In this document: piece after piece, positions 1-64,000 of the stretch
Layout of the letters: every line of letters begins with the position of its first letter
How positions within the stretch are numbered: the first letter of the stretch is position 1
NCBI RefSeq assembly: GCF_016925535.1
Contig: NZ_CP070496.1
Location: 744,001-808,000 of the forward strand
Source of the DNA: Natronoglycomyces albus
GTDB lineage: Bacteria > Actinomycetota > Actinomycetes > Mycobacteriales > Micromonosporaceae
Direction: 5' to 3'
Length of the DNA: 64,000 nucleotides
Program-made: the position numbers and the translations under genes
The notes under the pieces: model-generated
What the model was told of the DNA's origin: nothing
Databases searched by the model: none
What the model saw: only the letters and a program-made list of their open reading frames with translations

Positions 1-983
1 ACATGTTCATTACCGGTCCTGACGTCATTCGCGCCGTCACCGGCGAGGACGTCGGCATGGAGGAGCTAGGCGGCGGGCGGAGCCACAACTCCGTCTCCGG
101 AAACGCGCACTACCTGGCCTCCGACGAAGACGACGCGCTCGAATACGTCAAGCAGTTGCTGAGCTACCTGCCCAGCAACAACCTCGATGAGGCTCCCACC
201 TATGAGCCTGACGAGGAATTGGAGATTTCCGGCGACGACGACGCGCTCGATACTCTTGTGCCCGACTCGGCTAACCAGCCCTACGACATGCACAAGGTCA
301 TCGAAAGCGTTCTCGATGACGATTTCTTCGAGGTTCAGCCGCTCTTCGCGCAGAACATGATCATTGGTTTCGGCCGTCTTGATGGCCGCTCGGTCGGCGT
401 TGTGGCCAACCAGCCGATGCAGTTCGCCGGTTGCCTCAACATCGACGCCTCGGAGAAAGCCGCGCGGTTTATCCGTTTCTGCGATGCCTTCAACATTCCG
501 GTGATCAGCTTTGTCGACGTGCCGGGCTTCCTGCCTGGCACCGACCAGGAGCACGATGGCATTATCCGGCGCGGAGCCAAGCTGATTTACGCCTACTCCG
601 AGGCCACGGTGCCCAAACTGACCGTCGTCACCCGCAAGTCCTATGGTGGCGCCTACTGCGTCATGGGCTCCAAGCATGTCGGAGCGGATCTCAACCTGGC
701 GTGGCCGACCGCCGAGATCGCGGTCATGGGTTCGCAGGGCGCGGTCAACATTCTCTACCGCCGGGAAATCGCCGAGGCCGACGATGAGCAGTCGCGGCGC
801 GCCGATCTGATGGGCGAGTACGAGGACACGCTGTGCAACCCGTATGTGGCCGCTGAGTTGGGCTATATCGACGAGGTCATCCATCCTCGAGAGACGCGCG
901 TGCGACTTATCAAGGGGCTGCGCATGATGGCGTCGAAGCGCGACAGCCTGCCTCCCAAGAAACACGGCAATATCCCGCTGTAA
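1..983 (+). CDS. pccB: Acyl-CoA (propionyl-CoA) carboxylase beta subunit, 3' part only
   Basis: This is the carboxyltransferase subunit of an actinobacterial acyl-CoA carboxylase. It moves the carboxyl group from carboxybiotin on the alpha subunit to propionyl- or acetyl-CoA, giving methylmalonyl- or malonyl-CoA. The open frame enters from the left edge; the visible 326 residues are roughly the C-terminal three fifths of a family usually about 520-530 residues long. Visible family features are the [15 protein letters not shown] stretch, the oxyanion-hole region with [20 protein letters not shown], the [20 protein letters not shown] block and the conserved [10 protein letters not shown] tail. 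The accE epsilon subunit lies 1.4 kb downstream, which fits an AccD5-type enzyme. Whether propionyl- or acetyl-CoA is preferred cannot be decided here. Confidence 0.93.
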
Positions 984-990
984 TCGCGGA

Positions 991-1081
991 TCGCTCAGGC
1001 GCACACCTGCTGCGTTCTCGTCGGGTCGTTTGCGGTCGGCAAACTTCCCCTTCGGGGTCTGGCAGGTGCACGCCTGAGCGA
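991..1081 (+). repeat. Dispersed palindromic element, copy A
   Basis: This 91-bp imperfect palindrome begins 7 bp after the pccB stop. Its outer 20-bp arms (991-1010 and 1062-1081) pair at 18 of 20 positions, and the centre carries GCGTTCTCGTCGG and AAACTTC. The centre matches copies B (1186-1285), C (44014-44108) and D (49577-49676), although the outer arms of copy A differ from theirs. The stem could also act as the pccB terminator. Confidence 0.7.
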
Positions 1082-1185
1082 CCCTCTTGTGGGAATTCCA
1101 AACATTGACAATGCGGCGGTGTCGACCAGTTCCTTGGTCGGCACCGCTTTCGTGAATGCGAACCACATTTAAGGCATGCATTAAC

Positions 1186-1285
1186 GAGGCTCATGCGAAC
1201 GTGTGAATTCAAGGCGGCATCAGGTGAAGTTTGCTCAGGTAAATGAGCCGAGGAAAACGCCGAAAGTGTCTTTTGCATAAGCCTC
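1186..1285 (-). repeat. Dispersed palindromic element, copy B (reverse orientation)
   Basis: This 100-bp element is bounded by near-inverted ends (GAGGCTCATGCGAA on the left, TTTTGCATAAGCCTC on the right). Read on the minus strand it gives GAGGCTTATGCAAAAG, then TTCGGCGTTTTCCTCGGCTC, then TTTACCTGAGCAAACTTC, which lines up with copies C and D. It lies about 100 bp from copy A in the opposite orientation, in the gap before the NYN gene. No gene is seen in 984-1396. Confidence 0.75.
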
Positions 1286-1396
1286 AACATCCCGTTCTCG
1301 CCCACGACGCAACCACTGCCTGGCTTGCTCCGGTACGGTTTGAAGAACCAAAAGGGCTGCGCGCTGTGGCCCCCTACTTACGCAATGGAGTGAGTT

Positions 1397-2422
1397 ATGT
1401 CACGGAGAGAATTGGGCAGTCCGGGCGCTTCGTCCCGGAGATACGCGATGTTGATCGATGTTGGCTACCTGTACGCAGCCGGGGCGGAGGTGCTTCTCGA
1501 CGCCACCTCTCGCCGCGACTACCGGGTTGATGCGGAGAACCTGATCGCTGGCCTCATTGCCGCCGGGCAGGACAAGCTGCCCGACGGAGAACTCTTGCGC
1601 CTGTACTGGTTTGACGCCGCCCGAGATCGCGTCCCGACCGTCGATCAGCGGGTCATCGCCCAAATGGAATTTGTCAAAGTGCGGCTGGGCAACCTCAACG
1701 CCCGCGGCCAACAAAAGGGAGTGGATGCCATGATCCGCTCTGACTTGGAACAACTCGCCCGCCACCACGCTGTTAATGAAGCCATCTTGCTCGCTGGTGA
1801 CGAAGATATGGTCCCTGCTGTCGAAATCGCCCAAGCCTATGGCGTCCGCGTCCACCTCTGGGGCGTCGAGCCACCCTATGGAACTAACCAGGCCGAACGT
1901 CTCGTGTGGGAAGCCGACACCGTCAGAATCCTTTCCCGCGACGAGCTGAAACCGTACTTTTCGAAGGCCAACACCGCCGCCTCGGCGACCGCGCAGATCG
2001 CTGGCGCTCCCATCGCCCACCCCGAGCCTGAAATCGCGGTGCCCTCCCCGGCCTCGGTGTTCGGGCAACGGGAGTCGGTGGCGGTGACTCGCTCCGCCGC
2101 AGACGCCCTGGCCGCCGCCGAGAGCGCCCGGCCCAACTTTGTTCGCAAGACGATCACGGGCGATAAGCTGGACCCCGAGACGGTCATTTCGATCGGAGAA
2201 TACGTCGGGCACAAGTGGATTCTCACGCGCGGGATCGACAACATCGCCGACCTACTGCCCGGCCCTCAGTTGCCAACAGTCATTGACAAGGAGCTGCTGG
2301 TCGAGGCGGAAAAGGAACTGGGATACTCGTTGCGTGACCACCCCGAGGCACGCATCTGGGTGCGGGACGGGTTCTGGGAGCGCGTCCACCGCGAATTTGA
2401 CATAGACATTGACGAGGACTGA
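1397..2422 (+). CDS. NYN-domain (PIN-like fold) putative RNase
   Basis: The N-terminal 170 residues read as a NYN domain, a PIN-like Mg2+-dependent nuclease fold. The acidic motif is AMLIDVGYLYAAG near residues 17-29, followed by YWFDAARD, then KGVDAMIRSDL and AILLAGDEDMVPAVEIAQAYGV, where the acidic cluster D-E-D would bind metal. RNA as substrate is a family inference. The C-terminal half (about residues 190-341) is a less conserved region without a recognised domain. The chosen ATG follows GGAGTGAG; an ATG at 1448 starts exactly at the NYN core and is also possible. The gene separates pccB from accE, and accE starts 2 bp after its stop, so the two are probably co-transcribed. No toxin or antitoxin partner is visible. 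Confidence 0.78.
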   Translation: MSRRELGSPGASSRRYAMLIDVGYLYAAGAEVLLDATSRRDYRVDAENLIAGLIAAGQDKLPDGELLRLYWFDAARDRVPTVDQRVIAQMEFVKVRLGNLNARGQQKGVDAMIRSDLEQLARHHAVNEAILLAGDEDMVPAVEIAQAYGVRVHLWGVEPPYGTNQAERLVWEADTVRILSRDELKPYFSKANTAASATAQIAGAPIAHPEPEIAVPSPASVFGQRESVAVTRSAADALAAAESARPNFVRKTITGDKLDPETVISIGEYVGHKWILTRGIDNIADLLPGPQLPTVIDKELLVEAEKELGYSLRDHPEARIWVRDGFWERVHREFDIDIDED

Positions 2423-2424
2423 GC

Positions 2425-2652
2425 ATGGAACCGATCCGGGTCGTATCTGGCAACCCGACGCCAGAGGAACTGGCCGCCACCGTGGCCGTCTTGACATCGG
2501 CGCAAGCCCAACGGGCCGCCGCAGCCGCCGCCGAAGCCGAAAACGGACGCGCCCGGCGCACACCGGCTTGGTCGAACCCAGGCTTGCGGCTCCAGGTGCC
2601 GCGCAGCTGGCGCGACTCGGCGTTGCCAATGCGGATTCGAGTCGGCAAGTGA
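2425..2652 (+). CDS. accE: Acyl-CoA carboxylase epsilon subunit
   Basis: This 75-residue protein matches the small actinobacterial epsilon subunit that stimulates the AccA-AccD5 (propionyl/acetyl-CoA) carboxylase complex. It shows the characteristic N-terminus IRVVSGNPTPEELAATVAVL, an Ala-rich charged helix (residues 28-42) and a Trp-containing tail PAWSNP...PRSWRDSALP. It starts 2 bp after the NYN gene stop and its TGA overlaps the maf GTG. The position downstream of pccB supports the assignment, although the usual direct pccB-accE adjacency is broken by the NYN gene. Confidence 0.85.
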   Translation: MEPIRVVSGNPTPEELAATVAVLTSAQAQRAAAAAAEAENGRARRTPAWSNPGLRLQVPRSWRDSALPMRIRVGK

Positions 2653-3254
2653 CGTCGGCGACCGCGCCGCGACTGGTCTTGGCCTCGGCCTCTCCAGCCC
2701 GCCGGGCGCTGCTCCTAGCCGCCGGATTGGAACCTGAGGTCATCGTCTCCGGCGTTGACGAGAGCACCGTTTCCTCGAAAGACCCCGCGACGTTGGCGTG
2801 CCAACTTGCCGCGCTCAAGGCCAAGGCCGTCGCCGCGCGGCCCGAGACCGCCGAGGCACTCGTGATCGGCTGCGATTCGGTGCTGGCCTTTGGTGGGGAC
2901 ATCTACGGCAAGCCCGCCGACGCCGAGGAGGCCGCCGCCCGCTGGAAGGCCATGCGTGGTCGCTCCGGGGTCTTGCACACCGGCCATTGCCTGATCGACA
3001 ACCGCACCGGGCGCAGTACTGTCGCCGGGGCGGCGACCACCGTGCATTTCGCCGAGGTCTCGGATGAGGAGATCGCCGCCTATATCGCCACGGGAGAGCC
3101 GCTCCGCGTCGCGGGGGCGTTCACGCTCGATGGTTATGGCTCAGCGTTCGTCGACAAGATCGAGGGCGACCCCGGGACGGTTATCGGTCTGTCGATGCCG
3201 TTGCTTCGCCGGATGCTCTTTGAACTGGATATACCGCTGCGACAACTGTGGTGA
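2649..3254 (+). CDS. maf: Maf family nucleoside triphosphate pyrophosphatase
   Basis: Maf proteins hydrolyse non-canonical or canonical NTPs (dTTP, UTP, CTP or modified nucleotides) to NMP and PPi, acting as house-cleaning enzymes. The 201-residue protein has the N-terminal signature LVLASASPARRALLLAAGL, the VDEST loop, the catalytic LVIGCDSVLAFGGDIYGKP block (general-base Asp) and the RGRSGVLHTGHCLI segment. The open frame extends upstream through accE in another frame. The GTG at 2649 is chosen because it overlaps the accE TGA (GTGA) and places the LVLASASP motif near residue 10 as in the family. The exact nucleotide preference cannot be read from the sequence. Confidence 0.9.
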   Translation: MTSATAPRLVLASASPARRALLLAAGLEPEVIVSGVDESTVSSKDPATLACQLAALKAKAVAARPETAEALVIGCDSVLAFGGDIYGKPADAEEAAARWKAMRGRSGVLHTGHCLIDNRTGRSTVAGAATTVHFAEVSDEEIAAYIATGEPLRVAGAFTLDGYGSAFVDKIEGDPGTVIGLSMPLLRRMLFELDIPLRQLW

Positions 3255-3262
3255 TGACCTAA

Positions 3263-3303
3263 AGCGGGGGCTGCACAGGGCATAGCCCTGTGCAGCCCCC
3301 GCT
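3263..3303. terminator. Bidirectional hairpin between maf and the mgtC-like gene
   Basis: A perfect 18-bp inverted repeat (3263-3280 with 3286-3303) with a 5-nt loop lies in the convergent gap, 9 bp after the maf stop. There is no long T-run on either side. Confidence 0.75.
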
Positions 3304-3335
3304 GCGTTACCGCATGGGTATGGGCCGGTGGGGTG

Positions 3336-4061
3336 TCACGAGCGGGTGAAGAGCCCGGCCGGAGACGAGTTTTCGTCGACCTTTCTCCATTCCACAGCCC
3401 GGACCTGCGATTCGAGGCTCAGTTGCCGAACGGTGTGTTCCAACGGTTCGTTGATGTTCTCCGGCGTGGCCACCGTCGTGGTGACTGTCGCATCTCCCTG
3501 GGGGTTCTCCGCCATATTCATGGAACGAATCGCCACTCCATTTCTATGGAGCGACTGGATGAGCAAGGAACGTACGTGAGCCGTTTCTGACTTGTCACAT
3601 ACGGCTTTGACGAAATACGTGGACTCAACCTCCGAATGAGAGCTTTCGGGGAGGCGTTCGATGCGACGGGCGATGGGACGCAAGAGGATATTCACCAGCA
3701 CGACCGTGAACGCTCCGGCAGCTGCTCCCACATAGTTGCCGCTGCCAGCCAGTACTCCAATGGCGGCGGCACACCAGATGGTCGCGGCGGTGTTGATACC
3801 GCGAATATTGATGCCGTCACGCAGAATCACGCCCGCACCCAGGAAGCCGATACCTGAGACCACCTGGGCTGCCACGCGGGTGGAGCTCACTTCGTCCATG
3901 GCATTGGCAGAGAAGAGCACGAAGAGCGCCGCGCCCGTGGCCACCAAGGCATTCGTACGTAGACCCGCCATCCGAGCCCGCCATTGCCGCTCGAACCCGA
4001 TGAGGGCGCCGAGGATGACCGCGAGCACGATGCGGATAAGGAATTCCCAAGTCTCGAGCAT
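3336..4061 (-). CDS. MgtC/SapB family membrane protein
   Basis: MgtC-family inner-membrane proteins are induced at low Mg2+ and, in pathogens, inhibit the F-type ATPase. The 241-residue protein has about four or five membrane helices in residues 5-130, with family motifs LGALIGFERQWR, AGLRTNALVATGAALF, SGIGFLGAGVILRDG and the RGINTAATIWCAAAIGV segment. A soluble C-terminal domain (about residues 150-232) resembles the ACT-like domain of long MgtC proteins. The ATG follows the mgtE stop with no gap, so the two genes form an operon under the Mg2+ leader upstream of mgtE. This pairing supports a role in Mg2+ homeostasis; a direct transport function is not claimed. Confidence 0.88.
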   Translation of the reverse strand: MLETWEFLIRIVLAVILGALIGFERQWRARMAGLRTNALVATGAALFVLFSANAMDEVSSTRVAAQVVSGIGFLGAGVILRDGINIRGINTAATIWCAAAIGVLAGSGNYVGAAAGAFTVVLVNILLRPIARRIERLPESSHSEVESTYFVKAVCDKSETAHVRSLLIQSLHRNGVAIRSMNMAENPQGDATVTTTVATPENINEPLEHTVRQLSLESQVRAVEWRKVDENSSPAGLFTRS

Positions 4062-5432
4062 CTATCCCACACCCAACAGCACACCGACCAGGCTGAAGTA
4101 CACGAATAGCCCAGTGAAGTCTTTAATCGTGGTTATGAACGGGTCTGCTCCGGGAGCGTGGTCTAGGCCGATCTTCACCATGAGCCACGGTAAGGCGAAC
4201 CCGAGGAAGGTGGCCAACGTGACGGACGTGAACAGGGAAATTCCTACTGCCACGCCCAACAGGGGGATGTCATTGGGGGCACCCTGCCACAGGTAGGCGA
4301 TGGCTCCGCCCAGGGTTCCCAGGAAGAGAGCCATGGTCATGCCGACGGTCACTTCTCGGCGCAGTTGCTTGCCAAACGATGAGAGTCGTATATGACCCAA
4401 AGCCAACCCGCGAGCAAAAATGGTGGTCGATTGCGTTCCCACGTTTCCGCCCATGTCCATGATGAGAGGGACGAACACAGCGACCGCTACGACAGCGGCC
4501 AAGACATCTTCGAATTGTTCGATGAGCCCGCCAACCAGTAGGCCTCCCACAAGAGTCATCAAGAGAAACGAGATGCGTACCCGCACCGAGTACCAGATGT
4601 TTCCGGTGGTCAGACGGTAGCTTCGCAGCATATCTGTGGCGTGGGCGACATCTTTGATGCCGGCCTTGCGGTACATGGTCTCCGACGTTTCGTCCTCCAG
4701 CGCGTCCATGGAGTCATCGAAGGTCACCGCTCCCACGAGGCGTTGCTCGGAATCGACCACCGCCAGCGCACCCAGGTCGTACCGTTGCAGCATCCGGGCG
4801 GCCTCAGGGGCGGGTTCGCAGGTGAGGACCGCGGCTTGTGAAAGCCGCGCCAGATCACTCACGGGAGTCGTCGGCTCAGCGGTGACCAGCTCGGTCACGC
4901 TCACCAGTCCCCGGTAGTGACGTTGCTGATCGATGATGAACACGGTGGTGACCTGCCTGGGGTCTAGGTCGCATTCGCGGACCGACTGGAGGGCTTCGCC
5001 AGCGGTCACGACGTCTTTGACGGCCACATAGTGTGGATTTGCCAGGCGGCCGGCACTTCCTCGTTGGTAGGCCAAGGTTGCCGCGACCTGGGTGACCTTG
5101 TCGCCGGTGCGTTGCGCGACCAGCTTCTTGGCCACCGACGCGGGTGCCTCGTCGAGCAGGTTCGCCATCTCACCGGAGTCCAGTGAGGAGAATACGTTCG
5201 CGGTCTCGGCTAGGGCGTTGAGTAGTTCGATCTTCTTCAGTCGCGGGAGCTCCTCGAAAACCAGGTGAGCTTGTGCCTTCTCCAAAAGTCGAAAGGCAAG
5301 AGCCTTTTCGGTTCCAGTGAGCTCGTTGAGTTCGACAATGATGCTGTCGAGTGGAAGCCTCGTCAGCAAATCCTTGACTTGAGAGAGGTCACGTTGCGTC
5401 AAGAGTTGGTGGATAGTGGTAGTGGTGGTCAT
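4062..5432 (-). CDS. mgtE: Magnesium transporter MgtE
   Basis: MgtE is a homodimeric Mg2+ channel gated by cytoplasmic Mg2+ binding. The 456-residue protein shows the N-terminal superhelical domain (about residues 20-125), two CBS domains (about 130-250) and the C-terminal pore domain with about five helices. In the pore domain the family motif PLIMDMGGNVGTQSTTIFARGLALG carries the selectivity-filter Asp. ATG 5432 is preferred to the upstream TTG at 5447 because GGAGGAAAAG immediately precedes it. The gene is followed without a gap by the mgtC-like gene. It is preceded by a 56-codon ORF, a terminator hairpin and an M-box, so expression is expected to rise when Mg2+ falls. Confidence 0.95.
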   Translation of the reverse strand: MTTTTTIHQLLTQRDLSQVKDLLTRLPLDSIIVELNELTGTEKALAFRLLEKAQAHLVFEELPRLKKIELLNALAETANVFSSLDSGEMANLLDEAPASVAKKLVAQRTGDKVTQVAATLAYQRGSAGRLANPHYVAVKDVVTAGEALQSVRECDLDPRQVTTVFIIDQQRHYRGLVSVTELVTAEPTTPVSDLARLSQAAVLTCEPAPEAARMLQRYDLGALAVVDSEQRLVGAVTFDDSMDALEDETSETMYRKAGIKDVAHATDMLRSYRLTTGNIWYSVRVRISFLLMTLVGGLLVGGLIEQFEDVLAAVVAVAVFVPLIMDMGGNVGTQSTTIFARGLALGHIRLSSFGKQLRREVTVGMTMALFLGTLGGAIAYLWQGAPNDIPLLGVAVGISLFTSVTLATFLGFALPWLMVKIGLDHAPGADPFITTIKDFTGLFVYFSLVGVLLGVG

Positions 5433-5460
5433 CTTTTCCTCCAGCAAGAAGGCACACCAA

Positions 5461-5631
5461 TTAACCCCACTCGGCCCAACGTGAAATAAGCGTGAAAGCG
5501 GGTTTTAAGTCTCGCGAAAAGGCGAGGAGGTTAATGGGAGGTGTGCCATTGGCGAATGGGATATGCGCGTGGTGGCTCGTACTATGACTCGGGTCCGCAT
5601 CGACGGACACGCGGGAACTTCGACCAGGCAT
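5461..5631 (-). CDS. Small upstream ORF (56 aa) in the mgtE leader
   Basis: This 57-codon frame lies between the M-box terminator and mgtE. Its ATG at 5631 is preceded by GAGGAGGTGAGGTCC, an unusually complete Shine-Dalgarno at good spacing, and its TAA ends 28 nt before the mgtE ATG. The peptide starts MPGRSSRVSVDADPSHS and ends FTLISRWAEWG; it is His/Pro-containing, has no membrane segment and includes one TTA leucine codon. I do not recognise it. It could be a regulatory leader peptide, as known for mgtA-type genes in enterobacteria, a small Mg2+-related protein, or chance. The ribosome-binding site is the main support. Confidence 0.45.
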   Translation of the reverse strand: MPGRSSRVSVDADPSHSTSHHAHIPFANGTPPINLLAFSRDLKPAFTLISRWAEWG

Positions 5632-5760
5632 GGACCTCACCTCCTCGGTGGCATAGTGATCTGGGCAGGGCCGTGTCGCTGCCCAGCCGATGGGTGCGAC
5701 TTCGAGCCAGTTTGGCCCAATGGGATATGTGGAATGGCGTACCAGTGGTAGGCAAGCATA

Positions 5761-5790
5761 AGAAAAGGCCTCCCCAGCAGGAGAGACCTT
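5761..5790 (-). terminator. Intrinsic terminator of the M-box expression platform
   Basis: On the minus strand AAGGTCTCTCC and GGGGAGGCCTT pair with two mismatches around a 4-nt loop, followed at once by TTTTCTT. It lies about 50 nt downstream of the M-box aptamer, so it is the likely Mg2+-controlled attenuator. Confidence 0.75.
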
Positions 5791-5842
5791 GCGTCACACT
5801 AAGAATTGGGTGATCCCAATGTCAAAGCTTCAGCACTGTGTG

Positions 5843-5976
5843 GTTAGTCCAAGCCGAAGCTTGACGGTCTGTATTAAGCCGGACCTTGATTCGGTCGCGG
5901 CCTGTTCAACCCATTGGGGTCTCTCGACCTTTCTGGGCAACAGACACATCCACACACAGGAGCCTCACCTAACGGG
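5843..5976 (-). promoter_or_regulatory. M-box (ykoK-type) Mg2+ riboswitch aptamer
   Basis: Read on the minus strand, the leader has the M-box hallmark GTTAGGTGAGGCTCCT (about 5974-5959). It is followed by TTGCCCAGAAAGGTCGAGAG and ACCCCAATGGGT (about 5942-5911). A closing CTAAC at 5847-5843 pairs with the opening GTTAG. These blocks in this order match the family consensus for the Mg2+-sensing aptamer. In known cases bound Mg2+ favours termination, so mgtE-mgtC would be switched off when Mg2+ is plentiful. The aptamer lies unusually far (about 410 nt) from the mgtE start. Confidence 0.88.
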
Positions 5977-6237
5977 ATGGCATTATGTGTTTGCCTCACA
6001 TAGCCTAGCATGTCTTTTCGCATTGGCCTGGTAATGGTAGTGACAACGGCAATGGGGGAGCTATTGACACGACTGTCCCGTGCGCGGGGAGGTGATGGGG
6101 GTGGCGCCAATGCAAACCGGGCCTGTGTTGGCCGACTACCGGTTTCGAGACGGGAGATCTCATCGCCAGGCATGGCGTTCTCGCCGTTGCTGAGGGAGGG
6201 GCGGGACACGTGCAAGCGAAAAAGCACCTTTAGCGGC

Positions 6238-6280
6238 AAAGAGGGTGATATGTCAATGACGTGGACACATCACCCCCTTT
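6238..6280 (-). terminator. Hairpin downstream of the thioredoxin-like gene
   Basis: Seventeen-base arms (6238-6254 and 6264-6280) pair at 15 positions around a 9-nt loop, 20 bp past the stop of the minus-strand thioredoxin-like gene. No gene is seen between here and the M-box; the mgtE promoter must lie in 5977-6237. Confidence 0.7.
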
Positions 6281-6300
6281 GGCTAAGCCTCCCAAATGAA

Positions 6301-6840
6301 TCACTTCCACTTGATGCCACAGCCGACCGAGGCGTGGTGCGGCTCGGGGACGGCCTGCCCGGACCGCACGGCCTCCACTGCGGCGGCTAGGTATTCGCCG
6401 GTGAGCGGCTTGCCGTTGCCCGGTGACGAGCCATCGAAGGCTCCGCGGTAGGCGAGCTTGCGGTCGGGGCCGTACAGGAAGAAGTCCGGGGTGCACACCG
6501 CCGAATAGGCCCGGGCGACGTCTTGACTTTCGTCGATCAGGTAGGGGAACTCCCAGCCAGCGCGCTTAGCCTGGTCGGCCAGCCCCTCTGGCCCGTCGTC
6601 CGGATATTTCACCGCGTCGTTGGAGCAGATGCCGACCACGTTCAAGTCTTCTTGCCCCGAGACGAACTGCCCAAATGCCGTCTCGATGTGTTTGACGTAT
6701 GGGCAGTGATTGCATAGGAACGCCACCAGCAGTACCGGCGCTTCGAAGTCGGTCAGGGAGCGCCCCTGTCCGGCCAGGTCTGGCAGCGTGAAGTCAGGGG
6801 CGGGGGTGCCCAGCGGCACCATTGCGGATTGCAGGGCCAT
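6301..6840 (-). CDS. Thioredoxin-fold (AhpC/TSA-like) redox protein
   Basis: The 179-residue protein is a soluble thioredoxin-fold protein of the AhpC/TlpA-like group. It opens with GTPAPDFTLPDLAGQGRSL and carries the active-site segment LLVAFLCNHCPYVKHIE with a CNHC pair near residues 43-46. It also has the NDAVKYPDDGPEG loop and the CTPDFFLYGPDRKLAYRGAF segment with the cis-Pro region. Family members with CxxCPYV are predicted peroxiredoxins or thiol-disulfide oxidoreductases; the physiological partner is unknown. There is no signal peptide, so it acts in the cytoplasm. It is monocistronic, with GGAGC before the ATG and its own terminator. Confidence 0.85.
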   Translation of the reverse strand: MALQSAMVPLGTPAPDFTLPDLAGQGRSLTDFEAPVLLVAFLCNHCPYVKHIETAFGQFVSGQEDLNVVGICSNDAVKYPDDGPEGLADQAKRAGWEFPYLIDESQDVARAYSAVCTPDFFLYGPDRKLAYRGAFDGSSPGNGKPLTGEYLAAAVEAVRSGQAVPEPHHASVGCGIKWK

Positions 6841-6871
6841 GCGAGCTCCTTTTCGGGTTCTTGTTGTGGGA

Positions 6872-6889
6872 GTTCACATTGTAGTGAAC
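6872..6889 (-). promoter_or_regulatory. Palindrome overlapping a candidate -10 of the thioredoxin-like gene
   Basis: GTTCAC and GTGAAC flank a 6-bp centre that reads TACAAT on the minus strand, a good -10 hexamer 32 bp upstream of the ATG. A repressor site around the -10 box is plausible; no clear -35 is seen. Confidence 0.4.
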
Positions 6890-6952
6890 CGATATGAACA
6901 CTTATGATGCGGAAGCTGAAGGATCGCACTGTTTGCCCAAGGCTTGCTCACC

Positions 6953-8188
6953 TTAGGGCCGCCGATACGGGCTCGGGTCGCGCCTACTCGTCACTGGACC
7001 AGTGTGGGAGAGGCGGTACGGTGAGGTGATCCTGTGGGCCTTCGGACATATGAAGTTTCTATTAACCTTTTGGCCGGTTGCTTTCCGGAGGATTCCTCGG
7101 TCCACCAACTTGGATACGACGTTATTAGATGATTCTTGCGATTTTCCCAATATGGTGCACACGGTCGCAACATCGATAGCTGGGTAGCCTATGCGGAGTT
7201 CCACCAGTTCGATGATCGTCCCGCTGAGGCCGTCGCGACGCAGCGAATTGATGGTTTGGTTCTTGAAAGCTGTGAGTTCTTCAATCGCCGTAACTGCTTC
7301 GATAGCTTGTCGTTCCATCGCAGTAGAAAAAAATTCGATCCAGCTATCGAACTTTCCGGATTCGCTGACTGACAACAGGTGGTCTTGGTAAGCGTCCTTA
7401 TAAAGTTCGAGGTAGAAAGAGAGGTTAATGATGGGAAGCGCAAGTTCGCCGCTCTCGACTAGCTGGAGGATCGCTACCAGTCGGCCAAGCCTGCCATTCC
7501 CGTTGTGGTAGGGGTGCAAGGTCTCAAACTGGTAGTGCGCCAATGCCATTTTTATGATGATGGGAACATCGTTTTCCGCGTTGACCCACTTCTCCCAATC
7601 GCTCACGCCTTCTACCAATACGTTGCCGGGAGGCGGAGGCATAAAGCGTGCTTCTGTCACCGGGCGATTCTCCGCTCCGATGGCCACTTGGCGGGTTCGC
7701 AAATCACCAGCCTCAGGTGAGTCATCACGGGCGTCTTTGACGATTGTTTTTTGCAGCTTGCTAAGAACTGTTCTGCAAATAGGGTATTTCTGTATGAGCT
7801 CTAGCGCGCCTTCAGCGGCGGCAATGTAGTTTTTTCACCTCGCGAACTGCCGAGGACAGTTTCTGTTCGGCGATAAAGTCGGATTCAAGCGTTTCGTCGT
7901 AAGTCGCGTAGGTGCCTTCGATGGCCCACGTACTGACAGCCTCGCGCCGGATTGTGGGTCGAGCCAACAGCGCCGGATTCGGCAATCCAGACGCGGCCAT
8001 ATCGAGCCGTGCGACCGCCATCGCCGCACGGGTAGGCGCGTCGATGGCGGGGAACCCAACAGCGGGTGCGGCTGGCAGCGGGGGCAGCACGAACGCATGG
8101 TGGCTCCAGGTTTTCCCATGCGGTGGTCCTGCCCTGATACTGGAACCAGTCGGCCGCATGGGGAGTTTCCAAGTGCTTCGAGGTCCAT
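6953..8188 (-). pseudogene. Fic/DOC family AMPylator-type gene with two frameshifts
   Basis: The pieces add up to one Fic protein. The N-terminus (from ATG 8188, MDLEALGNSPCGRLVPVSG) and the Fic_N block (PNPALLARPTIRREAVSTWA, then IEGTYATYDE) are in different frames. The shift falls near 8110 at a run of four A on the coding strand; one added A restores GKTWSHHAFV. A second break is at a run of six A (7830-7835), where removing one A turns KKLHCRR-stop into KNYIAAAEGALELIQKYP and joins the rest. The catalytic motif HPYHNGNGRLGRL is intact, and the inhibitory (S/T)xxxE(G/N)-like helix lies in Fic_N. A winged-helix-like C-terminus follows. The gene is either decayed or a victim of homopolymer sequencing errors. 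Fic enzymes transfer AMP to target hydroxyls. Confidence 0.8.
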
Positions 8189-8212
8189 AGATTCAAGGAT
8201 GCGCTGATTTTC

Positions 8213-8381
8213 CTGAATCCAGCAGCGGTGAATTCAGGAAATACCCAAATTTCGGGAATCGTTTGCCCTGGATTCAGGACATCCGGAATCCAGCGCGCGT
8301 GGATTCACGGAAATGTCACAACATCTGAATGTGGGGCTCGCGAAGCGAGTGGCAAGGGTTTGGGCCGATGACTGAATCCAG
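8213..8381. repeat. Cluster of CTGAATCCAG-like palindromic 10-mers
   Basis: Within 170 bp upstream of fic there are six related 10-mers: CTGAATCCAG (8213), GTGAATTCAG (8228), CTGGATTCAG (8268), CGGAATCCAG (8284), GTGGATTCAC (8299) and CTGAATCCAG (8372). They look like a multi-site operator or a short degenerate repeat array. The region has no convincing ORF. Confidence 0.5.
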
Positions 8382-8429
8382 ATCTAGGTGCGGGGCTGCC
8401 GTTGGGCATAAATGCCGCCACCTGAAGAA

Positions 8430-8469
8430 GCGGCGGCCTCCTGGGCCAGGTAAATCAGGAGGCCGCCGC
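8430..8469. terminator. Strong hairpin in the fic-helicase gap
   Basis: A perfect 14-bp stem (GCGGCGGCCTCCTG at 8430-8443 with 8456-8469) has a 12-nt loop. No recognised gene ends just before it, so it may be an orphan terminator or a cruciform element. The rest of the gap to 8848 shows no supported gene or RNA. Confidence 0.5.
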
Positions 8470-8848
8470 GCGGCCGCCCGAGCTACCCCACTACTCCGGG
8501 CGACCTGTGGTGATGGAGGTAAAGCCTCATCACTGGCCGCGGAAGTAACGTATAACGCCTCATTACGGATTGTAAGTCAATAATCCGACATCTAGGCGTG
8601 ATCTTGTTCCAAAATAACCGTCGTCGCCGATAACAGACGTACCCTGCCCGCCCGATCGATATCGCCCAAACTCAGCAGAGACCTCAGCGGTCCCCAGGGC
8701 CCCGAACCGGCAAAATGCCGCCTGGAACCCAGAGAACAGCATCGCGCGGTAGGATTATTCGCCCGCATTCGTAGATCTCTGTGGCCCGGTCCACCAGGAA
8801 CCAGGTCTTCGCCCACACCAGCCAAGCCCGACGGGAAGGTAGCCGGCC

Positions 8849-11086
8849 TTGAGCGCTCAACACCCGCGCACCTCAGTAGACGACAGCGCCCTTGGCGGCG
8901 ACCCGACACAGCCACACGGCACCACGCCCGCACAGGGCCAGGACCGCGCCTCCGCCCACATCGATGCGGCCCTTGAACACGCCACCGACACCACGCACGC
9001 CGTGGCCCACTCCGACCCCAACAACACCCACGACCAGGAAGTGGCCATCGAACAAAAGTTCGTCGACCTGGTCTACCGCCGCCTTGACGACTTGCGCGAC
9101 GACGCCCAACAACGCCAAAGGGCCGGCTATGAATGGCGCGAGGCCACCGTCCCCGGAGCCCAATTCGAACGCGACGTCTTCGTCTACCGCGCCACCAAAC
9201 GCATCGTCGACATCGACTCCCAGCACGAGGGCCTCGTCTTCGGCCGCCTCGACCTCGACGGCGGGCGAGTCCGCCACATCGGCCGCCTCGGCGTGCGCGA
9301 CCTCGAATACCGCCCGCTGCTCATCGACTGGCGCGCCCCCGCCGCCTCGCCCTTCTACCAAGCCACCGGGCTAGACCGCAAAGGCGTCGCCCGCCGCCGC
9401 GTCATCCGCTCCTTCGGCCAGACCGTGCAGGAAGTCTCCGACGACCTGCTCGACCCCGAAGCCGAAGGCACCCTACCCGTCATCGGCGACGGCGCGCTCA
9501 TGGCTGCCCTGACCCGCAAACGCACCGGCCGCATGCGCGACATCGTCGCCACCATCCAGGCCGAACAAGACGCCGCCATCCGCGCACCCGGACGCGGAGC
9601 CACCTACATCACCGGCGGCCCCGGCACCGGCAAGACCGTCGTGGCGCTCCACCGCGCCGCCTACCTGCTCTACCAAGACCGCAGCCGCTACGAAGCCGCC
9701 GGAATCCTCGTGTGCGGCCCCTCGGCGGTCTTCATGCGCTATATCGACCGCGTCCTTCCCAGCCTGGGGGAGGAAACCGCCGCGCTGTACTCACTGGGCG
9801 AACTGTACGAAGGGGTCGAAGCCACCCGCCAAGACCCACCCGAAGTCGCCGAGCTCAAAGGCAGCCTGCGCATCCGGCCCGTTCTGGTTGCCCTGTCTCG
9901 CCTCGCGCCGCCGGAAGCCCCGAAAAACCTACGCATCGTCTATCACGGCGAGGTCTTCGACCTCGACGAACACGACCTCACCGAAGCGCGAAAGCGGGCG
10001 CTGGCGAAGGAGAACCGGCCCAACCTGGCCAAGACCGAGGCGGGCCGAGCGCTATTGGTCAGCCTGTGGCGCAAGATCAAGCCAGTGCTACCCGAGGCCG
10101 AGCCCGCCGTGTTTTCCCGCGACGTGGGCAGCCGAGGGGAGTTCCTGACTTTCCTGGATGCCTGGTGGCCGACCCTATCGCCAGAGATGGTGCTCGACTG
10201 GGCCGCCGATGCGCGTCACCTGGCCGCAGCGGCGGGGGACAACCTCACGCAGCGGCAGGTCGCCGACATCGCCGCCACGTTCCAGGAGACTGACTTTTCG
10301 ATCCAGGATGTGCCGTTGCTCGACGAGCTGCGCCAGCTGCTGGGCGTGAAGCCGCAGCGAACCCAGTCCCGCGATCGAGTGAAAGTGATCGACGGGGTTG
10401 CCGAGCTTTCGACGGCCCAAGACCGTTTTTACGACGCCGGGCCGCGTACCTCGCGGGACGCCTTCTATGACGGCTATGCCCACATCATTCTCGACGAGGC
10501 GCAGGATTTGACGCCGATGCAGTGGAGAATGCTCGGGCGCCGAGGTAAAGGCGCGGGCTGGACGATCGTGGGCGATGAGGCCCAATCCTCGTGGCCCCGC
10601 CCAGGCGAGGCCCGCCATGCGCGCTTGCAGGCGGTCCATACGCGACAGACGCATGAGTTCCACCTGCGGACGAACTATCGCAACTCCGCTGAGGTGTTCG
10701 ACTATGCCGCACAGTGGGTGAGCGGGCGTCTCTCCAAGGTGGATCTACCGGAGGCGGTGCGCAGCACTGGAATTCCGGTGCGAGAGCACCAGGTCGACGC
10801 CCATGAACTGCTGCCGCTAGTGGCGAGCATCGTGCAGGACATGCTCGGCGCGGTCGAGGGAACAGTGGGCATTATCGCGCCCTATGCGCGCCATGAGGAA
10901 CTGAAGCGGGTCGTGACCGATGAGCGGGTTTCACTCGTGGGGCCCTTGGAGTCCAAGGGGCTGGAATGGGACGCCGTGGTGACAGTGGACTTGGAACAGA
11001 TCGAGCGGCGACATGGTCCCGGAGTGGCCTATGTGGTGTTGACGCGAGCGACTCAGTTGCTCGACCGTCTCACTATTACGCAGTAG
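8849..11086 (+). CDS. helD: HelD-like superfamily 1 helicase / RNA polymerase recycling factor
   Basis: HelD proteins are UvrD-like ATPases that enter the RNA polymerase channels and release stalled or drug-bound polymerase from nucleic acid. The 745-residue protein has the HelD N-terminal coiled arm (EQKFVDLVYRRLDDLRDDAQ, about residues 68-88). The HelD-specific blocks follow: RIVDIDSQHEGLVFGRLDL and PLLIDWRAPAASPFYQA. Walker A is GGPGTGKT at residues 256-263, Walker B DEAQD at 549-553, and RTNYRNS and SKGLEWDAVV motifs come later. The length fits class II HelD of actinobacteria. The TTG start is chosen from GGGAAGG upstream; a GTG at 9004 is an alternative. Some actinobacterial paralogues (HelR) give rifamycin resistance; that is not shown here. 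Confidence 0.85.
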   Translation: MSAQHPRTSVDDSALGGDPTQPHGTTPAQGQDRASAHIDAALEHATDTTHAVAHSDPNNTHDQEVAIEQKFVDLVYRRLDDLRDDAQQRQRAGYEWREATVPGAQFERDVFVYRATKRIVDIDSQHEGLVFGRLDLDGGRVRHIGRLGVRDLEYRPLLIDWRAPAASPFYQATGLDRKGVARRRVIRSFGQTVQEVSDDLLDPEAEGTLPVIGDGALMAALTRKRTGRMRDIVATIQAEQDAAIRAPGRGATYITGGPGTGKTVVALHRAAYLLYQDRSRYEAAGILVCGPSAVFMRYIDRVLPSLGEETAALYSLGELYEGVEATRQDPPEVAELKGSLRIRPVLVALSRLAPPEAPKNLRIVYHGEVFDLDEHDLTEARKRALAKENRPNLAKTEAGRALLVSLWRKIKPVLPEAEPAVFSRDVGSRGEFLTFLDAWWPTLSPEMVLDWAADARHLAAAAGDNLTQRQVADIAATFQETDFSIQDVPLLDELRQLLGVKPQRTQSRDRVKVIDGVAELSTAQDRFYDAGPRTSRDAFYDGYAHIILDEAQDLTPMQWRMLGRRGKGAGWTIVGDEAQSSWPRPGEARHARLQAVHTRQTHEFHLRTNYRNSAEVFDYAAQWVSGRLSKVDLPEAVRSTGIPVREHQVDAHELLPLVASIVQDMLGAVEGTVGIIAPYARHEELKRVVTDERVSLVGPLESKGLEWDAVVTVDLEQIERRHGPGVAYVVLTRATQLLDRLTITQ

Positions 11087-11553
11087 CCACCGGCCTGTAG
11101 TCGATTAGTCCCACTTACACCTCGGGTGTCGGCTTAAAGTCCAAAAGGGATATAACTTCCCTCGGTGAGCTGCGTCCGATTTCCGGCCCCCGGAGCGCCC
11201 TCAAGGGAGCCGTAACCTGCGTGAATGGCAAGAACATGCACAGATGTGCCTGAATGTCTCAATCAGGTCCACTCCACCTAATAGAGCCTGTTCGACCCAA
11301 AAATTCGATGGAAAAATAGTCAAAAAAATTCTGTATTTGAATGTATTTTTCACCCACACTCCGACTCTTAGATAAGCGTGACCCACTGAGAGGGAGTCCT
11401 GAACAGACTGACAGGCTTGCACCGACGACCCCTGCCGTCGTCGATGCTTCCCTGGGCCGGGAATGAGTGCCTCTCGGCCCCTGGGGCAGGCGTTTGGAGG
11501 GGCGCCTGCCCCACATAAGTTTCAATTGGACGAGTAGCGAAGGCCCCCAAGCA
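11087..11553. other. Leader region of the subtilisin gene, with a hairpin
   Basis: No gene is supported here. The segment around 11290-11350 is AT-rich (runs of A and T) and is the likely promoter area. A perfect 11-bp stem (11482-11492 with 11503-11513) lies 40 bp before the subtilisin ATG, which argues against the longer GTG start at 11467. Confidence 0.5.
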
Positions 11554-13101
11554 ATGCGTTTGATGTTTACCGATCACGCCCCACGGATCGAATCTCCCAA
11601 CCCGCGCCGAGACCGCATGAGCGGCGTCCCGAGTCTTTCGACTCCCACTCTCAACCGCCACCACGGGCGGGTCTTGCGACCCGGTCACGTTGTCAAAGCC
11701 CCGCAGTCGCCTGAGCCTGTTGGCACGATCTACCGCTACGACCGGCTGCTGGTCGACAGTTCCGTTTTCGAGGACGAGGCCCAGTGCCATCAGCTCGGCG
11801 AGGCGCTCGAAGCCAGTGGCATGTCCGCAGCGGCCACCGCATCCAGTAGCGGAGGCAAACTATGCCGTCGCGTCCCGCTGGAACTCAGCCCCAATGCCGA
11901 TCCAGGGACGATTGACGCTTGGCGCGTCCTCCAGTCGATTCGCCGGCAAGCCAATGAAGGTACGTGTGATGCTGCGCTGGCAGACCGGGTGCGGCTAGAA
12001 CACCTGATGGTTGCGGCGAGTGACAACAGTCGCCCTGGTATTGGCGGACCCGAGCCGATCAATACCAATTTGTTGCGCCCACAGGGCCGGGTTCCCGTGG
12101 ACATGGTCGTCCCGATGCCCACTCGCAGATCTCTTGACGACTTGAACGGACGTCGCCTGCGAGTGGCGGTCCTGGACACGGGGGTGGCCCAAAAACACCC
12201 GGCGCTCAGCATTGCGGACTGGCGTGAGGGGGGCGATCCGTTCGTGGTCGTGGACTCCGAGTTCCAGCAGACACTGGGAGCCGATGCCGACCCGGCCCTT
12301 ATCCCCCTGGACAGCCCATGGGATGAGGATGTCCACAACGGTGACCTCATCGCCGAGGTCGCCAGTCACTACGGTCATGGCACGTTCATGGCGGGGATTT
12401 TGCGCCAGACGGCGCCCGATGTGCAGGTGTATTCGCTGCGGGTCATGCATAATGACGGGCTGGCCTTCGAACGGGAAGTGGTGGCGGCATTGGAACATGT
12501 GGCCGATCAAGTCGAAGCCGCCTATGCGGGCGATACCGAGGCCCTCGGTGTCGACATGGTCATCCTCTCGCTGGGCTATGTGGATGAGGACCCGACCGAT
12601 GACCCAGGCGGTTGGATGGCTGACATTGTCACCCGCCTGTCCCGCCTGGGTATACCAGTCGTGGCAGCAGCAGGCAATCAGTCCAGCGAACGGCCCTTCT
12701 ACCCGGCGGCTTTTGCCACCAGGCAGAGTGAAGCACTGGCTCCGGTCTTGAGCGTGGGCGCGTTGAATCCCAATGGCAATATCGCCATGTTCTCCAACGA
12801 TGGCCCCTGGGTCTCCTGTTTTGCCTCCGGAGCTTCGGTCGTGTCGACTTTCCCTCCGGTGGCACGTGGCTCGCTCTCCCCATATCGGCGAGTCGAGACC
12901 GACTACGCCGGGCGTTACCGCGAAAGCCTGGACCCCGATGACTTCAGTAGCGGGTTCGCCGTATGGTCAGGCACCTCGTTTGCCGCCCCACTGGCGGCGG
13001 CCTACCTGGCGAATGAAATGGAGAAACTTGGTCCGGCCCCCACTGTCGCCGAAGCCATGACCCGGTCGCAGGTGGCGTTGAAGAAACTCAAGCAGCGCTA
13101 G
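11554..13101 (+). CDS. Cytoplasmic subtilisin-like (S8) serine protease of a CHAT cluster
   Basis: The 515-residue protein has a complete subtilase triad: Asp208 in RVAVLDTGVAQKHP, His275 in HYGHGTFMAGIL and Ser475 in SGTSFAAPLAAAYLA. The oxyanion Asn lies in VVAAAGNQSS. No signal peptide or membrane segment is seen, so it should act in the cytosol, unlike most actinobacterial subtilisins. The first 180 residues are an unrecognised N-terminal region, possibly a prodomain or docking part. Stop to the sigma-factor ATG is 4 bp, so it heads an operon with the sigma factor, a small protein and a TPR-CHAT protease. The start is uncertain (in-frame GTG 11467, ATG 11554, ATG 11563). Proteolysis of a cluster partner is inference. 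Confidence 0.88.
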   Translation: MRLMFTDHAPRIESPNPRRDRMSGVPSLSTPTLNRHHGRVLRPGHVVKAPQSPEPVGTIYRYDRLLVDSSVFEDEAQCHQLGEALEASGMSAAATASSSGGKLCRRVPLELSPNADPGTIDAWRVLQSIRRQANEGTCDAALADRVRLEHLMVAASDNSRPGIGGPEPINTNLLRPQGRVPVDMVVPMPTRRSLDDLNGRRLRVAVLDTGVAQKHPALSIADWREGGDPFVVVDSEFQQTLGADADPALIPLDSPWDEDVHNGDLIAEVASHYGHGTFMAGILRQTAPDVQVYSLRVMHNDGLAFEREVVAALEHVADQVEAAYAGDTEALGVDMVILSLGYVDEDPTDDPGGWMADIVTRLSRLGIPVVAAAGNQSSERPFYPAAFATRQSEALAPVLSVGALNPNGNIAMFSNDGPWVSCFASGASVVSTFPPVARGSLSPYRRVETDYAGRYRESLDPDDFSSGFAVWSGTSFAAPLAAAYLANEMEKLGPAPTVAEAMTRSQVALKKLKQR

Positions 13102-13105
13102 TCTG

Positions 13106-13717
13106 ATGATCATGACGGCAATGAACACTGAGGACGGCATCGCGGACTTTCAGCGACGGGCTGAGTTGCTCAAACTGGCGCGATCAGGTGACCGGGTGGC
13201 AATGAAGTCTCTGGTGGATGATCTGGGGCCACTGCTGTGGCGGGTGGCCCGCTACCAGGGGTTGAGCATCGATGCCGCCGCCGATGTTGTGCAGACGGCG
13301 TGGATGAAGCTGGTGAAGCACTGGGAGTCCATCGAGGAGCCGCAGGCGGTTACCGCCTGGTTGACGACGACGGTCCGCCGGGATGCGCAACGAATTCGCA
13401 CTGCGGCCCGGCGCGAATCCACTATCGATCCCGTCGAGTTCCCGGACCCTCCCTCACCGTTGACCGACAGTGTTGACGAGCAGCTGATTCGCAAACAAGA
13501 ACATCGGGCGGTTCGGCGGGTCCTAGCCCGCACGGGCTCCCCGTGCCGGGAGCTTCTGGCCTATATTTCGGCCGCGGAACGCCCCGATTATGACGTTATA
13601 GCGCAATCGCTGGGAATGAAAAAGGGCAGCATTGGGCCTACACGGGGCCGATGTTTGGCCAGATTGCGCCGAGATCTACAGAAAGAACCGGATTGGGGCC
13701 ATGGTGAGGAGCGCTGA
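13106..13717 (+). CDS. ECF-type RNA polymerase sigma factor
   Basis: The 203-residue protein has sigma region 2 at about residues 25-95 (LLWRVARYQGLSIDAAADVV, then QTAWMKLVKHWESI, then AVTAWLTTTVRRDAQR) and region 4 at about 140-195 (YDVIAQSLGMKKGSIGPTRG, then RCLARLRRDL). The linker holds an acidic, proline-rich stretch. It directs polymerase to an unknown, probably small, regulon. It is sandwiched between the subtilisin (4-bp gap) and a small soluble protein whose ATG follows its stop by 1 bp. No transmembrane anti-sigma gene is present, so control may come from the small protein or by proteolysis. Three ATG codons (13106, 13112, 13121) are possible starts. Confidence 0.87.
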   Translation: MIMTAMNTEDGIADFQRRAELLKLARSGDRVAMKSLVDDLGPLLWRVARYQGLSIDAAADVVQTAWMKLVKHWESIEEPQAVTAWLTTTVRRDAQRIRTAARRESTIDPVEFPDPPSPLTDSVDEQLIRKQEHRAVRRVLARTGSPCRELLAYISAAERPDYDVIAQSLGMKKGSIGPTRGRCLARLRRDLQKEPDWGHGEER

Positions 13718-13718
13718 G

Positions 13719-14183
13719 ATGAACCGGGAAGATGCTTCCATCTTGCGAGCGGTCGATGAGCTACACCGAGAGATGGACCCGCCGCCGGAGGATTTGTCCG
13801 ACCGCATTATGTTCGCGTTGGACTTGGAACAGAACCTTGCAGCCGAGGTGGCTGAGCTGACCGAAGAGCCGGTGCTAGCCGGACACCGGGGAGCAAGCGG
13901 GTCAATCACGTTTAACTGTGAAGCGGTGACCGTTATGGTCAGTCCCCGCACCGCCCTTGATAAGACGATTCGCGTCGACGGCTGGATCGCCCCCGAAGGC
14001 GAGTACCGGGTCCAGGTCCGGCTTCCCGAGGGAGACCGCGAGGCGATATCCAATGAGCATGGCAGGTTCGCGATGGAGCACCTGCCAGCTGGAGAAATGG
14101 TGCAATTCGTGCTACGTGCGTCCGACCAGCTGCAACGAGGAGGGGTGTCTGCGGTTGTGGTGACCCCGGCGGTACGCCTATGA
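13719..14183 (+). CDS. Small helix plus beta-sandwich protein of the CHAT cluster
   Basis: This 154-residue soluble protein has no named family that I can assign firmly. Residues 1-50 are predicted helical (ILRAVDELHREMDPPPEDLS, then DRIMFALDLEQNLAAEVAEL) and resemble the short helical part of cytosolic anti-sigma proteins. Residues 60-154 are beta-rich, with WIAPEGEYRVQVRLPEG and NEHGRFAMEHLPAGEMVQFV, typical of a carboxypeptidase-regulatory/transthyretin-like beta-sandwich. ATG 13719 is preferred because GAGGAG precedes it; an in-frame ATG at 13701 lies inside the sigma gene. Position between the sigma factor and the TPR-CHAT protease suggests a regulator, adaptor or protease substrate; this is inference. 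Confidence 0.7.
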   Translation: MNREDASILRAVDELHREMDPPPEDLSDRIMFALDLEQNLAAEVAELTEEPVLAGHRGASGSITFNCEAVTVMVSPRTALDKTIRVDGWIAPEGEYRVQVRLPEGDREAISNEHGRFAMEHLPAGEMVQFVLRASDQLQRGGVSAVVVTPAVRL

Positions 14184-14223
14184 CCGACTGTCATTCGTAG
14201 CGAGCGTGTAGCACAATGTTGGG

Positions 14224-16755
14224 GTGACTGACCCCGACGACGAACTGATCACCCGAGCCTGGCGGCTGCAAGAAAGCGGCTGGAACCTGCACAGTCGTGG
14301 ACACTACTCGGAAGCGGCAGCGGAGCTTAAACGTGGGCTGAGTTTGGTCAATTGGGATCCTACGGTTCCCCCTCGTCGGGGAGAACCTGCTGCTCGGGTA
14401 ACGTCACGGCTACTTATATCGCTCGCACTGACGGAGTTTTATCTGGGCGGTACTAATCGCGAGTTGAAGCTGCTTGAGTATGCTGAAGAGTTCGTTATTC
14501 CTGAGGATAAGGGTAGGCTTTACAATCAACGCGGCATGATTCTTGTGCGTCGTTCCCGGGTCGAAGAAGCTCTAGATTGCTTTTTGGCAGCGGAACCACT
14601 TCTTGAGGAATATGGCCCGGAATGGTTGTACGCAGGTCTTTTCCTGAACCGGGCGGGAGCGCTTCATGATTTGAGTCGGCACCAGGAAGCCCTAAATGAT
14701 GCTAGTCGCGCACGCGACTTGTTGGAGCAACAAGGTAACGATCTTCATGTGGCAAAGGCAGTCCATCTGACTGCGATGATCAGAGGAGAGCTTGGTTACT
14801 ATACCGAAGCCCTCGCACTCTTCGAAAGAGTGAGGCCCGTATATGCCGAACTTGCGCCGGAACTTCTCTTTGAACTCAATGGAAATTATCAGGGAATGCT
14901 GATCAGGGTTGGAATGGTCCGTGAGGCACTCTCAATTTCCCGGACTCTTATTAGAGAGAATCAGGGGTCTGAGAAAAAGTCACTTATAGCTGGGAATCTT
15001 CAAACCGGGGCGAACGCGGCTCTTGCTGCGCAGGACTTCGAAACTGCGCGAAAATGGGCGAAAAAAGCTCAGGAAATGCGCTCTCAGCAAGCATATGAGC
15101 CGGCTATGATTGCCGCTCAGCTAACTGTACTGAGATGTGACTTGGAGATGGGTAATCTCCGCGCCGGAATGGCGAATGAGATTGAGATTCTATATGAAAA
15201 AATGAGAAAATGGCGCTGGGCGATTAGTCTTGATACTACAAGAGTTCTTGCTGCTCGAGCAGCACTGCAAGAGGGAGATGTCAATAGGTCATCCCGGCTA
15301 CTTAGCCAGCCTATGTGTGACGTGTTTCAGAATGTTAATGCCCGATTCGAGACGTTTTTGGCTTTGGCGGAACTGGCCGGGGCTCAAAGAGAAGATCCTA
15401 TTCCTCATCTCCAAGAGGGGTTGGATTTTTTGGCCGAACATCGTTCCAAATACGGAAGCATTGAGTTTCAAGCAGGCGTGTCGATGGTTGGGCAAAAGCT
15501 GGCTGACTTTGGGCTTGAAGTCGTCGCCGACCGAGGTGAAGCCAAGGCGATTCTTGCGTGGACCGAGCGAGTCCGTGCCCAAAACCTCCAGGTTCCCCCA
15601 ACTCAGAACGACACTGATCCAGCTGTACGCGACCAAATGGCTCAGTTGCGCCGCGCGCGGAATGACTTGTGGGATGCTCAGCTGAATAGCCAACCGGTTG
15701 ATGAGGTCGCCCAGCGTGTCGCCGATCTCGAATCAAAATTGCGTAGCAGCGCTTGGCAGCAGGCTGGCCCTGGCCATGTTGCGGAAGAGACCACCCCCGA
15801 CCAGATCAAGGCCCTCGCGGCCGAGGGCAATGCCACGGTCATCAGCTACTTCGAGTATCGAGGCAAGCTCGCCGCGATTGTCGTCAGTGGTGAGGACATC
15901 CAGTGGACGACCCTCACCGATCTGGCCGAGGTTGAGGAGCTGGCCCGGCAGGTCAACGCCGACCTGGACGCGCTCGCCTCCGACTTCCTGCCGACGCCAC
16001 TGCGCGGCAGCGTCACCAACTCCTTGCAATCCAACGTGGCTCGCCTGGCCGACAGCGTCTTGACTCCGCTCGATGAGCACGTGGGCACCGAATCGGTGGT
16101 CATCGTTCCCACTCGCGCTCTTAACTGGGTGCCCTGGGGCATGATGCCGCAGCTGGTCGACCGCCCGGTGACGGTCGCGCCGTCGGCCTCGGTGTGGTGG
16201 CGCTGCACGCGCCAAAACTCGCCGGGCGGCAGAGTACTGCTCGCGTCCGGCCCGGCGTTGCGCGAAGTGCATGAGGAGTTTGCCGCCGTCGCCCGCTGCT
16301 ATGACGACCCCGATATTCTCACCGGCGAGGACGCCACCCCAGAGGCGATTCTCTCCGCAATGGACGGTGCCGCCGTGGCTCACTTGGCCGCGCACGGCCA
16401 GCACGAGCCCGACAACGTTCTTTTCTCACGCCTCAACTTCCACGACGGCCCGCTCATGGCCTACGATCTCGACAGCCTCGACACCGCGCCCACCGAAGTC
16501 ATTCTGTCCGCCTGCGAGTTGGGGCGCTCCACAGTCGACGTGGGTGACGAGACATTGGGCTTTACCGCCGCGCTCCTGCACGCTGGCACCTCCACCGTAA
16601 TCGCCAGCTTGACCCGAGTTCCCGAACAACTGTCCGCGGACATGATGTCGGCCTACCATCGAGGCCGCGCCGCCGGACTCCCTCCGGCCAAAGCGCTCGC
16701 CGAAGCGGGCAAGGGCCACCCGTGGCACCCGTTCATTTGTTTCGGGCGCGGCTAG
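14224..16755 (+). CDS. TPR-CHAT caspase-like protease
   Basis: The 843-residue protein joins an N-terminal array of tetratricopeptide-like helices (about residues 10-440) to a C-terminal CHAT peptidase domain (about 560-843). The catalytic dyad is His724 in VAHLAAHGQ and Cys764 in EVILSACELGRS, with the usual GDETLGFTAALLHAG following. CHAT enzymes are caspase-like cysteine proteases; several bacterial TPR-CHAT proteins are defence or cell-death effectors switched on by partner proteins. The start is a GTG 40 bp after the preceding gene. The codon and base composition of the TPR part is clearly lower in G+C than the CHAT part, which suggests a separate history for the sensor half. The target protein is unknown. 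Confidence 0.9.
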   Translation: MTDPDDELITRAWRLQESGWNLHSRGHYSEAAAELKRGLSLVNWDPTVPPRRGEPAARVTSRLLISLALTEFYLGGTNRELKLLEYAEEFVIPEDKGRLYNQRGMILVRRSRVEEALDCFLAAEPLLEEYGPEWLYAGLFLNRAGALHDLSRHQEALNDASRARDLLEQQGNDLHVAKAVHLTAMIRGELGYYTEALALFERVRPVYAELAPELLFELNGNYQGMLIRVGMVREALSISRTLIRENQGSEKKSLIAGNLQTGANAALAAQDFETARKWAKKAQEMRSQQAYEPAMIAAQLTVLRCDLEMGNLRAGMANEIEILYEKMRKWRWAISLDTTRVLAARAALQEGDVNRSSRLLSQPMCDVFQNVNARFETFLALAELAGAQREDPIPHLQEGLDFLAEHRSKYGSIEFQAGVSMVGQKLADFGLEVVADRGEAKAILAWTERVRAQNLQVPPTQNDTDPAVRDQMAQLRRARNDLWDAQLNSQPVDEVAQRVADLESKLRSSAWQQAGPGHVAEETTPDQIKALAAEGNATVISYFEYRGKLAAIVVSGEDIQWTTLTDLAEVEELARQVNADLDALASDFLPTPLRGSVTNSLQSNVARLADSVLTPLDEHVGTESVVIVPTRALNWVPWGMMPQLVDRPVTVAPSASVWWRCTRQNSPGGRVLLASGPALREVHEEFAAVARCYDDPDILTGEDATPEAILSAMDGAAVAHLAAHGQHEPDNVLFSRLNFHDGPLMAYDLDSLDTAPTEVILSACELGRSTVDVGDETLGFTAALLHAGTSTVIASLTRVPEQLSADMMSAYHRGRAAGLPPAKALAEAGKGHPWHPFICFGRG

Positions 16756-17051
16756 TGGCACGGCTACGACACGCTCAGCAGCCAAGGAAACACAGTTCGG
16801 TAACGTTTTGCCGCGCAAACCCCGACATAGTGTCCGATTCCAGCTGTCGTCCGCTGGCAGCGTTTGTCGTTGACTATTAGGGTGGTCGCACACCCACCGA
16901 TCGCCCCAGGACCAAGAACACACACGTTGCGGCAAGCCAGGCGACAGAGCCCGGCTCCCATCTCCCCAGGCCCACCCATGTCTCTTGGCTGACCCCTTGC
17001 GAAAACGGGCGCGCCGACAGCGCACCCACGACAGCTGACACGGAGGATTCG
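16756..17051. other. Gap before the DUF4129-MoxR operon
   Basis: No gene is supported. CGTTGACTATTAGGGTGGTC near 16868 may hold promoter elements for the next operon, whose first ATG is preceded by GGAGGATTCG. Confidence 0.3.
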
Positions 17052-17747
17052 ATGCGCCGACGCCCCTGGGTGCTCCTTACTTTGCTTCTGGTCCTCCTGG
17101 CTGGATACTCGGCGGCCAGCGGTGGGTTCTCGCACCGCGAGTCCGTACACGAGACCACTGAGTATGTGGATTTCGAGGAAGAAGAGCGCGATGAGGAAGA
17201 TCTAGAGCTCTTGGGGGAGGCACCCGAGCAATGGGGAGCCCTTGATCTACCTCCATATTTTCACTACCTCCTCGTGGGAACGACTGTATTTCTCTCCGTC
17301 CTCACGATCCTGCTTATTCTGGTGGCGGTTCTGCGAGCAGCCAGCGATCTTGCGAGAATTTTCAATGCTCGCAGGAACCGGCAAAAGGTAGTGGCTACTT
17401 CGGATGAGCACGCCGACATCGGCACCATTCGGCAGGCTGTAGCCGAATCGTTGCGGCGCATAGACCTTGGTGATAGTCCGCGTGAGGCTATCTTCGCCTG
17501 TTGGCTATCGCTGGAGGAAGCCGCCGACCGGATAAGAGTGGAACGCAAACCCTCCGACACCCCAGGTGCTTTTGTGACCCGCCTGTTGGACCGGGCTGAT
17601 GTCGATGCGCGCTCTATCAGGGAACTTTATGAGGTGTACCTGACCGCGCGCTACTCGCCGCACGACATTACTGATTCGGATGTGGCGCGAGCTCGCCGCA
17701 CGCTAAGGGCGATCAGTGAACAACTGGGACGGACGGTGAACCGATGA
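17052..17747 (+). CDS. DUF4129-domain membrane protein
   Basis: The 231-residue protein has an N-terminal signal-anchor-like helix (WVLLTLLLVLLAGYSA, residues 6-21), an acidic extracytoplasmic segment with FEEEERDEEDLELL, a second membrane helix (about 73-97) and a cytoplasmic DUF4129-type domain. That domain contains IRQAVAESLRRIDLGDSPRE, IFACWLSLEEAADRIRV and RELYEVYLTARYSPHDITDSD. DUF4129 proteins occur beside MoxR ATPases and DUF58 proteins, as here, and sometimes with transglutaminase domains (absent here). It starts a five-gene operon with overlapping junctions; the stop overlaps the next ATG by 4 bp. The function of the operon in cell-envelope biology is a family-level inference. Confidence 0.8.
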   Translation: MRRRPWVLLTLLLVLLAGYSAASGGFSHRESVHETTEYVDFEEEERDEEDLELLGEAPEQWGALDLPPYFHYLLVGTTVFLSVLTILLILVAVLRAASDLARIFNARRNRQKVVATSDEHADIGTIRQAVAESLRRIDLGDSPREAIFACWLSLEEAADRIRVERKPSDTPGAFVTRLLDRADVDARSIRELYEVYLTARYSPHDITDSDVARARRTLRAISEQLGRTVNR

Positions 17748-18262
17748 CTGGTCGAGTACCCACCTGGGCCCGAGTCTTTGGCAAAGTTAGTTTTCGGGGC
17801 GCTTCCGGAATGGTCTTGGCCGGTTTCTCCATATGGCTGGTTAGCGCAGTTTCGGGCCTATGGATTGAGCCTTGGCAGGTCCTTGTCACCTCGGCGTTGT
17901 GCTACCTGTTCTTGCGAGTGTTTCTGGCCACGAACGTCGTAGTGCAAGACTTCGCCTTGATGGTGGCCCACGATGTCAACCGGCCGCATGTCAATCCGTT
18001 CGAACATGTCAAGGAATGGGAACGCACACTCATATTCGCTCAGCGCTACCCGGACCACTTCACTGACTTTGCCCAGCAGAAGTTGCGGGCCCTGACCGCG
18101 AAGCGTCTCTCGGTGCGGCACCATCTAAATCTCGCCGATCACCCTGATGAGTCGAGGGCTCTCATCGGATCCGAACTCTATGACTTCCTCCATGATCCAA
18201 CACAGACCTTCCCCACAAGGGCCGAGTTTGACCGCTATTTGAGCCAGATTGAGAAGATATGA
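17744..18262 (+). CDS. Hypothetical membrane protein of the MoxR operon
   Basis: The 172-residue protein has two close membrane helices (about residues 20-66: MVLAGFSIWLVSAVSGLWI and VLVTSALCYLFLRVFLATNV) and a charged cytosolic tail of about 105 residues. The start ATG overlaps the DUF4129 gene stop (ATGA), and its own stop overlaps the moxR start. I do not recognise a domain in the tail. The tight coupling with MoxR and DUF58 genes argues that it belongs to the same membrane complex. Confidence 0.7.
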   Translation: MTGRVPTWARVFGKVSFRGASGMVLAGFSIWLVSAVSGLWIEPWQVLVTSALCYLFLRVFLATNVVVQDFALMVAHDVNRPHVNPFEHVKEWERTLIFAQRYPDHFTDFAQQKLRALTAKRLSVRHHLNLADHPDESRALIGSELYDFLHDPTQTFPTRAEFDRYLSQIEKI

Positions 18263-19302
18263 CGCACCCACATGACACCCCGCCTCTGCCGCTAGCCGAA
18301 GTCAGCGCAGCTGCCGACGAAGTCGTGAAGTCCGTTCAGTCAGTCATCGTCGGTAAGGAATCCTCGCTGCGTCTTGTTATGGCGGCGATTTTGGCTGGCG
18401 GCCACGTTCTGATCGAAGACCTGCCAGGTCTGGGGAAGACGCTGACCGCCCGCTGTTTCGCTCAGGCGCTGGGCTTGGAATTTTCACGGCTCCAGTTCAC
18501 ACCGGATCTGCTTCCGGCCGATGTGACAGGTTCCTTTATCTACAACCAGAAGTCGATGGAATTCGACTTCCGTTCCGGCCCGGTTTTCACCAACCTGGTG
18601 CTTGCCGATGAAATCAACCGGACCCCGCCGAAAACTCAGGCCGCGTTGTTGGAAGCGATGCAAGAGCGGCGCGTCTCGGTGGAAGGCCAGACGTTTGACC
18701 TCCCCGACCCGTTCTGTGTGCTGGCTACCTCGAACCCAGTCGAATTTGAAGGCACATACCAACTTCCCGAGGCGCAACTAGACCGCTTTTTGTTGCGGGT
18801 GTCGTTTGGCTACCCCAGCCGAAGCGAAGAACTGGAAGTGTTGGCCCGGCGCATGAATCGCCGCCAAGAGAACACTCATCTGGAACCGGTGATCTCGGCC
18901 GAACAGCTCACTGTGATGCAACGGTCCCTGGAATGGGTGAGCGTCGAAGACTCCGTTAGCGAATACATCGTAGACATTGTGGCCGCGACTCGTGACCACC
19001 AACAACTGCAAGTAGGTGCCTCACCACGTGGTTCGCTCGCCCTGATGCTGGTGGGCCGAGCAATGGCCGTGCTGGCCGGGCGGGACTTCGTCACTCCCGA
19101 TGACATACGTTTGGCAGCGGGCCCCGCGTTGTCTCATCGGGTCAGCCTGCGGCCGGAACTGTGGATGCGGCGCATTGACGCGGCCGAGGTCATCGAGCAG
19201 GTCGTCCAGAAGGTTCCCGCCCCGTCCTCTCACGCACTGCCAACCCACGGTCAAACCAGTGCTGAGGAGAATCACCTAGGTTCCAATAAAGGGGCCGGTT
19301 AA
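18259..19302 (+). CDS. MoxR-type AAA+ ATPase
   Basis: MoxR ATPases act as chaperone-like machines that mature or remodel partner complexes, often with von Willebrand-fold proteins. The 347-residue protein has Walker A in EDLPGLGKTLTAR (about residues 54-66), Walker B in NLVLADEINRTPPKTQAALL, sensor 1 in CVLATSNPVEFEGTYQLPEA and arginine-finger region LDRFLLRV. The small lid domain is at the C-terminus (ASPRGSLALMLVGRAMAVLA). It overlaps its neighbours on both sides by 1-4 bp, so the operon is translationally coupled. Stoichiometric partnership with the DUF58 protein next door is expected from the family. Confidence 0.93.
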   Translation: MTHPHDTPPLPLAEVSAAADEVVKSVQSVIVGKESSLRLVMAAILAGGHVLIEDLPGLGKTLTARCFAQALGLEFSRLQFTPDLLPADVTGSFIYNQKSMEFDFRSGPVFTNLVLADEINRTPPKTQAALLEAMQERRVSVEGQTFDLPDPFCVLATSNPVEFEGTYQLPEAQLDRFLLRVSFGYPSRSEELEVLARRMNRRQENTHLEPVISAEQLTVMQRSLEWVSVEDSVSEYIVDIVAATRDHQQLQVGASPRGSLALMLVGRAMAVLAGRDFVTPDDIRLAAGPALSHRVSLRPELWMRRIDAAEVIEQVVQKVPAPSSHALPTHGQTSAEENHLGSNKGAG

Positions 19303-20648
19303 TGAGCCTATCGGGCGTACCCGCCGCTGCCGCGACCCCCGCGACCAGATCTGAGCTGGCGTTCTTTCCGACGCGGGCACTCAGGCGCAGCCTTGGTCTG
19401 ATCATCCTGCTTGCCGTGTTGACGATCATGTTGGGACGGGTCGAGTTCGTCATCGCGTTGGCACCGTTCGCGATCGGCCTAGCCGCATTGCTGGGACACG
19501 TGCCGACCATCGAGCCCACGGCCCAGATTAAGCTCAGTTCGGAGGCCAGCTTTGAAGGTAGCTCCTCCGAGGCAGTGCTTCGCCTTCACAATGAGGCTGA
19601 GGTTCCAGTTGTGGTTCACTCGGCCCTTGATCATGGGCAGTGGCTCACGTTCACCCAGGGCACCAATTATGCCGATGTTGTCAAGGCCAATAGCGTCCGC
19701 GAGCGCCGCGTCCCCTTCACTATGAATCGGTGGGGTTCGCTTCACATAGGCCCGGCCTATTATCGGGCACTGGCCTGCGGTGGACTGTTGGAAGCAACGA
19801 GGCAAGTTGCCGCGCCCAAGAACATGAGGTCAACTCCGACCGCTATGCCCACGGATCTGAAGTTTCGGATGCCGGATGCCCGTGGCTTTGTCGGGCCTCA
19901 CCGTTCCACACTTCATGGTGATGCCGCCGAGCTGGCTGAAGTACGTTACTTCCAACCTGGCGACCGGTTGCGGCGCATCGATTGGCGTTCCTCGGCGCGC
20001 TCCCAACACCTGTATGTCAACGCCACCGAGTCTGAACGCGATGTCGACGTCACGTTGGTACTGGATACGACCTCTGAGGCCGGAACCTCTGCCGGTGTTA
20101 AGGGAGCCGCGAGCGTTCTCGACCTCACCGTGCGGTCAGCGTTCGGAGTAACGGCGCATTTCACCGAACAAGGCGATCGAGTCGCCCTGTGGGAATATGC
20201 GCCTCACGCCCGTCACCTGCGATCAGGAACCGGCCGCCGCCAGCAAGAAGCCGCCGGTGTGTGGTTGACGAAGACGATGGTCGCTGAGCATCCCTCTCCG
20301 GTCGACCCGCGCCGCTACCTATCCATGCTGCGGTCAGGTCAGGGACTCATTATCGTGTTCACTCCGTTGTTGAGCAACTCGCCGCTGGATTTCATGGGGC
20401 TTCTAGCCAGCACTGGTCGGAGTCTCTTGTGTGTGGATACTCTGCCGCGGGACCTACAGCCCAACCATGTAAGCGAACAAGCCCTTCGCTTGTGGCACCT
20501 CGAACGCGAGAACCTGCTGGCCGATCTCGAAGAGCGTGGCGTCCACGTGCTTACTCCCACGCGCACCGCCCAGGGAGATCGCCTTTCATTCGTTTACAGC
20601 CCGGCCACGTCGCAGGGAAAGGGGCACTCATATGGTGCTGTGGCCTAA
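19302..20648 (+). CDS. DUF58 (vWA-like) domain membrane protein
   Basis: The 448-residue protein has two adjacent N-terminal membrane helices (about residues 30-65) and an extracytoplasmic-type beta region. The DUF58 signature YFQPGDRLRRIDWRSSARSQ (about residues 212-232) follows, then a von Willebrand A-like fold with DVTLVLDTTSEAG. DUF58 proteins are the standard partners of MoxR ATPases. The last 17 bp overlap the next gene. No catalytic activity is predicted; a scaffold or chaperone-client role is likely. It is also the vWA-fold component closest to the CHAT cluster upstream. Confidence 0.88.
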   Translation: MSLSGVPAAAATPATRSELAFFPTRALRRSLGLIILLAVLTIMLGRVEFVIALAPFAIGLAALLGHVPTIEPTAQIKLSSEASFEGSSSEAVLRLHNEAEVPVVVHSALDHGQWLTFTQGTNYADVVKANSVRERRVPFTMNRWGSLHIGPAYYRALACGGLLEATRQVAAPKNMRSTPTAMPTDLKFRMPDARGFVGPHRSTLHGDAAELAEVRYFQPGDRLRRIDWRSSARSQHLYVNATESERDVDVTLVLDTTSEAGTSAGVKGAASVLDLTVRSAFGVTAHFTEQGDRVALWEYAPHARHLRSGTGRRQQEAAGVWLTKTMVAEHPSPVDPRRYLSMLRSGQGLIIVFTPLLSNSPLDFMGLLASTGRSLLCVDTLPRDLQPNHVSEQALRLWHLERENLLADLEERGVHVLTPTRTAQGDRLSFVYSPATSQGKGHSYGAVA

Positions 20649-21210
20649 AGCGGGGCTCGACGCGTCCAAGAATTGGGCGGTCAGTTGGACGTCTACCGCG
20701 CTGATGGTGCGGGTAGTAATCTTCACCTGTTTCTTGGCAGCGCCCTTCGCCGCGCTTCCTCTGCGGGTCGTCACCGAGCCGCTCGTCACGTTCGCCCTCG
20801 TGGTGGCCGCGGCCACGTGCGCGGTGATTCCTCGAACCGTGGCCCCGGTCGTGATTTCGGTGGGGTACATCCTCACCTGGACTATGCAGATGGAGTGGGG
20901 GGCGGGAGCCTCGTCCTCGTTGTTGCGAGCGCTCGGATTCGGCCTCTTGTTGTATACGGCGTTCAGCCTGATCGCAGTCACCACCCACACCAGGCGCAAC
21001 ACCGCGATTGACCGTGAGATTCTGCTCACCTGGGGTCGTCATGTTGGGTTTGTAGCGGCCTTGACCAGCGCGGCGGCGGCAATACTATGGGCATCTACCA
21101 CGTATGTTCCGCTGCTTCCCTCCAATGTGGCCTTCGTGGTGTCGCTGGTGGCAGTCGGCATAGTGATCTATGTCTTGGCCCGTATCGTTCATAAGAGCAT
21201 CAACAACTAG
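20632..21210 (+). CDS. Multi-span membrane protein closing the MoxR-DUF58 operon
   Basis: The 192-residue protein has about five or six hydrophobic segments and no family that I can name. ATG 20632 is chosen (GGGAAAGGGG upstream); the frame is open further upstream inside DUF58 but without a suitable start. Its last 68 residues (from AIDREILLTWGRH) have a second, about 75% identical copy encoded at 23257-23472, on the far side of the XRE/DUF397 cassette. This gene therefore appears to be the site where the cassette entered. Function unknown; complex membership with the DUF4129, MoxR and DUF58 proteins is inferred from the operon. Confidence 0.75.
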   Translation: MVLWPKAGLDASKNWAVSWTSTALMVRVVIFTCFLAAPFAALPLRVVTEPLVTFALVVAAATCAVIPRTVAPVVISVGYILTWTMQMEWGAGASSSLLRALGFGLLLYTAFSLIAVTTHTRRNTAIDREILLTWGRHVGFVAALTSAAAAILWASTTYVPLLPSNVAFVVSLVAVGIVIYVLARIVHKSINN

Positions 21211-21226
21211 ACACAATAGAGCGAGT
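21004..21226 (+). repeat. Left copy of a diverged direct repeat flanking the XRE cassette
   Basis: This segment (3' end of the membrane gene plus CACAATAG...GCGAGT after the stop) is repeated at 23257-23479. Similarity continues past the stop codon, so the whole 3' region, not just the protein domain, is duplicated. Confidence 0.8.
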
Positions 21227-21275
21227 TGTGCGGCCCCCGCGTTAAGCAGGGGCCGGATTGCTTTGCGCTAGCTAT

Positions 21276-21449
21276 TTATCGGGCAGCGTCGAGTAGGGCA
21301 GAGAAGTCAGCACTGGCCAGGGTGAAGATAGGCGAGCCCTCGCCCAGCTTCGAGTCCCGGACCTGCTGGTTTCCCGCCGCTCGACGAGCTTCGAGACATT
21401 GCCCGCCTTGGTTAGAACTCCTCGACGACTTGCGCCATGCTGTGTCCAT
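21276..21449 (-). CDS. DUF397-domain small protein
   Basis: This 57-residue protein reads MDTAWRKSSRSSNQGGQ, then VRDSKLGEGSPIFTLAS, then a DFSALLDAAR end, the typical DUF397 pattern (W-x-K-S-S-x-S, V-R-D-S-K, W/F-x-x-F). DUF397 proteins are small partners of WhiJ-like XRE regulators in filamentous actinobacteria, where many paralogous pairs modulate development or stress responses. Its ATG overlaps the TAA of the XRE gene (TAATG), so the two are translationally coupled. The conserved first W is a Phe in the usual second aromatic position. I checked the frame codon by codon; it is shorter than a 60-residue cut-off and easily missed. Confidence 0.88.
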   Translation of the reverse strand: MDTAWRKSSRSSNQGGQCLEARRAAGNQQVRDSKLGEGSPIFTLASADFSALLDAAR

Positions 21450-22282
21450 TACGTGTACTCCTCTATCGGGGTTGCACTGTCAAATGCCAGCTTAAAAGGC
21501 TCCTTGTATAGCCTGATAACGGCCGGATCTTCGATATAGCGGCAGCCGTCGAGCCCATCTACGTACACGACGGTTTCAGTTTCATGGTCCCCGCTGTTAG
21601 TACGCGATGTGAGAAGAGTAAATGACCCCAGCGTAGGCCCCACCTGCCGGATGATGCGAATGTTAATTCCCGGACGCTTGGCCATCGAGTTGAGGTGCGC
21701 GAGCTGTTCGGCTTTTACGTTGGCGGGCATCGCGTCAAGGTATCCGATTGCTCCCATCCCAATCGCGAACCGCATTTCTGGCAGTGACGGTCTCTCGAAC
21801 ATGAGTACTTGGCGGTGGATTCGCAGGTTGCGGACGCCTTCGATCGCTTCGGCAGACATGCGGGATGCGGCCATGATCTCGTCTATATATGCGGGTGATT
21901 GCAGGAGCCCAGGAATGAACTCAAGGTCAAGGGTTCGGAGGTCTGTGGCCGTCTGTTCGGTCTCTAGATAGAGCGGTTGCAAGTGGATGTTGCCGTCCGG
22001 GTAACGCTCCCACCAGCCGCGCTTGCCACTGTCCAGCGCTAGGCCGACTAGGCGGCTGGTTTCGATGGGGTCGACTTCATAGATACGGCACAGGTCCCTG
22101 ACTATTGGCAGTTTCGCGCCGCGCTTACCTCGGGCCTCTTCTAGCCGTGAGATGGTGTCGCGGCCAAGGCCGGTTTCTGCGGCGGCATCGGCGATGCTCA
22201 TCCTGGCGGCCTCGCGGTGGCGGCGGAGCGCGCGCCCGACTGCGCGTCGCGCGATAGTGGGTTGCGTCTGTGACTGTGTCAT
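21449..22282 (-). CDS. WhiJ-like XRE-family regulator (HTH plus DUF5753)
   Basis: The 277-residue protein has an N-terminal HTH_XRE domain (about residues 10-75: ALRRHREAARMSIADAAAET, GLGRDTISRLEEAR) and a DUF5753-type C-terminal region of about 180 residues. That region contains LEFIPGLLQSPAYIDEIM, RQVLMFERPSLPEMRFAIG and VVYVDGLDGCRYIEDPAVI. This is the usual actinobacterial WhiJ-type architecture. ATG 22282 is preferred over upstream frame starts because the HTH then begins at the usual place. It is transcribed divergently from two small hypothetical genes and ends inside the DUF397 start. A perfect 18-bp palindrome 20 bp upstream of its ATG is a likely autoregulatory operator. Confidence 0.88.
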   Translation of the reverse strand: MTQSQTQPTIARRAVGRALRRHREAARMSIADAAAETGLGRDTISRLEEARGKRGAKLPIVRDLCRIYEVDPIETSRLVGLALDSGKRGWWERYPDGNIHLQPLYLETEQTATDLRTLDLEFIPGLLQSPAYIDEIMAASRMSAEAIEGVRNLRIHRQVLMFERPSLPEMRFAIGMGAIGYLDAMPANVKAEQLAHLNSMAKRPGINIRIIRQVGPTLGSFTLLTSRTNSGDHETETVVYVDGLDGCRYIEDPAVIRLYKEPFKLAFDSATPIEEYT

Positions 22283-22301
22283 TACTTGAGCGTACGAGCA
22301 T

Positions 22302-22319
22302 TTGTGCGTATACGCACAA
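22302..22319. promoter_or_regulatory. Perfect 18-bp palindrome upstream of the XRE gene
   Basis: TTGTGCGTATACGCACAA is fully self-complementary and sits just upstream of the XRE ATG in the divergent intergenic region. It is a candidate operator for the XRE regulator. Confidence 0.55.
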
Positions 22320-22427
22320 CGCGACACGCAAAAACGAGACCGTAAATTGCGCATGCGCGTGTCTCTAGTTTTTTGGGTGAGAAGGCCCTTATTGTCGAGT
22401 TGTGGCCGTCACAGGCGGTCATGAAAC

Positions 22428-22472
22428 GAGGCGACCACCCGATTCCTTGCAGGGTCCCTGGGTGGTCGCCTC
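22428..22472. other. 13-bp hairpin in the divergent region of the cassette
   Basis: GAGGCGACCACCC (22428-22440) is perfectly inverted at 22460-22472 with a 19-nt loop. It lies between the XRE promoter and the small plus-strand genes. It could terminate leader transcripts or be a recognition or end structure. Confidence 0.45.
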
Positions 22473-22535
22473 TCGACATCACGAGTTGGAACCCGAGATG
22501 ACATCAGAAACGATACTGCCTACGGGCGGCGCGCG

Positions 22536-22838
22536 ATGAACGACACCTACAGCAGCTCAGTCAAAGCCCCAAAGACAACCAGCGACGCCGTGGTGGAGTT
22601 TGTGTTCAACTTCGACACCTACATGATCTCGCCGCATCCCAAACGCGGCGCAGCCCTGGCGCTGACCATGCAGGGGCGAAGCATGCCAATCCGCGTCGCC
22701 ACGATCCTCATCCAACGAGGCCGCATCCACACCATCGAATGGGAAACACCCTTCAGCGGCTACCCGCCCGAATGGCAGACCACCATCGGCGACCTCGTCA
22801 CCCAACACTGTGACCCGGTGATGAAGGAGCCCGTATGA
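22536..22838 (+). CDS. Hypothetical cassette protein, 100 aa
   Basis: The 100-residue protein has no recognised domain. It is soluble, mixed alpha/beta in character, with VVEFVFNFDTYMISPHPKRG and RGRIHTIEWETPFSGYPPEW. It is divergent from the XRE/DUF397 pair, and its stop overlaps the ATG of the next small gene (ATGA), so the two are an operon. Small partner proteins of unknown function are common beside WhiJ-like regulators. Its reality rests on codon usage, the overlap and the operon arrangement. Confidence 0.6.
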   Translation: MNDTYSSSVKAPKTTSDAVVEFVFNFDTYMISPHPKRGAALALTMQGRSMPIRVATILIQRGRIHTIEWETPFSGYPPEWQTTIGDLVTQHCDPVMKEPV

Positions 22839-23179
22839 GACCTCGCATCCCGCTAACCCGCAGCGCCAACGGGACGACCTTGGCCAGCAAAGGCCGCACG
22901 TCGGGCCTGGAAACCTGGGGAGCATCAGTGCAAGCAGGTAAATACTACGGTCGCTTTCTCAACGAGAGCAGCTACTACTACCTGTACGGTTCCACCCGAG
23001 GTGATTCCATCGAAATCATGCGCACCCAATCGCGAGATGAAAAACCCATCGGTCGCGCGTACCTCACGCCCAAGGGCGGCTGGTGGATTCAGTGGTACGT
23101 CTTCGGCCCCGCCGCCGAAGGACTCACCCGCTTCCGGGCTAACTTCCTGGCCCACCTAGAAGAGAATCACGACCTCTAA
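22835..23179 (+). CDS. Hypothetical cassette protein, 114 aa
   Basis: The 114-residue protein is unrecognised. It is rich in aromatic residues (GKYYGRFLNESSYYYLYGST, GGWWIQWYVFGPA) and has no membrane helix. The start overlaps the preceding gene (ATGA); an in-frame GTG at 22928 would give a shorter form beginning just before the aromatic core. It ends 77 bp before the duplicated membrane-gene fragment that bounds the cassette. Confidence 0.6.
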   Translation: MRPRIPLTRSANGTTLASKGRTSGLETWGASVQAGKYYGRFLNESSYYYLYGSTRGDSIEIMRTQSRDEKPIGRAYLTPKGGWWIQWYVFGPAAEGLTRFRANFLAHLEENHDL

Positions 23180-23256
23180 ACCCAATACCGCTTGTGCCCG
23201 GCCCAGTCGAGCGGTGGGCCGGGCACGAGCACCTAAGGCTTTGGCGTCTGTTCGTC

Positions 23257-23472
23257 GCGATTGACCGTGAGATCCTGCTCACCTGGGGTCGCCATATCGG
23301 AGTTGTGGCCGCCTTGACCAGCGGCGTGACCGGGTTGCTGTGGGTCTCTACCACGTACGTTCCGCTGCTTCCGTCCAGTGTGGCCTTTATGGTCAGCCTC
23401 GTGGCTGTCACCACAGTGATCTATGTCTTGGCCCGTATGCTTCACATAGCGGCGAATAACTCGGCACAATAG
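23257..23472 (+). pseudogene. Orphan 3' fragment of the membrane gene (right repeat copy)
   Basis: This frame encodes the last 71 residues of the membrane protein found at 20632-21210 (AIDREILLTWGRHIGVVAAL onwards), about 75% identical to it, but without the N-terminal part or a credible start. Its TAG overlaps the GTG of the NADH dehydrogenase-like gene (TAGTG), which suggests that it is the original gene end next to ndh, left behind when a cassette with a new 3' end entered. Expression is not expected. Confidence 0.75.
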
Positions 23473-24815
23473 TGCGAGTGAAACGAATTGTCGTGATAGG
23501 CGCCGGTCACGTCGGTTTTTATGTTGCCGATCGATTGAGCCGCAAGCTGAAGAGCGAGATCCGCCGTCGCCAGGTGGAAGTCATGGTCATCGAGCCCAAC
23601 CAGCACATGACCTACCAGCCGTTCCTGCCCGAGATGGCGGCTGGACACATCTCTCCTCGCCACGGCGTGGTACCCCTGCGTCGTGCGCTCAAGCGCTGCA
23701 ACATTCTCACCGGTCTCGTCACCGAGGTCAGGCACGCCGAAAAGACGCTGACCGTGCAGCCGATTTCCGGACCCAGCCGCGAGGTCGAATACGACCAGGT
23801 CGTCGTCGCCCCCGGCTCGGTTTCCCGCACCTTCCCGATTCCCGGTCTGGCCGAACTCGCGATGGGCAACAAGACCATTGGCGAGGCGATCTGGCTGCGC
23901 AACCACGTGTTGCAGCGCCTCGACGTTGCCGCGGCCACCCCCGATGAGGCGACTCGAAAGGCCGCGCTCACCTTCGTCACAGTAGGCGGCGGTTTCGCCG
24001 GCATCGAGACGCTGGCCGAGCTTGAGGACACCGTTCGCGCCGCACTCAAGGCCTACCCTGAGATCGACCCGGACGAAGTGCGATGGGTCCTAGTGGAGGC
24101 CACTCAGCGCATCCTGCCCGAGGTCGGCCCCGAAATGGGCGTCTATGCCGCGAAGCACCTCGTCAAGCGCGGCGTTGATCTGCGCCTCAACACGCAGCTG
24201 AAGTCCTGCGTCGACGGTCACGTCGTTCTCTCCGACGGCGAAGAATTCGACACGCAGACCATGATCTGGACCGCCGGGGTCAAACCCCACCCGATGCTGA
24301 AGAAGACAGACCTGCCGCAGGGGCCGCGCGGACACTTGCGCTGTAGCCCCACGTTGCAGGTCGAAGACGACAACGGCATTGTCGAGGGCGCTTGGGGCGC
24401 GGGCGACTCCGCCCAGGTTCCCGACCTGTCGGGCTTCGCGCAGTGGTGCTCGCCTTCGGCCCAGCACGCCGTGCGTCAAGCCGGGGTGCTCGCCGACAAC
24501 ATCGTTGCCACGATTCGCGGCACGGTCATCAAGGAGTACAAGCACAAATACATTGGCTCCGTGGCCGGTCTGGGCCTGTATAAGGGCGTCGCCAACACCT
24601 ATGGGGTCAAAGTCAAGGGCCTTATGGCGTGGATGATGCACCGTGCCTACCACCTGTCGCGGGTGCCTGGCATTGGCCGCAAGGGCCGCATCCTCTCCGA
24701 CTGGATTCTGGGGCTGTTCACCAAGCGGGAAATCGTGCAGCTGGGCGAAATGCACAACCCACGCGATGCGTGGGAAGCACTGGCTTCAGGCGAAGAGCGT
24801 AACTCCACCTCTTAG
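23472..24815 (+). CDS. Type II NADH dehydrogenase-like FAD oxidoreductase
   Basis: NDH-2 enzymes are monotopic flavoproteins that pass electrons from NADH to quinone without pumping protons. The 447-residue protein has the N-terminal FAD-binding motif IVVIGAGHVGFYVADRL, a second dinucleotide site TFVTVGGGFAGIETLAEL, a TMIWTAGVKPHPML motif and the FAD-ribityl motif GAWGAGDSAQVPD. The C-terminal region has basic/amphipathic helices (YLSR-type) for membrane contact. The substrate acceptor is not proven; other FAD/NAD(P) oxidoreductases share these motifs. The GTG start overlaps the TAG of the orphan membrane-gene fragment, suggesting ancestral co-translation with the MoxR-DUF58 operon. Confidence 0.82.
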   Translation: MRVKRIVVIGAGHVGFYVADRLSRKLKSEIRRRQVEVMVIEPNQHMTYQPFLPEMAAGHISPRHGVVPLRRALKRCNILTGLVTEVRHAEKTLTVQPISGPSREVEYDQVVVAPGSVSRTFPIPGLAELAMGNKTIGEAIWLRNHVLQRLDVAAATPDEATRKAALTFVTVGGGFAGIETLAELEDTVRAALKAYPEIDPDEVRWVLVEATQRILPEVGPEMGVYAAKHLVKRGVDLRLNTQLKSCVDGHVVLSDGEEFDTQTMIWTAGVKPHPMLKKTDLPQGPRGHLRCSPTLQVEDDNGIVEGAWGAGDSAQVPDLSGFAQWCSPSAQHAVRQAGVLADNIVATIRGTVIKEYKHKYIGSVAGLGLYKGVANTYGVKVKGLMAWMMHRAYHLSRVPGIGRKGRILSDWILGLFTKREIVQLGEMHNPRDAWEALASGEERNSTS

Positions 24816-25063
24816 CCGCAACGGTCGCCAAAGGCACGCAAGAGGCCGGCGCGACATAGTTTCGTGTGCGCTTCTGTGCCCACCCGGAGGGGAATCTCCT
24901 CTCAGAGTGGCTGGGCCGACGCGCGGACGAATCGGTCATCCGATTGGGCACAATGTCTGTCAATAGGGACTATCCGCGCTCAGCCAGTCTCAAATTGGCC
25001 GCGATAGTGCCCGAATCGTCACAATTGGCCCCCTCTCTGCGGCGATATTGCCTCGGACAGTGG

Positions 25064-25093
25064 TTGACATTCGATAACGGGCGGTACTGTATT
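25064..25093 (+). promoter_or_regulatory. Candidate promoter of mtrA-mtrB-lpqB
   Basis: TTGACA at 25064-25069 is followed after 15-18 bp by TACTGT/TGTATT (25085-25093), about 70 bp before the mtrA ATG. GGTACTG and CAGTACC (25083-25109) form a 7-bp inverted repeat over the -10 and start region. Nothing else is seen in 24816-25063. Confidence 0.5.
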
Positions 25094-25161
25094 ACCTGTA
25101 CTCAGTACCGGTGGAGCGTGGCAGGCGCGCACGCTGTAATCAATGATGAAATATTGGATGT

Positions 25162-25851
25162 ATGAGAGCACGCGTACTAGTCGTCGATGACGACCCGGCC
25201 TTGGCCGAAATGTTGGGCATCATCCTCCGCACCGAAGGTTTCACTCCCTCCTTTGTGTCCGATGGAGAACGTGCCCTGGCTGCCTTCAAGGAGCACCGCC
25301 CAGACATCGTGCTGCTCGACTTGATGCTTCCGGGCATGAGCGGGCTGGACGTCGCCAAGGCGATTCGCTCCGAGTCCGGCGTCCCCATCGTCATGCTCAC
25401 CGCGAAGTCCGACACCGTTGACGTGGTGCTCGGCCTCGAATCCGGGGCCGACGACTACATCGTCAAGCCCTTCAAACCCAAAGAACTCGTCGCTCGCGTC
25501 CGGGCTCGGCTGCGTCGAGGAGACGACGTCACGCCCGAACGGCTCCAAATTGGTAAGCCCGGGCTGCAAGTCACCATCGACGTGCCCGCCCACCAAGTCA
25601 CTCTCAACGGCGCGGAAGTGAAGCTGACGCCGCTGGAATTTGACCTCCTGGTCGCGCTGGCGCGCAAACCACGCCAGGTGTTCACCCGCCAAGTTCTGTT
25701 GGAACAAGTGTGGGGTTACCGCCATTCAGCCGACACACGGTTGGTGAACGTCCACGTGCAGCGCCTCCGCGCCAAGATCGAACCCGACCCTGAGCGTCCG
25801 CAGCTCATCCAGACGGTGCGGGGAGTGGGTTACAAAGCCGGGCTCGGGTAA
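25162..25851 (+). CDS. mtrA: Response regulator MtrA
   Basis: MtrA is the essential OmpR/PhoB-type regulator of actinobacteria that controls cell-wall hydrolases, division and replication-linked genes. The 229-residue protein has a receiver domain with acidic pocket DDD (residues 9-11), phospho-acceptor Asp53 in VLLDLMLPGMSGLD, the TAKSD switch and the conserved Lys in ADDYIVKPFKPKEL. A winged-helix domain follows, with LTPLEFDLLVALARKPRQVF and RVNVHVQRLR-like helices. The mtrA-mtrB-lpqB order is diagnostic. mtrB starts on the next base after the mtrA stop. Confidence 0.97.
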   Translation: MRARVLVVDDDPALAEMLGIILRTEGFTPSFVSDGERALAAFKEHRPDIVLLDLMLPGMSGLDVAKAIRSESGVPIVMLTAKSDTVDVVLGLESGADDYIVKPFKPKELVARVRARLRRGDDVTPERLQIGKPGLQVTIDVPAHQVTLNGAEVKLTPLEFDLLVALARKPRQVFTRQVLLEQVWGYRHSADTRLVNVHVQRLRAKIEPDPERPQLIQTVRGVGYKAGLG

Positions 25852-27423
25852 ATGAAGCTGAAGCACCGGCTCGCCTCAACGCTGCGCCGAGCTGCCACCC
25901 CCGTCGTCGTCGCCTTTCGTTCCTCGCTGCAATTGCGCGTGGTCTCGGCGACCTTGGTCGCTTCGGGCGTGCTGGTGCTGACCTTTGGATTCGTCGTCGC
26001 CGGTTCGGTTACCTCCGGGCTCATCGGAGAACGCTATGAATCGGCCATCCACGAGGTGCGCGAAGCCTCCACCGCCGTGGGCGAAGAACTGTCCGACTAC
26101 ACCTCCACCGCCGATGGAAACCTCGAATCGGCCATGAACCGGGTCATCGGGGGACTGGAAAGCTCCTCGGCGGCTGGACCTCTCATCATGCTGCACACCG
26201 CTGACGATCAGCAGAAAGTCCAGCGTCCGACTCAGATGTCAGAGTTCGTCCTGCCCGTGGAGATCCGCCAACACGTCGAGGACGGTTGGCTTGCCACCCA
26301 GTACGCCACCTATGACTTCTATGGTGAGGGCGAAGCCCCCTACTTGATCGTCGGCACCGAAGTCGATCTCGGCGTTGACTACCACCTTTACTATCTATAT
26401 CCGCTCGACAGTGTCCAAGACGCCGTCTCCCTTCTGCGTACCAACCTGATCCTGGCCGGCGTAGCGCTCGTGCTGCTGCTAGGCGTCATCGCCGCGCTGG
26501 TCACCCGACTTGTCGTCACACCCGTGCGCGAAGCGGCCCGCACCGCGCAGCGCCTCGCCGCCGGGCTACTGCACGAACGTATGGACGTGCGCGGCTCCGA
26601 TGACCTGGCACGCCTGGCTAACTCGTTCAACCTCATGGCCGCCAACTTGCAGACCCAAATCAACAAGCTCGAAGAGATGTCGATGCGGCAGCGGCGCTTC
26701 ACCTCCGATGTCTCCCACGAATTGCGCACCCCGCTGACCACCATTCGGATGGCAGCCGACCTGCTGTATGAGTACCGCGAGGACTTCGGAGAATCATCGC
26801 GCCGCTCCATCGAACTGTTGGAAAAAGAGCTGCAACGCTTTGAGGACCTCCTGGGCGAGCTCCTGGAAATCTCCCGCTTCGACTCCGGATTCGCGAATCT
26901 GGAGACTGAAGCGGTCAACCTCGTGCCCATCGTCGAAGACATCGCCGAGGGGTTCGACAGCCTGGCCGAAAGCTGCGGGGTGACTGTTACCGTCCACTCC
27001 GACCAACGCCGCATCGTCGCCGAAGTGGATGTGCGCCGTTTCCAACGCATCGTGCGTAACCTGATCGGCAACGCCATCGAACACGCCGAAGGACAACCGG
27101 TCGAGGTGCGCGTCAAAGCCTCCGAGACCGCCGTGGCCGTGGCCGTGCGTGACTGGGGAGTGGGCCTGAGCGAACCAGAGGCCGAGCGGGTCTTCGATCG
27201 ATTCTGGAGAGCCGACCCCTCCCGTGCTCGCCAAACTGGCGGCACCGGCCTCGGGCTTGCCATCAGCCTTGAAGACGCGAAACTGCACCGTGGGACCTTG
27301 CAAGCCACTGGCACCCCCGGCGGTGGTTCGCTATTCTTGCTCACCTTGCCTCTGCACGCGGGCAACCGAGTCGTTACCTCACCGCTGGCACTCACCTTGA
27401 AGGAGGGAGCGCCCCATGCGTAA
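25852..27423 (+). CDS. mtrB: Sensor histidine kinase MtrB
   Basis: MtrB is the membrane kinase of MtrA. The 523-residue protein has two membrane helices (about residues 28-55 and 198-224) that bracket an extracytoplasmic sensor loop of about 140 residues. A HAMP domain (about 222-275) follows, then a DHp domain with His289 in SDVSHELRTPLTTIRM. The HATPase domain has RNLIGNAIEHAEG, DWGVGLSEPEAERVF and GGTGLGLAIS. Length and layout match the family. The 3' end overlaps lpqB by 8 bp, so LpqB, which modulates MtrB, is translationally coupled. Confidence 0.96.
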   Translation: MKLKHRLASTLRRAATPVVVAFRSSLQLRVVSATLVASGVLVLTFGFVVAGSVTSGLIGERYESAIHEVREASTAVGEELSDYTSTADGNLESAMNRVIGGLESSSAAGPLIMLHTADDQQKVQRPTQMSEFVLPVEIRQHVEDGWLATQYATYDFYGEGEAPYLIVGTEVDLGVDYHLYYLYPLDSVQDAVSLLRTNLILAGVALVLLLGVIAALVTRLVVTPVREAARTAQRLAAGLLHERMDVRGSDDLARLANSFNLMAANLQTQINKLEEMSMRQRRFTSDVSHELRTPLTTIRMAADLLYEYREDFGESSRRSIELLEKELQRFEDLLGELLEISRFDSGFANLETEAVNLVPIVEDIAEGFDSLAESCGVTVTVHSDQRRIVAEVDVRRFQRIVRNLIGNAIEHAEGQPVEVRVKASETAVAVAVRDWGVGLSEPEAERVFDRFWRADPSRARQTGGTGLGLAISLEDAKLHRGTLQATGTPGGGSLFLLTLPLHAGNRVVTSPLALTLKEGAPHA

Positions 27424-29209
27424 ATCCTCGCACTGGACCAATGGCCGCGCTTTGGCCGCCATCGCGCTAGTGACCGCGATGCTGCCCCTCCTGACCTCGT
27501 GCGGTATTCCCACCGGGTCCGGGGCCCAAGCGGTCGAACCCGCTCCAACCGGGGTCGGTTCAGGCAACGACCGCACCGACGAGGAGTACCAGCCCACCGA
27601 CGACATCGCCGAGACGGTCCGCTACTTCCTGCGCGCCTCCGCTGGAGACTCCGGCAGCCGCGACGAACGCCTCCACGTCTTCACCGGTGACCTCAACCTT
27701 CCCTACTCCGAACTTTCCGAAGGGCTCCGGCTGGTCGAGATCGACGATGTCGACGTCACCCAGGACGACGATTTGCTTTCCGGTGAAGCCGTTGTCACCG
27801 GCGACGTGTTGGGCACATACCTCCTCGATGGGCAGGTGCGCATGATGAGCACCCCCGGCGACTATGAGGAGACCTTCGCGCTGTCTCGCTCGTCCCTGAC
27901 CGAACCCTGGACCATCACCGACGCGCCCAGCCAGGTCGCCCTCACCTACTTTGAATTCCGCCGTAACTACCGGGCCGCGCCCCTGTATTTCCTCGGCCCG
28001 GGAAACGAAAGGCTCCTCGTACCCGACTTGCGATGGATCTACAGCAACCTTCCCGAACAACGCGACCACCTCACCCGACTTGAGTGGCTCCTAGCCGGAC
28101 CCAGCGATTGGTCCCGCCAATCCACCCGCACCGCCATCCCCTCCGGCGCGACCCTGCAAAACCTCGACACCGATCTGCCAGGTGACAATGTCGCGGTTGA
28201 ACTCGAAGCCTCGGCCTCGGGCGACTGGGACGTCGAGACAGCGGAGTTCATGGCCGCGCAGATCGCCTGGACCCTCAACATGACCCACAACGCCGAACTG
28301 GAACTCTCCATCGACGGCACCGTGCGCGTCAATTCCCAAAAAGCCACCTGGGACCACTGGAACTCCATCCCCGCCGACGGCGACGCTGGCCGCACCAGTT
28401 ACGCCGTCCGCGACGATGAGGTATGGCAACTAGACCTCAGCCGCGAACGCAGCCACCGCCTGAGCAACGTCGAACCGTGGGCCAACATGGACATTGGTGG
28501 CATCACCCAGGTGTCGGTGGGCGCTGATGGGCGCGTCGCGGTCATCGGCGACAACGGCCGCAACCTCTACACCGGATCAGACACCGATTCCTTCAGCGCG
28601 GTTGACCTTGACCTCAGCGGCTTCGAGGACGTGGCTTGGCTGTCGAGCCGCACCCTGTTGGTGTTGGCCGATGGCGCGGTGGTCCACATCGAGTTGGGTC
28701 GCGACGAGGCGTCGATGCAGGAACTTCCGCTGGCCACCAGTGAAGAATTGACTGGCCTAGTGGTGGCTCCCGATGGGCACCGGATCGCGTTCGTGGCGGG
28801 GGATCGGGCCTTCGTGGCCACGTTGGCCCGCGACGCGGACGGCAACCACCAGATTGGGGAGCCGCGCCGGATCGGATTGAACCTGACCGGGGTGCAGAAT
28901 GTGGTGTGGAGCCGCGAGTATTCGCTCATGGTGATCGGTGAGTCCGCAAGCTCTGTCGAATGGCTCTTTGAGGTCTCGATCGACAACGCGCAAATGGAGA
29001 CCCAGTCGGGCACTTCCTCATTCCCCCGGGCCAACGACATCGCCTCGGCTCCGGCCGACCCGCGTGACCGATTGCAGTCTCGTGGCGAGCCAACCGTGGT
29101 CGTCATTGGTGGAAACCTCTATCGGGTGCACTCGCAAAACCTCGAACAGATCAACACCGACCAGGGGGAGCCACTCCAAGGCACGGCCCCGTTCGTGACG
29201 ATGAGGTAG
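27416..29209 (+). CDS. lpqB: Lipoprotein LpqB
   Basis: LpqB is an extracytoplasmic lipoprotein that interacts with the MtrB sensor domain and affects MtrA phosphorylation. The 597-residue protein has a signal peptide with lipobox LLTSC (cleavage before Cys25), a GerMN-like domain at about residues 150-290 and a C-terminal beta-propeller-like region. The start follows GGAGGGAG and overlaps the mtrB end. The comF/hpf genes often found after lpqB are absent; a terminator and a convergent gene follow. Confidence 0.94.
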   Translation: MRKSSHWTNGRALAAIALVTAMLPLLTSCGIPTGSGAQAVEPAPTGVGSGNDRTDEEYQPTDDIAETVRYFLRASAGDSGSRDERLHVFTGDLNLPYSELSEGLRLVEIDDVDVTQDDDLLSGEAVVTGDVLGTYLLDGQVRMMSTPGDYEETFALSRSSLTEPWTITDAPSQVALTYFEFRRNYRAAPLYFLGPGNERLLVPDLRWIYSNLPEQRDHLTRLEWLLAGPSDWSRQSTRTAIPSGATLQNLDTDLPGDNVAVELEASASGDWDVETAEFMAAQIAWTLNMTHNAELELSIDGTVRVNSQKATWDHWNSIPADGDAGRTSYAVRDDEVWQLDLSRERSHRLSNVEPWANMDIGGITQVSVGADGRVAVIGDNGRNLYTGSDTDSFSAVDLDLSGFEDVAWLSSRTLLVLADGAVVHIELGRDEASMQELPLATSEELTGLVVAPDGHRIAFVAGDRAFVATLARDADGNHQIGEPRRIGLNLTGVQNVVWSREYSLMVIGESASSVEWLFEVSIDNAQMETQSGTSSFPRANDIASAPADPRDRLQSRGEPTVVVIGGNLYRVHSQNLEQINTDQGEPLQGTAPFVTMR

Positions 29210-29299
29210 GGCATTCGTCTCGCCACCAGCGCTTTGGAGTCCGTTCCTCAGCTGCTCGGTGTGAGGCCGCACCCGAGGGGGTCGTGACCCGCCTACGAC

Positions 29300-29333
29300 A
29301 AAGCGCATCCTCGCCACGGCGAGGATGCGCTTT
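29300..29333. terminator. Bidirectional terminator between lpqB and the DUF3107 gene
   Basis: A 16-bp perfect inverted repeat (29300-29315 with 29318-29333) ends in TTTT on the plus strand and begins with AAA, so it can serve both convergent genes. Confidence 0.85.
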
Positions 29334-29370
29334 TGGATGGAGACGTCGCGGGTTGACCGCGACGGTCTCC

Positions 29371-29598
29371 TTACTCGTCTACGGTGAACCCAACCGGGCG
29401 CGTTGTCTTGCCCGAGACCTCGACATAGGCCAATGCGCCGGTGGGAACCATCACGCTGGAGCCCTTCTTGTCCGTCAACTGAAGCACAGTTTCGGACTTG
29501 ACGGCCTCTTCAACTTGCTTGGCAAGTTCCTCCGGAGAAAGTTCACTCTCCACGACCAGCTCGCGCGGGGCGTGCTGGACACCGATCTTGACCTCCAC
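29371..29598 (-). CDS. DUF3107 family protein
   Basis: This 75-residue protein matches the small actinobacterial DUF3107 family (mycobacterial TB9.4/Rv3208A type): MEVKIGVQHAPRELVVESEL at the start and VPTGALAYVEVSGKTTRPVG near the end. The function is unknown; the fold is predicted as a small alpha/beta domain. As in mycobacteria it lies downstream of a TetR gene, although a 170-bp gap separates them here. Confidence 0.9.
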   Translation of the reverse strand: MEVKIGVQHAPRELVVESELSPEELAKQVEEAVKSETVLQLTDKKGSSVMVPTGALAYVEVSGKTTRPVGFTVDE

Positions 29599-29771
29599 GG
29601 GCCCTCCTTCTGACGCTTGACGTGCTGCTTGACCAGCTTAGCGCGCTGGTGACGACTGAGGCTCGCGCACAAGATTCCTTGAGCGGCCTCGAGCTATCCA
29701 CGATGGTGGACGGCCCTTGGATGACCTCGGCAGGTGCCGCATCTGTGCTGTGCACCGTGCCAGAAGCCTCG

Positions 29772-30404
29772 TTATGGGTTTGATTCCTGGTCCTCGTCCA
29801 GCGGAAAATGCGAGATACCTCTCCACGCCAGTGTGCTGACCAGAGCCACCGCCTCGTCCTTGGGCACCACACAGCCCGAGGCGACCCATTTACGGGCCGC
29901 GACTTCGGCCGCTCCCGCCAAACCGGTCGCCAGCAGTTCGGCCCGTGCCTTGTCGACGCCGGTGTCGGCCATGATGGTCTCCGCCAACGCCACGACACAT
30001 TCGTGTTCCATGCGGTCCATCCGGTCGGCCACCGCCGGGTCGTTGCGCTGGTCGGACTCGAAGATAAGGCGGAAGGCGTCTCCCTGCGCGTCCACAAAGT
30101 CGAAATAGGCTTGCATGGCCAGGCGGACGCGTTGTTTGTTTTCGGGGGACTTATCCATGGCCGCGCGTACGTTGTGTACTAGATTATCGGCGTGTTGATC
30201 CAGCAGTGCCAGGTATAGCTCCAGCTTGGACGGGAAGTGCTGGTACAAGACGGGCTTACTGACCCCGGCACGATCGGCGATGTCGTCCATCGACGTGGCA
30301 TGGTATCCCCGCGAGACGAATACTTCCTGCGCGGCGCTCAAGAGTTGTCCGCGCCGCTGAGAGCGCGGCAGACGCACAGTGCGACCTTCCGATCCAGTAA
30401 CCAT
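29772..30404 (-). CDS. TetR family transcriptional regulator
   Basis: The 210-residue protein has the TetR N-terminal HTH at about residues 14-62 (RRGQLLSAAQEVFVSRGYHA, SMDDIADRAGVSKPVLYQHF) and an all-helical ligand domain. ATG 30404 is chosen because GGGGAGGTTTTAACG precedes it; the frame is open further upstream. The neighbour order DUF3107-TetR-...-DUF3152-MoeZ parallels mycobacterial Rv3206c-Rv3208A, where the TetR protein is a conserved regulator of unknown ligand. It is divergent from the long disordered-protein gene, so the 122-bp gap may hold its operator. Confidence 0.9.
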   Translation of the reverse strand: MVTGSEGRTVRLPRSQRRGQLLSAAQEVFVSRGYHATSMDDIADRAGVSKPVLYQHFPSKLELYLALLDQHADNLVHNVRAAMDKSPENKQRVRLAMQAYFDFVDAQGDAFRLIFESDQRNDPAVADRMDRMEHECVVALAETIMADTGVDKARAELLATGLAGAAEVAARKWVASGCVVPKDEAVALVSTLAWRGISHFPLDEDQESNP

Positions 30405-30526
30405 CGTTAAAACCTCCCCTTTGAGTATCGCAGGCCCGGCCGCAGCGGATGACTCGTGTGGGGCGTTACCGTTAAAGTTGAGACAATTACGGTACATCCC
30501 CACCGGGCATCTGAGGAGTTTGTCTC

Positions 30527-32782
30527 GTGTACGACCAGAACCGATCCGACGGACCGAGGCACGAGGGGGAAGACCCTTCTGGCCACGAGCGCCGGGTCAA
30601 CCGCACCAGGGACGCCTCCGGTGCGTTTCCCAGGCATCCGGACTCTCCACCGGAGCACGCGGGCTACTCCTCGTCGGGTCCTGGTATTTCGCAGCCGGAG
30701 ATTCACCCCGATATTCCGCAGCAGGCAGGTTCGGAGAGCTACCGTTTCGATCCGCGCGCCCGCCGTCGCCGCTATGCGGCCGAGGACGCTGGCGGTCTGC
30801 CCGTGGGGCCGCATCGTCTTCCCGACGACGAAGACGACACGATGGAATATCCTCCCGTCGAGGTGGCGCAGACGCATCCGGGGGCTCCCGCGACTCGGCA
30901 CCCGCGTCGGGCCGACCCTGAGGACGCCTCGATTCCCGGCGCGCCGTTGAATCCTTTCAGTCCTCGCTCTCACTCCCGGCCAGCGCAGCAGGCAGCGGCC
31001 GGGCAGGATGCGCGGGATACGGCTGACCCGAGCAATGGCCAGGCACCTGGGATGAGCTTCGGTATTCCCGGCGCTCCAGGCCAGTCGCCACATCCGAGGC
31101 AGCCTCCGGGCGCGCACCCGGGGCAGCCTCCCATGGGGCCGACGCAGCCGCCGAGCGCCCGCTCTACTTTCGCCCCTGTGTCTCCCAGTGAGGACACCAC
31201 CCCTGCCCCCGGCGTCATCGCACCGGGCACGACGCGGCCCGGTCAGATGCCACAGCCGTCCCAAGCCACCCCACCCCCCGACACTCCCGCCCATGCAGCT
31301 CCGGAGATGGAAGGCACCGCCCACCCACCGATGTCCGCTTCACCTGGTAATCCACCTGTCCGCAATCGTTCTCGATCCTCCAATCAGATCTCCGAGCCGC
31401 CGTCGGCTCCCGCTCAGGTTTCGCAGCCTGGTTCGGCTCGCGACCATGACTATCCGCACGATGAGCCGCCCCAGCGCGCGCAGACTCCGCACGCGATCGG
31501 CGAGACGACGCCACCGGCGGTGCGCACGATCAACCTGTCCAAGTTCGACTTGGCCCCGAACCAGTCGTTGTTGATCCCGGCCTTGGAGTCCATTCCCGGA
31601 GTTGAGATCGCCGAGTTGGGTGAGGACTCCGAAGGGCTAGGTCAGCTTCGCCTGGAAATCGATCCGACCGCCAATGAGATGAACTTGCGTTCGGCCGTGG
31701 AGGAGGTGCTCACGCAGCAGCTAACGAGCCCCGAGTCGGTCGAGCCGACGACTCCTGCCGCCCCCAGCGCTCCCGGCAACCGGGCGGCGGGGCCCGATGC
31801 CGCACCGGCTGGGCCCGAGCTGGCCCCGTCCCAGCCCAATCCGCCCGATAGCGCGCCGGAACCGGATCAGCCACCGGTCGAGCAGGAGGAACAGCTCGAA
31901 CAGGGGGCTGCCGCCCCTGCGCCAGCTTCGCGCGGAGGACTTCAGCGGGAGCGGCCGCCACGCCGAGGCGAGGAGCACGCCGGTTTTACCGCCGACTCGC
32001 ACAGCCCGATGGGCGAGGACCAGCAGGGCTCGCAGGGGCGAGCCGGGGATGCCGACCGGCAGCGGCCCGAATACCAAGGCGGCCGACGCCGCCGCTCTAT
32101 CGCCGAACGCGCCGCGGAACGGGAAGCGGCCCACAACCGCAACGCTACGGGCGAGGCCGCCGACACCGGTAGCGCTGAGGCCGAGGAGGCCCAGAACCGG
32201 GTAGTCGACAACCAGGCCCCGCCTAACAGTGTCGCCATACGCGGCCGCCGCGAACGATCCCGGCCCGAAGGGCCCGAACCTCAGGTAGACCCGGCAGCGG
32301 AAAAGTCCGCGACGCAGGCGGTGGCTCCCGTGGCCACTCCTGATGCGGCCGAGGGCGCGGTTGACCACCCCGATGGGGACGTCTTCAAGCAGATCCACAC
32401 GGAGCCTTTGCCCGGTCGCTTTGTTCTCAAACAGCTCAACGCTTCGACCTCTGATCTGGAAACACAGGTCACCGTCACGCTCTCGTGCGACGACACCGAC
32501 ACTGTCGGCGTAGCCGTGTCACCGGCGATCGACTGGCATGTTCACCGCGCGACCGCCGCCGCCGCGCTGGAGGCCGTCCGTCCCTATCTGGGAGAGGACG
32601 CACGCTACGAGATTGAGCATGTCAACATCGAGTCCGCCGGCCCGGTCAAGGTCGCGCTGGTGGTGGTGTTGACGATGGCGGGTAATGCTATCCACCGCCG
32701 GGCGGGGGCAGCCGTGGTCACCAGTGAACGCCGCCAATCCATCGTGGCGGCCACCTTGAGCGCCCTCAGCGTCCAGATCTAG
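30527..32782 (+). CDS. Long proline-rich disordered protein with two small C-terminal-type domains
   Basis: The 751-residue protein is mostly low-complexity (Pro/Ala/Gln/Glu/Arg-rich) and has no signal peptide or membrane helix. Two structured islands stand out. Residues 333-405 (TINLSKFDLAPNQSLLIPAL, then GVEIAELGEDSEGLGQLRLE) resemble a small ferredoxin-like or ACT-like unit. Residues 620-751 (FVLKQLNASTSDLETQVTVT, DWHVHRATAAAALEAVRPYL, HRRAGAAVVTSERRQSIVAA) form an alpha/beta domain. No named family is recognised. A leucine- or metal-sensing ACT-type role is only a guess. The frame is continuous and codon usage is normal, so the gene is real. Confidence 0.75.
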   Translation: MYDQNRSDGPRHEGEDPSGHERRVNRTRDASGAFPRHPDSPPEHAGYSSSGPGISQPEIHPDIPQQAGSESYRFDPRARRRRYAAEDAGGLPVGPHRLPDDEDDTMEYPPVEVAQTHPGAPATRHPRRADPEDASIPGAPLNPFSPRSHSRPAQQAAAGQDARDTADPSNGQAPGMSFGIPGAPGQSPHPRQPPGAHPGQPPMGPTQPPSARSTFAPVSPSEDTTPAPGVIAPGTTRPGQMPQPSQATPPPDTPAHAAPEMEGTAHPPMSASPGNPPVRNRSRSSNQISEPPSAPAQVSQPGSARDHDYPHDEPPQRAQTPHAIGETTPPAVRTINLSKFDLAPNQSLLIPALESIPGVEIAELGEDSEGLGQLRLEIDPTANEMNLRSAVEEVLTQQLTSPESVEPTTPAAPSAPGNRAAGPDAAPAGPELAPSQPNPPDSAPEPDQPPVEQEEQLEQGAAAPAPASRGGLQRERPPRRGEEHAGFTADSHSPMGEDQQGSQGRAGDADRQRPEYQGGRRRRSIAERAAEREAAHNRNATGEAADTGSAEAEEAQNRVVDNQAPPNSVAIRGRRERSRPEGPEPQVDPAAEKSATQAVAPVATPDAAEGAVDHPDGDVFKQIHTEPLPGRFVLKQLNASTSDLETQVTVTLSCDDTDTVGVAVSPAIDWHVHRATAAAALEAVRPYLGEDARYEIEHVNIESAGPVKVALVVVLTMAGNAIHRRAGAAVVTSERRQSIVAATLSALSVQI

Positions 32783-32975
32783 CCGCTTGCGCCGGTCCGC
32801 CCTACAGGCATCCACCCTTGGATGATTCATCAGTAGGGGCGTGACCGGCGTTTTCGCGGGCGCATGGTCCCTTGCCTGGGCTAGGCGCTTTGAGGTAGGG
32901 CTCGGGTGGCGGCCGCTGAGATCCGGCCATCGAAACCCGCCAGTAACTTCGTCTGGTAAATGGCATAATAAATGC

Positions 32976-34145
32976 ATGAAAAGGGCGCGTTTGTCTGATC
33001 CAGATCGAGTCAGACACCCGGACTGGCCCCATCCGCCGTGGCCGGGGACCGAACACACGGTGGGGGAGCAGCGGATTTTCGTCCGTAGTACTCCTGCCAC
33101 CCATCCCGACGCCGAGCCTGCCGTCTTCCTGCACGGCCTAGGAGGTTCGGCGCAAAACTGGACCGACTTGGCCGACGCCATGTCCGACCACCTGGAGGTG
33201 CAGGCGCTCGACCTACCAGGTTTCGGCCATTCCCCACCGGCCGCCCAGCCCGTCACCATCCCTCGGCTGTCCCGCATCGTCGCCTCTTGGATCGTGCAGT
33301 CAGGGCGGGGGCCAGTCCATCTGGCAGGCTGCTCACTGGGCGGCGCTGTCGCCTCCCACTTGGCGGCCACCCGCCCCGGCCTGGTACGCAGCCTCACCCT
33401 GGTCTCTCCAGCCCTACCGTTTCGCAATCCTCGCCGCTCCCGACAGGCAAAGTTCGTGCCGCTCATGGCGGTCCCTGGCCTGGAACACTTGACCGAACGC
33501 GCGCTGGCCCAACGCACACCCGAAGAGGTCGTCGACGCGATCTACCAGGGCTGCTGGGCCGAGCCGGACCGCGTCCATCCCCAACGCCGGCAAGAATCAA
33601 TCGAAGAGGCACGGCGGCGGCTGTCATTGCCGTGGAACACCAGCGCCTATATCCAGACCTTCCGCGGTCTGCTGGGGTCATTCGCGCAGTCGATGCTGCC
33701 CTCGGAATCCTCGCTGCGAAAACTGGCCGGACGCATCACATGCCCAACGTTGGTCATCTGGGGCAAACAGGACCGCATCCTGGATGTGCGGTTGGCCCCT
33801 AACGTCGCCCAAGTGATCCCAGACTCGCGTCTGATCATCTTCAACCGCTGCGCACATGTGGCCATGATGGAATACCCACAGGCGGTTGCCCGCGCGATGG
33901 TGCATCTCCTTGACGAGATCCATGACAATACCGCCCATGTGGTCGCCACGCCGTTGCCCAACATCGAAGAATCGGAGGCGGGCTCGGCGCGGGTGGATCC
34001 AGAGGCGACCCAAGTACGCGATAATGAAGGAAACGGCGCTGGCGATGCAACCTCGTCGCCCTTTGGCCGAGTTAACCACCGGGAGGCTCCCAAAACCTCT
34101 GACTCGACACCTCTGCCATCCCGGGCGACCTCGGTACACCCCTGA
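32976..34145 (+). CDS. Alpha/beta hydrolase
   Basis: The 389-residue protein has an alpha/beta hydrolase fold. The oxyanion motif is VFLHGLGGSAQNW, the nucleophile elbow GCSLGGAVASH (Ser in GxSxG), the acid is in VIWGKQDRILDVRLAP and the catalytic His in NRCAHVAMMEYPQA. There is no signal peptide, so it is cytoplasmic. A disordered C-terminal tail of about 70 residues follows. The ATG at 32976 is chosen; the open frame runs upstream but without family similarity. The substrate is unknown. It precedes the DUF3152 and moeZ genes in the same direction. Confidence 0.85.
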   Translation: MKRARLSDPDRVRHPDWPHPPWPGTEHTVGEQRIFVRSTPATHPDAEPAVFLHGLGGSAQNWTDLADAMSDHLEVQALDLPGFGHSPPAAQPVTIPRLSRIVASWIVQSGRGPVHLAGCSLGGAVASHLAATRPGLVRSLTLVSPALPFRNPRRSRQAKFVPLMAVPGLEHLTERALAQRTPEEVVDAIYQGCWAEPDRVHPQRRQESIEEARRRLSLPWNTSAYIQTFRGLLGSFAQSMLPSESSLRKLAGRITCPTLVIWGKQDRILDVRLAPNVAQVIPDSRLIIFNRCAHVAMMEYPQAVARAMVHLLDEIHDNTAHVVATPLPNIEESEAGSARVDPEATQVRDNEGNGAGDATSSPFGRVNHREAPKTSDSTPLPSRATSVHP

Positions 34146-34164
34146 CAGGAATAGGCTACTGACG

Positions 34165-34944
34165 ATGACTGTGACCAGGCGACTATCAACCTCCACGATG
34201 CTCGTCGCTGCCCTGGGCTCACTTACGTTGGCTCTCGGCTGCGGATTTGAGACGACGCAAGACTCCTCGTCTACCGCGCCCGAATCCGACCATGCCGCCA
34301 TCGACCCGCAGGAGATCGAACCTGAGCAGATGGAAGAACCTATTCGCCTGCTGCGGTCGGGAACCGGGACGTGGGACTACGCGCCTGGACGTGACGGCGA
34401 GATTTGGGGAGATTCTGGCACGTTGTTGCGTTTCAATGTCGCCGTTGAGGAGGGCCTGGGCATCGAGACGGCTGATTTCGACGCCATGGTCAAGGAAACC
34501 CTCGACGATGAGCGTTCGTGGATCGCGGGCGATTGGCGTTTTGAACAGGTGGGTGAAAATGGTGATGCCGACTTCACCCTTTACCTGGCCAGCCCAAAGA
34601 AGCGGCAGGAATTGTGCGGGTCGGCCAATCTGACGGTCTCGTGCCGCAACGGAGACAACGTTGTCATCAATTCCGCGCGGTGGATCGAGGGCGTCGAACA
34701 CTGGGACTCCACCTTGGAGGAGTACCGGTATTACGTGATTAACCACGAGGTGGGTCACCGGCTCGGCCACGGCCACGTCGTGTGCCCCGCCGAGGGCGAA
34801 CCGTCCCCGGTGATGGCGCAACAGACTTTCCAACTTGCCGGGTGTACCGGTAACGGCTGGCCCTACCTGGATGGCGAGTTCATCGACGGGCCGGTGGGCG
34901 AGTATGGCGGCCCGGCCCTCCCAGAGGACGACTACGACGATTGA
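34165..34944 (+). CDS. DUF3152 lipoprotein with metalloprotease-like motif
   Basis: The 259-residue protein has a signal peptide ending in a lipobox (LTLALGC, Cys near residue 29), an acidic spacer and a DUF3152 domain. That domain carries the zinc-type motif YYVINHEVGHRLGHGHVVCP (HExGHxxGHxH, metzincin-like), with two Cys that probably pair. Membrane-anchored extracytoplasmic location is expected. DUF3152 lies next to moeZ in mycobacteria (Rv3207c-Rv3206c) as it does here. Protease activity is inferred from the motif only; the motif has all three His and the Glu. Confidence 0.88.
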   Translation: MTVTRRLSTSTMLVAALGSLTLALGCGFETTQDSSSTAPESDHAAIDPQEIEPEQMEEPIRLLRSGTGTWDYAPGRDGEIWGDSGTLLRFNVAVEEGLGIETADFDAMVKETLDDERSWIAGDWRFEQVGENGDADFTLYLASPKKRQELCGSANLTVSCRNGDNVVINSARWIEGVEHWDSTLEEYRYYVINHEVGHRLGHGHVVCPAEGEPSPVMAQQTFQLAGCTGNGWPYLDGEFIDGPVGEYGGPALPEDDYDD

Positions 34945-35112
34945 GGAGACGTGTCCGTGTGGCTGGTGAACACTGGAGCACGGTGACTTATCTCATCTTC
35001 GACCTGCGGTAACGCCACTGCCAGGCGGTTGAGAAGCCAGCGGCTGCCACCATCTATCCACATCGTGGGATGGCCGGTTCGATCGGGAATGAATCGCGGC
35101 CTGTGCGGCATT

Positions 35113-36300
35113 ATGACGAGTATGAGTCTCCCGCCGCTTGTAGAACCAGCCGCAGAACTGTCCGTCGACGAGGTCCGCCGCTATTCACGCCACCTCATCA
35201 TCCCCGACGTGGGAATGGATGGCCAAAAACGCCTCAAGAACGCTCGCGTGCTCGTGGTCGGAGCCGGGGGCCTGGGCTCACCTGCCCTCATGTACCTCGC
35301 CGCCGCCGGTGTGGGCACCCTCGGCTTGGTCGACTTCGACATCGTCGACGATTCGAACCTCCAGCGCCAGATCATCCACGGCGCCTCCGACGTGGGCAAG
35401 CCCAAGGTTGTCTCGGCCGCCGCCACCATCAGCGAGATCAACCCCTATGTGAACGTGCAGATCCATGAGACGGCGCTGACCAACGACAACGTCTTTGAGA
35501 TCTTTGCCGACTATGACCTCATCATCGACGGCACCGACAACTTCGCCACCCGCTACATGGTCAATGACGCGGCGGTCTTGCTCAACAAGCCCTACGTGTG
35601 GGGCTCGATCTTCCGTTTCGAGGGGCAGGCCTCGGTCTTCTGGGCCGACCAGGGCCCGTGCTACCGCTGCCTGTACCCCGAACCCCCGCCGCCGGGAATG
35701 GTCCCCTCCTGCGCCGAGGGTGGAGTGCTGGGCGTCCTGTGCGCCTCGATCGGCTCCATTCAGGTCAACGAGGCCATCAAAGTCATCACCGGCATTGGGG
35801 AGCCGCTGGTGGGCTCGCTCATGGTTTACGACGGTTTGGAAATGGAATACCGTAAGATCAAGGTGCGCAAAGACCCGAATTGCGCCTTGTGCGGTGACAA
35901 CCCGACCGTCACCGAACTCATCGACTATGAGGATTTTTGCGGAACCGTGAGCGAAGAAGCTGCCGACGCCATCAGAGAGTCGACCATTACCGCCTCCGAA
36001 CTCAGTGACTGGGTGAAGGAAGGCCGCGACATCGACATCATCGACGTCCGCGAACCGGCCGAATGGGACATCGTGCGCATCCCCGGTGCCCGCCTCATTC
36101 CCAAGGGCGACATCATCTCGGGAGCGGCGCTGAAGGACCTCCCCACCGACAAACAGGCCGTCTTCTACTGCAAGGCGGGCATCCGCTCGGCTGAGGCGCT
36201 GGCCGCGGCGAAGGCCGCGGGCCTGTCCAACGCGGTCCACGTGCAAGGCGGCGTGGTCGCTTGGATCAAGCAGGTAGATCCTTCTTTGCCCATCTACTAG
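35113..36300 (+). CDS. moeZ: MoeZ: adenylyltransferase/sulfurtransferase
   Basis: MoeZ activates the C-terminal Gly-Gly of small sulfur-carrier proteins (molybdopterin, thiamine, cysteine or thiocarboxylate pathways) by adenylation and transfers sulfur through a rhodanese domain. The 395-residue protein has the ThiF/MoeB domain (VLVVGAGGLGSPALMYLAAA, DNFATRYMVNDAAVL) with paired Cys (CYRCLYP and CALCGD) that could bind zinc. The C-terminal rhodanese has active-site Cys in AVFYCKAGIRSAEAL. The start MTSMSLPPLVEPAAELS matches mycobacterial MoeZ; ATG 35122 is the alternative. No sulfur-carrier gene lies in the window. Confidence 0.92.
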   Translation: MTSMSLPPLVEPAAELSVDEVRRYSRHLIIPDVGMDGQKRLKNARVLVVGAGGLGSPALMYLAAAGVGTLGLVDFDIVDDSNLQRQIIHGASDVGKPKVVSAAATISEINPYVNVQIHETALTNDNVFEIFADYDLIIDGTDNFATRYMVNDAAVLLNKPYVWGSIFRFEGQASVFWADQGPCYRCLYPEPPPPGMVPSCAEGGVLGVLCASIGSIQVNEAIKVITGIGEPLVGSLMVYDGLEMEYRKIKVRKDPNCALCGDNPTVTELIDYEDFCGTVSEEAADAIRESTITASELSDWVKEGRDIDIIDVREPAEWDIVRIPGARLIPKGDIISGAALKDLPTDKQAVFYCKAGIRSAEALAAAKAAGLSNAVHVQGGVVAWIKQVDPSLPIY

Positions 36301-36461
36301 GGCCAACATTGGCCCGAAGCGCCGCGTGAACCAATGCGCCGGGTGGGCCTGGCGAGGCATCGCCAAGAGAGACCACTTCTGATCGCTATGGAACATTGTG
36401 GCGCGAAGAGCGGCATCAATAAACGATAACGAGCGGGCGGCGAGGGCGGCCCGTGACACAA

Positions 36462-36500
36462 GCTGAGGGCGTTGGCTGCCAGATTGCCAACGCCCTCAGC
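36462..36500. terminator. Hairpin downstream of moeZ
   Basis: A perfect 15-bp stem (GCTGAGGGCGTTGGC at 36462-36476, inverted at 36486-36500) with a 9-nt loop lies 160 bp after the moeZ stop. Confidence 0.75.
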
Positions 36501-37014
36501 CATACCCTTGCTACAAGATTCCTGACCGAGATAGCGCGCGGAATCCCATCTCCTTGAGACTTATCGGTCGGCCCGGGTGAACAGGCTTTTGCTCCTGCGT
36601 GTTGGCAGGAGCGCTGTTGAATAAGTCTCCCAATCGAGGTGTGCGCTCATACTACTCTGAAAACGGCACTAACCGGAAGAGTCGGACCCAAAGATATCGA
36701 TGGCTGGTGGGCCGATTGGGGATATCGCCCGAAGATCAGGTTTGATAACCCTCTGTAGTCCTATACTGAAGAGTGATTGGGTGATGGGATGCCAGGTCAG
36801 GAGGGGTATCGCGTTCCATTTGCGTAGATATAGATAATTATCAATCTATTCAATCCAAAGTGGACTATGGCTGACCCTCTATTCTGGAGTTTTATCACCC
36901 CGTAGAGCAGCGGTTTTCTTATTTGTTATCAAATCAAGACGCGCATACGCTCGACACTCTGGGTAGCGGTCGGTAATGTCGGGCAGCATACGCAATATTT
37001 CTGGAGGAATGAAC
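36501..37014. other. Long leader/promoter region of the ehu operon
   Basis: No gene is supported. The region holds a GCTCCTGC/GCAGGAGC hairpin (36591-36598 with 36605-36612), nested in AACAG/CTGTT (36580-36584 with 36614-36618), and an AT-rich palindromic area around 36825-36850 (GATAATTATC). The promoter for ehuB probably lies in this AT-rich part; no known riboswitch is recognised. Confidence 0.4.
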
Positions 37015-37926
37015 GTGACTAAGCGCACGATCTGGAACCGGCGAAACCTCATGCGCACCACCGCTGCTTCATGCGCGGCTGCACTGGGGTTGACACTAAG
37101 CGCCTGTTCTGCCACCGCAGACGCAGAAACTCTTCTGGAGGAAGCCCAGGATGGTGGAACCCTCCGCGTGGCCTACGCCGACGAAGAGCCCTTTGCCTAC
37201 ACCGACAGCGACGGTAACGTCGTCGGTCAATCTGTAGCCATGCACACCTACTTGCTCGGTGAGCTCGGCATTGAAGAAGACCAAATCGATTGGGTGCAAA
37301 CCGAGTGGGACTCGCTGATTCCCGGCCTCGGCAGCAACCACGACATGGTCATCGCTGGCATGTACGTCAACGCGGACCGCTGCGAAGCGGCGCTCTTTGC
37401 CGACCCGGACTACGTTATGCCCGATACCCTTCTGGTTCCGGCGGGAAACCCCGAGAACCTGGAGAACATCAATAGCTTCATCGACCGCGATGACCTCGTC
37501 GTCGGCGTCATGAACGGCACCACCGAACACGCCAACGTCGAACAGGACCTGGAGCTAGACGACAGCCAATATGACGTTCACCCGAACCTCTCCGCCCTGG
37601 TGCGTGAGCTCAAGGCCGGACGTATCGACGCGGTCGCTTTGACCGACATCAACCTGCGTCTCGAAGCCGAGGCCGACGACGACCTCGACACTGTCGAGCC
37701 GTTCTGGCCCACCGACGCCGACGGAAACGACATCATCGGGGCCGGTGCCGTCGTCTTCCCCGACGGAGCGAACAACTTCCGCGACGCGGTCAACGAAATT
37801 CTGCACGAGACCTTGGAAGATCGGGACCTGTGGCTGAGCCTGGTGGGGGAATACGGATTCAACGAAGACAACATCCCTGACCCGGACATCACCGCAGAGA
37901 ACATCTGTGGAGATTCCTACCAGTAG
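37015..37926 (+). CDS. ehuB: EhuB: ectoine/hydroxyectoine-type substrate-binding lipoprotein
   Basis: The 303-residue extracytoplasmic solute-binding protein has a twin-arginine-containing basic start (WNRRNLMRT) and a lipobox (LTLSAC). Its periplasmic-binding fold has GTLRVAYADEEPFAYTD, SLIPGLGSNHDMVIAGMYVN and DRCEAALFADPDYV. The sequence and the B-C-D-A gene order match the ectoine uptake system Ehu. The GTG at 37015 is chosen over ATG 37009 because the GGAGGA Shine-Dalgarno is 6 nt away from the GTG but touches the ATG. The ligand could be another compatible solute or amino acid. No ectoine synthesis genes occur in the window. Confidence 0.8.
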   Translation: MTKRTIWNRRNLMRTTAASCAAALGLTLSACSATADAETLLEEAQDGGTLRVAYADEEPFAYTDSDGNVVGQSVAMHTYLLGELGIEEDQIDWVQTEWDSLIPGLGSNHDMVIAGMYVNADRCEAALFADPDYVMPDTLLVPAGNPENLENINSFIDRDDLVVGVMNGTTEHANVEQDLELDDSQYDVHPNLSALVRELKAGRIDAVALTDINLRLEAEADDDLDTVEPFWPTDADGNDIIGAGAVVFPDGANNFRDAVNEILHETLEDRDLWLSLVGEYGFNEDNIPDPDITAENICGDSYQ

Positions 37927-37935
37927 GACCTTCGC

Positions 37936-38655
37936 ATGGATCTCCTCTTTCGCACGATCGAGGCACTCCCAACGTATCTTGAACCGTTGGGAGTGACCCT
38001 CCTCGTCACCGTGCTCAGCCTCTTCGGGTCGCTCATCCTGGCTTTCGTCCTGGGTCTGGCGACCGGCTCCCGTTTCCTGTCAGTGCGCTTTGTCGGGCGC
38101 ACCATTGTGGAATTCTTTCGTGGTACTTCACTGGTGGTCCAGCTGTTCTGGATCGCCTTTGCCATGCCAGTGCTACTGGGATTCTCCTTTGACTGGCTCA
38201 TCCTCTCCGGTGTCCTCGCCCTATCGCTGAACTTCGGTGCCTACGCTTCCGAAGTCGTCCGTGGTGCGATAGCCGCAGTGCCATCTGGCCAGTACGAGGC
38301 CAGTACTGCCATTAACCTCAGCTACTGGCAGCGGATGCGGCTGGTCATCATCCCGCAAGCTTGGCCGGAGATGATCCCGCCCATGTCGACTCAAGCGGTC
38401 CACCTGCTGAAGTCGACCTCCCTGGTGTCGATGATCGGCATCGTCGACCTCACGGCCCGAGCCAATACCGTGGGCGCGCGCCCCGGACAAGACCTGCTGT
38501 TCCAATACGGCATCATCTTGGTCATCTACTTCATCCTGGCCTGGCTGCTGGCCGCGGGAATGCGGCAGTTGGAACATCGTGCCAAGCGCAATATCGGCCG
38601 GGCGCCGGTGGCCACGAAGAACACCGCCACCGCCGGAGCGGGAGTGGTCAACTAA
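37936..38655 (+). CDS. ehuC: EhuC: ectoine-type ABC permease
   Basis: The 239-residue permease of the polar amino acid/ectoine family has about five membrane helices and the EAA-type ATPase contact loop (YEASTAINLSYWQRMRLVII, then PQAWPEMIPPMSTQ). It starts 9 bp after ehuB, and ehuD follows its stop with no gap. It is expected to form a heterodimeric channel with EhuD. Confidence 0.82.
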   Translation: MDLLFRTIEALPTYLEPLGVTLLVTVLSLFGSLILAFVLGLATGSRFLSVRFVGRTIVEFFRGTSLVVQLFWIAFAMPVLLGFSFDWLILSGVLALSLNFGAYASEVVRGAIAAVPSGQYEASTAINLSYWQRMRLVIIPQAWPEMIPPMSTQAVHLLKSTSLVSMIGIVDLTARANTVGARPGQDLLFQYGIILVIYFILAWLLAAGMRQLEHRAKRNIGRAPVATKNTATAGAGVVN

Positions 38656-39321
38656 ATGGACAGTCAACGTATATCCGACCTCCTCCCACTGGTGTGGGAA
38701 GGCTTCGTCGTCATTTTGCAACTGACGTTCTGGGCAGGCATCATCGCCCTGAGCCTGGGCCTGGTCATCGCGATCACCATTCGTAGCGCGCCCAAACCCG
38801 TCACCGTGCCCCTGTTCTGGTTCACCGAATTCATCCGGAACACGCCCCTGCTGGTGCAGGCACTATTCGTCTACATCTTCGTGTCTCGTATAGAGCTGAT
38901 CGAGGGGTTCATGACGCCCTTCGTCACCGGCGCGATCGTGCTTGGTGTGCACTACGCCTGCTACTGCTCAGAGGCGTACCGGGCGGGAATCGACGGCATC
39001 CCCAAGGGTCAGTGGGAGGCGATCACCGCCATCTCGCTGCCGAAATCGCGCGCCTGGATCGACATCCTCATACCGCAGATGATGCGCCGCTGTACCCCAG
39101 CGCTGGGTAATTACATGATCGCCATGTTCAAGGAAGTCCCGATCCTGTTCGCGATTGGCGTCTTCGAGATGATCGCCCAAATTCAGCGCTACACGGGCCT
39201 GTCCTTCGCCGGACATGTGGAGGGGTACACCCTCGCTGGCCTGCTGTTCCTGGCCATCAGCTACCCGCTTGCAGTATCGATGCGTAAACTGGAGAATCGC
39301 CTTGCAAGAGCACACGGATAA
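38656..39321 (+). CDS. ehuD: EhuD: ectoine-type ABC permease
   Basis: The 221-residue permease has about five membrane helices and the family segment FIRNTPLLVQALFVYIF plus the EAA-type loop QWEAITAISLPKSRAWIDIL. It lies directly after ehuC and overlaps ehuA by 20 bp. It pairs with EhuC; the substrate is set by EhuB. Confidence 0.82.
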   Translation: MDSQRISDLLPLVWEGFVVILQLTFWAGIIALSLGLVIAITIRSAPKPVTVPLFWFTEFIRNTPLLVQALFVYIFVSRIELIEGFMTPFVTGAIVLGVHYACYCSEAYRAGIDGIPKGQWEAITAISLPKSRAWIDILIPQMMRRCTPALGNYMIAMFKEVPILFAIGVFEMIAQIQRYTGLSFAGHVEGYTLAGLLFLAISYPLAVSMRKLENRLARAHG

Positions 39322-40117
39322 CCAAGAACCGATCATTAAGTTTGACCGGGTGGTAAAGCAGTTCGGTGATTTGACGGTGCTCAACCAACTGAGCTTCGAC
39401 GTCGATCCCGGCGAGCGCGTCACCCTCATCGGACCTTCTGGATCGGGAAAGACCACCATCCTGCGTCTACTCATGACGCTGGAACACGTCACCCCGCAGC
39501 GTGACCCGAAGTCCGACGGCGGCGTCATCTACGTCGAAGGCAAGCCGTTCTCCCACATGCCCAAGGGAGACAAGCTGGTCCCGGCCAAGGAACGCTACCT
39601 CCGCCAGGTGCGCAAGAAGGTCGGCATGGTCTTCCAGCAGTTCAACCTCTTTCCCAACATGAAGGTGCTGCGCAACGTGACCGAAGGTCCGGTGCACGCA
39701 CTCGGACTGTCAAGGGACGAGGCGGCTGAGAAGGCTAAGTCCCTACTGGAACTGGTGGGTCTGTCGGACAAGCTCGACAATTACCCCAGCCAGCTCTCCG
39801 GTGGACAACAGCAGCGTGTGGCGATTGCCCGGGCGTTGGCGATGTCTCCGGACATCCTGTTGCTCGACGAGGTCACCTCGGCGCTTGACCCGGAGCTGGT
39901 CGCTGACGTGTTGGCGGTTCTTCGCGATATCGCCAACTCCACGTCGATCACCATGCTGTTGGTGACCCACGAGATGAGCTTTGCTCGTGACGTTTCCAAC
40001 CGCGTCATGATGTTCGACCGGGGTGTCATCGTCGAAGAGGGCGGGCCCGACCAGATGTTCTCCGACCCGCAAGAAGCGCGGACGCAGGACTTCTTGAAGG
40101 CCGTTCTCGCCGACTAG
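39302..40117 (+). CDS. ehuA: EhuA: ectoine-type ABC ATPase
   Basis: The 271-residue ATPase shows Walker A GPSGSGKTTILRLL, a Q-loop in VGMVFQQFNLFPNM, signature LSGGQQQRVAIARALAM, Walker B ILLLDEVTSALDP and switch His in LLVTHEM. The TTG start at 39302 (after GGAG) makes a 20-bp overlap with ehuD and places FDRVVKQFGDL at the usual position. It energises import through EhuCD. Confidence 0.88.
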   Translation: MQEHTDNQEPIIKFDRVVKQFGDLTVLNQLSFDVDPGERVTLIGPSGSGKTTILRLLMTLEHVTPQRDPKSDGGVIYVEGKPFSHMPKGDKLVPAKERYLRQVRKKVGMVFQQFNLFPNMKVLRNVTEGPVHALGLSRDEAAEKAKSLLELVGLSDKLDNYPSQLSGGQQQRVAIARALAMSPDILLLDEVTSALDPELVADVLAVLRDIANSTSITMLLVTHEMSFARDVSNRVMMFDRGVIVEEGGPDQMFSDPQEARTQDFLKAVLAD

Positions 40118-40178
40118 GTACGTCGGGATCGATTCCCTTTAACTCCATAGTGCGGTCACGGCCGCACACAGTCCCGTC

Positions 40179-40215
40179 ACGGGGTCCGCGACGCTTTCAG
40201 CGTTGCGGACCCCGT
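40179..40215. terminator. Hairpin ending the ehu operon
   Basis: Seventeen-bp arms (40179-40195 and 40199-40215) pair with one mismatch around a 3-nt loop, 62 bp after the ehuA stop. No gene is seen from here to the first SGNH hydrolase (40216-40588); CGATATCGG at 40519 and AGGGTAATG at 40352 may be regulatory. Confidence 0.8.
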
Positions 40216-40588
40216 TGTCATGTGTGCTGGCCTGGCGCGACAGGGGGGCTGAGTGCGGTGGGGCCGGGTGCTACGGCGGAGGCCTCCATCTTTATTCGGA
40301 TTGGTTTCCCAACTTGCTAATTTGCTCCACTATGGCCTGAAATATCCACTCAGGGTAATGGTGTCAACGCGGCTGGATTGGGGTCACAGTGCTTGGTGCG
40401 CAAGGAAAGCGCTAGAGGGGTTGCGCATCGAAAAACATCGGATGATTTGCGTGAAGAGGGTTGTGGCGTAGATTACTGCCTGGTTAGCATATCGAGAAAC
40501 TCCGATATAGGAAGCCATCGATATCGGTATTCAGCAGGTATAACTCAACATCTATAACTACTGAGATACCCCATACGGAGAAGCCCAT

Positions 40589-41416
40589 ATGAATCCTCCT
40601 CATATAACCTCCCGGCCCAGCCCTTCGAAAAAGATCTGGCGACAGTTGCGCAATGCCAGTGTGATCACGGCATTCATCGGCCTACTCCTCGCCTTCACCC
40701 CAGCCGCCGCTCTGGCGCAAGAGACCAACTACGTCGCGCTGGGCGACTCCTACGCATCCGGCACCGGCACCCGTGCCTACATAGACGACGGTTCCGGCTG
40801 CGAACGCTCCACCCACGCTCACCCCTACTTGTACGCCAACCACATTGGCGCCAACTTGGATTTCCAGGCGTGTGCCGGGGCTCGAATTCCCAACGTGCGT
40901 AACAGTCAACTCGCGGCGCTAGGCCCCGACACCGACCTGATCACCATCAGCGTTGGCGGCAACGACACCGGCTGGGTCGATGTCTTGATCAGCTGCGGCA
41001 CCCCCTTTTCCGGTCCTTGCTGGGACGACATCGCCCAAGCCGAGCGCTACATTCAAGAAGAGCTGCCTGCTGAGCTCAATGGCCTCTATGCCGACATCAA
41101 CACCGCCGCACCCAATGCCAACGTCTATGTGACCGGCTATCCGCGCCTGTTCAACGGCGAGCGCTGCAATTGGCTGGTTGACCTGTCCTATGAGGAACAG
41201 ATGGCGCTCAACGACGCGGCCGACCTGCTGAACTCCGTAATCGCCAGCGCCGCCGCTGGCGCTGGGTTCGGGTTCATTGACGTGACTGGGGCTTTCACTG
41301 GGCACGCCGTATGTGACGACCCCGAGTACCTCAACGGCCTGTCCTGGCCGTTGGGGGAGTCCTTCCACCCCAACACCTTGGGCCATTCACAGGGTTACCT
41401 CCCCCTGCTGCCCTGA
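40589..41416 (+). CDS. Secreted SGNH/GDSL hydrolase, paralogue 1
   Basis: The 275-residue protein has a Sec signal peptide (basic start, hydrophobic core ITAFIGLLLAFTPAAALA, cleavage near residue 44). The SGNH hydrolase that follows has nucleophile Ser in YVALGDSYASG, oxyanion Gly/Asn in SVGGNDTGWVD and the catalytic His in ESFHPNTLGH. Six Cys, probably in disulfides, include the pairs around SCGTPFSGPCW and GERCNW. It is the first of four tandem paralogues that share long blocks such as TGYPRLFNG and QMALNDAADLLN. Such enzymes are extracellular esterases or lipases; the natural substrate is unknown. Confidence 0.92.
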   Translation: MNPPHITSRPSPSKKIWRQLRNASVITAFIGLLLAFTPAAALAQETNYVALGDSYASGTGTRAYIDDGSGCERSTHAHPYLYANHIGANLDFQACAGARIPNVRNSQLAALGPDTDLITISVGGNDTGWVDVLISCGTPFSGPCWDDIAQAERYIQEELPAELNGLYADINTAAPNANVYVTGYPRLFNGERCNWLVDLSYEEQMALNDAADLLNSVIASAAAGAGFGFIDVTGAFTGHAVCDDPEYLNGLSWPLGESFHPNTLGHSQGYLPLLP

Positions 41417-41452
41417 TTCGATTCACCCGAATACACCCCTGCTAGTGAACGT

Positions 41453-41490
41453 CGGTTCGCCGGGCCCTCCTGAAAATTCCCGGCGAACCG
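41453..41490. terminator. Hairpin after SGNH paralogue 1
   Basis: CGGTTCGCCGGG (41453-41464) is perfectly inverted at 41479-41490 with a 14-nt loop, 36 bp after the stop. The remaining gap to 41746 shows no supported gene. Confidence 0.7.
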
Positions 41491-41746
41491 CACACCCCTC
41501 ACGACCGCTGGTTTCGCGCCCGGCTTCCTCCATGCGGTGTGTTCGGTGTTCTAGCGCTGGGTTTCGTGCGTTGATCCACTATTGACGACTTCATGCTCGG
41601 TCTGGCTATTGCGGACGCGGATGTGCCGTGTTGCCGTGGCGCGAACCTTCCACTCCAGGGCTGGAATGACTTGTCAGACCGGATTCCTTCCGTCGCGGCT
41701 GCGGTTTCTTCATGCCCTTGGAGCTATATCCCACCTGGAGTAATCA

Positions 41747-42612
41747 ATGAGCAAGACTTACCACTCGGGCACTCGGCCTCCTATGGGTCGCTGGCAGCGC
41801 TTGCGCCAGCGCGCGGGGCAACCGTCGTCGCCGCTACGGCTGGCCTGGTTTTGGCTCTCAACCCCGCCGGGGCCCACGCCGAAGAGGTCTCAGCCCAGAG
41901 CGTGCGGTACGTCGCCCTGGGCGACTCCTACACCTCCGGTGCCGGTGCCGGTGCCGGAAGCTACGACGGCCCGGACTGCCTGCGCTCGAACAATGCCCAT
42001 TCGGTGTTGTGGGCCAACCGTATCGGTGCGGACTTGGATTTCCAGGCGTGCAGTGGGGCGACGATCCCAGATGTGCGCAATAACCAACTGGGCGCTCTAA
42101 GCCCCGAGACCGACATCGTGACCATCGGCATCGGTGGTAACGACACCGGCTGGGTCGATGTTTTGATCGCCTGCGGCACTGCCTTCACCGGGGAGTGTTG
42201 GGATGACATCGCCGCAGCGGAACACTATGTGCGTAACATTCTGCCCGGACGGCTGAACTCTCTGTACAGCGATATTCGTGCGGCGGCCCCCAATACCACG
42301 ATCGCCGTCACCGGCTATCCGCGTCTGTTCAACGGGGATAATTGCAGCTGGCTGGTTGATCTGACCTATGGGGAACAGATGGCGCTCAATGACGCGGCCG
42401 ATCTGCTCAATGCGGTCGTCGCGGGTGCGGCAAGCAGGGCCGGGTTCTCGTTTGTGGATGTGCGAAGCAACTTTGAGGGCCATGTCGTATGCGATGACCC
42501 GAGCTATATCCATGGTCTGCGGGCTCCCATCGTCAAGGAGTCATTCCACCCCAATGCTCGGGGTCAGAACTTGGGGTACTTTTCCGCGATGCGATCGATG
42601 CTCGTGGGTTAA
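41747..42612 (+). pseudogene. Secreted SGNH/GDSL hydrolase, paralogue 2, frameshifted in the signal peptide
   Basis: The catalytic part is intact (YVALGDSYTSG, GIGGNDTGWVD, ESFHPNARGQ) and closely resembles the neighbours, but it is out of frame with its natural start. ATG 41747 follows CCTGGAGTAATCA and encodes MSKTYHSGTRPPMGRWQRLR, the expected secretion N-terminus. Near 41813 a run of four G breaks the frame; one more G restores RQRAGATVVAATAGLVLAL and joins the mature enzyme. No alternative ATG/GTG/TTG start with a signal peptide is seen in the downstream frame. Either a single-base deletion has inactivated export, or the base is missing in the sequence. Paralogues 1, 3 and 4 are intact. 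Confidence 0.8.
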
Positions 42613-42646
42613 CTGTCGCTAGTCGCGTTTCTGGGCGCGGATGATT

Positions 42647-42693
42647 CTGTAGGTGCGGGTCCACGCCGTCTAGGGGTGGGTTCGCACCTACAG
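42647..42693. terminator. Hairpin after SGNH paralogue 2
   Basis: CTGTAGGTGCG (42647-42657) is inverted at 42683-42693, with further imperfect pairing inward. It lies 34 bp after the stop. No gene is supported in the rest of 42613-43121. Confidence 0.65.
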
Positions 42694-42894
42694 CCTTGTC
42701 TGGCACCGAAAACGCACCCTCCTTGCGGAGGGGCCCACCTGTTCAGCGGCCAGGCTGAGTGCGCCTGCCTTATCGCTGCCGGGGCTGTGGGTTGATGTGG
42801 CTGTCCGTCGGGGCGAATGAACATCGGGCTTGGGTCGAGTGTCTTTGCCTCTGAGGGCATTGGGGTTGCCGACCCGGGGATGAACCGCCACCTG

Positions 42895-42906
42895 TCGGAT
42901 ATCCGA
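42895..42906. promoter_or_regulatory. 12-bp palindrome upstream of SGNH paralogue 3
   Basis: TCGGATATCCGA is perfectly self-complementary. Related partial motifs (TCCGATATAG, CGATATCGG, CCGATATCCG) lie upstream of paralogues 1 and 4, so a shared regulator is possible. Confidence 0.35.
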
Positions 42907-43011
42907 TCATGTGCCGATGGGAAAACTCTATATCCATTGAAGAACATGAATAAAAATGAGGTTGCTATCAGGCGGAAGGGTATCTATTTTTTTCGTTGGG
43001 GTTGTGGGGAT

Positions 43012-43036
43012 GTTACTCACCAGTTAGGGTAATGAA
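43012..43036 (+). promoter_or_regulatory. Shared upstream element before SGNH paralogue 3
   Basis: GTTAC, 7 bp, then TTAGGGTAATGA starts 110 bp before the ATG. The same pattern with the same spacing (GTTAC, 7 bp, TTAGGGTATTGA) starts 114 bp before paralogue 4 at 44495. It is a likely promoter or activator site common to both. Confidence 0.5.
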
Positions 43037-43121
43037 AATTTCTAATGTCTCGATGTGTCGATGCCTGCGATCGGCTGTCGTGGACGACAACTGCACATGA
43101 ATTCCCACAATGGAGTGACAT

Positions 43122-44009
43122 ATGCGCCCATCCCTCTCCGAGCGGCCTGCCCGGCCGCGCACCCGACGCTCAACACTCATCGGCACCATCGCCTCTGCCG
43201 CGATGACCGCCCTTCTCCTCACCTTCACCCCGACCGCGGCCCTGGCTCAAGAGCAGGCCGAACCAATTCAGTACGTGGCCCTGGGCGACTCGTATTCCTC
43301 GGGAGTCGGAGCTGGTGGGTACCTCTTCGACGACCTGCTGTGCTTTCGCTCTGAGCATGCCCACCCCTTCGTCTACGCCGAGTCAATCGGCGCTGAGCTG
43401 GACTTCCAAGCCTGTGGGGGAGCGACAATCCCCGATGTCCACAACAAGCAATTGGGAGCCCTCTCGCCAGAGACCGACCTGGTGAGCATGGGGATCGGTG
43501 GAAACGACACTGGCTGGGTCGGCGTCTTGCTGGTGTGTGCCCTGCCGTGGTCTCCCACCTGTCATTCGCAGATTGCCCAGGCCGAGGAGTACGTGGTCAA
43601 CGAGTTGCCCGGCGAGCTCGACGCGCTCTATGCGGCCGTTCGAGACAATGCCCCAAACGCGGAGGTGGTCATCACCGGCTATCCGCGGCTGTTCAATGGG
43701 ACCCAATGTCAGTGCCTGGTCAACATTGCCCCGGATGATCAGGAGCTGCTCAACGACGCGGCGGACTTGCTCAATGACGTCATCGCCGGGGTCGCCGCTG
43801 AACACGGCTTCACCTTCGCGGATGTGCGCGACAACTTCGATGGGCACGCGGTGTGCGATGACGTCGAATATCTGCACGGTCTGACCGCGCCACTGCTCAT
43901 CGAGTCGTTCCATCCCAACTGGAATGGCCAGACGTACGGTTACCTACCGGCTCTGCAAGAGGCGATGGCTCAGTTTGGCCACATCGAGGACGACGCTTCA
44001 CTCGTATAG
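43122..44009 (+). CDS. Secreted SGNH/GDSL hydrolase, paralogue 3
   Basis: The 295-residue protein has a Sec signal peptide (RRSTLIGTIASAAMTALLLT core, ALAQE cleavage region) and the SGNH catalytic set: YVALGDSYSSGVGAGG, GIGGNDTGWVGVLL and ESFHPNWNGQ. It is the most diverged of the four: the CGTPF..PCW block is replaced by CALPWSPTCHS, and CQCLVN replaces C-S/N-WLVD. The ATG follows AATGGAGTGACAT, a leader sequence also found before paralogue 4. The stop is 5 bp before repeat copy C. Secreted esterase/lipase activity is inferred from the family. Confidence 0.92.
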   Translation: MRPSLSERPARPRTRRSTLIGTIASAAMTALLLTFTPTAALAQEQAEPIQYVALGDSYSSGVGAGGYLFDDLLCFRSEHAHPFVYAESIGAELDFQACGGATIPDVHNKQLGALSPETDLVSMGIGGNDTGWVGVLLVCALPWSPTCHSQIAQAEEYVVNELPGELDALYAAVRDNAPNAEVVITGYPRLFNGTQCQCLVNIAPDDQELLNDAADLLNDVIAGVAAEHGFTFADVRDNFDGHAVCDDVEYLHGLTAPLLIESFHPNWNGQTYGYLPALQEAMAQFGHIEDDASLV

Positions 44010-44013
44010 CCAT

Positions 44014-44108
44014 GAGGCTTATGCGAAAGGTACTTTCGGCGTTCTCGTCGGCTCGTTTACCTGTAAGAGTTTTTCCCCTTGCGAGTTGGCGATTCACCAA
44101 GAAAAGGT
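44014..44108 (+). repeat. Dispersed palindromic element, copy C
   Basis: GAGGCTTATGCGAAAGG, then TTTCGGCGTTCTCGTCGGCT, then CGTTTACCTG matches copies B and D; the right end is degenerate. It starts 5 bp after the paralogue 3 stop. The DNA from 44109 to 44490 has no supported gene. Confidence 0.7.
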
Positions 44109-44494
44109 CCATATTTCGCCTAAGTCGTTGGCCCGCTGTGTTTTCCGTTCATCACGCTTTGCGGCGCGATGGTTAGCGGAAGAGGCGGCGGGCATATCTG
44201 TGTGTCGCCGGAGTCGGCATTGCCGATGGAAAATGAGTTCGTTGGAGTGGAAGGAATTGGTGCCGTACTGGCTACATAGGCACGTGCAATACGCTTGTGC
44301 AGCCAATATGGATAGTGAAGTGATCATGAGAGTGCTCTCAGTGAGAGGGGTGTGCGCCGGTGTCACGGTGGCGGCATGATCTTGCGGTGGCACGGAAAAG
44401 TAAATTGATTGCGAAGGCGAATGATTATTCATGCGTCGAAATTTGCTCGCTCGATTAATCCGATATCCGTTGCCGCACAGGGCTTGTGATCTAT

Positions 44495-44537
44495 GTTACC
44501 GACGGGTTAGGGTATTGATGAATTCCGATACGGAATT
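44495..44537 (+). promoter_or_regulatory. Shared upstream element and inverted repeat before SGNH paralogue 4
   Basis: GTTAC, 7 bp, TTAGGGTATTGA (44495-44519) repeats the element of paralogue 3. It is followed by AATTCCG/CGGAATT around ATA (44521-44537), a perfect inverted repeat that may be an operator. Confidence 0.5.
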
Positions 44538-44608
44538 GCCCACCCCGCAGCGTATCGGAGTTCACTCCCGGAACAATTACACATTTATCCCCCCACAATG
44601 GAGTGAAT

Positions 44609-45484
44609 ATGAGCTCAGTCCACACCTCCCCGGACCGCCCTCGTAGCTTCTGGCAACGCCTCCGCGCCCGCGCCCTCGGAGCCACAGTGGTCTCAGCGGC
44701 CACCGGCCTCCTCCTGGCCCTGACGCCCAGCGGTGCCTTTGCCCAAGAAACTGCCCACATCAACTACGTAGCCCTCGGCGACTCCTACACCTCCGGAGCC
44801 GGAGCCGGAAGCTACTTCGACTTCGGATGCCTGCGGTCGAACAACGCCCACCCCCGCCTCTACGCCAACCAGATCGGAGCGAACCTCAACTTCCAGGCCT
44901 GTTCAGGAGCCAGGATTCCCGATGTCCGCAATAACCAAATGGGTGCGCTTTCCCCAGACACCGACTTGGTGACCATGGGCATCGGTGGCAATGACACTGG
45001 CTGGGTCGACGTGCTGATCAGCTGCGGCACCCCGTTTACGGGTCCGTGCTGGGATGACATCGCCGAGGCCGAATGGTACGTGCAAAACGTCCTGCCCGGA
45101 GAGCTCGATGCTCTCTACGGAGAGATTCGCGCCGCCGCGCCCAACGCCCAAGTAGGCATCACCGGTTACCCGCGCCTGTTCAACGGAGACCGTTGCAGCT
45201 GGCTGGTCGACCTGTCATACGCGGAGCAAATGGCACTCAATAATGCCGCGGACCTGCTCAACGATGTGATCGCTGGAGTTGCCGCGAACCACGGATTTAC
45301 CTTTATCGACGTGCGCCCCACGTTCGACGGTCACGTGGTGTGCGACCGCCCGACCTACATCCATGGCCTGCGGTTCCCGATTGTGAAGGAGTCCTTCCAC
45401 CCCAACGCGAGCGGCCAATCGCAAGGCTACTTGCCGCAGATGACCGCCGCGCTGAACTCGTTCGTCGAATCAGCCTCGGCGTAG
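44609..45484 (+). CDS. Secreted SGNH/GDSL hydrolase, paralogue 4
   Basis: The 291-residue protein has a Sec signal peptide (RARALGATVVSAATGLLLAL, cleavage after AFA) and an intact SGNH set: YVALGDSYTSGAGAGSY, GIGGNDTGWVD and ESFHPNASGQ. It is closest to paralogue 2; the two share DVRNNQ, IVKESFHPNA and LRSNNAH blocks. ATG 44609 is chosen because GGAG is 5 nt upstream; a GTG at 44603 is also in frame. A secreted esterase role is inferred. The array suggests recent tandem duplication followed by divergence. Confidence 0.93.
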   Translation: MSSVHTSPDRPRSFWQRLRARALGATVVSAATGLLLALTPSGAFAQETAHINYVALGDSYTSGAGAGSYFDFGCLRSNNAHPRLYANQIGANLNFQACSGARIPDVRNNQMGALSPDTDLVTMGIGGNDTGWVDVLISCGTPFTGPCWDDIAEAEWYVQNVLPGELDALYGEIRAAAPNAQVGITGYPRLFNGDRCSWLVDLSYAEQMALNNAADLLNDVIAGVAANHGFTFIDVRPTFDGHVVCDRPTYIHGLRFPIVKESFHPNASGQSQGYLPQMTAALNSFVESASA

Positions 45485-45527
45485 GGAGAAGCCCTCGTCC
45501 GAATGATCCGCTGACCGTTCCATTAGG

Positions 45528-45569
45528 CGTCTCAGCCCCGGCCTAGAGCTCCTGGCCGGGGCTGAGACG
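45528..45569. terminator. Hairpin after SGNH paralogue 4
   Basis: CGTCTCAGCCCCGGCC (45528-45543) is perfectly inverted at 45554-45569 with a 10-nt loop, 44 bp after the stop. Confidence 0.85.
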
Positions 45570-46151
45570 TGTCCGGGTCCCTGCCGCCGGCATCAACGCC
45601 CCTCGTCGGTGGCCTGAACTGGCCCAACGCTGCGGTAGTGGAGGTGCGTTTCACTGTGTAGGACGGCCTGCCCGGCTTTGGGGGGTCCCTGCGCGCGCGG
45701 TGTTGAAATGTGTATCTAAGAACTCGCTTCAGGTTTGACCCACAGCGAGGAGGTCGAGTTAGCCGCGCCTGGCACATCTCACCCACGGGTCCGTGCCCAG
45801 CGGGCACGGGCGTACCGAAGGGATGTCTATGCGCGTTATCCCGCCTCCAAGGCAGGGGAGGACCTGAATCGAGCGTGAGGCCCCAGTTGCGCCGCGCGGC
45901 TATGTCGGTTTTCGGTCGCGGCGTGAATGAGCCGCCCGCAAACTCGGCTGCGGACAGTGAAATCTGGGGCGGCTAGCTCCGGTGAGCCCGCTGACGTCCT
46001 CGTCACAAAGGCGATATTGCGCGAAGTTGGAAACCGGGTTTGGCCGCTGATGAGTCAGAATGGCGACATTGTCAAAAGTGACCCAGGGCTTACGCTGAGT
46101 ACTAATCCTAGTTATTCGGTAGGAAATAGCTGAAATGAAGGATGTGACACC
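45570..46151. other. Leader region of the SsuABC-like operon
   Basis: No gene is supported. There is a CCGTGCCC/GGGCACGG hairpin (45791-45798 with 45802-45809). Close to the start codon, TCCTA and TAGGA (46106-46110 and 46120-46124) form a dyad with 9 bp between arms, a candidate operator. No known riboswitch was recognised. Confidence 0.4.
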
Positions 46152-47189
46152 GTGAGACTGCTCAACAAAGCAGCAATCGCTCTAACAGCCCTGGTCACCG
46201 CTGTGCCCATCTTGTCCGCTTGCGGTAACGGCAACGATGAGAACGTCCTTCGTCTGGGCTACTTCGCCAACGTCACCCACGCTCCCGCGCTCGTCGCCAT
46301 CGAGCTGGGCCTCATCGAGGAGACACTGGGCGACGATGTCACCGTTGAGCCGGTGCTCTTCAACGCCGGGCCCACGGTGATCGAAGCGTTGTTCTCCGGT
46401 GCCATCGACGCGGCCTACGTGGGCCCCAACCCGGCCATCAACGGCTGGGCCCAATCTGGCGGAGAGGCACTACACGTCATCTCCGGCTCCACCTCCGGCG
46501 GCGCCGCATTGGTCACCCGCGATGGCATCGACGCACCAGCAGACCTCGCTGGCACCGCCATCGCCAGCCCCCAATTGGCCAACACCCAAGACGTGGCCTT
46601 GCGCTATTGGCTGGCCGAACAAGGCTTCGACACCGACTACTACGGGGGTGGCGATGTGGCCGTCACCCCCACTCCCAACTCCGAGCTCGCCGCCGCCTAT
46701 GCCACTGGCGCGGTCGATGGAGCCTGGGCCGTCGAGCCGCATCTATCCGAGCTCATCATCGAACACGACGCGAACGTGTTGCTCGACGAACGCGAACTGT
46801 GGGAGGAGGGCGAGTTCGTCACCACGCACATCATCGCCGCCTCAGACTTTCTCGCCCAGCGGCCCGAACAAGTTGAGGCCCTACTGCAAGCCCATCTACA
46901 GGCTCTAGACCTCATCGAGGACGAACCTGACCAAGCTCGCGCGGCAGCCAACGACCACATTGAAAGCCTCACCGGCAACCGGCTCGGCGAGGACATCATC
47001 GCCGCCGCGTTCGACAACTTGACCTTCACCGCCGACCCGATCGCCGCCTCGCTATACGGCAGCGCCGAACACGCCACAGCGGTCGGACTGCTAGACGAGG
47101 TGGACCTGGGCGGTATCTACCGGCTGGAGCACCTCAACGCGGTCCTATCCGACCACGGACGTGAGCCTATTTCAGGAGACCGAGTATGA
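46152..47189 (+). CDS. Aliphatic sulfonate/taurine/nitrate-type substrate-binding lipoprotein
   Basis: The 345-residue protein has a lipoprotein signal (VPILSAC) and the SsuA/NrtA/TauA periplasmic-binding fold: LRLGYFANVTHAPALVAIEL, then ALFSGAIDAAYVGPNPAING and GSTSGGAALV. The YVGPNPAIN segment is typical of sulfonate or phosphite/nitrate binders. The ligand is unproven. The GTG start follows AAGGA. The ATPase gene overlaps its stop by 4 bp and the permease follows, forming a complete importer. Possible sulfur-control dyad TCCTA/TAGGA lies about 28 bp upstream. No sulfonate monooxygenase gene is present. Confidence 0.88.
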   Translation: MRLLNKAAIALTALVTAVPILSACGNGNDENVLRLGYFANVTHAPALVAIELGLIEETLGDDVTVEPVLFNAGPTVIEALFSGAIDAAYVGPNPAINGWAQSGGEALHVISGSTSGGAALVTRDGIDAPADLAGTAIASPQLANTQDVALRYWLAEQGFDTDYYGGGDVAVTPTPNSELAAAYATGAVDGAWAVEPHLSELIIEHDANVLLDERELWEEGEFVTTHIIAASDFLAQRPEQVEALLQAHLQALDLIEDEPDQARAAANDHIESLTGNRLGEDIIAAAFDNLTFTADPIAASLYGSAEHATAVGLLDEVDLGGIYRLEHLNAVLSDHGREPISGDRV

Positions 47190-47962
47190 GTGACACCGCA
47201 GCACAGACGGACACGGCGCAGGCAGCCATCGACCTGCGCTCCGTTACCAAGATCTATGGACGCCGATCCGGTGGGTTGCTCGCGCTCGACCACGTCAGTC
47301 TCTCGGCGGCTCAAGGAGAGTTCGTGTGCCTCCTTGGGGCCTCCGGCTGCGGAAAGAGCACCCTCCTGTCCCTGGTTGCTGGGCTTGACTCGGTCACAGA
47401 TGGAGACATCGACACCCACGACCACAATGTGGCGATGATGTTTCAAGAACCTGCCCTCTTCCCGTGGCTAACCGTCTCAGGCAACGTCGAAATTGCCCTT
47501 CGCAAACGGGAACCGAGCCGTACGGCTCGCAAGGAGTGGGCCGCCCAGCTGCTGTCGACCGTGCGACTAAGCGGCTTCGCCGACAAGCGGCCACACGAAC
47601 TATCCGGGGGCATGCGGCAGCGAGTCGCCCTCGCCCGCTCACTAGCCCAAGACGCTTCGATCCTGCTCATGGACGAACCCTTTGGCGCGTTGGACGCCAT
47701 GACGCGCGACATCTTGCACGATGAACTCGAACGTATTTGGCGTGAGCGCAACCTGACGGTCTTGTTCGTCACCCACAACGTCCGGGAGGCGGTACGGCTG
47801 GGGGACCGAGTCGTGCTCATGAGTTCCCGCCCCGGACGCGTCATCGCTCAGTTCGACGTCCAGCATCCGCGCCCCCGCCGCATCGACTCAACAGAGGTGT
47901 CCTCGCTGGCCGCCACCATCACCGACCAACTGCGCCAAGAGGTGTCGCGCCATGCCCACTAA
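47186..47962 (+). CDS. SsuB/TauB-type ABC ATPase
   Basis: The 258-residue ATPase has Walker A LLGASGCGKSTLLSLVAG, Q-loop MMFQEPALFPWLTVSGNVEI (typical of the sulfonate/taurine/nitrate group), signature LSGGMRQRVALARSLAQ, Walker B ILLMDEPFGALDAMTRD and switch His in FVTHNVREAVRLGDRVVLM. It overlaps both neighbours (4 and 11 bp). Confidence 0.92.
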   Translation: MSDTAAQTDTAQAAIDLRSVTKIYGRRSGGLLALDHVSLSAAQGEFVCLLGASGCGKSTLLSLVAGLDSVTDGDIDTHDHNVAMMFQEPALFPWLTVSGNVEIALRKREPSRTARKEWAAQLLSTVRLSGFADKRPHELSGGMRQRVALARSLAQDASILLMDEPFGALDAMTRDILHDELERIWRERNLTVLFVTHNVREAVRLGDRVVLMSSRPGRVIAQFDVQHPRPRRIDSTEVSSLAATITDQLRQEVSRHAH

Positions 47963-48884
47963 TCCCTCCACGACCGAAACGACCACCGAGTCACACGTTC
48001 CGGCGGTCCCCAAACAAGCCGATCAGGCCAGCGCCTGGGTCTCCGGGCTCGACGCTTTGGAGCGGCGGCCACAGCTCACCGACGCCGAGAGCAACCTGCG
48101 CCGGTGGTTGCTCAAGTTGTGGAACGCGACGTGGCCAAAGCTGCTCGCAATCGCGATCGTCATTGGGGCTTGGCAGATCGTGTACTTGAGCCAGTGGCGG
48201 CCCTCGTGGGCGCTGCCATCGCCCATGGCCGTATTCGAGGACATGGCGACGTTTATTCCCACTGCTGAGTTCTGGCAGGCCATTGGGATCACCATGCAAC
48301 GGGCGCTGACCGGGTTTGCGCTAGCGCTATTGATTGGCACCGTGATCGGGGTGGCGGTCTCTCGGTTTAAGCCGCTGCGCGCCGCGATTGGTTCGCTGAT
48401 CACCGGTTTGCAGACCATGCCGTCGATCATGTGGTTTCCATTTGCGATCCTGCTCTTCCAGATCTCTGAGGCCGCGATCATGTTCGTGGTGATCCTGGGA
48501 GCGGTGCCGTCGATTGCCAATGGCCTCATTTCGGGCATCGACTATGTGCCACCGGCGTGGAAGCGGGTGGGGACGATGTTGGGAATGCGTGGTTTTGGTT
48601 TGTATCGCCACGTGATCTTGCCTGCCTCATTGCCCTCGTTTGTGTCTGGTCTCAAACAGGGCTGGGCGTTCGCGTGGAGGTCGCTGATGGCCGGTGAGCT
48701 ACTGGTCATCATCGCCGGGCAAGGCTCGATCGGTGCCCTTATGCAGGGGGCGCGGGAGTTCAACAACGCCCCACGGGTCTTGACGTGGATCATCGTGGTG
48801 CTCACCATCGGCATCATTGTGGACATGATCTTCAAGGCCATCGACAGCCGCTTGCGCCGCACCTGGGGTCTCACCAGCGGTTGA
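47952..48884 (+). CDS. SsuC/TauC-type ABC permease
   Basis: The 310-residue permease has an unusually long hydrophilic N-terminus (about 60 residues) before the first of about six membrane helices. The family loop is RVGTMLGMRGFGLYRHVILP (EAA-type) and the C-terminal LTIGIIVDMIFKAIDSRLRR segment is typical of SsuC/TauC. The start overlaps the ATPase gene by 11 bp. It forms the channel of the importer. Confidence 0.9.
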   Translation: MPTNPSTTETTTESHVPAVPKQADQASAWVSGLDALERRPQLTDAESNLRRWLLKLWNATWPKLLAIAIVIGAWQIVYLSQWRPSWALPSPMAVFEDMATFIPTAEFWQAIGITMQRALTGFALALLIGTVIGVAVSRFKPLRAAIGSLITGLQTMPSIMWFPFAILLFQISEAAIMFVVILGAVPSIANGLISGIDYVPPAWKRVGTMLGMRGFGLYRHVILPASLPSFVSGLKQGWAFAWRSLMAGELLVIIAGQGSIGALMQGAREFNNAPRVLTWIIVVLTIGIIVDMIFKAIDSRLRRTWGLTSG

Positions 48885-49148
48885 GTCACGCTGTGCCGGT
48901 AACGCGCTGGGTGGCATTCGCACGGCCGGACCTTGGTCGGTCCCGCATCAGCCTGGAGACGGCATGCGGGGAGTCCAGGCCCACTCTTGCGGCCGCCCTG
49001 GTGGTCTATGTGGTCAGAAGATGACGAGTGTCACTGCGCTGATGGCCTGCCAGGTCGTGGCAGGTATAGAGCCGATGCGGCCCTGTGGTTTGTTGGATCG
49101 AGCGAAAAAATACGCGACAAGTTAGCTTTGGATCATTATTGTGGGGGT
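48885..49148. other. Gap between the permease and a small conserved gene
   Basis: No gene, terminator or RNA is recognised. The stretch 49105-49148 (AAAAAATACGCGACAAGTTAG and on) is AT-richer and may be the promoter of the small gene at 49149. Confidence 0.3.
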
Positions 49149-49376
49149 GTGTCTGCGCCCACCGGCTTCAGTTACTCCACGCGCCGCAACGGTTCCGTGG
49201 TGATTTTCTTCGCGAATAAAGTCGCCACGACGTTGAAAGGCCAGCGCGCCGCTAAGTTCCTCGCTGACATCGACGCGGGGGATGAGCAGCTGGTCATGGC
49301 AAAGTGGACAGGCAACTTCAAGCGGGGCAATGAGCGTTCGCTCAAGAAGAGCAACGGTTTACGCACGAGGCGTTGA
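49149..49376 (+). CDS. Small conserved actinobacterial protein, 75 aa
   Basis: This short protein (MSAPTGFSYSTRRNGSVVIF, then VATTLKGQRAAKFLADIDAG, then LVMAKWTGNFKRGNER) resembles a small family seen widely in actinobacteria with the pattern F-x-Y-x-T-R-x-N-G, A-A-x-F-L and T-G-N-x-x-R-G-N-E-R. The function is unknown. The basic tail and the conserved core suggest nucleic-acid contact, but this is inference. A longer frame runs upstream without family similarity; the GTG at 49149 starts at the conserved part. A strong hairpin ends it 4 bp after the stop. Confidence 0.75.
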   Translation: MSAPTGFSYSTRRNGSVVIFFANKVATTLKGQRAAKFLADIDAGDEQLVMAKWTGNFKRGNERSLKKSNGLRTRR

Positions 49377-49379
49377 CGC

Positions 49380-49401
49380 CTGCGCGCCTAAAGGCGCGCA
49401 G
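49380..49401. terminator. Terminator of the small gene
   Basis: CTGCGCGCC and GGCGCGCAG form a perfect 9-bp stem with a TAAA tetraloop, starting 4 bp after the stop codon. Confidence 0.75.
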
Positions 49402-49456
49402 CGGGCACTGATCGCAGAGCTCTCGCGCCGGGAGCGCAACGGTGTCCTCCATATGG

Positions 49457-49493
49457 CAACGGCCGGTGACATCAAAGATGTCACCGGCCGTTG
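49457..49493. terminator. 17-bp perfect hairpin
   Basis: CAACGGCCGGTGACATC (49457-49473), loop AAA, then the exact inverse (49477-49493). It is a very stable stem between convergent transcription units, probably a second, bidirectional terminator. Confidence 0.75.
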
Positions 49494-49576
49494 ATGGTTG
49501 AGCTAACTGTTTCCGATCAAGTCCTATGGGCCGTTGCGTGCCATGTCCTGCTGGTCTCTCAACGGTTATTCGTGGC

Positions 49577-49676
49577 CAGGCTTGTGCAAAAGGCACCTTC
49601 GGCATTCTCGTCGGCTTGTTTAGGAGCGTAAACTTCGCCTCCTGCGGTCTTGAACGTGCACTCTTGCATAAGCCTC
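49577..49676 (+). repeat. Dispersed palindromic element, copy D
   Basis: This 100-bp element runs from CAGGCTTGTGCAAAAGG to CTCTTGCATAAGCCTC. The ends are near-inverted (13 of 16 positions). The core TTCGGCATTCTCGTCGGCTT and AAACTTC matches copies A-C. It ends 13 bp before the 3' end of the convergent permease gene. Confidence 0.78.
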
Positions 49677-49688
49677 TTAGCCTCTATA

Positions 49689-50576
49689 TCACTTGTCGCG
49701 GTTCATGGCGAAGCCCGACATAAACGGCTTTTGCAGGAGTAGAAAGACGATGACCGGCGGAATTGACGCCAGCAGCGCGCCAAGCAGTAGCGGACCGTAT
49801 GCCTGGCCCTCTCCAGCTTGTTGCAACGTGGCCAGTCCTACTTGAACCACCTGTTCGTTGCGGTCAGTCACCGATAGCAGTGGCCACAGGTACATGTTCC
49901 ATCCGAAGAGGAACGAAATCACCAACATCGCGCCGATGACGTTCCACGACAGGGGGATCAACACTCGAAACAGGAACTGCATGGGGCTGGCACCATCGAG
50001 CTGGGCCGCCTCCGACAGGTTGGCCGGAAGATTGGCAAAGTGCTGCCGGAACAAGAACGCCGCCGTGGCCGAGGCCAGGAACGGAATCGTGAGCCCGCCG
50101 AGGTTATTGGACAACCCCAACAAGTCCACGATGCCAAACAGCGCCAGAATCGAAACCTCGGTTGGCATCATCAGGGTGATGAGGACCAGCACGAACACGA
50201 TGCCCCGCCCGGGAAACCGGAAGTACACGAACGCTAGCCCGGCCAGGAGGCCCGTGATGGCCTTACCGATGGCGATGACGGTGGACATGATGGCGGAGTT
50301 GATGATGTAGCGCCACAACTCCCGCTGGTTCCACACCGTGTCGAAGTTATCCATAAGGGAACTGCCCGGGTACAACTGGGCGTTCACCACCTGGGCATTG
50401 TTTTGAGTCGCGCCGAGAAACGCGTACACCACTGGCGCACACAGCAGCCCGCAGATGAAAATCAGTGCCAAGTGGATATGGAAGGTGCGCTTGCGTTTCT
50501 TCGGCCGTAGGTTCAGTGAGCGACCGTTGAACTCGCGTGGCAGATCGCCGGAGTCGGGAAGTTTGAGAATCGACAT
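49689..50576 (-). CDS. Sugar ABC transporter permease (MalG/UgpE-type)
   Basis: The 295-residue permease has about six membrane helices and the EAA-type loop LSEAAQLDGASPMQFLFRVLIP. GGAGGCGGAAC precedes the ATG. It is the third gene of a minus-strand operon (binding protein, large permease, this gene) and starts 10 bp after the large permease stop. The sugar is unknown; no ATPase gene is adjacent, so a shared MsmK/UgpC-type ATPase encoded elsewhere is expected. Confidence 0.9.
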   Translation of the reverse strand: MSILKLPDSGDLPREFNGRSLNLRPKKRKRTFHIHLALIFICGLLCAPVVYAFLGATQNNAQVVNAQLYPGSSLMDNFDTVWNQRELWRYIINSAIMSTVIAIGKAITGLLAGLAFVYFRFPGRGIVFVLVLITLMMPTEVSILALFGIVDLLGLSNNLGGLTIPFLASATAAFLFRQHFANLPANLSEAAQLDGASPMQFLFRVLIPLSWNVIGAMLVISFLFGWNMYLWPLLSVTDRNEQVVQVGLATLQQAGEGQAYGPLLLGALLASIPPVIVFLLLQKPFMSGFAMNRDK

Positions 50577-50586
50577 GTTCCGCCTC

Positions 50587-51954
50587 CTATCGTCCGTAGT
50601 GGACGCGTCGTCCGGTGGCGTGGAACTGCCACGCCGTCACTGCCAGAACCATCGCGAAGAGCACGAGTGAACGCGCGGCTCCGTCTCCGATCCATTCCTG
50701 CGACAGCCAGACCGCCGTTAGCGCGTCTGTCGTCGCCCCGCTGGGGCCACCTCCGGTGAGGTAGTTGATCGTTCCGAACACTTCGAAGAACGCGTACGTC
50801 ACTTGCGTGACGATCAGGAAGAACGTGATAGGCGTCAGCGAGGGAATGATGAAGTACCACAAGCGTTTGAAGGGGCCGGCGCCGTCTACTCGGGCGGCTT
50901 CCAGCATCTCGCGGGAGACGTTTTGTAGCCCGGCGATGTAGAACAAGATGGTGAAGCCGAGGGTTTTCCACACACTGGCAACGATCACCAGGGCCCGCGC
51001 CAAGGTCGGGTCGTGACGGTAGTTGGGGAAGTCCAGGCCGGTCAGCGTCTCGTAGAAGTTGCCGACGATACCCGCCACCGGGTCGAACATGACGAAGAAC
51101 AGGATGCCCGCGATTGGCGGGCTGAGCGCGAACGGCCAAATGAGGAGGGTGCGGTAGATGCCGCGTCCGCGGATTGGCTGGGAGACCAGCATCGCGATGG
51201 CCAGGCCGAGGACGAGGCTGAAGACCACCACCCCAGAGGTCAAGATCAGCGTGGTGACAAAGACCGAGCGGTAGGCCGGACCAAATGCTGAGGTGGCCGC
51301 CGCGAGGATTGTGGCCAGCAGGAGCCAGCCGCGCAGGTGTCCCAGCCATGTGGCGGAGTCCTGTTCGTTCTTCTTGGCCGCCCACGCGGCTGTGGCCACG
51401 ATGGCCAACGCGATGAGTGGGACGTAGAGCCACCATTCGAAGGTGGGGCCCAACAGGCGCGTGTAGTTGTCGACGCACACGAAGCGCTCCACATGCGACC
51501 CGCGTTGGGTCAGCAAGGTGGACAGGCGCAGGGTCTCAAACAGCGGCCAGTACAAGAACAGCGCGATGACGATCAGGGTGGGGGCCAACAGCGGCAGCGC
51601 GTATGAGGCTCCTTGGCGGAACGTCCCGGAGTCGTTGTCGACATCGAGGTTGCTGACTCCGCCTGGCTTGCTGAGCGCCCGACCGATCCAGACCATGATT
51701 CCGGCAATGACGGCGGCACCCGCCGCGAACGCGAGAACGCCCACCGCGATGTCCTGGTTGGTGCGCCCGGGCTCGAACGTGCAGGCCTGGAGCGGATACA
51801 TCGTGAGCAGCGGACCGGCTCCGGCCCCTGCTCCCACGAGAATGGCGCCTCGTGAGCCGGGCAGCTCGGCGTTACGCCAAGCTGCCCAGCCAATGAGTGC
51901 GCCGATAATGATCGCCGCCGCGAATAGCGGCAGCATGAGTGGGTATATCGGCAT
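50587..51954 (-). CDS. Sugar ABC transporter permease (MalF/UgpA-type) with extra N-terminal domain
   Basis: The 455-residue permease is about 150 residues longer than usual UgpA/MalF proteins of this CUT1 type. Residues 1-105 add about three membrane helices (PLMLPLFAAAIIIGALIGWAA; AILVGAGAGAGPLLTMYPL; AVGVLAFAAGAAVIAGIMV) with a Cys-containing loop. The normal permease body follows, with LLAPTLIVIALFLYWPLFET, a spacer containing two further helices (about 165-220), and the EAA loop REMLEAARVDGAGPFKRLWY. ATG 51954 is chosen; a TTG at 51960 is possible. It lies between the binding protein and the second permease. Confidence 0.88.
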   Translation of the reverse strand: MPIYPLMLPLFAAAIIIGALIGWAAWRNAELPGSRGAILVGAGAGAGPLLTMYPLQACTFEPGRTNQDIAVGVLAFAAGAAVIAGIMVWIGRALSKPGGVSNLDVDNDSGTFRQGASYALPLLAPTLIVIALFLYWPLFETLRLSTLLTQRGSHVERFVCVDNYTRLLGPTFEWWLYVPLIALAIVATAAWAAKKNEQDSATWLGHLRGWLLLATILAAATSAFGPAYRSVFVTTLILTSGVVVFSLVLGLAIAMLVSQPIRGRGIYRTLLIWPFALSPPIAGILFFVMFDPVAGIVGNFYETLTGLDFPNYRHDPTLARALVIVASVWKTLGFTILFYIAGLQNVSREMLEAARVDGAGPFKRLWYFIIPSLTPITFFLIVTQVTYAFFEVFGTINYLTGGGPSGATTDALTAVWLSQEWIGDGAARSLVLFAMVLAVTAWQFHATGRRVHYGR

Positions 51955-51963
51955 CGTCAAGTG

Positions 51964-53340
51964 TTAATCGAAGTCGTATAGCAGGTTGTATTGGTCGAGA
52001 ATGTGCTGAGCGTCGACCTGTGCCTCGTCCATGCGCTCCTCGGGGAACGCCTCGGAGACCAAGATGTCCTCTACGGCCTGGGTCACTTCGGCTCGGATGC
52101 CGACGAAACCGCCCACGAGCGCTCCAGCCGAGGCATAGGAGTCGTCGGCGGCGTCGAGTTGTTCGTTGGCCACCGCGTGGTAGGGGTGCTCGTCAAACCA
52201 GCCTTCCTCTTGCAGCAGTTGCTCCGAGGCGTAGGTGATGGGGATGTAGCCGGTGGCCCGGTGCCAGTCGGCGGCGTTTTCCGGGTTGTTCAAGAACTGT
52301 AGGAAGGCCAGGGCACCATCTTGGGTGTTTTCGCCCAATCCGCTGGTGAGCCACAGGGTCGCGCCACCGATGAGGTTGCCCGCGTAGTCGACGTCACCGT
52401 TGTAGGGCATGCGGGAGACCTCGACATCGAAGCCGGCGTCGGTCCCGTCGTTGACCACGAGGGTGGCGTCGCCAGAGGAGGTCATGGTGAAGGCGGTCTG
52501 CTCGGCGATGAAGGCGTTGCGGGGCCCGTCCCAGTCATCTTGGACGCCCGAGTAGTAGAAGTGTCCGTCGACGGCTAGTTCCCGGATCCATTCCAGGTAG
52601 TTGAGCATCTCCGGAGAGGTCAGATTGACGCTTTCGGCGCGGGCGGTACGGCCGTTGTCATTGTCGGCCAACAGGCCGCCTTGCATGGCGATTGCCTGTT
52701 CGACAAACCAGCCGTGGTTGGGCCAGGTGACGCAATAACGTGGGCCGTCTTCTAGCGCGTCGATCAGTTCGCAGGCCTCGGAGAGTTCTTGCCACGTTTC
52801 GGGCGGAGAGTCAATTCCGGCCTCGTCCATGACATCGGTGTTGCTGTAGAACAGCGGGGTTGAGGTGTTCCACGGCATGGATTCGAAGACGCCGTCTACT
52901 GAGTAGTAGTTGCGGGCGGCGTCGACGACGTCATCGAGGACCACGGGTTCGCCGAGGATCTCGGTGCGGCCGTCGATGGCTTCTTCAATGGCCACGAACA
53001 TCGGGTCGCCATCTTCGTCGACCTCGTCACGGGCGTCTTGGGTCGCGGCTTCGAAGTACTGGACGATTGCGGGCGGGTTGCCCTGGGCCACGGCGTTCGA
53101 CATTGAGTCGAACAGAACTTCGTATGATTCGAAGCCGCGCACGTTGATGGAGAGGTCATCGTGCTTTGCTTCGAATTCCTCGGCGACTGCCTCGGCCCAG
53201 TCGAGCCGGTAGTCGGTGAAGGCGATCCAAACCTCGATTTCGCCATCGTCGGCGCGTTCGGAGTCGCTGCCGCAGGCAGCCATGGTGCCGAGGAGAGTAG
53301 CCGCGGCGGTCGCCGCGACAATTGAGCGCGTTCGGCGCAT
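51964..53340 (-). CDS. Sugar ABC transporter substrate-binding lipoprotein
   Basis: The 458-residue extracellular binding protein (UgpB/MalE-like) has a lipoprotein signal (ATLLGTMAAC) and a classic cluster-B fold. It shows EIEVWIAFTDYRLDWAEAVA, ANDER-like segment YYSVDGVFESMPWNTSTPLF (sugar-binding hinge) and a Trp-rich region FLQFLNNPENAADWHRATGY. The ATG at 53340 follows GGAGCTACAA. It is acidic, as expected for a protein outside the cell in a saline environment. The ligand (sugar, glycerol-3-phosphate or glycoside) cannot be decided. It leads the operon, so a control site just upstream is likely. Confidence 0.9.
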   Translation of the reverse strand: MRRTRSIVAATAAATLLGTMAACGSDSERADDGEIEVWIAFTDYRLDWAEAVAEEFEAKHDDLSINVRGFESYEVLFDSMSNAVAQGNPPAIVQYFEAATQDARDEVDEDGDPMFVAIEEAIDGRTEILGEPVVLDDVVDAARNYYSVDGVFESMPWNTSTPLFYSNTDVMDEAGIDSPPETWQELSEACELIDALEDGPRYCVTWPNHGWFVEQAIAMQGGLLADNDNGRTARAESVNLTSPEMLNYLEWIRELAVDGHFYYSGVQDDWDGPRNAFIAEQTAFTMTSSGDATLVVNDGTDAGFDVEVSRMPYNGDVDYAGNLIGGATLWLTSGLGENTQDGALAFLQFLNNPENAADWHRATGYIPITYASEQLLQEEGWFDEHPYHAVANEQLDAADDSYASAGALVGGFVGIRAEVTQAVEDILVSEAFPEERMDEAQVDAQHILDQYNLLYDFD

Positions 53341-53510
53341 TTGTAGCTCCAATGAGAAGGGTGGACGGTGGGCTCACCGTGGTGGCTTGGCTCGACGGTG
53401 CTGTCGCTTCATGGCGCGGGGTGCGCGATGAAGCTGGGGCGATTGTTCAAACTCAAACACTCCACGCTGTTACTTGGCCAGTGCGAGCCCGAAACTCGCG
53501 TTATGGCATG

Positions 53511-53526
53511 GTTTGCCTGGGCAAAC
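53511..53526 (-). promoter_or_regulatory. Candidate operator of the sugar ABC operon
   Basis: GTTTGCC and GGCAAAC form perfect 7-bp arms 2 bp apart, about 170 bp upstream of the binding-protein ATG. A LacI/GntR-type site is possible. The rest of 53341-53911 has no supported gene; the stretch 53750-53870 is AT-richer and may hold the promoter of the DUF2269 gene. Confidence 0.4.
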
Positions 53527-53911
53527 ACTACCGTAACGACTATGTGAATCGGTGCTGCACGTGCCTTGTGAGTACTGCGCGAGCGGGGACGGCTAGCCCC
53601 TCACCCCGGATGCGCAGGCCTCGAGTCGGTGGGCCAGAGGCGGCGGGGTGGCCGCGACCCATTGTCGTACGGGCGGTGCGGCTTTCATCCGATCATCATA
53701 TGAGGACGAAAGCTCCACGCGGATCATACGACACAGTAACTAAAATGTGAACAAACACTGTGTTACGAGTTTTGAACGAAAATAAAGTTGCCTACTGTGG
53801 CCCATGTTTCGTAGGCGGATGGGTACGTAAGCCATAAAATGGCGAAATATTCACTCTGGTCTCGGGGTGTGAAAACCCGCCAAACGCACCCTGGTTTCTA
53901 GACTGGGGTCT

Positions 53912-54367
53912 ATGTACACATTCATGGTGATTTTGCATGTTGCCGCGGCGCTAGCGGTCACCGGGCCAGCCCTTCTCTTCCCCTACCTGGGTGTCACATC
54001 GGTTGAACGCCACCATGCCGAGGAAATCCTCGCCTATGGGCGGCGGACCATGTTGTTTAACTCCCTGAGCGTGGCCGTGTTCGTCACCGGGGCGCTTGCG
54101 CTGTTGTTGAGCGATGAGTATGGATTTGCCGATCCGTGGATCGTCATTTCGATGACCTCTTACTTCATCGCCGCCGTGGTGGGGATCGGGGTGCTACCGG
54201 CGACATTCGCCCACTGCGGGAAGTCACTGCAAGACGCCGATAGCGCCGACTCTCAGGTGAGGGTCTTGCTCGAACAGTCTCGGGGCAAACTCGTGTCGTT
54301 GACGATCTTGCTGGCAGCCATGTACGGAGTCATCGTCATCATGATGGTGGCAAAACCGTTCGCCTAG
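53912..54367 (+). CDS. DUF2269 family integral membrane protein
   Basis: The 151-residue protein has four membrane helices (about residues 3-24, 50-68, 80-101, 127-147) and the DUF2269-type pattern with HVAAALAVTGPALLFPYLG and LTILLAAMYGVIVIMMVAKP. Function unknown. It is a single gene convergent with yqgE. Confidence 0.78.
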   Translation: MYTFMVILHVAAALAVTGPALLFPYLGVTSVERHHAEEILAYGRRTMLFNSLSVAVFVTGALALLLSDEYGFADPWIVISMTSYFIAAVVGIGVLPATFAHCGKSLQDADSADSQVRVLLEQSRGKLVSLTILLAAMYGVIVIMMVAKPFA

Positions 54368-54526
54368 CGATCGATGCCAGCTGCCAGCGGAAGTTGGCCG
54401 GGACTTCTTCGCACGCGGGCATCGGTGTGACGCGGCCGTCTTGAGATGGCCCGCTGCCCTAGTCGCCCTAGTCGCAGTGCCGTACTGGGCTGTGGTCAGG
54501 GAATTCGAGGCGGTCCCCTTGTCGCC

Positions 54527-55120
54527 TCAATTGAGGGTGGGGTCCGTCGGGTAGTGGGCCACCGCTGCCAGTAGGCCCCCTTGCCGCTTCCACACCATCG
54601 GCCATAGATCTTCGGGTTGATTGGAGAACGGGTCACCGGGGAGCGCGTCGAAAACCATCCACGCGCCTGCGGAGATCTCCTCCTCCAATTGCGCGGGGGC
54701 CCAGCCGGCATAGCCGGCGAAGACGCGCATACTGTCCAGCGAATCACGCAGTTGGTCGGGGTCGGCCGACAAGTCCAAGGTCCCCAAACGTCCGGTCACG
54801 GTCCGGAAGGATGGGCCGGTGGGTTTGTCAGTCTTCTTCCAGCCCAAGGCGATGGCCGCCTCTGGCTGCACCGGTCCGCCTTCGAACAAGACCGCCGGAG
54901 AGCCCGCCAGCTCGCCCCAGTCGCCCAGTACCTCGCTCACCGGCATTTGCGTGGCACGGTTCAGCACGACACCGAGAGCACCGTCCTCTTCGTAACCGAC
55001 CATGATGACCACAGTGCGGTCGAAGTTGGGGTCTTGAAGATGTGGGGTCGCCACCAGTAGGCGACCGACCAAGGATTCAGTCGTCGCCGGTGATGCCATA
55101 CCCGGTTCTTGGGTAGCCAT
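54527..55120 (-). CDS. YqgE/AlgH family protein
   Basis: The 197-residue protein matches the UPF0301/YqgE (AlgH) family: LVGRLLVATPHLQDPNFDRT, EEDGALGVVLNRATQMPVSE, LFEGGPVQPEAAIALG and the closing RVFAGYAGWAPAQLEEEISA, then GAWMV. The function is unknown; alginate-regulation naming derives from Pseudomonas and does not imply that role here. GGAGGTGGAGCC precedes the ATG. Confidence 0.93.
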   Translation of the reverse strand: MATQEPGMASPATTESLVGRLLVATPHLQDPNFDRTVVIMVGYEEDGALGVVLNRATQMPVSEVLGDWGELAGSPAVLFEGGPVQPEAAIALGWKKTDKPTGPSFRTVTGRLGTLDLSADPDQLRDSLDSMRVFAGYAGWAPAQLEEEISAGAWMVFDALPGDPFSNQPEDLWPMVWKRQGGLLAAVAHYPTDPTLN

Positions 55121-55699
55121 GGCTCCACCTCCGTTTGGTAGTCGGGGCCGCTACCGTCGGCCTGTTTTGGCCAATTGCCACGTTCCACATCGCGAAGCGA
55201 TGGTGAACGCTATGGGAACTCGTTGTCAGCACGTGACCTTGGTTTCCGTTCACCGACGGTGGAATCTCAGTGGTGCCGCCTCTGGTGGTGTAGCCAGCCA
55301 CGGCATAGCCAGGTCGGTTCACCCCCTTGCGGGGCACTTGTCGGTGGGGCCGTTCGCGCGACTTCTCATCCTCAAGCGTCCGCAGCGCCTCGCTGCACTG
55401 CCTTTAGTGGCACAGTATCTCGGCTCAGTGTTCTTGCAACTACGTTCCCGTACTTTTCGAAGAAATACACTATGCTGTCGGGACTCCGACAGTTCATGCT
55501 GGCAAGTGAACGAATACGCTATCCAGCTGCTTTTGCCGGTTTCTGCGCGTCGCCTCCAGACGCGCGGAGGACCGAATCTAACGAAAACGCCCGTAGCATA
55601 CGGTCCGCCCGACATTTGTCGGTCGAAATCGTAGCCCGGGCATTTGTATAGCGCCTCGGGGCGGAGCCTCACTCACGGTGAGTTGCCGCCTGCGACGAG
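55121..55699. other. Non-coding or unrecognised stretch
   Basis: No ORF here has a credible start, codon usage or family similarity. TGTCGG/CCGACA with a 4-bp loop near 55475 is the only clear inverted repeat noted. The region may contain the remains of a lost gene between yqgE and mca. Confidence 0.4.
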
Positions 55700-56650
55700 C
55701 TACACCTTAATTCCAGCAAAAAGATCGTCTTCTGGCAATGTCGTGGGGACTTGAGATTCGACTAGTTCGTACGACTCCCACGGCCAGACCTTCTGTTGCA
55801 ACTCCAGCGGCACGGTGAACCAACGGCCGTCCGGGTCGATCTGGGTCGCGTGTGCGCGCAATGCGTCGTCGCGTACCGAGAAGAACTCACCCACCTGAAC
55901 CATAGTGGTCACGCGGTGGCTCTTGTCTCGCGCCCAATCGCGGCTCTCCAGCCATTCGGCGTAGGGCGATTCCAACCCCTCGGCGAGCATCGCGTCGTGC
56001 AACGCCTGCATACGCTTGCGGCCAAAGGAAATCTCAAAATAGAGTTTTTGCGGTTGCCAGGGCTCCCCGGCGGCGGGGTATGCCTTCTCGTCACCGGCGG
56101 CCGCCCACGCGGCCATGGTCACATCGTGGGTACGGATATGGTCGGGGTGCGGGTAGCCGCCGTCTTCGGCGTAGGTGGTGATGACGTGCGGTTTGAACGA
56201 GCGGATCAGTTCCACCAACGGCGCGGCGGCTTCTTGCAGCGGAACGTTGTAGAACGCGTCGCCGGGAAGGTCTATTCCCGCCTCGGGAAGCCACCCGTCG
56301 GGCAGGCCCGAGTCGATCCAACCCAGCCAGGCTTGGCTGACTCCCAGAATTTCGCGAGCCCGGTCCATTTCCTGTGACCTGATCTCGGTCAGGTTCTCCC
56401 ACACTTCGGGCTGGTCCATCTTGGCGTTGAGGACGGAGCCACGTTCACCGCCGGTGCAGGTGGCTACCATCACCTCGGCGCCTTCGCTCACGTAGCGCGC
56501 CATGGTCGCCGCGCCTTTGGATGATTCGTCGTCGGGGTGGGCGTGAACTGCCATCATTCGCAGGCCCTGTTTGGGCAGCGTGACGGCCTCAGCGCGCTGG
56601 GAACCGGAGGGTTCGGGTGTCTCAGGGGGGGTGTTCGAGTCCACAGACAC
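55700..56650 (-). CDS. mca: Mycothiol S-conjugate amidase Mca
   Basis: Mca cleaves mycothiol S-conjugates to a mercapturic acid and GlcN-inositol, detoxifying electrophiles. The 316-residue protein has the zinc motif MAVHAHPDDESSKGAATMAR and the second site HPDHIRTHDVTMAAWAAAG. It also has TCTGGERGSVLN, LGWIDSGLPDGWLP and ALRAHATQIDPDGRWF. Its length and layout match Mca rather than MshB, which lacks this C-terminus. The GTG at 56650 follows GAGG; the frame continues upstream without similarity. Divergent DUF4307 and greA genes follow, as in mycobacteria and streptomycetes. Confidence 0.93.
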   Translation of the reverse strand: MSVDSNTPPETPEPSGSQRAEAVTLPKQGLRMMAVHAHPDDESSKGAATMARYVSEGAEVMVATCTGGERGSVLNAKMDQPEVWENLTEIRSQEMDRAREILGVSQAWLGWIDSGLPDGWLPEAGIDLPGDAFYNVPLQEAAAPLVELIRSFKPHVITTYAEDGGYPHPDHIRTHDVTMAAWAAAGDEKAYPAAGEPWQPQKLYFEISFGRKRMQALHDAMLAEGLESPYAEWLESRDWARDKSHRVTTMVQVGEFFSVRDDALRAHATQIDPDGRWFTVPLELQQKVWPWESYELVESQVPTTLPEDDLFAGIKV

Positions 56651-56802
56651 GTCAGTTACCTCGCAAGTTGACACGTAGTTAATAGGTATGGCCACGACCA
56701 TGTGCATGGGCCATGCTTGTCGGCGGTGGCAATCTATGCAACGATACGCGATACTTGGATTGTTCCCAATTTGTACGACAACCACTCCAGAAAGCGGCAG
56801 TT

Positions 56803-57219
56803 ATGAGTGAGACCGGCACCACCGAGGTGCGTTTCCCTCCCGGCAGGTATGGCCGGCGCCGTGAGTCAACCCATCGTCGAAAATGGATTGCTGGAGGGCT
56901 GTCTGCCCTGGTCATCGCGGGAGGTGTCGGAGTGTCACTCATTATGTATGACAAGTACGGAGACCCCAACTTCAGCGCCACGGTCCAGGGCTACCAACTT
57001 CACCCCGATGAGGTTGAGATCACTTTCCAAGTGACGAAACCCGCCGATGAAGAGGCGATTTGCCTACTCAGATCGCGAGACATGAGCGGGGCCGAAATCG
57101 GGAACGCCAATGTGGTGATTCCCACCGGAGAAGAGGACAAGGTCTCGGTGACCTACAACCTCTCGGTGGATGGAGACCCGAACACAGCTGAAGTGCTGAA
57201 ATGCTGGCCGGCCTCATAG
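56803..57219 (+). CDS. DUF4307 family membrane protein
   Basis: The 138-residue protein has one membrane helix (about residues 30-50, WIAGGLSALVIAGGVGVSLI) and a short extracytoplasmic beta-domain with Cys in AICLLRSRDMSGAEIG. This is the DUF4307 pattern found beside mca in actinobacteria. The ATG at 56803 is used; mca is transcribed away from it. Function unknown. Confidence 0.87.
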   Translation: MSETGTTEVRFPPGRYGRRRESTHRRKWIAGGLSALVIAGGVGVSLIMYDKYGDPNFSATVQGYQLHPDEVEITFQVTKPADEEAICLLRSRDMSGAEIGNANVVIPTGEEDKVSVTYNLSVDGDPNTAEVLKCWPAS

Positions 57220-57437
57220 TCACCTAGCGAACCCAGTCGTACTTCGTCGCCTCGCGCCAGGCATTGCCTCCTGGGTCCAACCAACCGGGCCCGCGCTCTT
57301 GCCCACGCGCACCATTTAATCCACGTATACCCGCAGCGAAGTGCGGTGACTGATGCTTACTCACAGTGATGGAAGCAAATGTCAGGGTGGAACACCAGAC
57401 TGAAGATAACCCTACGTATGTACCCGGAGGTAATGAA

Positions 57438-57926
57438 GTGTCAATTAATGAAGGAACATGGCTGACACCGGATGCCTATGACCGCCTTAAAGTCGAGCTT
57501 GATGACTTGATCGCGCAGCGTCCTGCTATGGCCGCCGAGATCAACGAGCGTCGTGAAGAGGGCGACTTGAAGGAGAACGGCGGTTATCACGCGGCCCGAG
57601 AAGAACAGGGCAAAATGGAGGCGCGTATCCGCCAGCTAGAGGATCTGCTGCGTCATGCCAAAGTGGAGGAAGCGAAGGCCTCGGGTGACATCCAGCCTGG
57701 CATGGTCGTCACCGTTGCCTTCGATGGCGATGAAGACGATACGGAGAAGTTCCTCTTGGGCTCAAGGGAAATCGGCGCCACCACCGACTTGACTGTCTAC
57801 AGTCCAGAGTCGGCTATGGGCGCGGCGCTGATCGGCCACAAGGAAGGCGACATGGTCACCTACGAGGCCCCCAACGGAGCCAAGCTAAAGGTGAAAGTTC
57901 TGGCCATTGAACAATTCACGGGTTAA
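57438..57926 (+). CDS. greA: Transcription elongation factor GreA
   Basis: GreA rescues backtracked RNA polymerase by stimulating RNA cleavage. The 162-residue protein has the N-terminal coiled coil with acidic tip (AEINERREEGDLKENGGYHA, Asp/Glu at the hairpin tip) and the C-terminal FKBP-like domain (GAALIGHKEGDMVTYEAPNG). GTG 57438 is chosen because GGAGG lies 7 nt upstream and it gives the usual length; the frame is open 24 codons further. The stop codon lies inside the first unit of a 34-bp tandem array. Confidence 0.95.
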   Translation: MSINEGTWLTPDAYDRLKVELDDLIAQRPAMAAEINERREEGDLKENGGYHAAREEQGKMEARIRQLEDLLRHAKVEEAKASGDIQPGMVVTVAFDGDEDDTEKFLLGSREIGATTDLTVYSPESAMGAALIGHKEGDMVTYEAPNGAKLKVKVLAIEQFTG

Positions 57927-58120
57927 CCAACCCGTGAATCCTTGGCAGAGGACGGGTTAACTGGCCTGTGGTTCCTTGGCTGGGGACGGGTTAACTGGCC
58001 CGTGGCTCCTTGGCAGAGGACGGGTTAACTGGCCCGTGGCTCCTTGGCAGAGGACGGGTTAACCAACCCGTGGTTCCTTGGCTGGGGACGGGTTTACTGG
58101 CCTGTGGTTCCTTGGGCCCA
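57917..58120. repeat. Six-unit 34-bp tandem array with hairpins at the greA 3' end
   Basis: Six consecutive 34-bp units start at 57917, 57951, 57985, 58019, 58053 and 58087. The type unit starts GACGGGTTAACTGGCCCGTG and ends GGCTCCTTGGCAGAG. Units 1 and 5 hold ACGGGTT-AACC-AACCCGT, a perfect hairpin; units 2-4 and 6 keep shorter ACGGG/CCCGT pairing. Units 3 and 4 are identical; others vary between AGAG and TGGG ends. The first unit overlaps the greA stop. It may serve as a multi-hairpin terminator. Confidence 0.9.
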
Positions 58121-58770
58121 GGGCCAGCTTTCGGCCCATGACTTCAGAGTTTGTCACTGGTCGAGGTGGAATCTCGTTCGTTACCTGAATGATTGACCGC
58201 CGGTAGCGGATCGTTTGACGTCGCCGACGCTGTCGCATTGCGGACTTACTTGCGGCACCGTCGGCACAACGTGGATCTCGTCAGGTCGACTAACGCTTGC
58301 CAGAACACAACTATGCCTGATTGGGCATATGGTGCGTTAAGACCGCTCCTTTCACCTACTGCAAGCGAGGTGGGGACGATGAGGCACTCGCAGGCCGCGC
58401 TCCCCTCGGGGCGCCGCGTGGGCGAGTTGTCGAGGTCGGCTCATCCGGAACGCGGGGTGCCTGGCTGCACAGGGCATATGGCAGCCAGGCTCTCTCGGTT
58501 CTACCTTTTCAAGCGGCGATTTCTTCCTCCTCCGCTTGACTATCCGCGTGGATCTGGCCGGGTTTGGGCGGTTGCGCCCAATCGTGGCCGCATGCGGTGC
58601 CGGCGGCTAGGTGGCAGGGCCTGACCTGGTACCAACATGTCCCATCAGGTGGTTCGAATGTGGGCCTGGAGTGAAGCAAAGGCGCAGGTTGCGCCTGTTG
58701 CTTCGGCCCTTGTCACCCAAGAGAGGTGGTGGGGTCGTCACCAGTGCCGACAAATGGCAAGATCACCTAT
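58121..58770. other. Gap before ilvA with one hairpin
   Basis: No gene is supported. A perfect 10-bp inverted repeat GCCTGGCTGC (58459-58468) with its inverse (58481-58490) lies about 280 bp before ilvA. No T-box or riboswitch signature was recognised. The ilvA promoter must lie in 58491-58770. Confidence 0.4.
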
Positions 58771-59997
58771 ATGACGAGTCTCGTATCGCTGAGTGAGATC
58801 CAGGTTGCCGCCAAAGAGCTGGAAGGCGTCATCCGTCGCACTCCCGTGGAACCCTCCCGCGACCCGCGCTTGCCGCGCGACACTGTGTTCCTTAAGTGCG
58901 AGAACCTGCAACGGGCCGGATCGTTCAAGATTCGCGGAGCCTACTTGCGCATTAGCCGCCTCTCAAAGGAAGATCGGGCTCGTGGCGTGGTCGCGGCCTC
59001 GGCCGGGAACCACGCCCAAGGCGTCGCCTTGGCGGCCCGGATGCTGGGCATACCCGCCACGGTGTTTATGCCCAAGGCCGCCCCGCTGCCGAAACTGGCC
59101 GCCACGAAGGACTATGGAGCGGACGTGATCTTGGGTGGCAATACCGTTGATGACGCGCTTGAGGCGGCCCACAAGTTCGCCGCCGAGACCGGGGCGACTC
59201 TTATTCACCCGTTCGACCATATGGATGTCGTTCGAGGTCAAGGCACGTGTGCCTTGGAAATCTTGGAACAGGTTCCCGATGTGGCGACCATTGTGGTGGC
59301 CATTGGCGGGGGTGGGTTGGCCGCTGGTGTCGCCGCTGCGGCGAAGGCGATCAACCCGTCGGTCACGGTCATCGGGGTGCAGGCGGCCGAGGCTGCGGCG
59401 TACCCCCCTTCGTTGGCTGCGGGGAAACCGGTCAAGCTCGCCCAGATGCAGACGATCGCCGACGGTATCGCCGTGGGCCGCCCCGGCGACATCACGTTCC
59501 CACACGTACGGGATCTGGTCGATGAGATCGTGACGGTCTCGGAAGAGGACATCACGCGCGCGCTCCTGTCTTTGCAAGAACGCAACAAGCTCATTGCCGA
59601 GCCGGCTGGTGGGACCGCGTACGCGGCGCTCATCTGTGGCAAGGTATCGGTCGACGGACCGACTGTCGCCATTTTGTCCGGCGGCAACATCGACCCGCTG
59701 TTGCAAGTGCGGCTCATCGGCCATGGGTTGGCACTGTCGGGCCGCTACCTGCGTTGCAACCTGCGTTGCTCCGATAAGCCCGGCACCCTGGCGGCGGTCT
59801 TGAACTTGCTGGGCGAACGTGGCGGCAACATCGTCGACGTGACGCATCAGCGAACGGACCCGCGTCTGCACATTGGCGAGGTGTCCATCGATCTGTCTGT
59901 GGAGACGCGCGGAGACGACCACGCGACGCATTTGGTCGCCGCGATGCGCGACGCCGGATTTATTGTCACGGTCAACGGCCCCACCGGGCGCGGCTGA
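58771..59997 (+). CDS. ilvA: Threonine ammonia-lyase (threonine dehydratase)
   Basis: The enzyme deaminates threonine to 2-oxobutanoate, the first step of isoleucine synthesis. The 408-residue protein has PLP-Lys53 in RAGSFKIRGAYLR, the phosphate-cup loop VAIGGGGLAAGVAAA, the SAGNHAQGVALAARMLGI segment and LSGGNIDPLL. One C-terminal ACT domain (about residues 330-405, DKPGTLAAVLNLLGERGGNI) is present, the short regulatory form. Adjacency to greA resembles the streptomycete order. No other ilv genes are here. Confidence 0.93.
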   Translation: MTSLVSLSEIQVAAKELEGVIRRTPVEPSRDPRLPRDTVFLKCENLQRAGSFKIRGAYLRISRLSKEDRARGVVAASAGNHAQGVALAARMLGIPATVFMPKAAPLPKLAATKDYGADVILGGNTVDDALEAAHKFAAETGATLIHPFDHMDVVRGQGTCALEILEQVPDVATIVVAIGGGGLAAGVAAAAKAINPSVTVIGVQAAEAAAYPPSLAAGKPVKLAQMQTIADGIAVGRPGDITFPHVRDLVDEIVTVSEEDITRALLSLQERNKLIAEPAGGTAYAALICGKVSVDGPTVAILSGGNIDPLLQVRLIGHGLALSGRYLRCNLRCSDKPGTLAAVLNLLGERGGNIVDVTHQRTDPRLHIGEVSIDLSVETRGDDHATHLVAAMRDAGFIVTVNGPTGRG

Positions 59998-60118
59998 GTC
60001 GGACATCGCACAGCCCACCGAGCTAATCCGCAGTGATGCGGAGGTGACAGACCTACCTGGGTTTCGTATCCCTATAGGACATAAAAGGAGTGTCTGACCC
60101 ATTTCGTATTCTTGAGTA

Positions 60119-60805
60119 ATGTCAAACGAACTGGACAACCTGATGGAACCTGGCTGGGCAAAGGCCTTGGCCCCCGTTGCTGCCAACGTGAAGGCGATGG
60201 GAGCGTTTCTGCGCGAGGAGGTCGCGGCCGGTCGCCGCTATGTTCCCGCCGCCGACCACATCATGCGGGCCTTCCAACAGCCCTTCGCTGACGTGCGCGT
60301 CCTCATTGTCGGTCAAGACCCTTACCCGACCCCCGGGCATGCCATCGGGCTCAGCTTCGCCGTAGCGCCGCAGGTGAGGCCCTTGCCCAAGAGCTTGGTC
60401 AATATCTTCAACGAATACCGGGACGACCTGGGCTATCCGCTTCCCGCCAACGGGGATCTAACTGCGTGGGCCGAGCAGGGCGTGCTGCTGCTGAACCGTT
60501 CGTTGACCTGCGAACCGGGCAAGCCCGCCTCCCACCGTGGCAAAGGGTGGGAGGCCATCACCGAGCAGGCGATCACAGCGTTGGCACAGCGGGGAGGTCC
60601 GGCAGTGGCGATCCTGTGGGGTGCCGACGCACGCAAACTGCGAGCCGACCTCGGCACGATCCCGGCGATCGAGTCGCCACATCCATCGCCGTTGAGCGCC
60701 TACCGGGGATTCTTCGGATCGAAGCCGTTTAGCCGCGCCAACGCGCTACTGGAGGAGCAGGGCGGAAAGCCCGTCGACTGGCGGCTCCCAGCATTGGAAT
60801 CCTGA
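60119..60805 (+). CDS. ung: Uracil-DNA glycosylase (family 1)
   Basis: Ung removes uracil from DNA as the first step of base-excision repair. The 228-residue protein has the family-1 water-activating motif [20 protein letters not shown] (Asp67), the uracil-specific VLLLNRSLT motif with Asn and the leucine-loop motif [19 protein letters not shown] (His). Length and motifs match UNG. It is a single gene in the direction of ilvA. Confidence 0.95.
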
Positions 60806-60934
60806 CCCGATCGGCGACGGTGGCGCGGCCCGCAGGCGGCCCGCTCAGACACTGTGTGCTCTGCCGGAGCACCAGGGCACCGGCGCGGCCTTGCCACGTG
60901 TGTGTGAAGTCGGTCAAAGCGCTAACCTGTAAAT

Positions 60935-61162
60935 ATGCAGGAGAATCTCTTCACGCTCATGGCCGGGGACCTGGCCCAGTTCGGGCCGGAACGCGATGGC
61001 GCACTCGCCGGGCCCATCGGGATGGTCATCATCATGTCCTTGCTGGCCGTCACCGTGCTACTCGTCATGAACATGAGTAAGCGCGTCAAACGACTGCCGC
61101 AATCGTTTGACCATCACGAGGACGCGAACCAAAGCTCAGACGACCGTCCCGCTTCCTCCTAG
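60935..61162 (+). CDS. Small single-span membrane protein
   Basis: The 75-residue protein has one membrane helix (about residues 26-46, GPIGMVIIMSLLAVTVLLVM) followed by NMSKRVKRLPQSF and an acidic tail. It resembles a conserved short actinobacterial membrane protein with N-M-x-K-R-x-x-R-L-P after the helix. Function unknown. The next gene starts 18 bp later. Confidence 0.8.
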   Translation: MQENLFTLMAGDLAQFGPERDGALAGPIGMVIIMSLLAVTVLLVMNMSKRVKRLPQSFDHHEDANQSSDDRPASS

Positions 61163-61180
61163 CCTTCGGGGGCCATCGCC

Positions 61181-61462
61181 GTGCCGCGCCGTAATCGACG
61201 TCAGGCAGACGACCGCTCTCGTAGGCAATCGTCACGACCCATCCTGCACAACACTGTTGACGGGCCTGATGGGCGCTGGAACGTGCGTCGTATCGCCGCG
61301 GCCGCCGCCGAAAAAACCTACCGCTGTCCCGGTTGTAACCAGGAGATACGCCCAGGAGTGGCGCATGTGGTCGCCTGGGCCGATGCGGGCGACGGGGACG
61401 ACCGCCGTCATTGGCACTCCTCGTGCTGGGAGATGCGCCACCGTCGTCGCCCCGGCCGCTGA
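61181..61462 (+). CDS. Small zinc-ribbon-type protein
   Basis: The 93-residue protein has a CPGCNQEI pair followed by HVVAW and HWHSSCWEMR, that is two Cys, several His and a third Cys, consistent with a small zinc site. The N-terminus is very basic (PRRNRRQADDRSRRQ). It is conserved in actinobacteria near ung and a hydrolase gene, but the function is unknown; RNA or DNA binding is inference. The GTG start follows GGGGGC. Confidence 0.8.
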   Translation: MPRRNRRQADDRSRRQSSRPILHNTVDGPDGRWNVRRIAAAAAEKTYRCPGCNQEIRPGVAHVVAWADAGDGDDRRHWHSSCWEMRHRRRPGR

Positions 61463-61652
61463 CCTTCTCATCTGCAAACGCGACCAGGGGATCACGCACC
61501 GGAACTTATGGCAAGGATGGTGCCTCGTACACCGCCAAGCGGTGATTCCCATGACCTGCGAGGAGAAATCCTAGGGCCGCACCGGCCCCGCGTGACATAA
61601 TCCGCGTGACGATGTACCTGGCCGCGAACCAGCCACCTCTTTGGGAGCCACC

Positions 61653-62453
61653 GTGAGCGCGATCCGATCCTCATCCATGCTGCCCGCCCGCCGGGAGGCC
61701 ATCACCCTCCACACCGCCGACGAACTGCAACTGGTCGGCGAACTGGCCTTGCCGCAGGAACGCGACCCCGAGGCGACCCTCATCATGGTCCACCCGCTGC
61801 CCACACATGGCGGCATGATGGACAGCCACATCTTTCGCAAAGCCGCCTGGCGCCTTCCCGCGCTGGCCAATATGGCCGTGCTGCGGTTCAACACTCGCGG
61901 CACCAGCAGTCAGCAAGGCACCAGCCAAGGCGAGTTCGACAACGCTCGAGGCGAACAGTTCGACGTCGCCGCCGCCATCGAATACGCGGAGTTCGCCGAG
62001 CTGCCTCGCATCTGGCTGGTGGGCTGGTCGTTCGGAACCGACCTCACTCTCAAGTACGGGCTGGAGCCCAGCGTCGAAGGAGCAATCTTGCTCTCGCCGC
62101 CGTTGCGCTATAGCACCGAAGAGGACCTGGGGCGCTGGAACGAAGCCGACAAGCCATTGCTGGCCCTGATCCCCGAACACGACGACTACCTACAGCCCGC
62201 CGAAGCCAAAGAGCGCTTCTCCATCATCGAACAGGCCGACGTCCGGGGCGTGGAGGGCGGCAAACACTTGTGGGTGGGCCAAGCCGAGACAGTTCTCGAC
62301 GCGATCGTCGAACGTGTTTTGCCCCAGCACGCCCCGCTAAAGCGCGAGTGGGACGGGCCAATGGAACGCGGCGACACATCCGCCTACGCCAACAAGACGG
62401 TAGCCGCCTTCGGTGGATTCCTGCCCAAACCCGATCGAGACGACGATAAGTAG
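61653..62453 (+). CDS. Alpha/beta hydrolase
   Basis: The 266-residue protein has an alpha/beta hydrolase fold with oxyanion loop LIMVHPLPTHGGMMDSHI, nucleophile in LVGWSFGTDLTLK (GxSxG), acid in ALIPEHDDYLQP and His in GGKHLWVGQAETV. It resembles small esterase-like/AB-hydrolase (UPF0227-like) proteins of actinobacteria. The GTG at 61653 follows GGGAGCCACC. No signal peptide. Substrate unknown. Confidence 0.87.
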   Translation: MSAIRSSSMLPARREAITLHTADELQLVGELALPQERDPEATLIMVHPLPTHGGMMDSHIFRKAAWRLPALANMAVLRFNTRGTSSQQGTSQGEFDNARGEQFDVAAAIEYAEFAELPRIWLVGWSFGTDLTLKYGLEPSVEGAILLSPPLRYSTEEDLGRWNEADKPLLALIPEHDDYLQPAEAKERFSIIEQADVRGVEGGKHLWVGQAETVLDAIVERVLPQHAPLKREWDGPMERGDTSAYANKTVAAFGGFLPKPDRDDDK

Positions 62454-62496
62454 ACCCCACTGGCGCCGCCATGAATGCGGGGCTAGTGGAGACCAT

Positions 62497-63846
62497 TTAG
62501 CAGTTCAGGTGCTTCTTGATGGTGTCGGGAAGGTCAAGGTCGGCGCAGTCGAGGACCGGGACCAACTCGTCATCCTCGATCACCCACGCCAAGGCGACCT
62601 GGCCGGTCTCGTCGATCTCCGTCTTGACGTCATAGGATTCCGGTTCCCGCGCCACCGGTTCATCGGTCTCGGGCGAATCAACCGTGGCCGCCACATAGCC
62701 GTCGGCCGTACACCAGGACTCGACCAAATCCCCGTCAGGGATGTCCTGCACCACGAGCCGAGCCACTTGTTCGGTCTCGGGACACGTCGGCGCGGCCGAC
62801 GGGTTCGTCGCCGCGTACGTGGCCAAGGCCGCGCCACTGACAATCGCTCCCGTCAATGCCACCCCAGCCAGCGCCGTAGCCGCCTTGCGAAGTCGCGGCC
62901 GCAACTGGCTGTCCTCGGCGCGTTCATACAGCGCCACATCAGTGTTCTGGGCGACCGTCACCGGCCGCAGGCCCGTCCGGGGTATCAACGTGCCGGCCAC
63001 TGACGTGGGGCGTCGCCCAGCGGTAAACGTGTCTAGGGCCGCGCCTCGAAAGTCCAAGCGGGTCAGTTCCTGCCGCAGCTGCTGCGCCGTGGGGCGAGCG
63101 CTCGGATTCGCGTGCAGACCCCACCCGATCAGGTTGGTCAACGCCTGCGACGTGCCGGAAATGTGGGGGACAGGAGCGGCCCTGAGCAGGGGATTGGTCA
63201 GCCCGTCTCGGCTAGACCCCGCCGTCCACGGCAAATGCCCGCCCAAAGCGGCGTAGAGAAGGGTCGACAGCGCGTAGATGTCGGCGGCGGGGCTGGCGGC
63301 GACTTCCGCCGCCTGCGCCGCGTCCAAATGCTCAGGGGCGGTGTAGGCACTGGCGGGTAGGGCTCGCGCCAACACCGGCGCACAGTTGTCGAAGGCACTG
63401 AGCTGCAAAAGCTGCCCAGGTCCGATCAGAACGTTGGCAGGTTGGACCGAGCCGTGCACCAGGCCGCGCTCGTGCAGGGTCGCCAGGGCATCGGCCAACG
63501 CCACGCCGAGAGCCCGCACTTGCCCGTCGGGCAAGGGGCCTTCCTCGTTGAGCTTGTCGACGAGGGTGCGACGGGTGGCGTGGACAGCCAAGTACGGCTG
63601 GGCACCCTCGGTGAGGCCGATGGATGCGAAGGAGGCGATGTGCTGATGCGTCGAGACGCCTGTCAGCTTTGCCGCCCATTCGAGGAAAACTTCTCGACGG
63701 GAGCCGTCGACTCGCTCGTGTGCGACGGTCACGCACACCGATGTGGTGGGGTCGGAGTCGACAGTGCCGGAGAAGACGCTGCTAACCGGGTCGCGATGCA
63801 GTAAACGGTCGATCTGCACTGCGCCAATGGAGCGGGGGGATGCCAT
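62497..63846 (-). CDS. Membrane pseudokinase (Ser/Thr kinase-like)
   Basis: The 449-residue protein has a protein-kinase-like fold (residues 8-270), one membrane helix (about 325-350, TALAGVALTGAIVSGAALAT) and an extracytoplasmic region of about 95 residues with paired Cys (TCPETE, SWCTAD, VLDCAD, HLNC). Catalytic residues are missing: the ATP Lys motif is VAHE (41-44), HRD is replaced by HGS (131-133) and DFG by AFD (151-153), although the later YTAPEHLDA segment is kept. It therefore probably binds, rather than phosphorylates, partners, like MviN/FhaA-type pseudokinases. GGAGGTGACC precedes ATG 63846. Confidence 0.88.
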   Translation of the reverse strand: MASPRSIGAVQIDRLLHRDPVSSVFSGTVDSDPTTSVCVTVAHERVDGSRREVFLEWAAKLTGVSTHQHIASFASIGLTEGAQPYLAVHATRRTLVDKLNEEGPLPDGQVRALGVALADALATLHERGLVHGSVQPANVLIGPGQLLQLSAFDNCAPVLARALPASAYTAPEHLDAAQAAEVAASPAADIYALSTLLYAALGGHLPWTAGSSRDGLTNPLLRAAPVPHISGTSQALTNLIGWGLHANPSARPTAQQLRQELTRLDFRGAALDTFTAGRRPTSVAGTLIPRTGLRPVTVAQNTDVALYERAEDSQLRPRLRKAATALAGVALTGAIVSGAALATYAATNPSAAPTCPETEQVARLVVQDIPDGDLVESWCTADGYVAATVDSPETDEPVAREPESYDVKTEIDETGQVALAWVIEDDELVPVLDCADLDLPDTIKKHLNC

Positions 63847-64000
63847 GGTCACCTCCATCCTCTACGTCGATAGTCGAATGCGCGGCCACCGTATGTAAAT
63901 TGTGGTGCGCGTGGTGCCGCCAGTGCGCGGGCGAATCGGATGATCCGCGACCGGGCTTATATCACGTGACAAGGTGATAACGCTACGTCAATACGGCGCG
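63847..64000. other. Upstream region of the pseudokinase gene
   Basis: No gene is supported up to the window edge. TATCACGTGACAAGGTGATA around 63959-63978 forms an imperfect inverted repeat (TATCAC and GTGATA arms) that may be an operator for a gene beyond the edge or for the pseudokinase. Confidence 0.35.

What the first reader, a model, noticed from the sequence alone, without database searches (positions are those of the whole stretch)
13719..14183. Small protein as the likely link between sigma factor and proteases
It is soluble, with a helical N-terminus resembling cytosolic anti-sigma helices and a transthyretin-like beta-sandwich C-terminus. Its start is 1 bp after the sigma stop, so it is made in step with it. 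No membrane anti-sigma exists in the cluster. It is the best candidate for an anti-sigma that is destroyed by one of the proteases, or for a CHAT substrate.
Basis: inference. Interest (0 to 1): 0.58.

Follow-up and report, generated by a model that had tools for sequence, protein, structure and literature searches.

The report
Likely protease-released brake on sigma factor
A small soluble protein made together with a gene-switching sigma factor and two cell-internal proteases is probably the brake that holds the sigma factor off until a protease destroys it, in a self-amplifying switch found in many soil actinobacteria.

Summary
ORF 13719-14183 (154 aa) starts one base after the sigma stop, lacks a membrane segment, and is predicted as two helices plus a beta-sandwich. 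It belongs to a conserved module (S8 subtilase, sigma, small protein, TPR-CHAT protease): 141 of 151 non-redundant relatives follow a sigma gene; 88 of 101 with long flanks have both proteases nearby, catalytic residues intact. The set matches the published context of ECF54 sigmas, which a review regards as controlled by proteolysis without an anti-sigma. I found a shared promoter, (T)GTATC-N17/18-CTCT (window copy 11342-11370, degenerate), suggesting autoregulation. In three Dactylosporangium species the sigma gene is gone and helix 2 of the small protein has a deletion; 0 of 146 sigma-paired relatives do. This supports, without proving, a two-faced linker: helices hold sigma, sandwich serves the proteases. 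A fused-chain prediction did not dock the pair, coevolution was underpowered, and five other copies without adjacent sigma keep helix 2. Nearest analogues are Craspase and CalpL/T/S; no CRISPR effector was seen nearby. In five loci of other species the promoter also precedes a contractile injection operon.

The parts
11342..11370 (+). predicted promoter of the module (TGTATTT-N16-CTCTTA)
   Evidence: <=2-mismatch site at nearly the same distance from S8 as in L020 (257 vs 255 bases); 17 of 17 loci examined (window + 16 near relatives) have a <=2-mismatch site upstream of S8 (letter shuffles of the same stretch: 0.146 for the window, 0.064 for L020). The form GTAT[CT]T-N15-17-CTCT[TA]A, refined on a set that includes the window, occurs once in the 64 kb, here. 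On its own the 2-mismatch pattern is not significant in the window (29 found, 32 expected).
11467..13101 (+). S8 subtilase without an obvious signal peptide or membrane segment (true start probably later, about 11554)
   Evidence: Pfam Peptidase_S8 1.3e-23; among distinct aligned rows of relatives catalytic D 67/67, H 117/117, S 107/107, of 154 rows, the rest not covering the column
13106..13717 (+). ECF-type sigma factor (sigma2-sigma4), ECF54-like by context
   Evidence: NCBIfam sigma70-ECF 2.7e-16, Pfam Sigma70_r2 2e-10; only member of its subfamily in its own genome at E<=1e-12
13719..14183 (+). small linker protein, proposed anti-sigma and protease target
13725..13847 (+). two N-terminal helices (residues 3-19 and 26-43), proposed sigma-binding part
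   Evidence: AF2 model; no deletion in helix 2 in 146 of 146 sigma-paired relatives, deletions in 3 of 3 Dactylosporangium copies without sigma; 5 of 5 other sigma-less copies keep it
13896..14180 (+). beta-sandwich with conserved end (VVTPxxxL), proposed protease-facing part
   Evidence: AF2 model; retained in copies without sigma; distance matrix tracks S8 more than the helices do, but not CHAT
14224..16755 (+). TPR-CHAT cysteine protease
   Evidence: Pfam CHAT 6.4e-34 and TPR; only CHAT match in the genome; catalytic H 108/108 and C 108/108 of distinct rows covering them, of 154 rows

Best explanation
The four genes form one self-activating, protease-gated transcription switch. The small protein is a soluble anti-sigma factor: its two N-terminal helices hold the co-translated ECF54-like sigma factor inactive, and its beta-sandwich is the part that the TPR-CHAT protease and/or the S8 subtilase recognises. 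When the TPR part of CHAT (or the subtilase) senses its unknown signal, the small protein is cut, the sigma factor is freed, and it transcribes its own module from the (T)GTATC-N17/18-CTCT promoter, making more proteases: an all-or-none switch. Shown here: gene set, order, intact catalytic residues, predicted fold, conserved promoter-like motif, helix-2 deletion with sigma loss in one genus. Inferred: that sigma reads this motif, sigma binding, cleavage, which protease cuts, the signal.
For: 141 of 151 non-redundant copies directly follow a sigma gene; 88 of 101 with long flanks have S8 and CHAT within 6 kb. The proteases change place and strand while sigma-small stays together. The genome has 16 Sigma70_r2 and 19 S8 matches but one CHAT, here. 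Both proteases are intact. Motif: 52 unique exact sites in the module loci, none inside an aligned module gene, 28 facing S8 or sigma, 11 pointing away from a module gene, 13 neither; 17 of 17 near loci have a <=2-mismatch site upstream of S8; in whole genomes 4 of 4 (G030), 2 of 2 (G372), 1 of 1 (G143) and 1 of 1 (G427) strict sites lie beside sigma genes or modules of this kind, some pointing away. Helix 2: 0 of 146 versus 3 of 3. Partial distance correlations: helices track sigma (0.21, 0.29) but not S8 or CHAT; beta-S8 minus helix-S8 +0.23 [0.13, 0.34 over 70% subsamples]. Precedents: Csx30 and CalpT.
Against: No sequence match to any anti-sigma family. The sigma-small fused-chain model has pTM 0.46, so no confident docking (unpaired shallow alignment, no coordinates seen). 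DCA found no enrichment in the helices and intra-protein signal was no stronger. Helix-sigma did not exceed beta-sigma significantly, and beta-CHAT did not exceed helix-CHAT. The Dactylosporangium loss is probably one event; 5 of 5 other copies without an adjacent sigma keep helix 2. 14 of 40 selected sigma loci show no small protein by HMM; one of them has a divergent small-like protein by eye and one lies at a contig edge. Over 15 genomes the strict motif has 28 sites against 18 for the reversed control. A published review instead proposes proteolysis of the sigma without an anti-sigma.
Confidence: 0.5

Rival explanations
1. The sigma factor itself is the protease substrate; the small protein is an adaptor or delivery factor that brings sigma to CHAT/S8 for destruction, and there is no anti-sigma (close to the published reading of ECF54).
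For: [quoted passage not shown] Helix/sigma co-erosion fits an adaptor as well as an anti-sigma. No anti-sigma family match.
Against: The 'carboxypeptidase' neighbour is probably this small protein, whose family's Pfam match is the regulatory-like domain and which has no plausible catalytic set among its invariant residues. Inference: a self-activating promoter with co-transcribed proteases that destroy sigma would silence itself.
Confidence: 0.25
2. The small protein is a chaperone or inhibitor of the S8 or CHAT protease and does not touch sigma; sigma simply transcribes the operon.
For: The small protein persists with S8 and CHAT in Dactylosporangium loci without sigma; its beta domain co-varies in distance with S8.
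Against: Of 101 long-flank representatives 8 have neither S8 nor CHAT in reach, and 6 of these 8 still have the adjacent sigma; the start often overlaps the sigma stop by 4 bases (9 of 17 loci, 17 of the 25 with a sigma).
Confidence: 0.13
3. The small protein is a sigma activator or stabiliser (partner needed for holoenzyme or promoter binding).
For: Near-constant pairing with sigma.
Against: Does not explain the two conserved proteases nor the precedents Csx30 and CalpT.
Confidence: 0.07

Closest known systems
ECF54 sigma factor group and its gene neighbourhood (Huang 2015, Casas-Pastor 2021, as cited in PMC8999054, of which I read passages)
   Same: ECF sigma with carboxypeptidase-like, subtilase and CHAT neighbours, mainly Actinobacteria
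   Different: Published reading: proteolysis of sigma without an anti-sigma; here the carboxypeptidase-like gene is read as a non-catalytic two-helix/beta-sandwich anti-sigma candidate, with a promoter motif. The two primary papers were not held, so what they say of the promoter or this protein is unknown to me.
Craspase: Csx29 (TPR-CHAT) / Csx30 / CASP-sigma of type III-E CRISPR (PMC10028731, passages read)
   Same: TPR-CHAT protease, soluble sigma inhibitor whose N-terminal part binds an ECF-like sigma, cleavage relieves inhibition, sigma motifs in the own locus
   Different: No protein of effector size near the module; the small protein is 154 aa against 565 aa for Csx30, no similarity found; an S8 protease is added
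CalpL/CalpT/CalpS of type III CRISPR (PMC11417357, passages read)
   Same: Soluble protease, anti-sigma, ECF sigma relay
   Different: Lon protease with a SAVED sensor for cA4 instead of TPR-CHAT and S8
ECF41 promoter TGTCACA-n16-CGTC (PMC3426412, passages read)
   Same: Bipartite promoter of similar length with a 16-bp spacer upstream of the sigma's own locus
   Different: Different -35 and -10 letters; ECF41 carries a fused regulatory domain

Membership tests
ECF54 group | genetic context with carboxypeptidase-like, subtilase and CHAT proteins | tested here: met
   window cluster; 88 of 101 long-flank relatives have both S8 and CHAT within 6 kb; context definition from PMC8999054
ECF54 group | sigma sequence scores to the group's own model | not testable with these tools
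   ECF group models are not held; primary paper not held
Zinc anti-sigma (ZAS) proteins | conserved Cys/His zinc motif | tested here: not met
   no Cys or His among invariant or near-invariant columns of 18 members
Anti-sigma factors (class) | encoded directly next to its sigma | tested here: met
   141 of 151 non-redundant copies
Anti-sigma factors (class) | binds and inhibits the sigma | tested here: inconclusive
   fused-chain AF2 pTM 0.46; DCA underpowered; no experiment
Anti-sigma domain families in Pfam/NCBIfam | profile match | tested here: not met
   no such family for any of 18 members in Pfam at E<=0.1, none for P0001 in NCBIfam
CarboxypepD_reg domain (PF13620) | profile match of the beta domain | tested here: inconclusive
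   14 of 18 members at E<=0.1, best 9.3e-6, not P0001 itself
Type III-E CRISPR Craspase | Csx29 equivalog score | tested here: not met
   NF041237 28.2 bits against cut-off 300
Type III-E CRISPR Craspase | Cas7-11 effector in the locus | tested here: not met
   the largest ORFs overlapping 8000-26000 are the CHAT gene (843 aa) and a helicase-like gene (745 aa); Cas7-11 is much larger (recalled). The rest of the genome was not searched for it.
Type III-E CRISPR Craspase | Csx30 homology of the sigma inhibitor | tested here: inconclusive
   family profile against PDB sequences gave only weak unrelated chains; no Csx30 alignment compared

The most novel reading that the evidence does not exclude
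A CRISPR-free counterpart of Craspase, widespread in actinobacteria: a stand-alone, self-amplifying cell-fate switch in which a TPR-CHAT protease and a cytosolic subtilase destroy a previously unrecognised class of soluble anti-sigma (two helices plus beta-sandwich), releasing an ECF54 sigma that turns on the proteases and, in some lineages, a contractile injection system of the kind that mediates cell death in Streptomyces.
Probability: 0.33. Interest if true: 0.77.

Novelty: new variant of a known kind. Interest (0 to 1): 0.56.

Why it matters
If true, protease-released sigma switches of the Craspase/CalpL type are not special to CRISPR but may be a general actinobacterial device. That gives ECF54, one of the sigma groups thought to lack an anti-sigma, a concrete brake, promoter and trigger to test, and links CHAT proteases and, in some genomes, injection machines that mediate cell death (PMC10066040, PMC10020575; passages and abstract starts read) to one decision circuit.

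Tried and rejected
Single-protein scan of genome contigs with P0001 gave no relative and the full alignment A1 was too divergent for patterns (error); a subset alignment A2 worked. Plasmid search: one chromosome-sized record, Nonomuraea. PDB profile search: nothing useful. CHAT against PDB sequences: no CHAT relative. PADLOC: only a generic subtilase match for S8. Generic ECF promoter words (GGAAC, CGTC, CGTT) were not enriched upstream of S8 (20 regions); upstream of sigma (92 regions) CGTT was in 66 against 48.5 expected and AAC-N16-18-CGT in 24 against 9.4, which I did not pursue because the highest 6-mers there (TCGTTC, CGTTCG) look like the S8 active-site codons of the gene in front; only GTATCA was followed. 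Beyond spacings 16 and 17, CTC also follows TGTATCA at spacing 19 (9 of 88) and 22 (10 of 88), perhaps from repeated CTC. The first catalytic-residue script used too-strict text patterns and crashed; alignment-based counts replace it (with duplicate rows, distinct rows) and drop rows that do not cover a column. DCA and the fused-chain model do not support docking and are reported as inconclusive. Own-genome regulon: the exact motif gives 3 sites against 7 for the reversed control, so nothing can be said; the window's promoter differs from the exact motif. The contractile-injection link was considered for the window and rejected there: no sheath match in the own genome. Carboxypeptidase activity was considered and rejected: no plausible catalytic set among the conserved columns. 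In print: searches (open-licence PMC papers only) found only PMC8999054 describing this gene context; the primary ECF papers are not held.

Full report
WHAT IS THERE. Window 13719-14183 (+) encodes a 154-residue protein whose ATG follows the sigma stop codon after one base. Around it lie an S8 subtilase (11467-13101; real start probably near 11554), the sigma factor (13106-13717) and a TPR-CHAT protease (14224-16755). None of the four proteins shows a membrane segment. AlphaFold2 with 25 sequences predicts two helices (residues 3-19, 26-43) and then a beta-sandwich (pLDDT 84.7, pTM 0.65). Structure searches say only that the sandwich is of the common Ig/FnIII kind; sequence profiles point to the carboxypeptidase regulatory-like domain for 14 of 18 family members, though not for the window protein. 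No anti-sigma family matches.

HOW COMMON AND HOW CONSERVED. With the single protein, 17 of 61 near genomes, own included, have a match; with the family profile, 32 of 296 genomes of the phylum, 175 of 350 of the family and 116 of 394 of the class. Named examples include Rugosimonospora, Phytomonospora, Paractinoplanes, Dactylosporangium, Micromonospora, Nonomuraea and Trebonia. I examined 235 loci, 229 of which hold 232 copies; some loci are the same place fetched twice. After collapsing at 90% identity, 141 of 151 copies directly follow a sigma gene on the same strand. Of the 101 with at least 4.5 kb of sequence on both sides, 95 have sigma, 92 S8 within 6 kb, 89 CHAT within 6 kb and 88 both. 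These loci were found through the small protein, so the figures are conditional on it. The order varies: S8-sigma-small-CHAT as in the window, sigma-small-S8-CHAT, or sigma-small with CHAT on the other strand. The window's genome has one CHAT match, 16 Sigma70_r2 matches and 19 S8 matches in 4.0 Mb. Among distinct aligned rows that cover the column, the S8 catalytic D (67 of 67), H (117 of 117) and S (107 of 107) and the CHAT H and C (108 of 108 each) are all kept; 37 to 87 of the 154 rows of each protein do not cover a given column and were left out (one search gives the same with duplicates).

THE PROMOTER. Upstream regions of S8 and sigma share a bipartite motif. Of 88 unique TGTATCA words in the loci, 29 have CTC after 16 bases and 23 after 17, against 0 to 4 at spacings 8-15; lesser peaks stand at 19 (9) and 22 (10). 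Exact sites number 52: none lies inside an aligned module gene, 28 face S8 (20) or sigma (8) within 700 bases, 11 point away from a module gene close by, and 13 do neither. In 15 genomes the strict motif has 28 sites against 18 for the reversed control. In G030 (4 of 4), G372 (2 of 2), G143 (1 of 1) and G427 (1 of 1) every site lies beside a sigma gene or module of this kind, although the sites of G143 and G427 and one each of G030 and G372 point away from it; elsewhere many sites are probably chance. The window's copy is degenerate (TGTATTT-N16-CTCTTA, 11342-11370): it is not significant on its own (29 found, 32 expected), but it sits at nearly the same distance from S8 as the site of its closest relative, and all 17 loci compared (window and 16 relatives) have a <=2-mismatch site. 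A form refined on that set, window included, occurs once in 64 kb, there. I take this as the promoter of the module's own sigma; that sigma reads it is inferred. The form recalls the ECF41 promoter TGTCACA-n16-CGTC (PMC3426412).

WHAT THE SMALL PROTEIN DOES. Four lines bear on it. (1) Pairing: sigma-small is nearly constant while the proteases move. (2) Sigma loss: in Dactylosporangium aurantiacum, siamense and fulvum (L080, L085, L086) the sigma gene is gone from between S8 and small. There the small protein keeps its beta-sandwich but lacks 4, 4 and (as unaligned) 16 of 20 helix-2 columns; none of 146 sigma-paired non-redundant copies has a gap there. (3) Distance correlations in 114 full modules (3289 of 6441 pairs usable): helices track sigma (partial 0.21 and 0.29) and not the proteases; the sandwich exceeds the helices in tracking S8 by 0.23 (0.13 to 0.34 over 70% subsamples) but not in tracking CHAT (-0.05, -0.16 to 0.05); helices do not significantly exceed the sandwich in tracking sigma. 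(4) Direct docking: a chain of L079 read through the sigma stop (table 4) gave pLDDT 86.5 but pTM 0.46, no confident docking; its sigma part resembles sigma-E, AlgU and SigW. DCA on 146 pairs was uninformative: intra-protein signal was no stronger than inter-protein signal, and the helices were not enriched. The small protein has a conserved end: T at position -6 in 154 of 171 distinct copies, 129 of 171 ending exactly with the model.

COUNTER-CASES. In a sigma-first search, 40 loci chosen because no small protein had been listed beside them were fetched: 26 have one by a loose threshold and 14 do not. Of the 14, one has a small-like protein by eye (L329), one lies at a contig edge (L340), and for the other 12 I saw no small-like gene among the downstream ORFs listed.

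OUTPUT IN OTHER SPECIES. In L166, L167, L174 and L182 (exact motif) and L175 (one mismatch) the CHAT gene is followed by the same promoter motif and a stretch that encodes a contractile-sheath protein (the L166 piece matches PHROG tail sheath at 8.9e-28, and Pfam Phage_sheath_1 at 2e-5, below its cut-off). The first gene of that stretch in L166 carries a CarboxypepD_reg-like domain (9.4e-5, below cut-off). In 350 family genomes, 227 have some sheath match; the 11 best (84-100% identity to the L166 query, 10 genomes) all lie 5-6 kb from a small-protein gene, while most others are more distant in sequence and not seen to be linked. Such systems mediate cell death in Streptomyces under stress (PMC10066040, PMC10020575, passages). 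The window's genome has no sheath match, so this is a lineage-specific output.

WHAT IS KNOWN. PMC8999054 (passages) says that ECF54 sigmas are thought to be controlled by proteolysis without an anti-sigma, because carboxypeptidase, subtilase and CHAT proteins are conserved nearby. That very probably is this gene set, so the cluster is not new. New here, as far as the held papers show, are the reading of the 'carboxypeptidase' as a non-catalytic candidate anti-sigma, the promoter and the injection-system link. The primary papers (Huang 2015; Casas-Pastor 2021) were not held. Mechanistic precedents are Csx29/Csx30/CASP-sigma and CalpL/T/S.

VERDICT. A conserved, apparently autoregulated sigma/protease switch whose small protein is most likely a protease-released anti-sigma (0.5). 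Main rival: an adaptor for proteolysis of sigma itself (0.25). Interest 0.56; new variant of a known kind.

Noticed in passing
L166:10903, L167:11007, L174:1569, L182:1534 (exact motif); L175:about 10935 (one mismatch): The sigma-type promoter motif stands between CHAT and a stretch encoding a contractile sheath protein in these five loci; no sheath match in the window's genome.
   Followed up: partly
L080, L085, L086 (Dactylosporangium): Sigma gene lost from the module while S8, small and CHAT remain; the promoter motif in front of S8 is kept in L080 and L085, so a sigma encoded elsewhere may drive it.
   Followed up: partly
L024:10931/10954, L220:5231/5209, L221:5272/5251, L031:12575/12627: Back-to-back copies of the motif about 20-50 bases apart, one towards the module and one away; the gene read outward is unclear.
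   Followed up: no
L126:8774-10349: Motif in front of a 493-aa gene with a weak trypsin-like match (Pfam 5.6e-4, just below cut-off), divergent from the module: a possible third protease of the circuit.
   Followed up: partly
L127:5942-17081: Tandem duplication of the module with two small genes and one sigma; the second small gene has no sigma of its own.
   Followed up: partly
L318, L321, L322, L323, L325, L326, L332, L333, L335-L338: Sigma genes of the same broad subfamily without a small gene seen; in L318, L321 and L337 a solute-binding lipoprotein-like gene follows (L318 checked in Pfam).
   Followed up: partly
L092/L211 (Micromonospora tarensis): The small gene is split over two ORFs; frameshift or assembly error.
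   Followed up: no
window 17052-20648: DUF4129, MoxR ATPase and DUF58 cluster right after CHAT; among 18 loci compared, two of its genes recur only in L020, so probably unrelated.
   Followed up: partly
window 8849-11086: UvrD/AAA helicase-like protein upstream of the module; among 18 loci compared, a homologue lies near the module in L023 only.
   Followed up: no
window 21449-22354 (-) and 22536-22838 (+): XRE-HTH/DUF5753 regulator with a divergent small gene, from memory a common actinobacterial pair.
   Followed up: no
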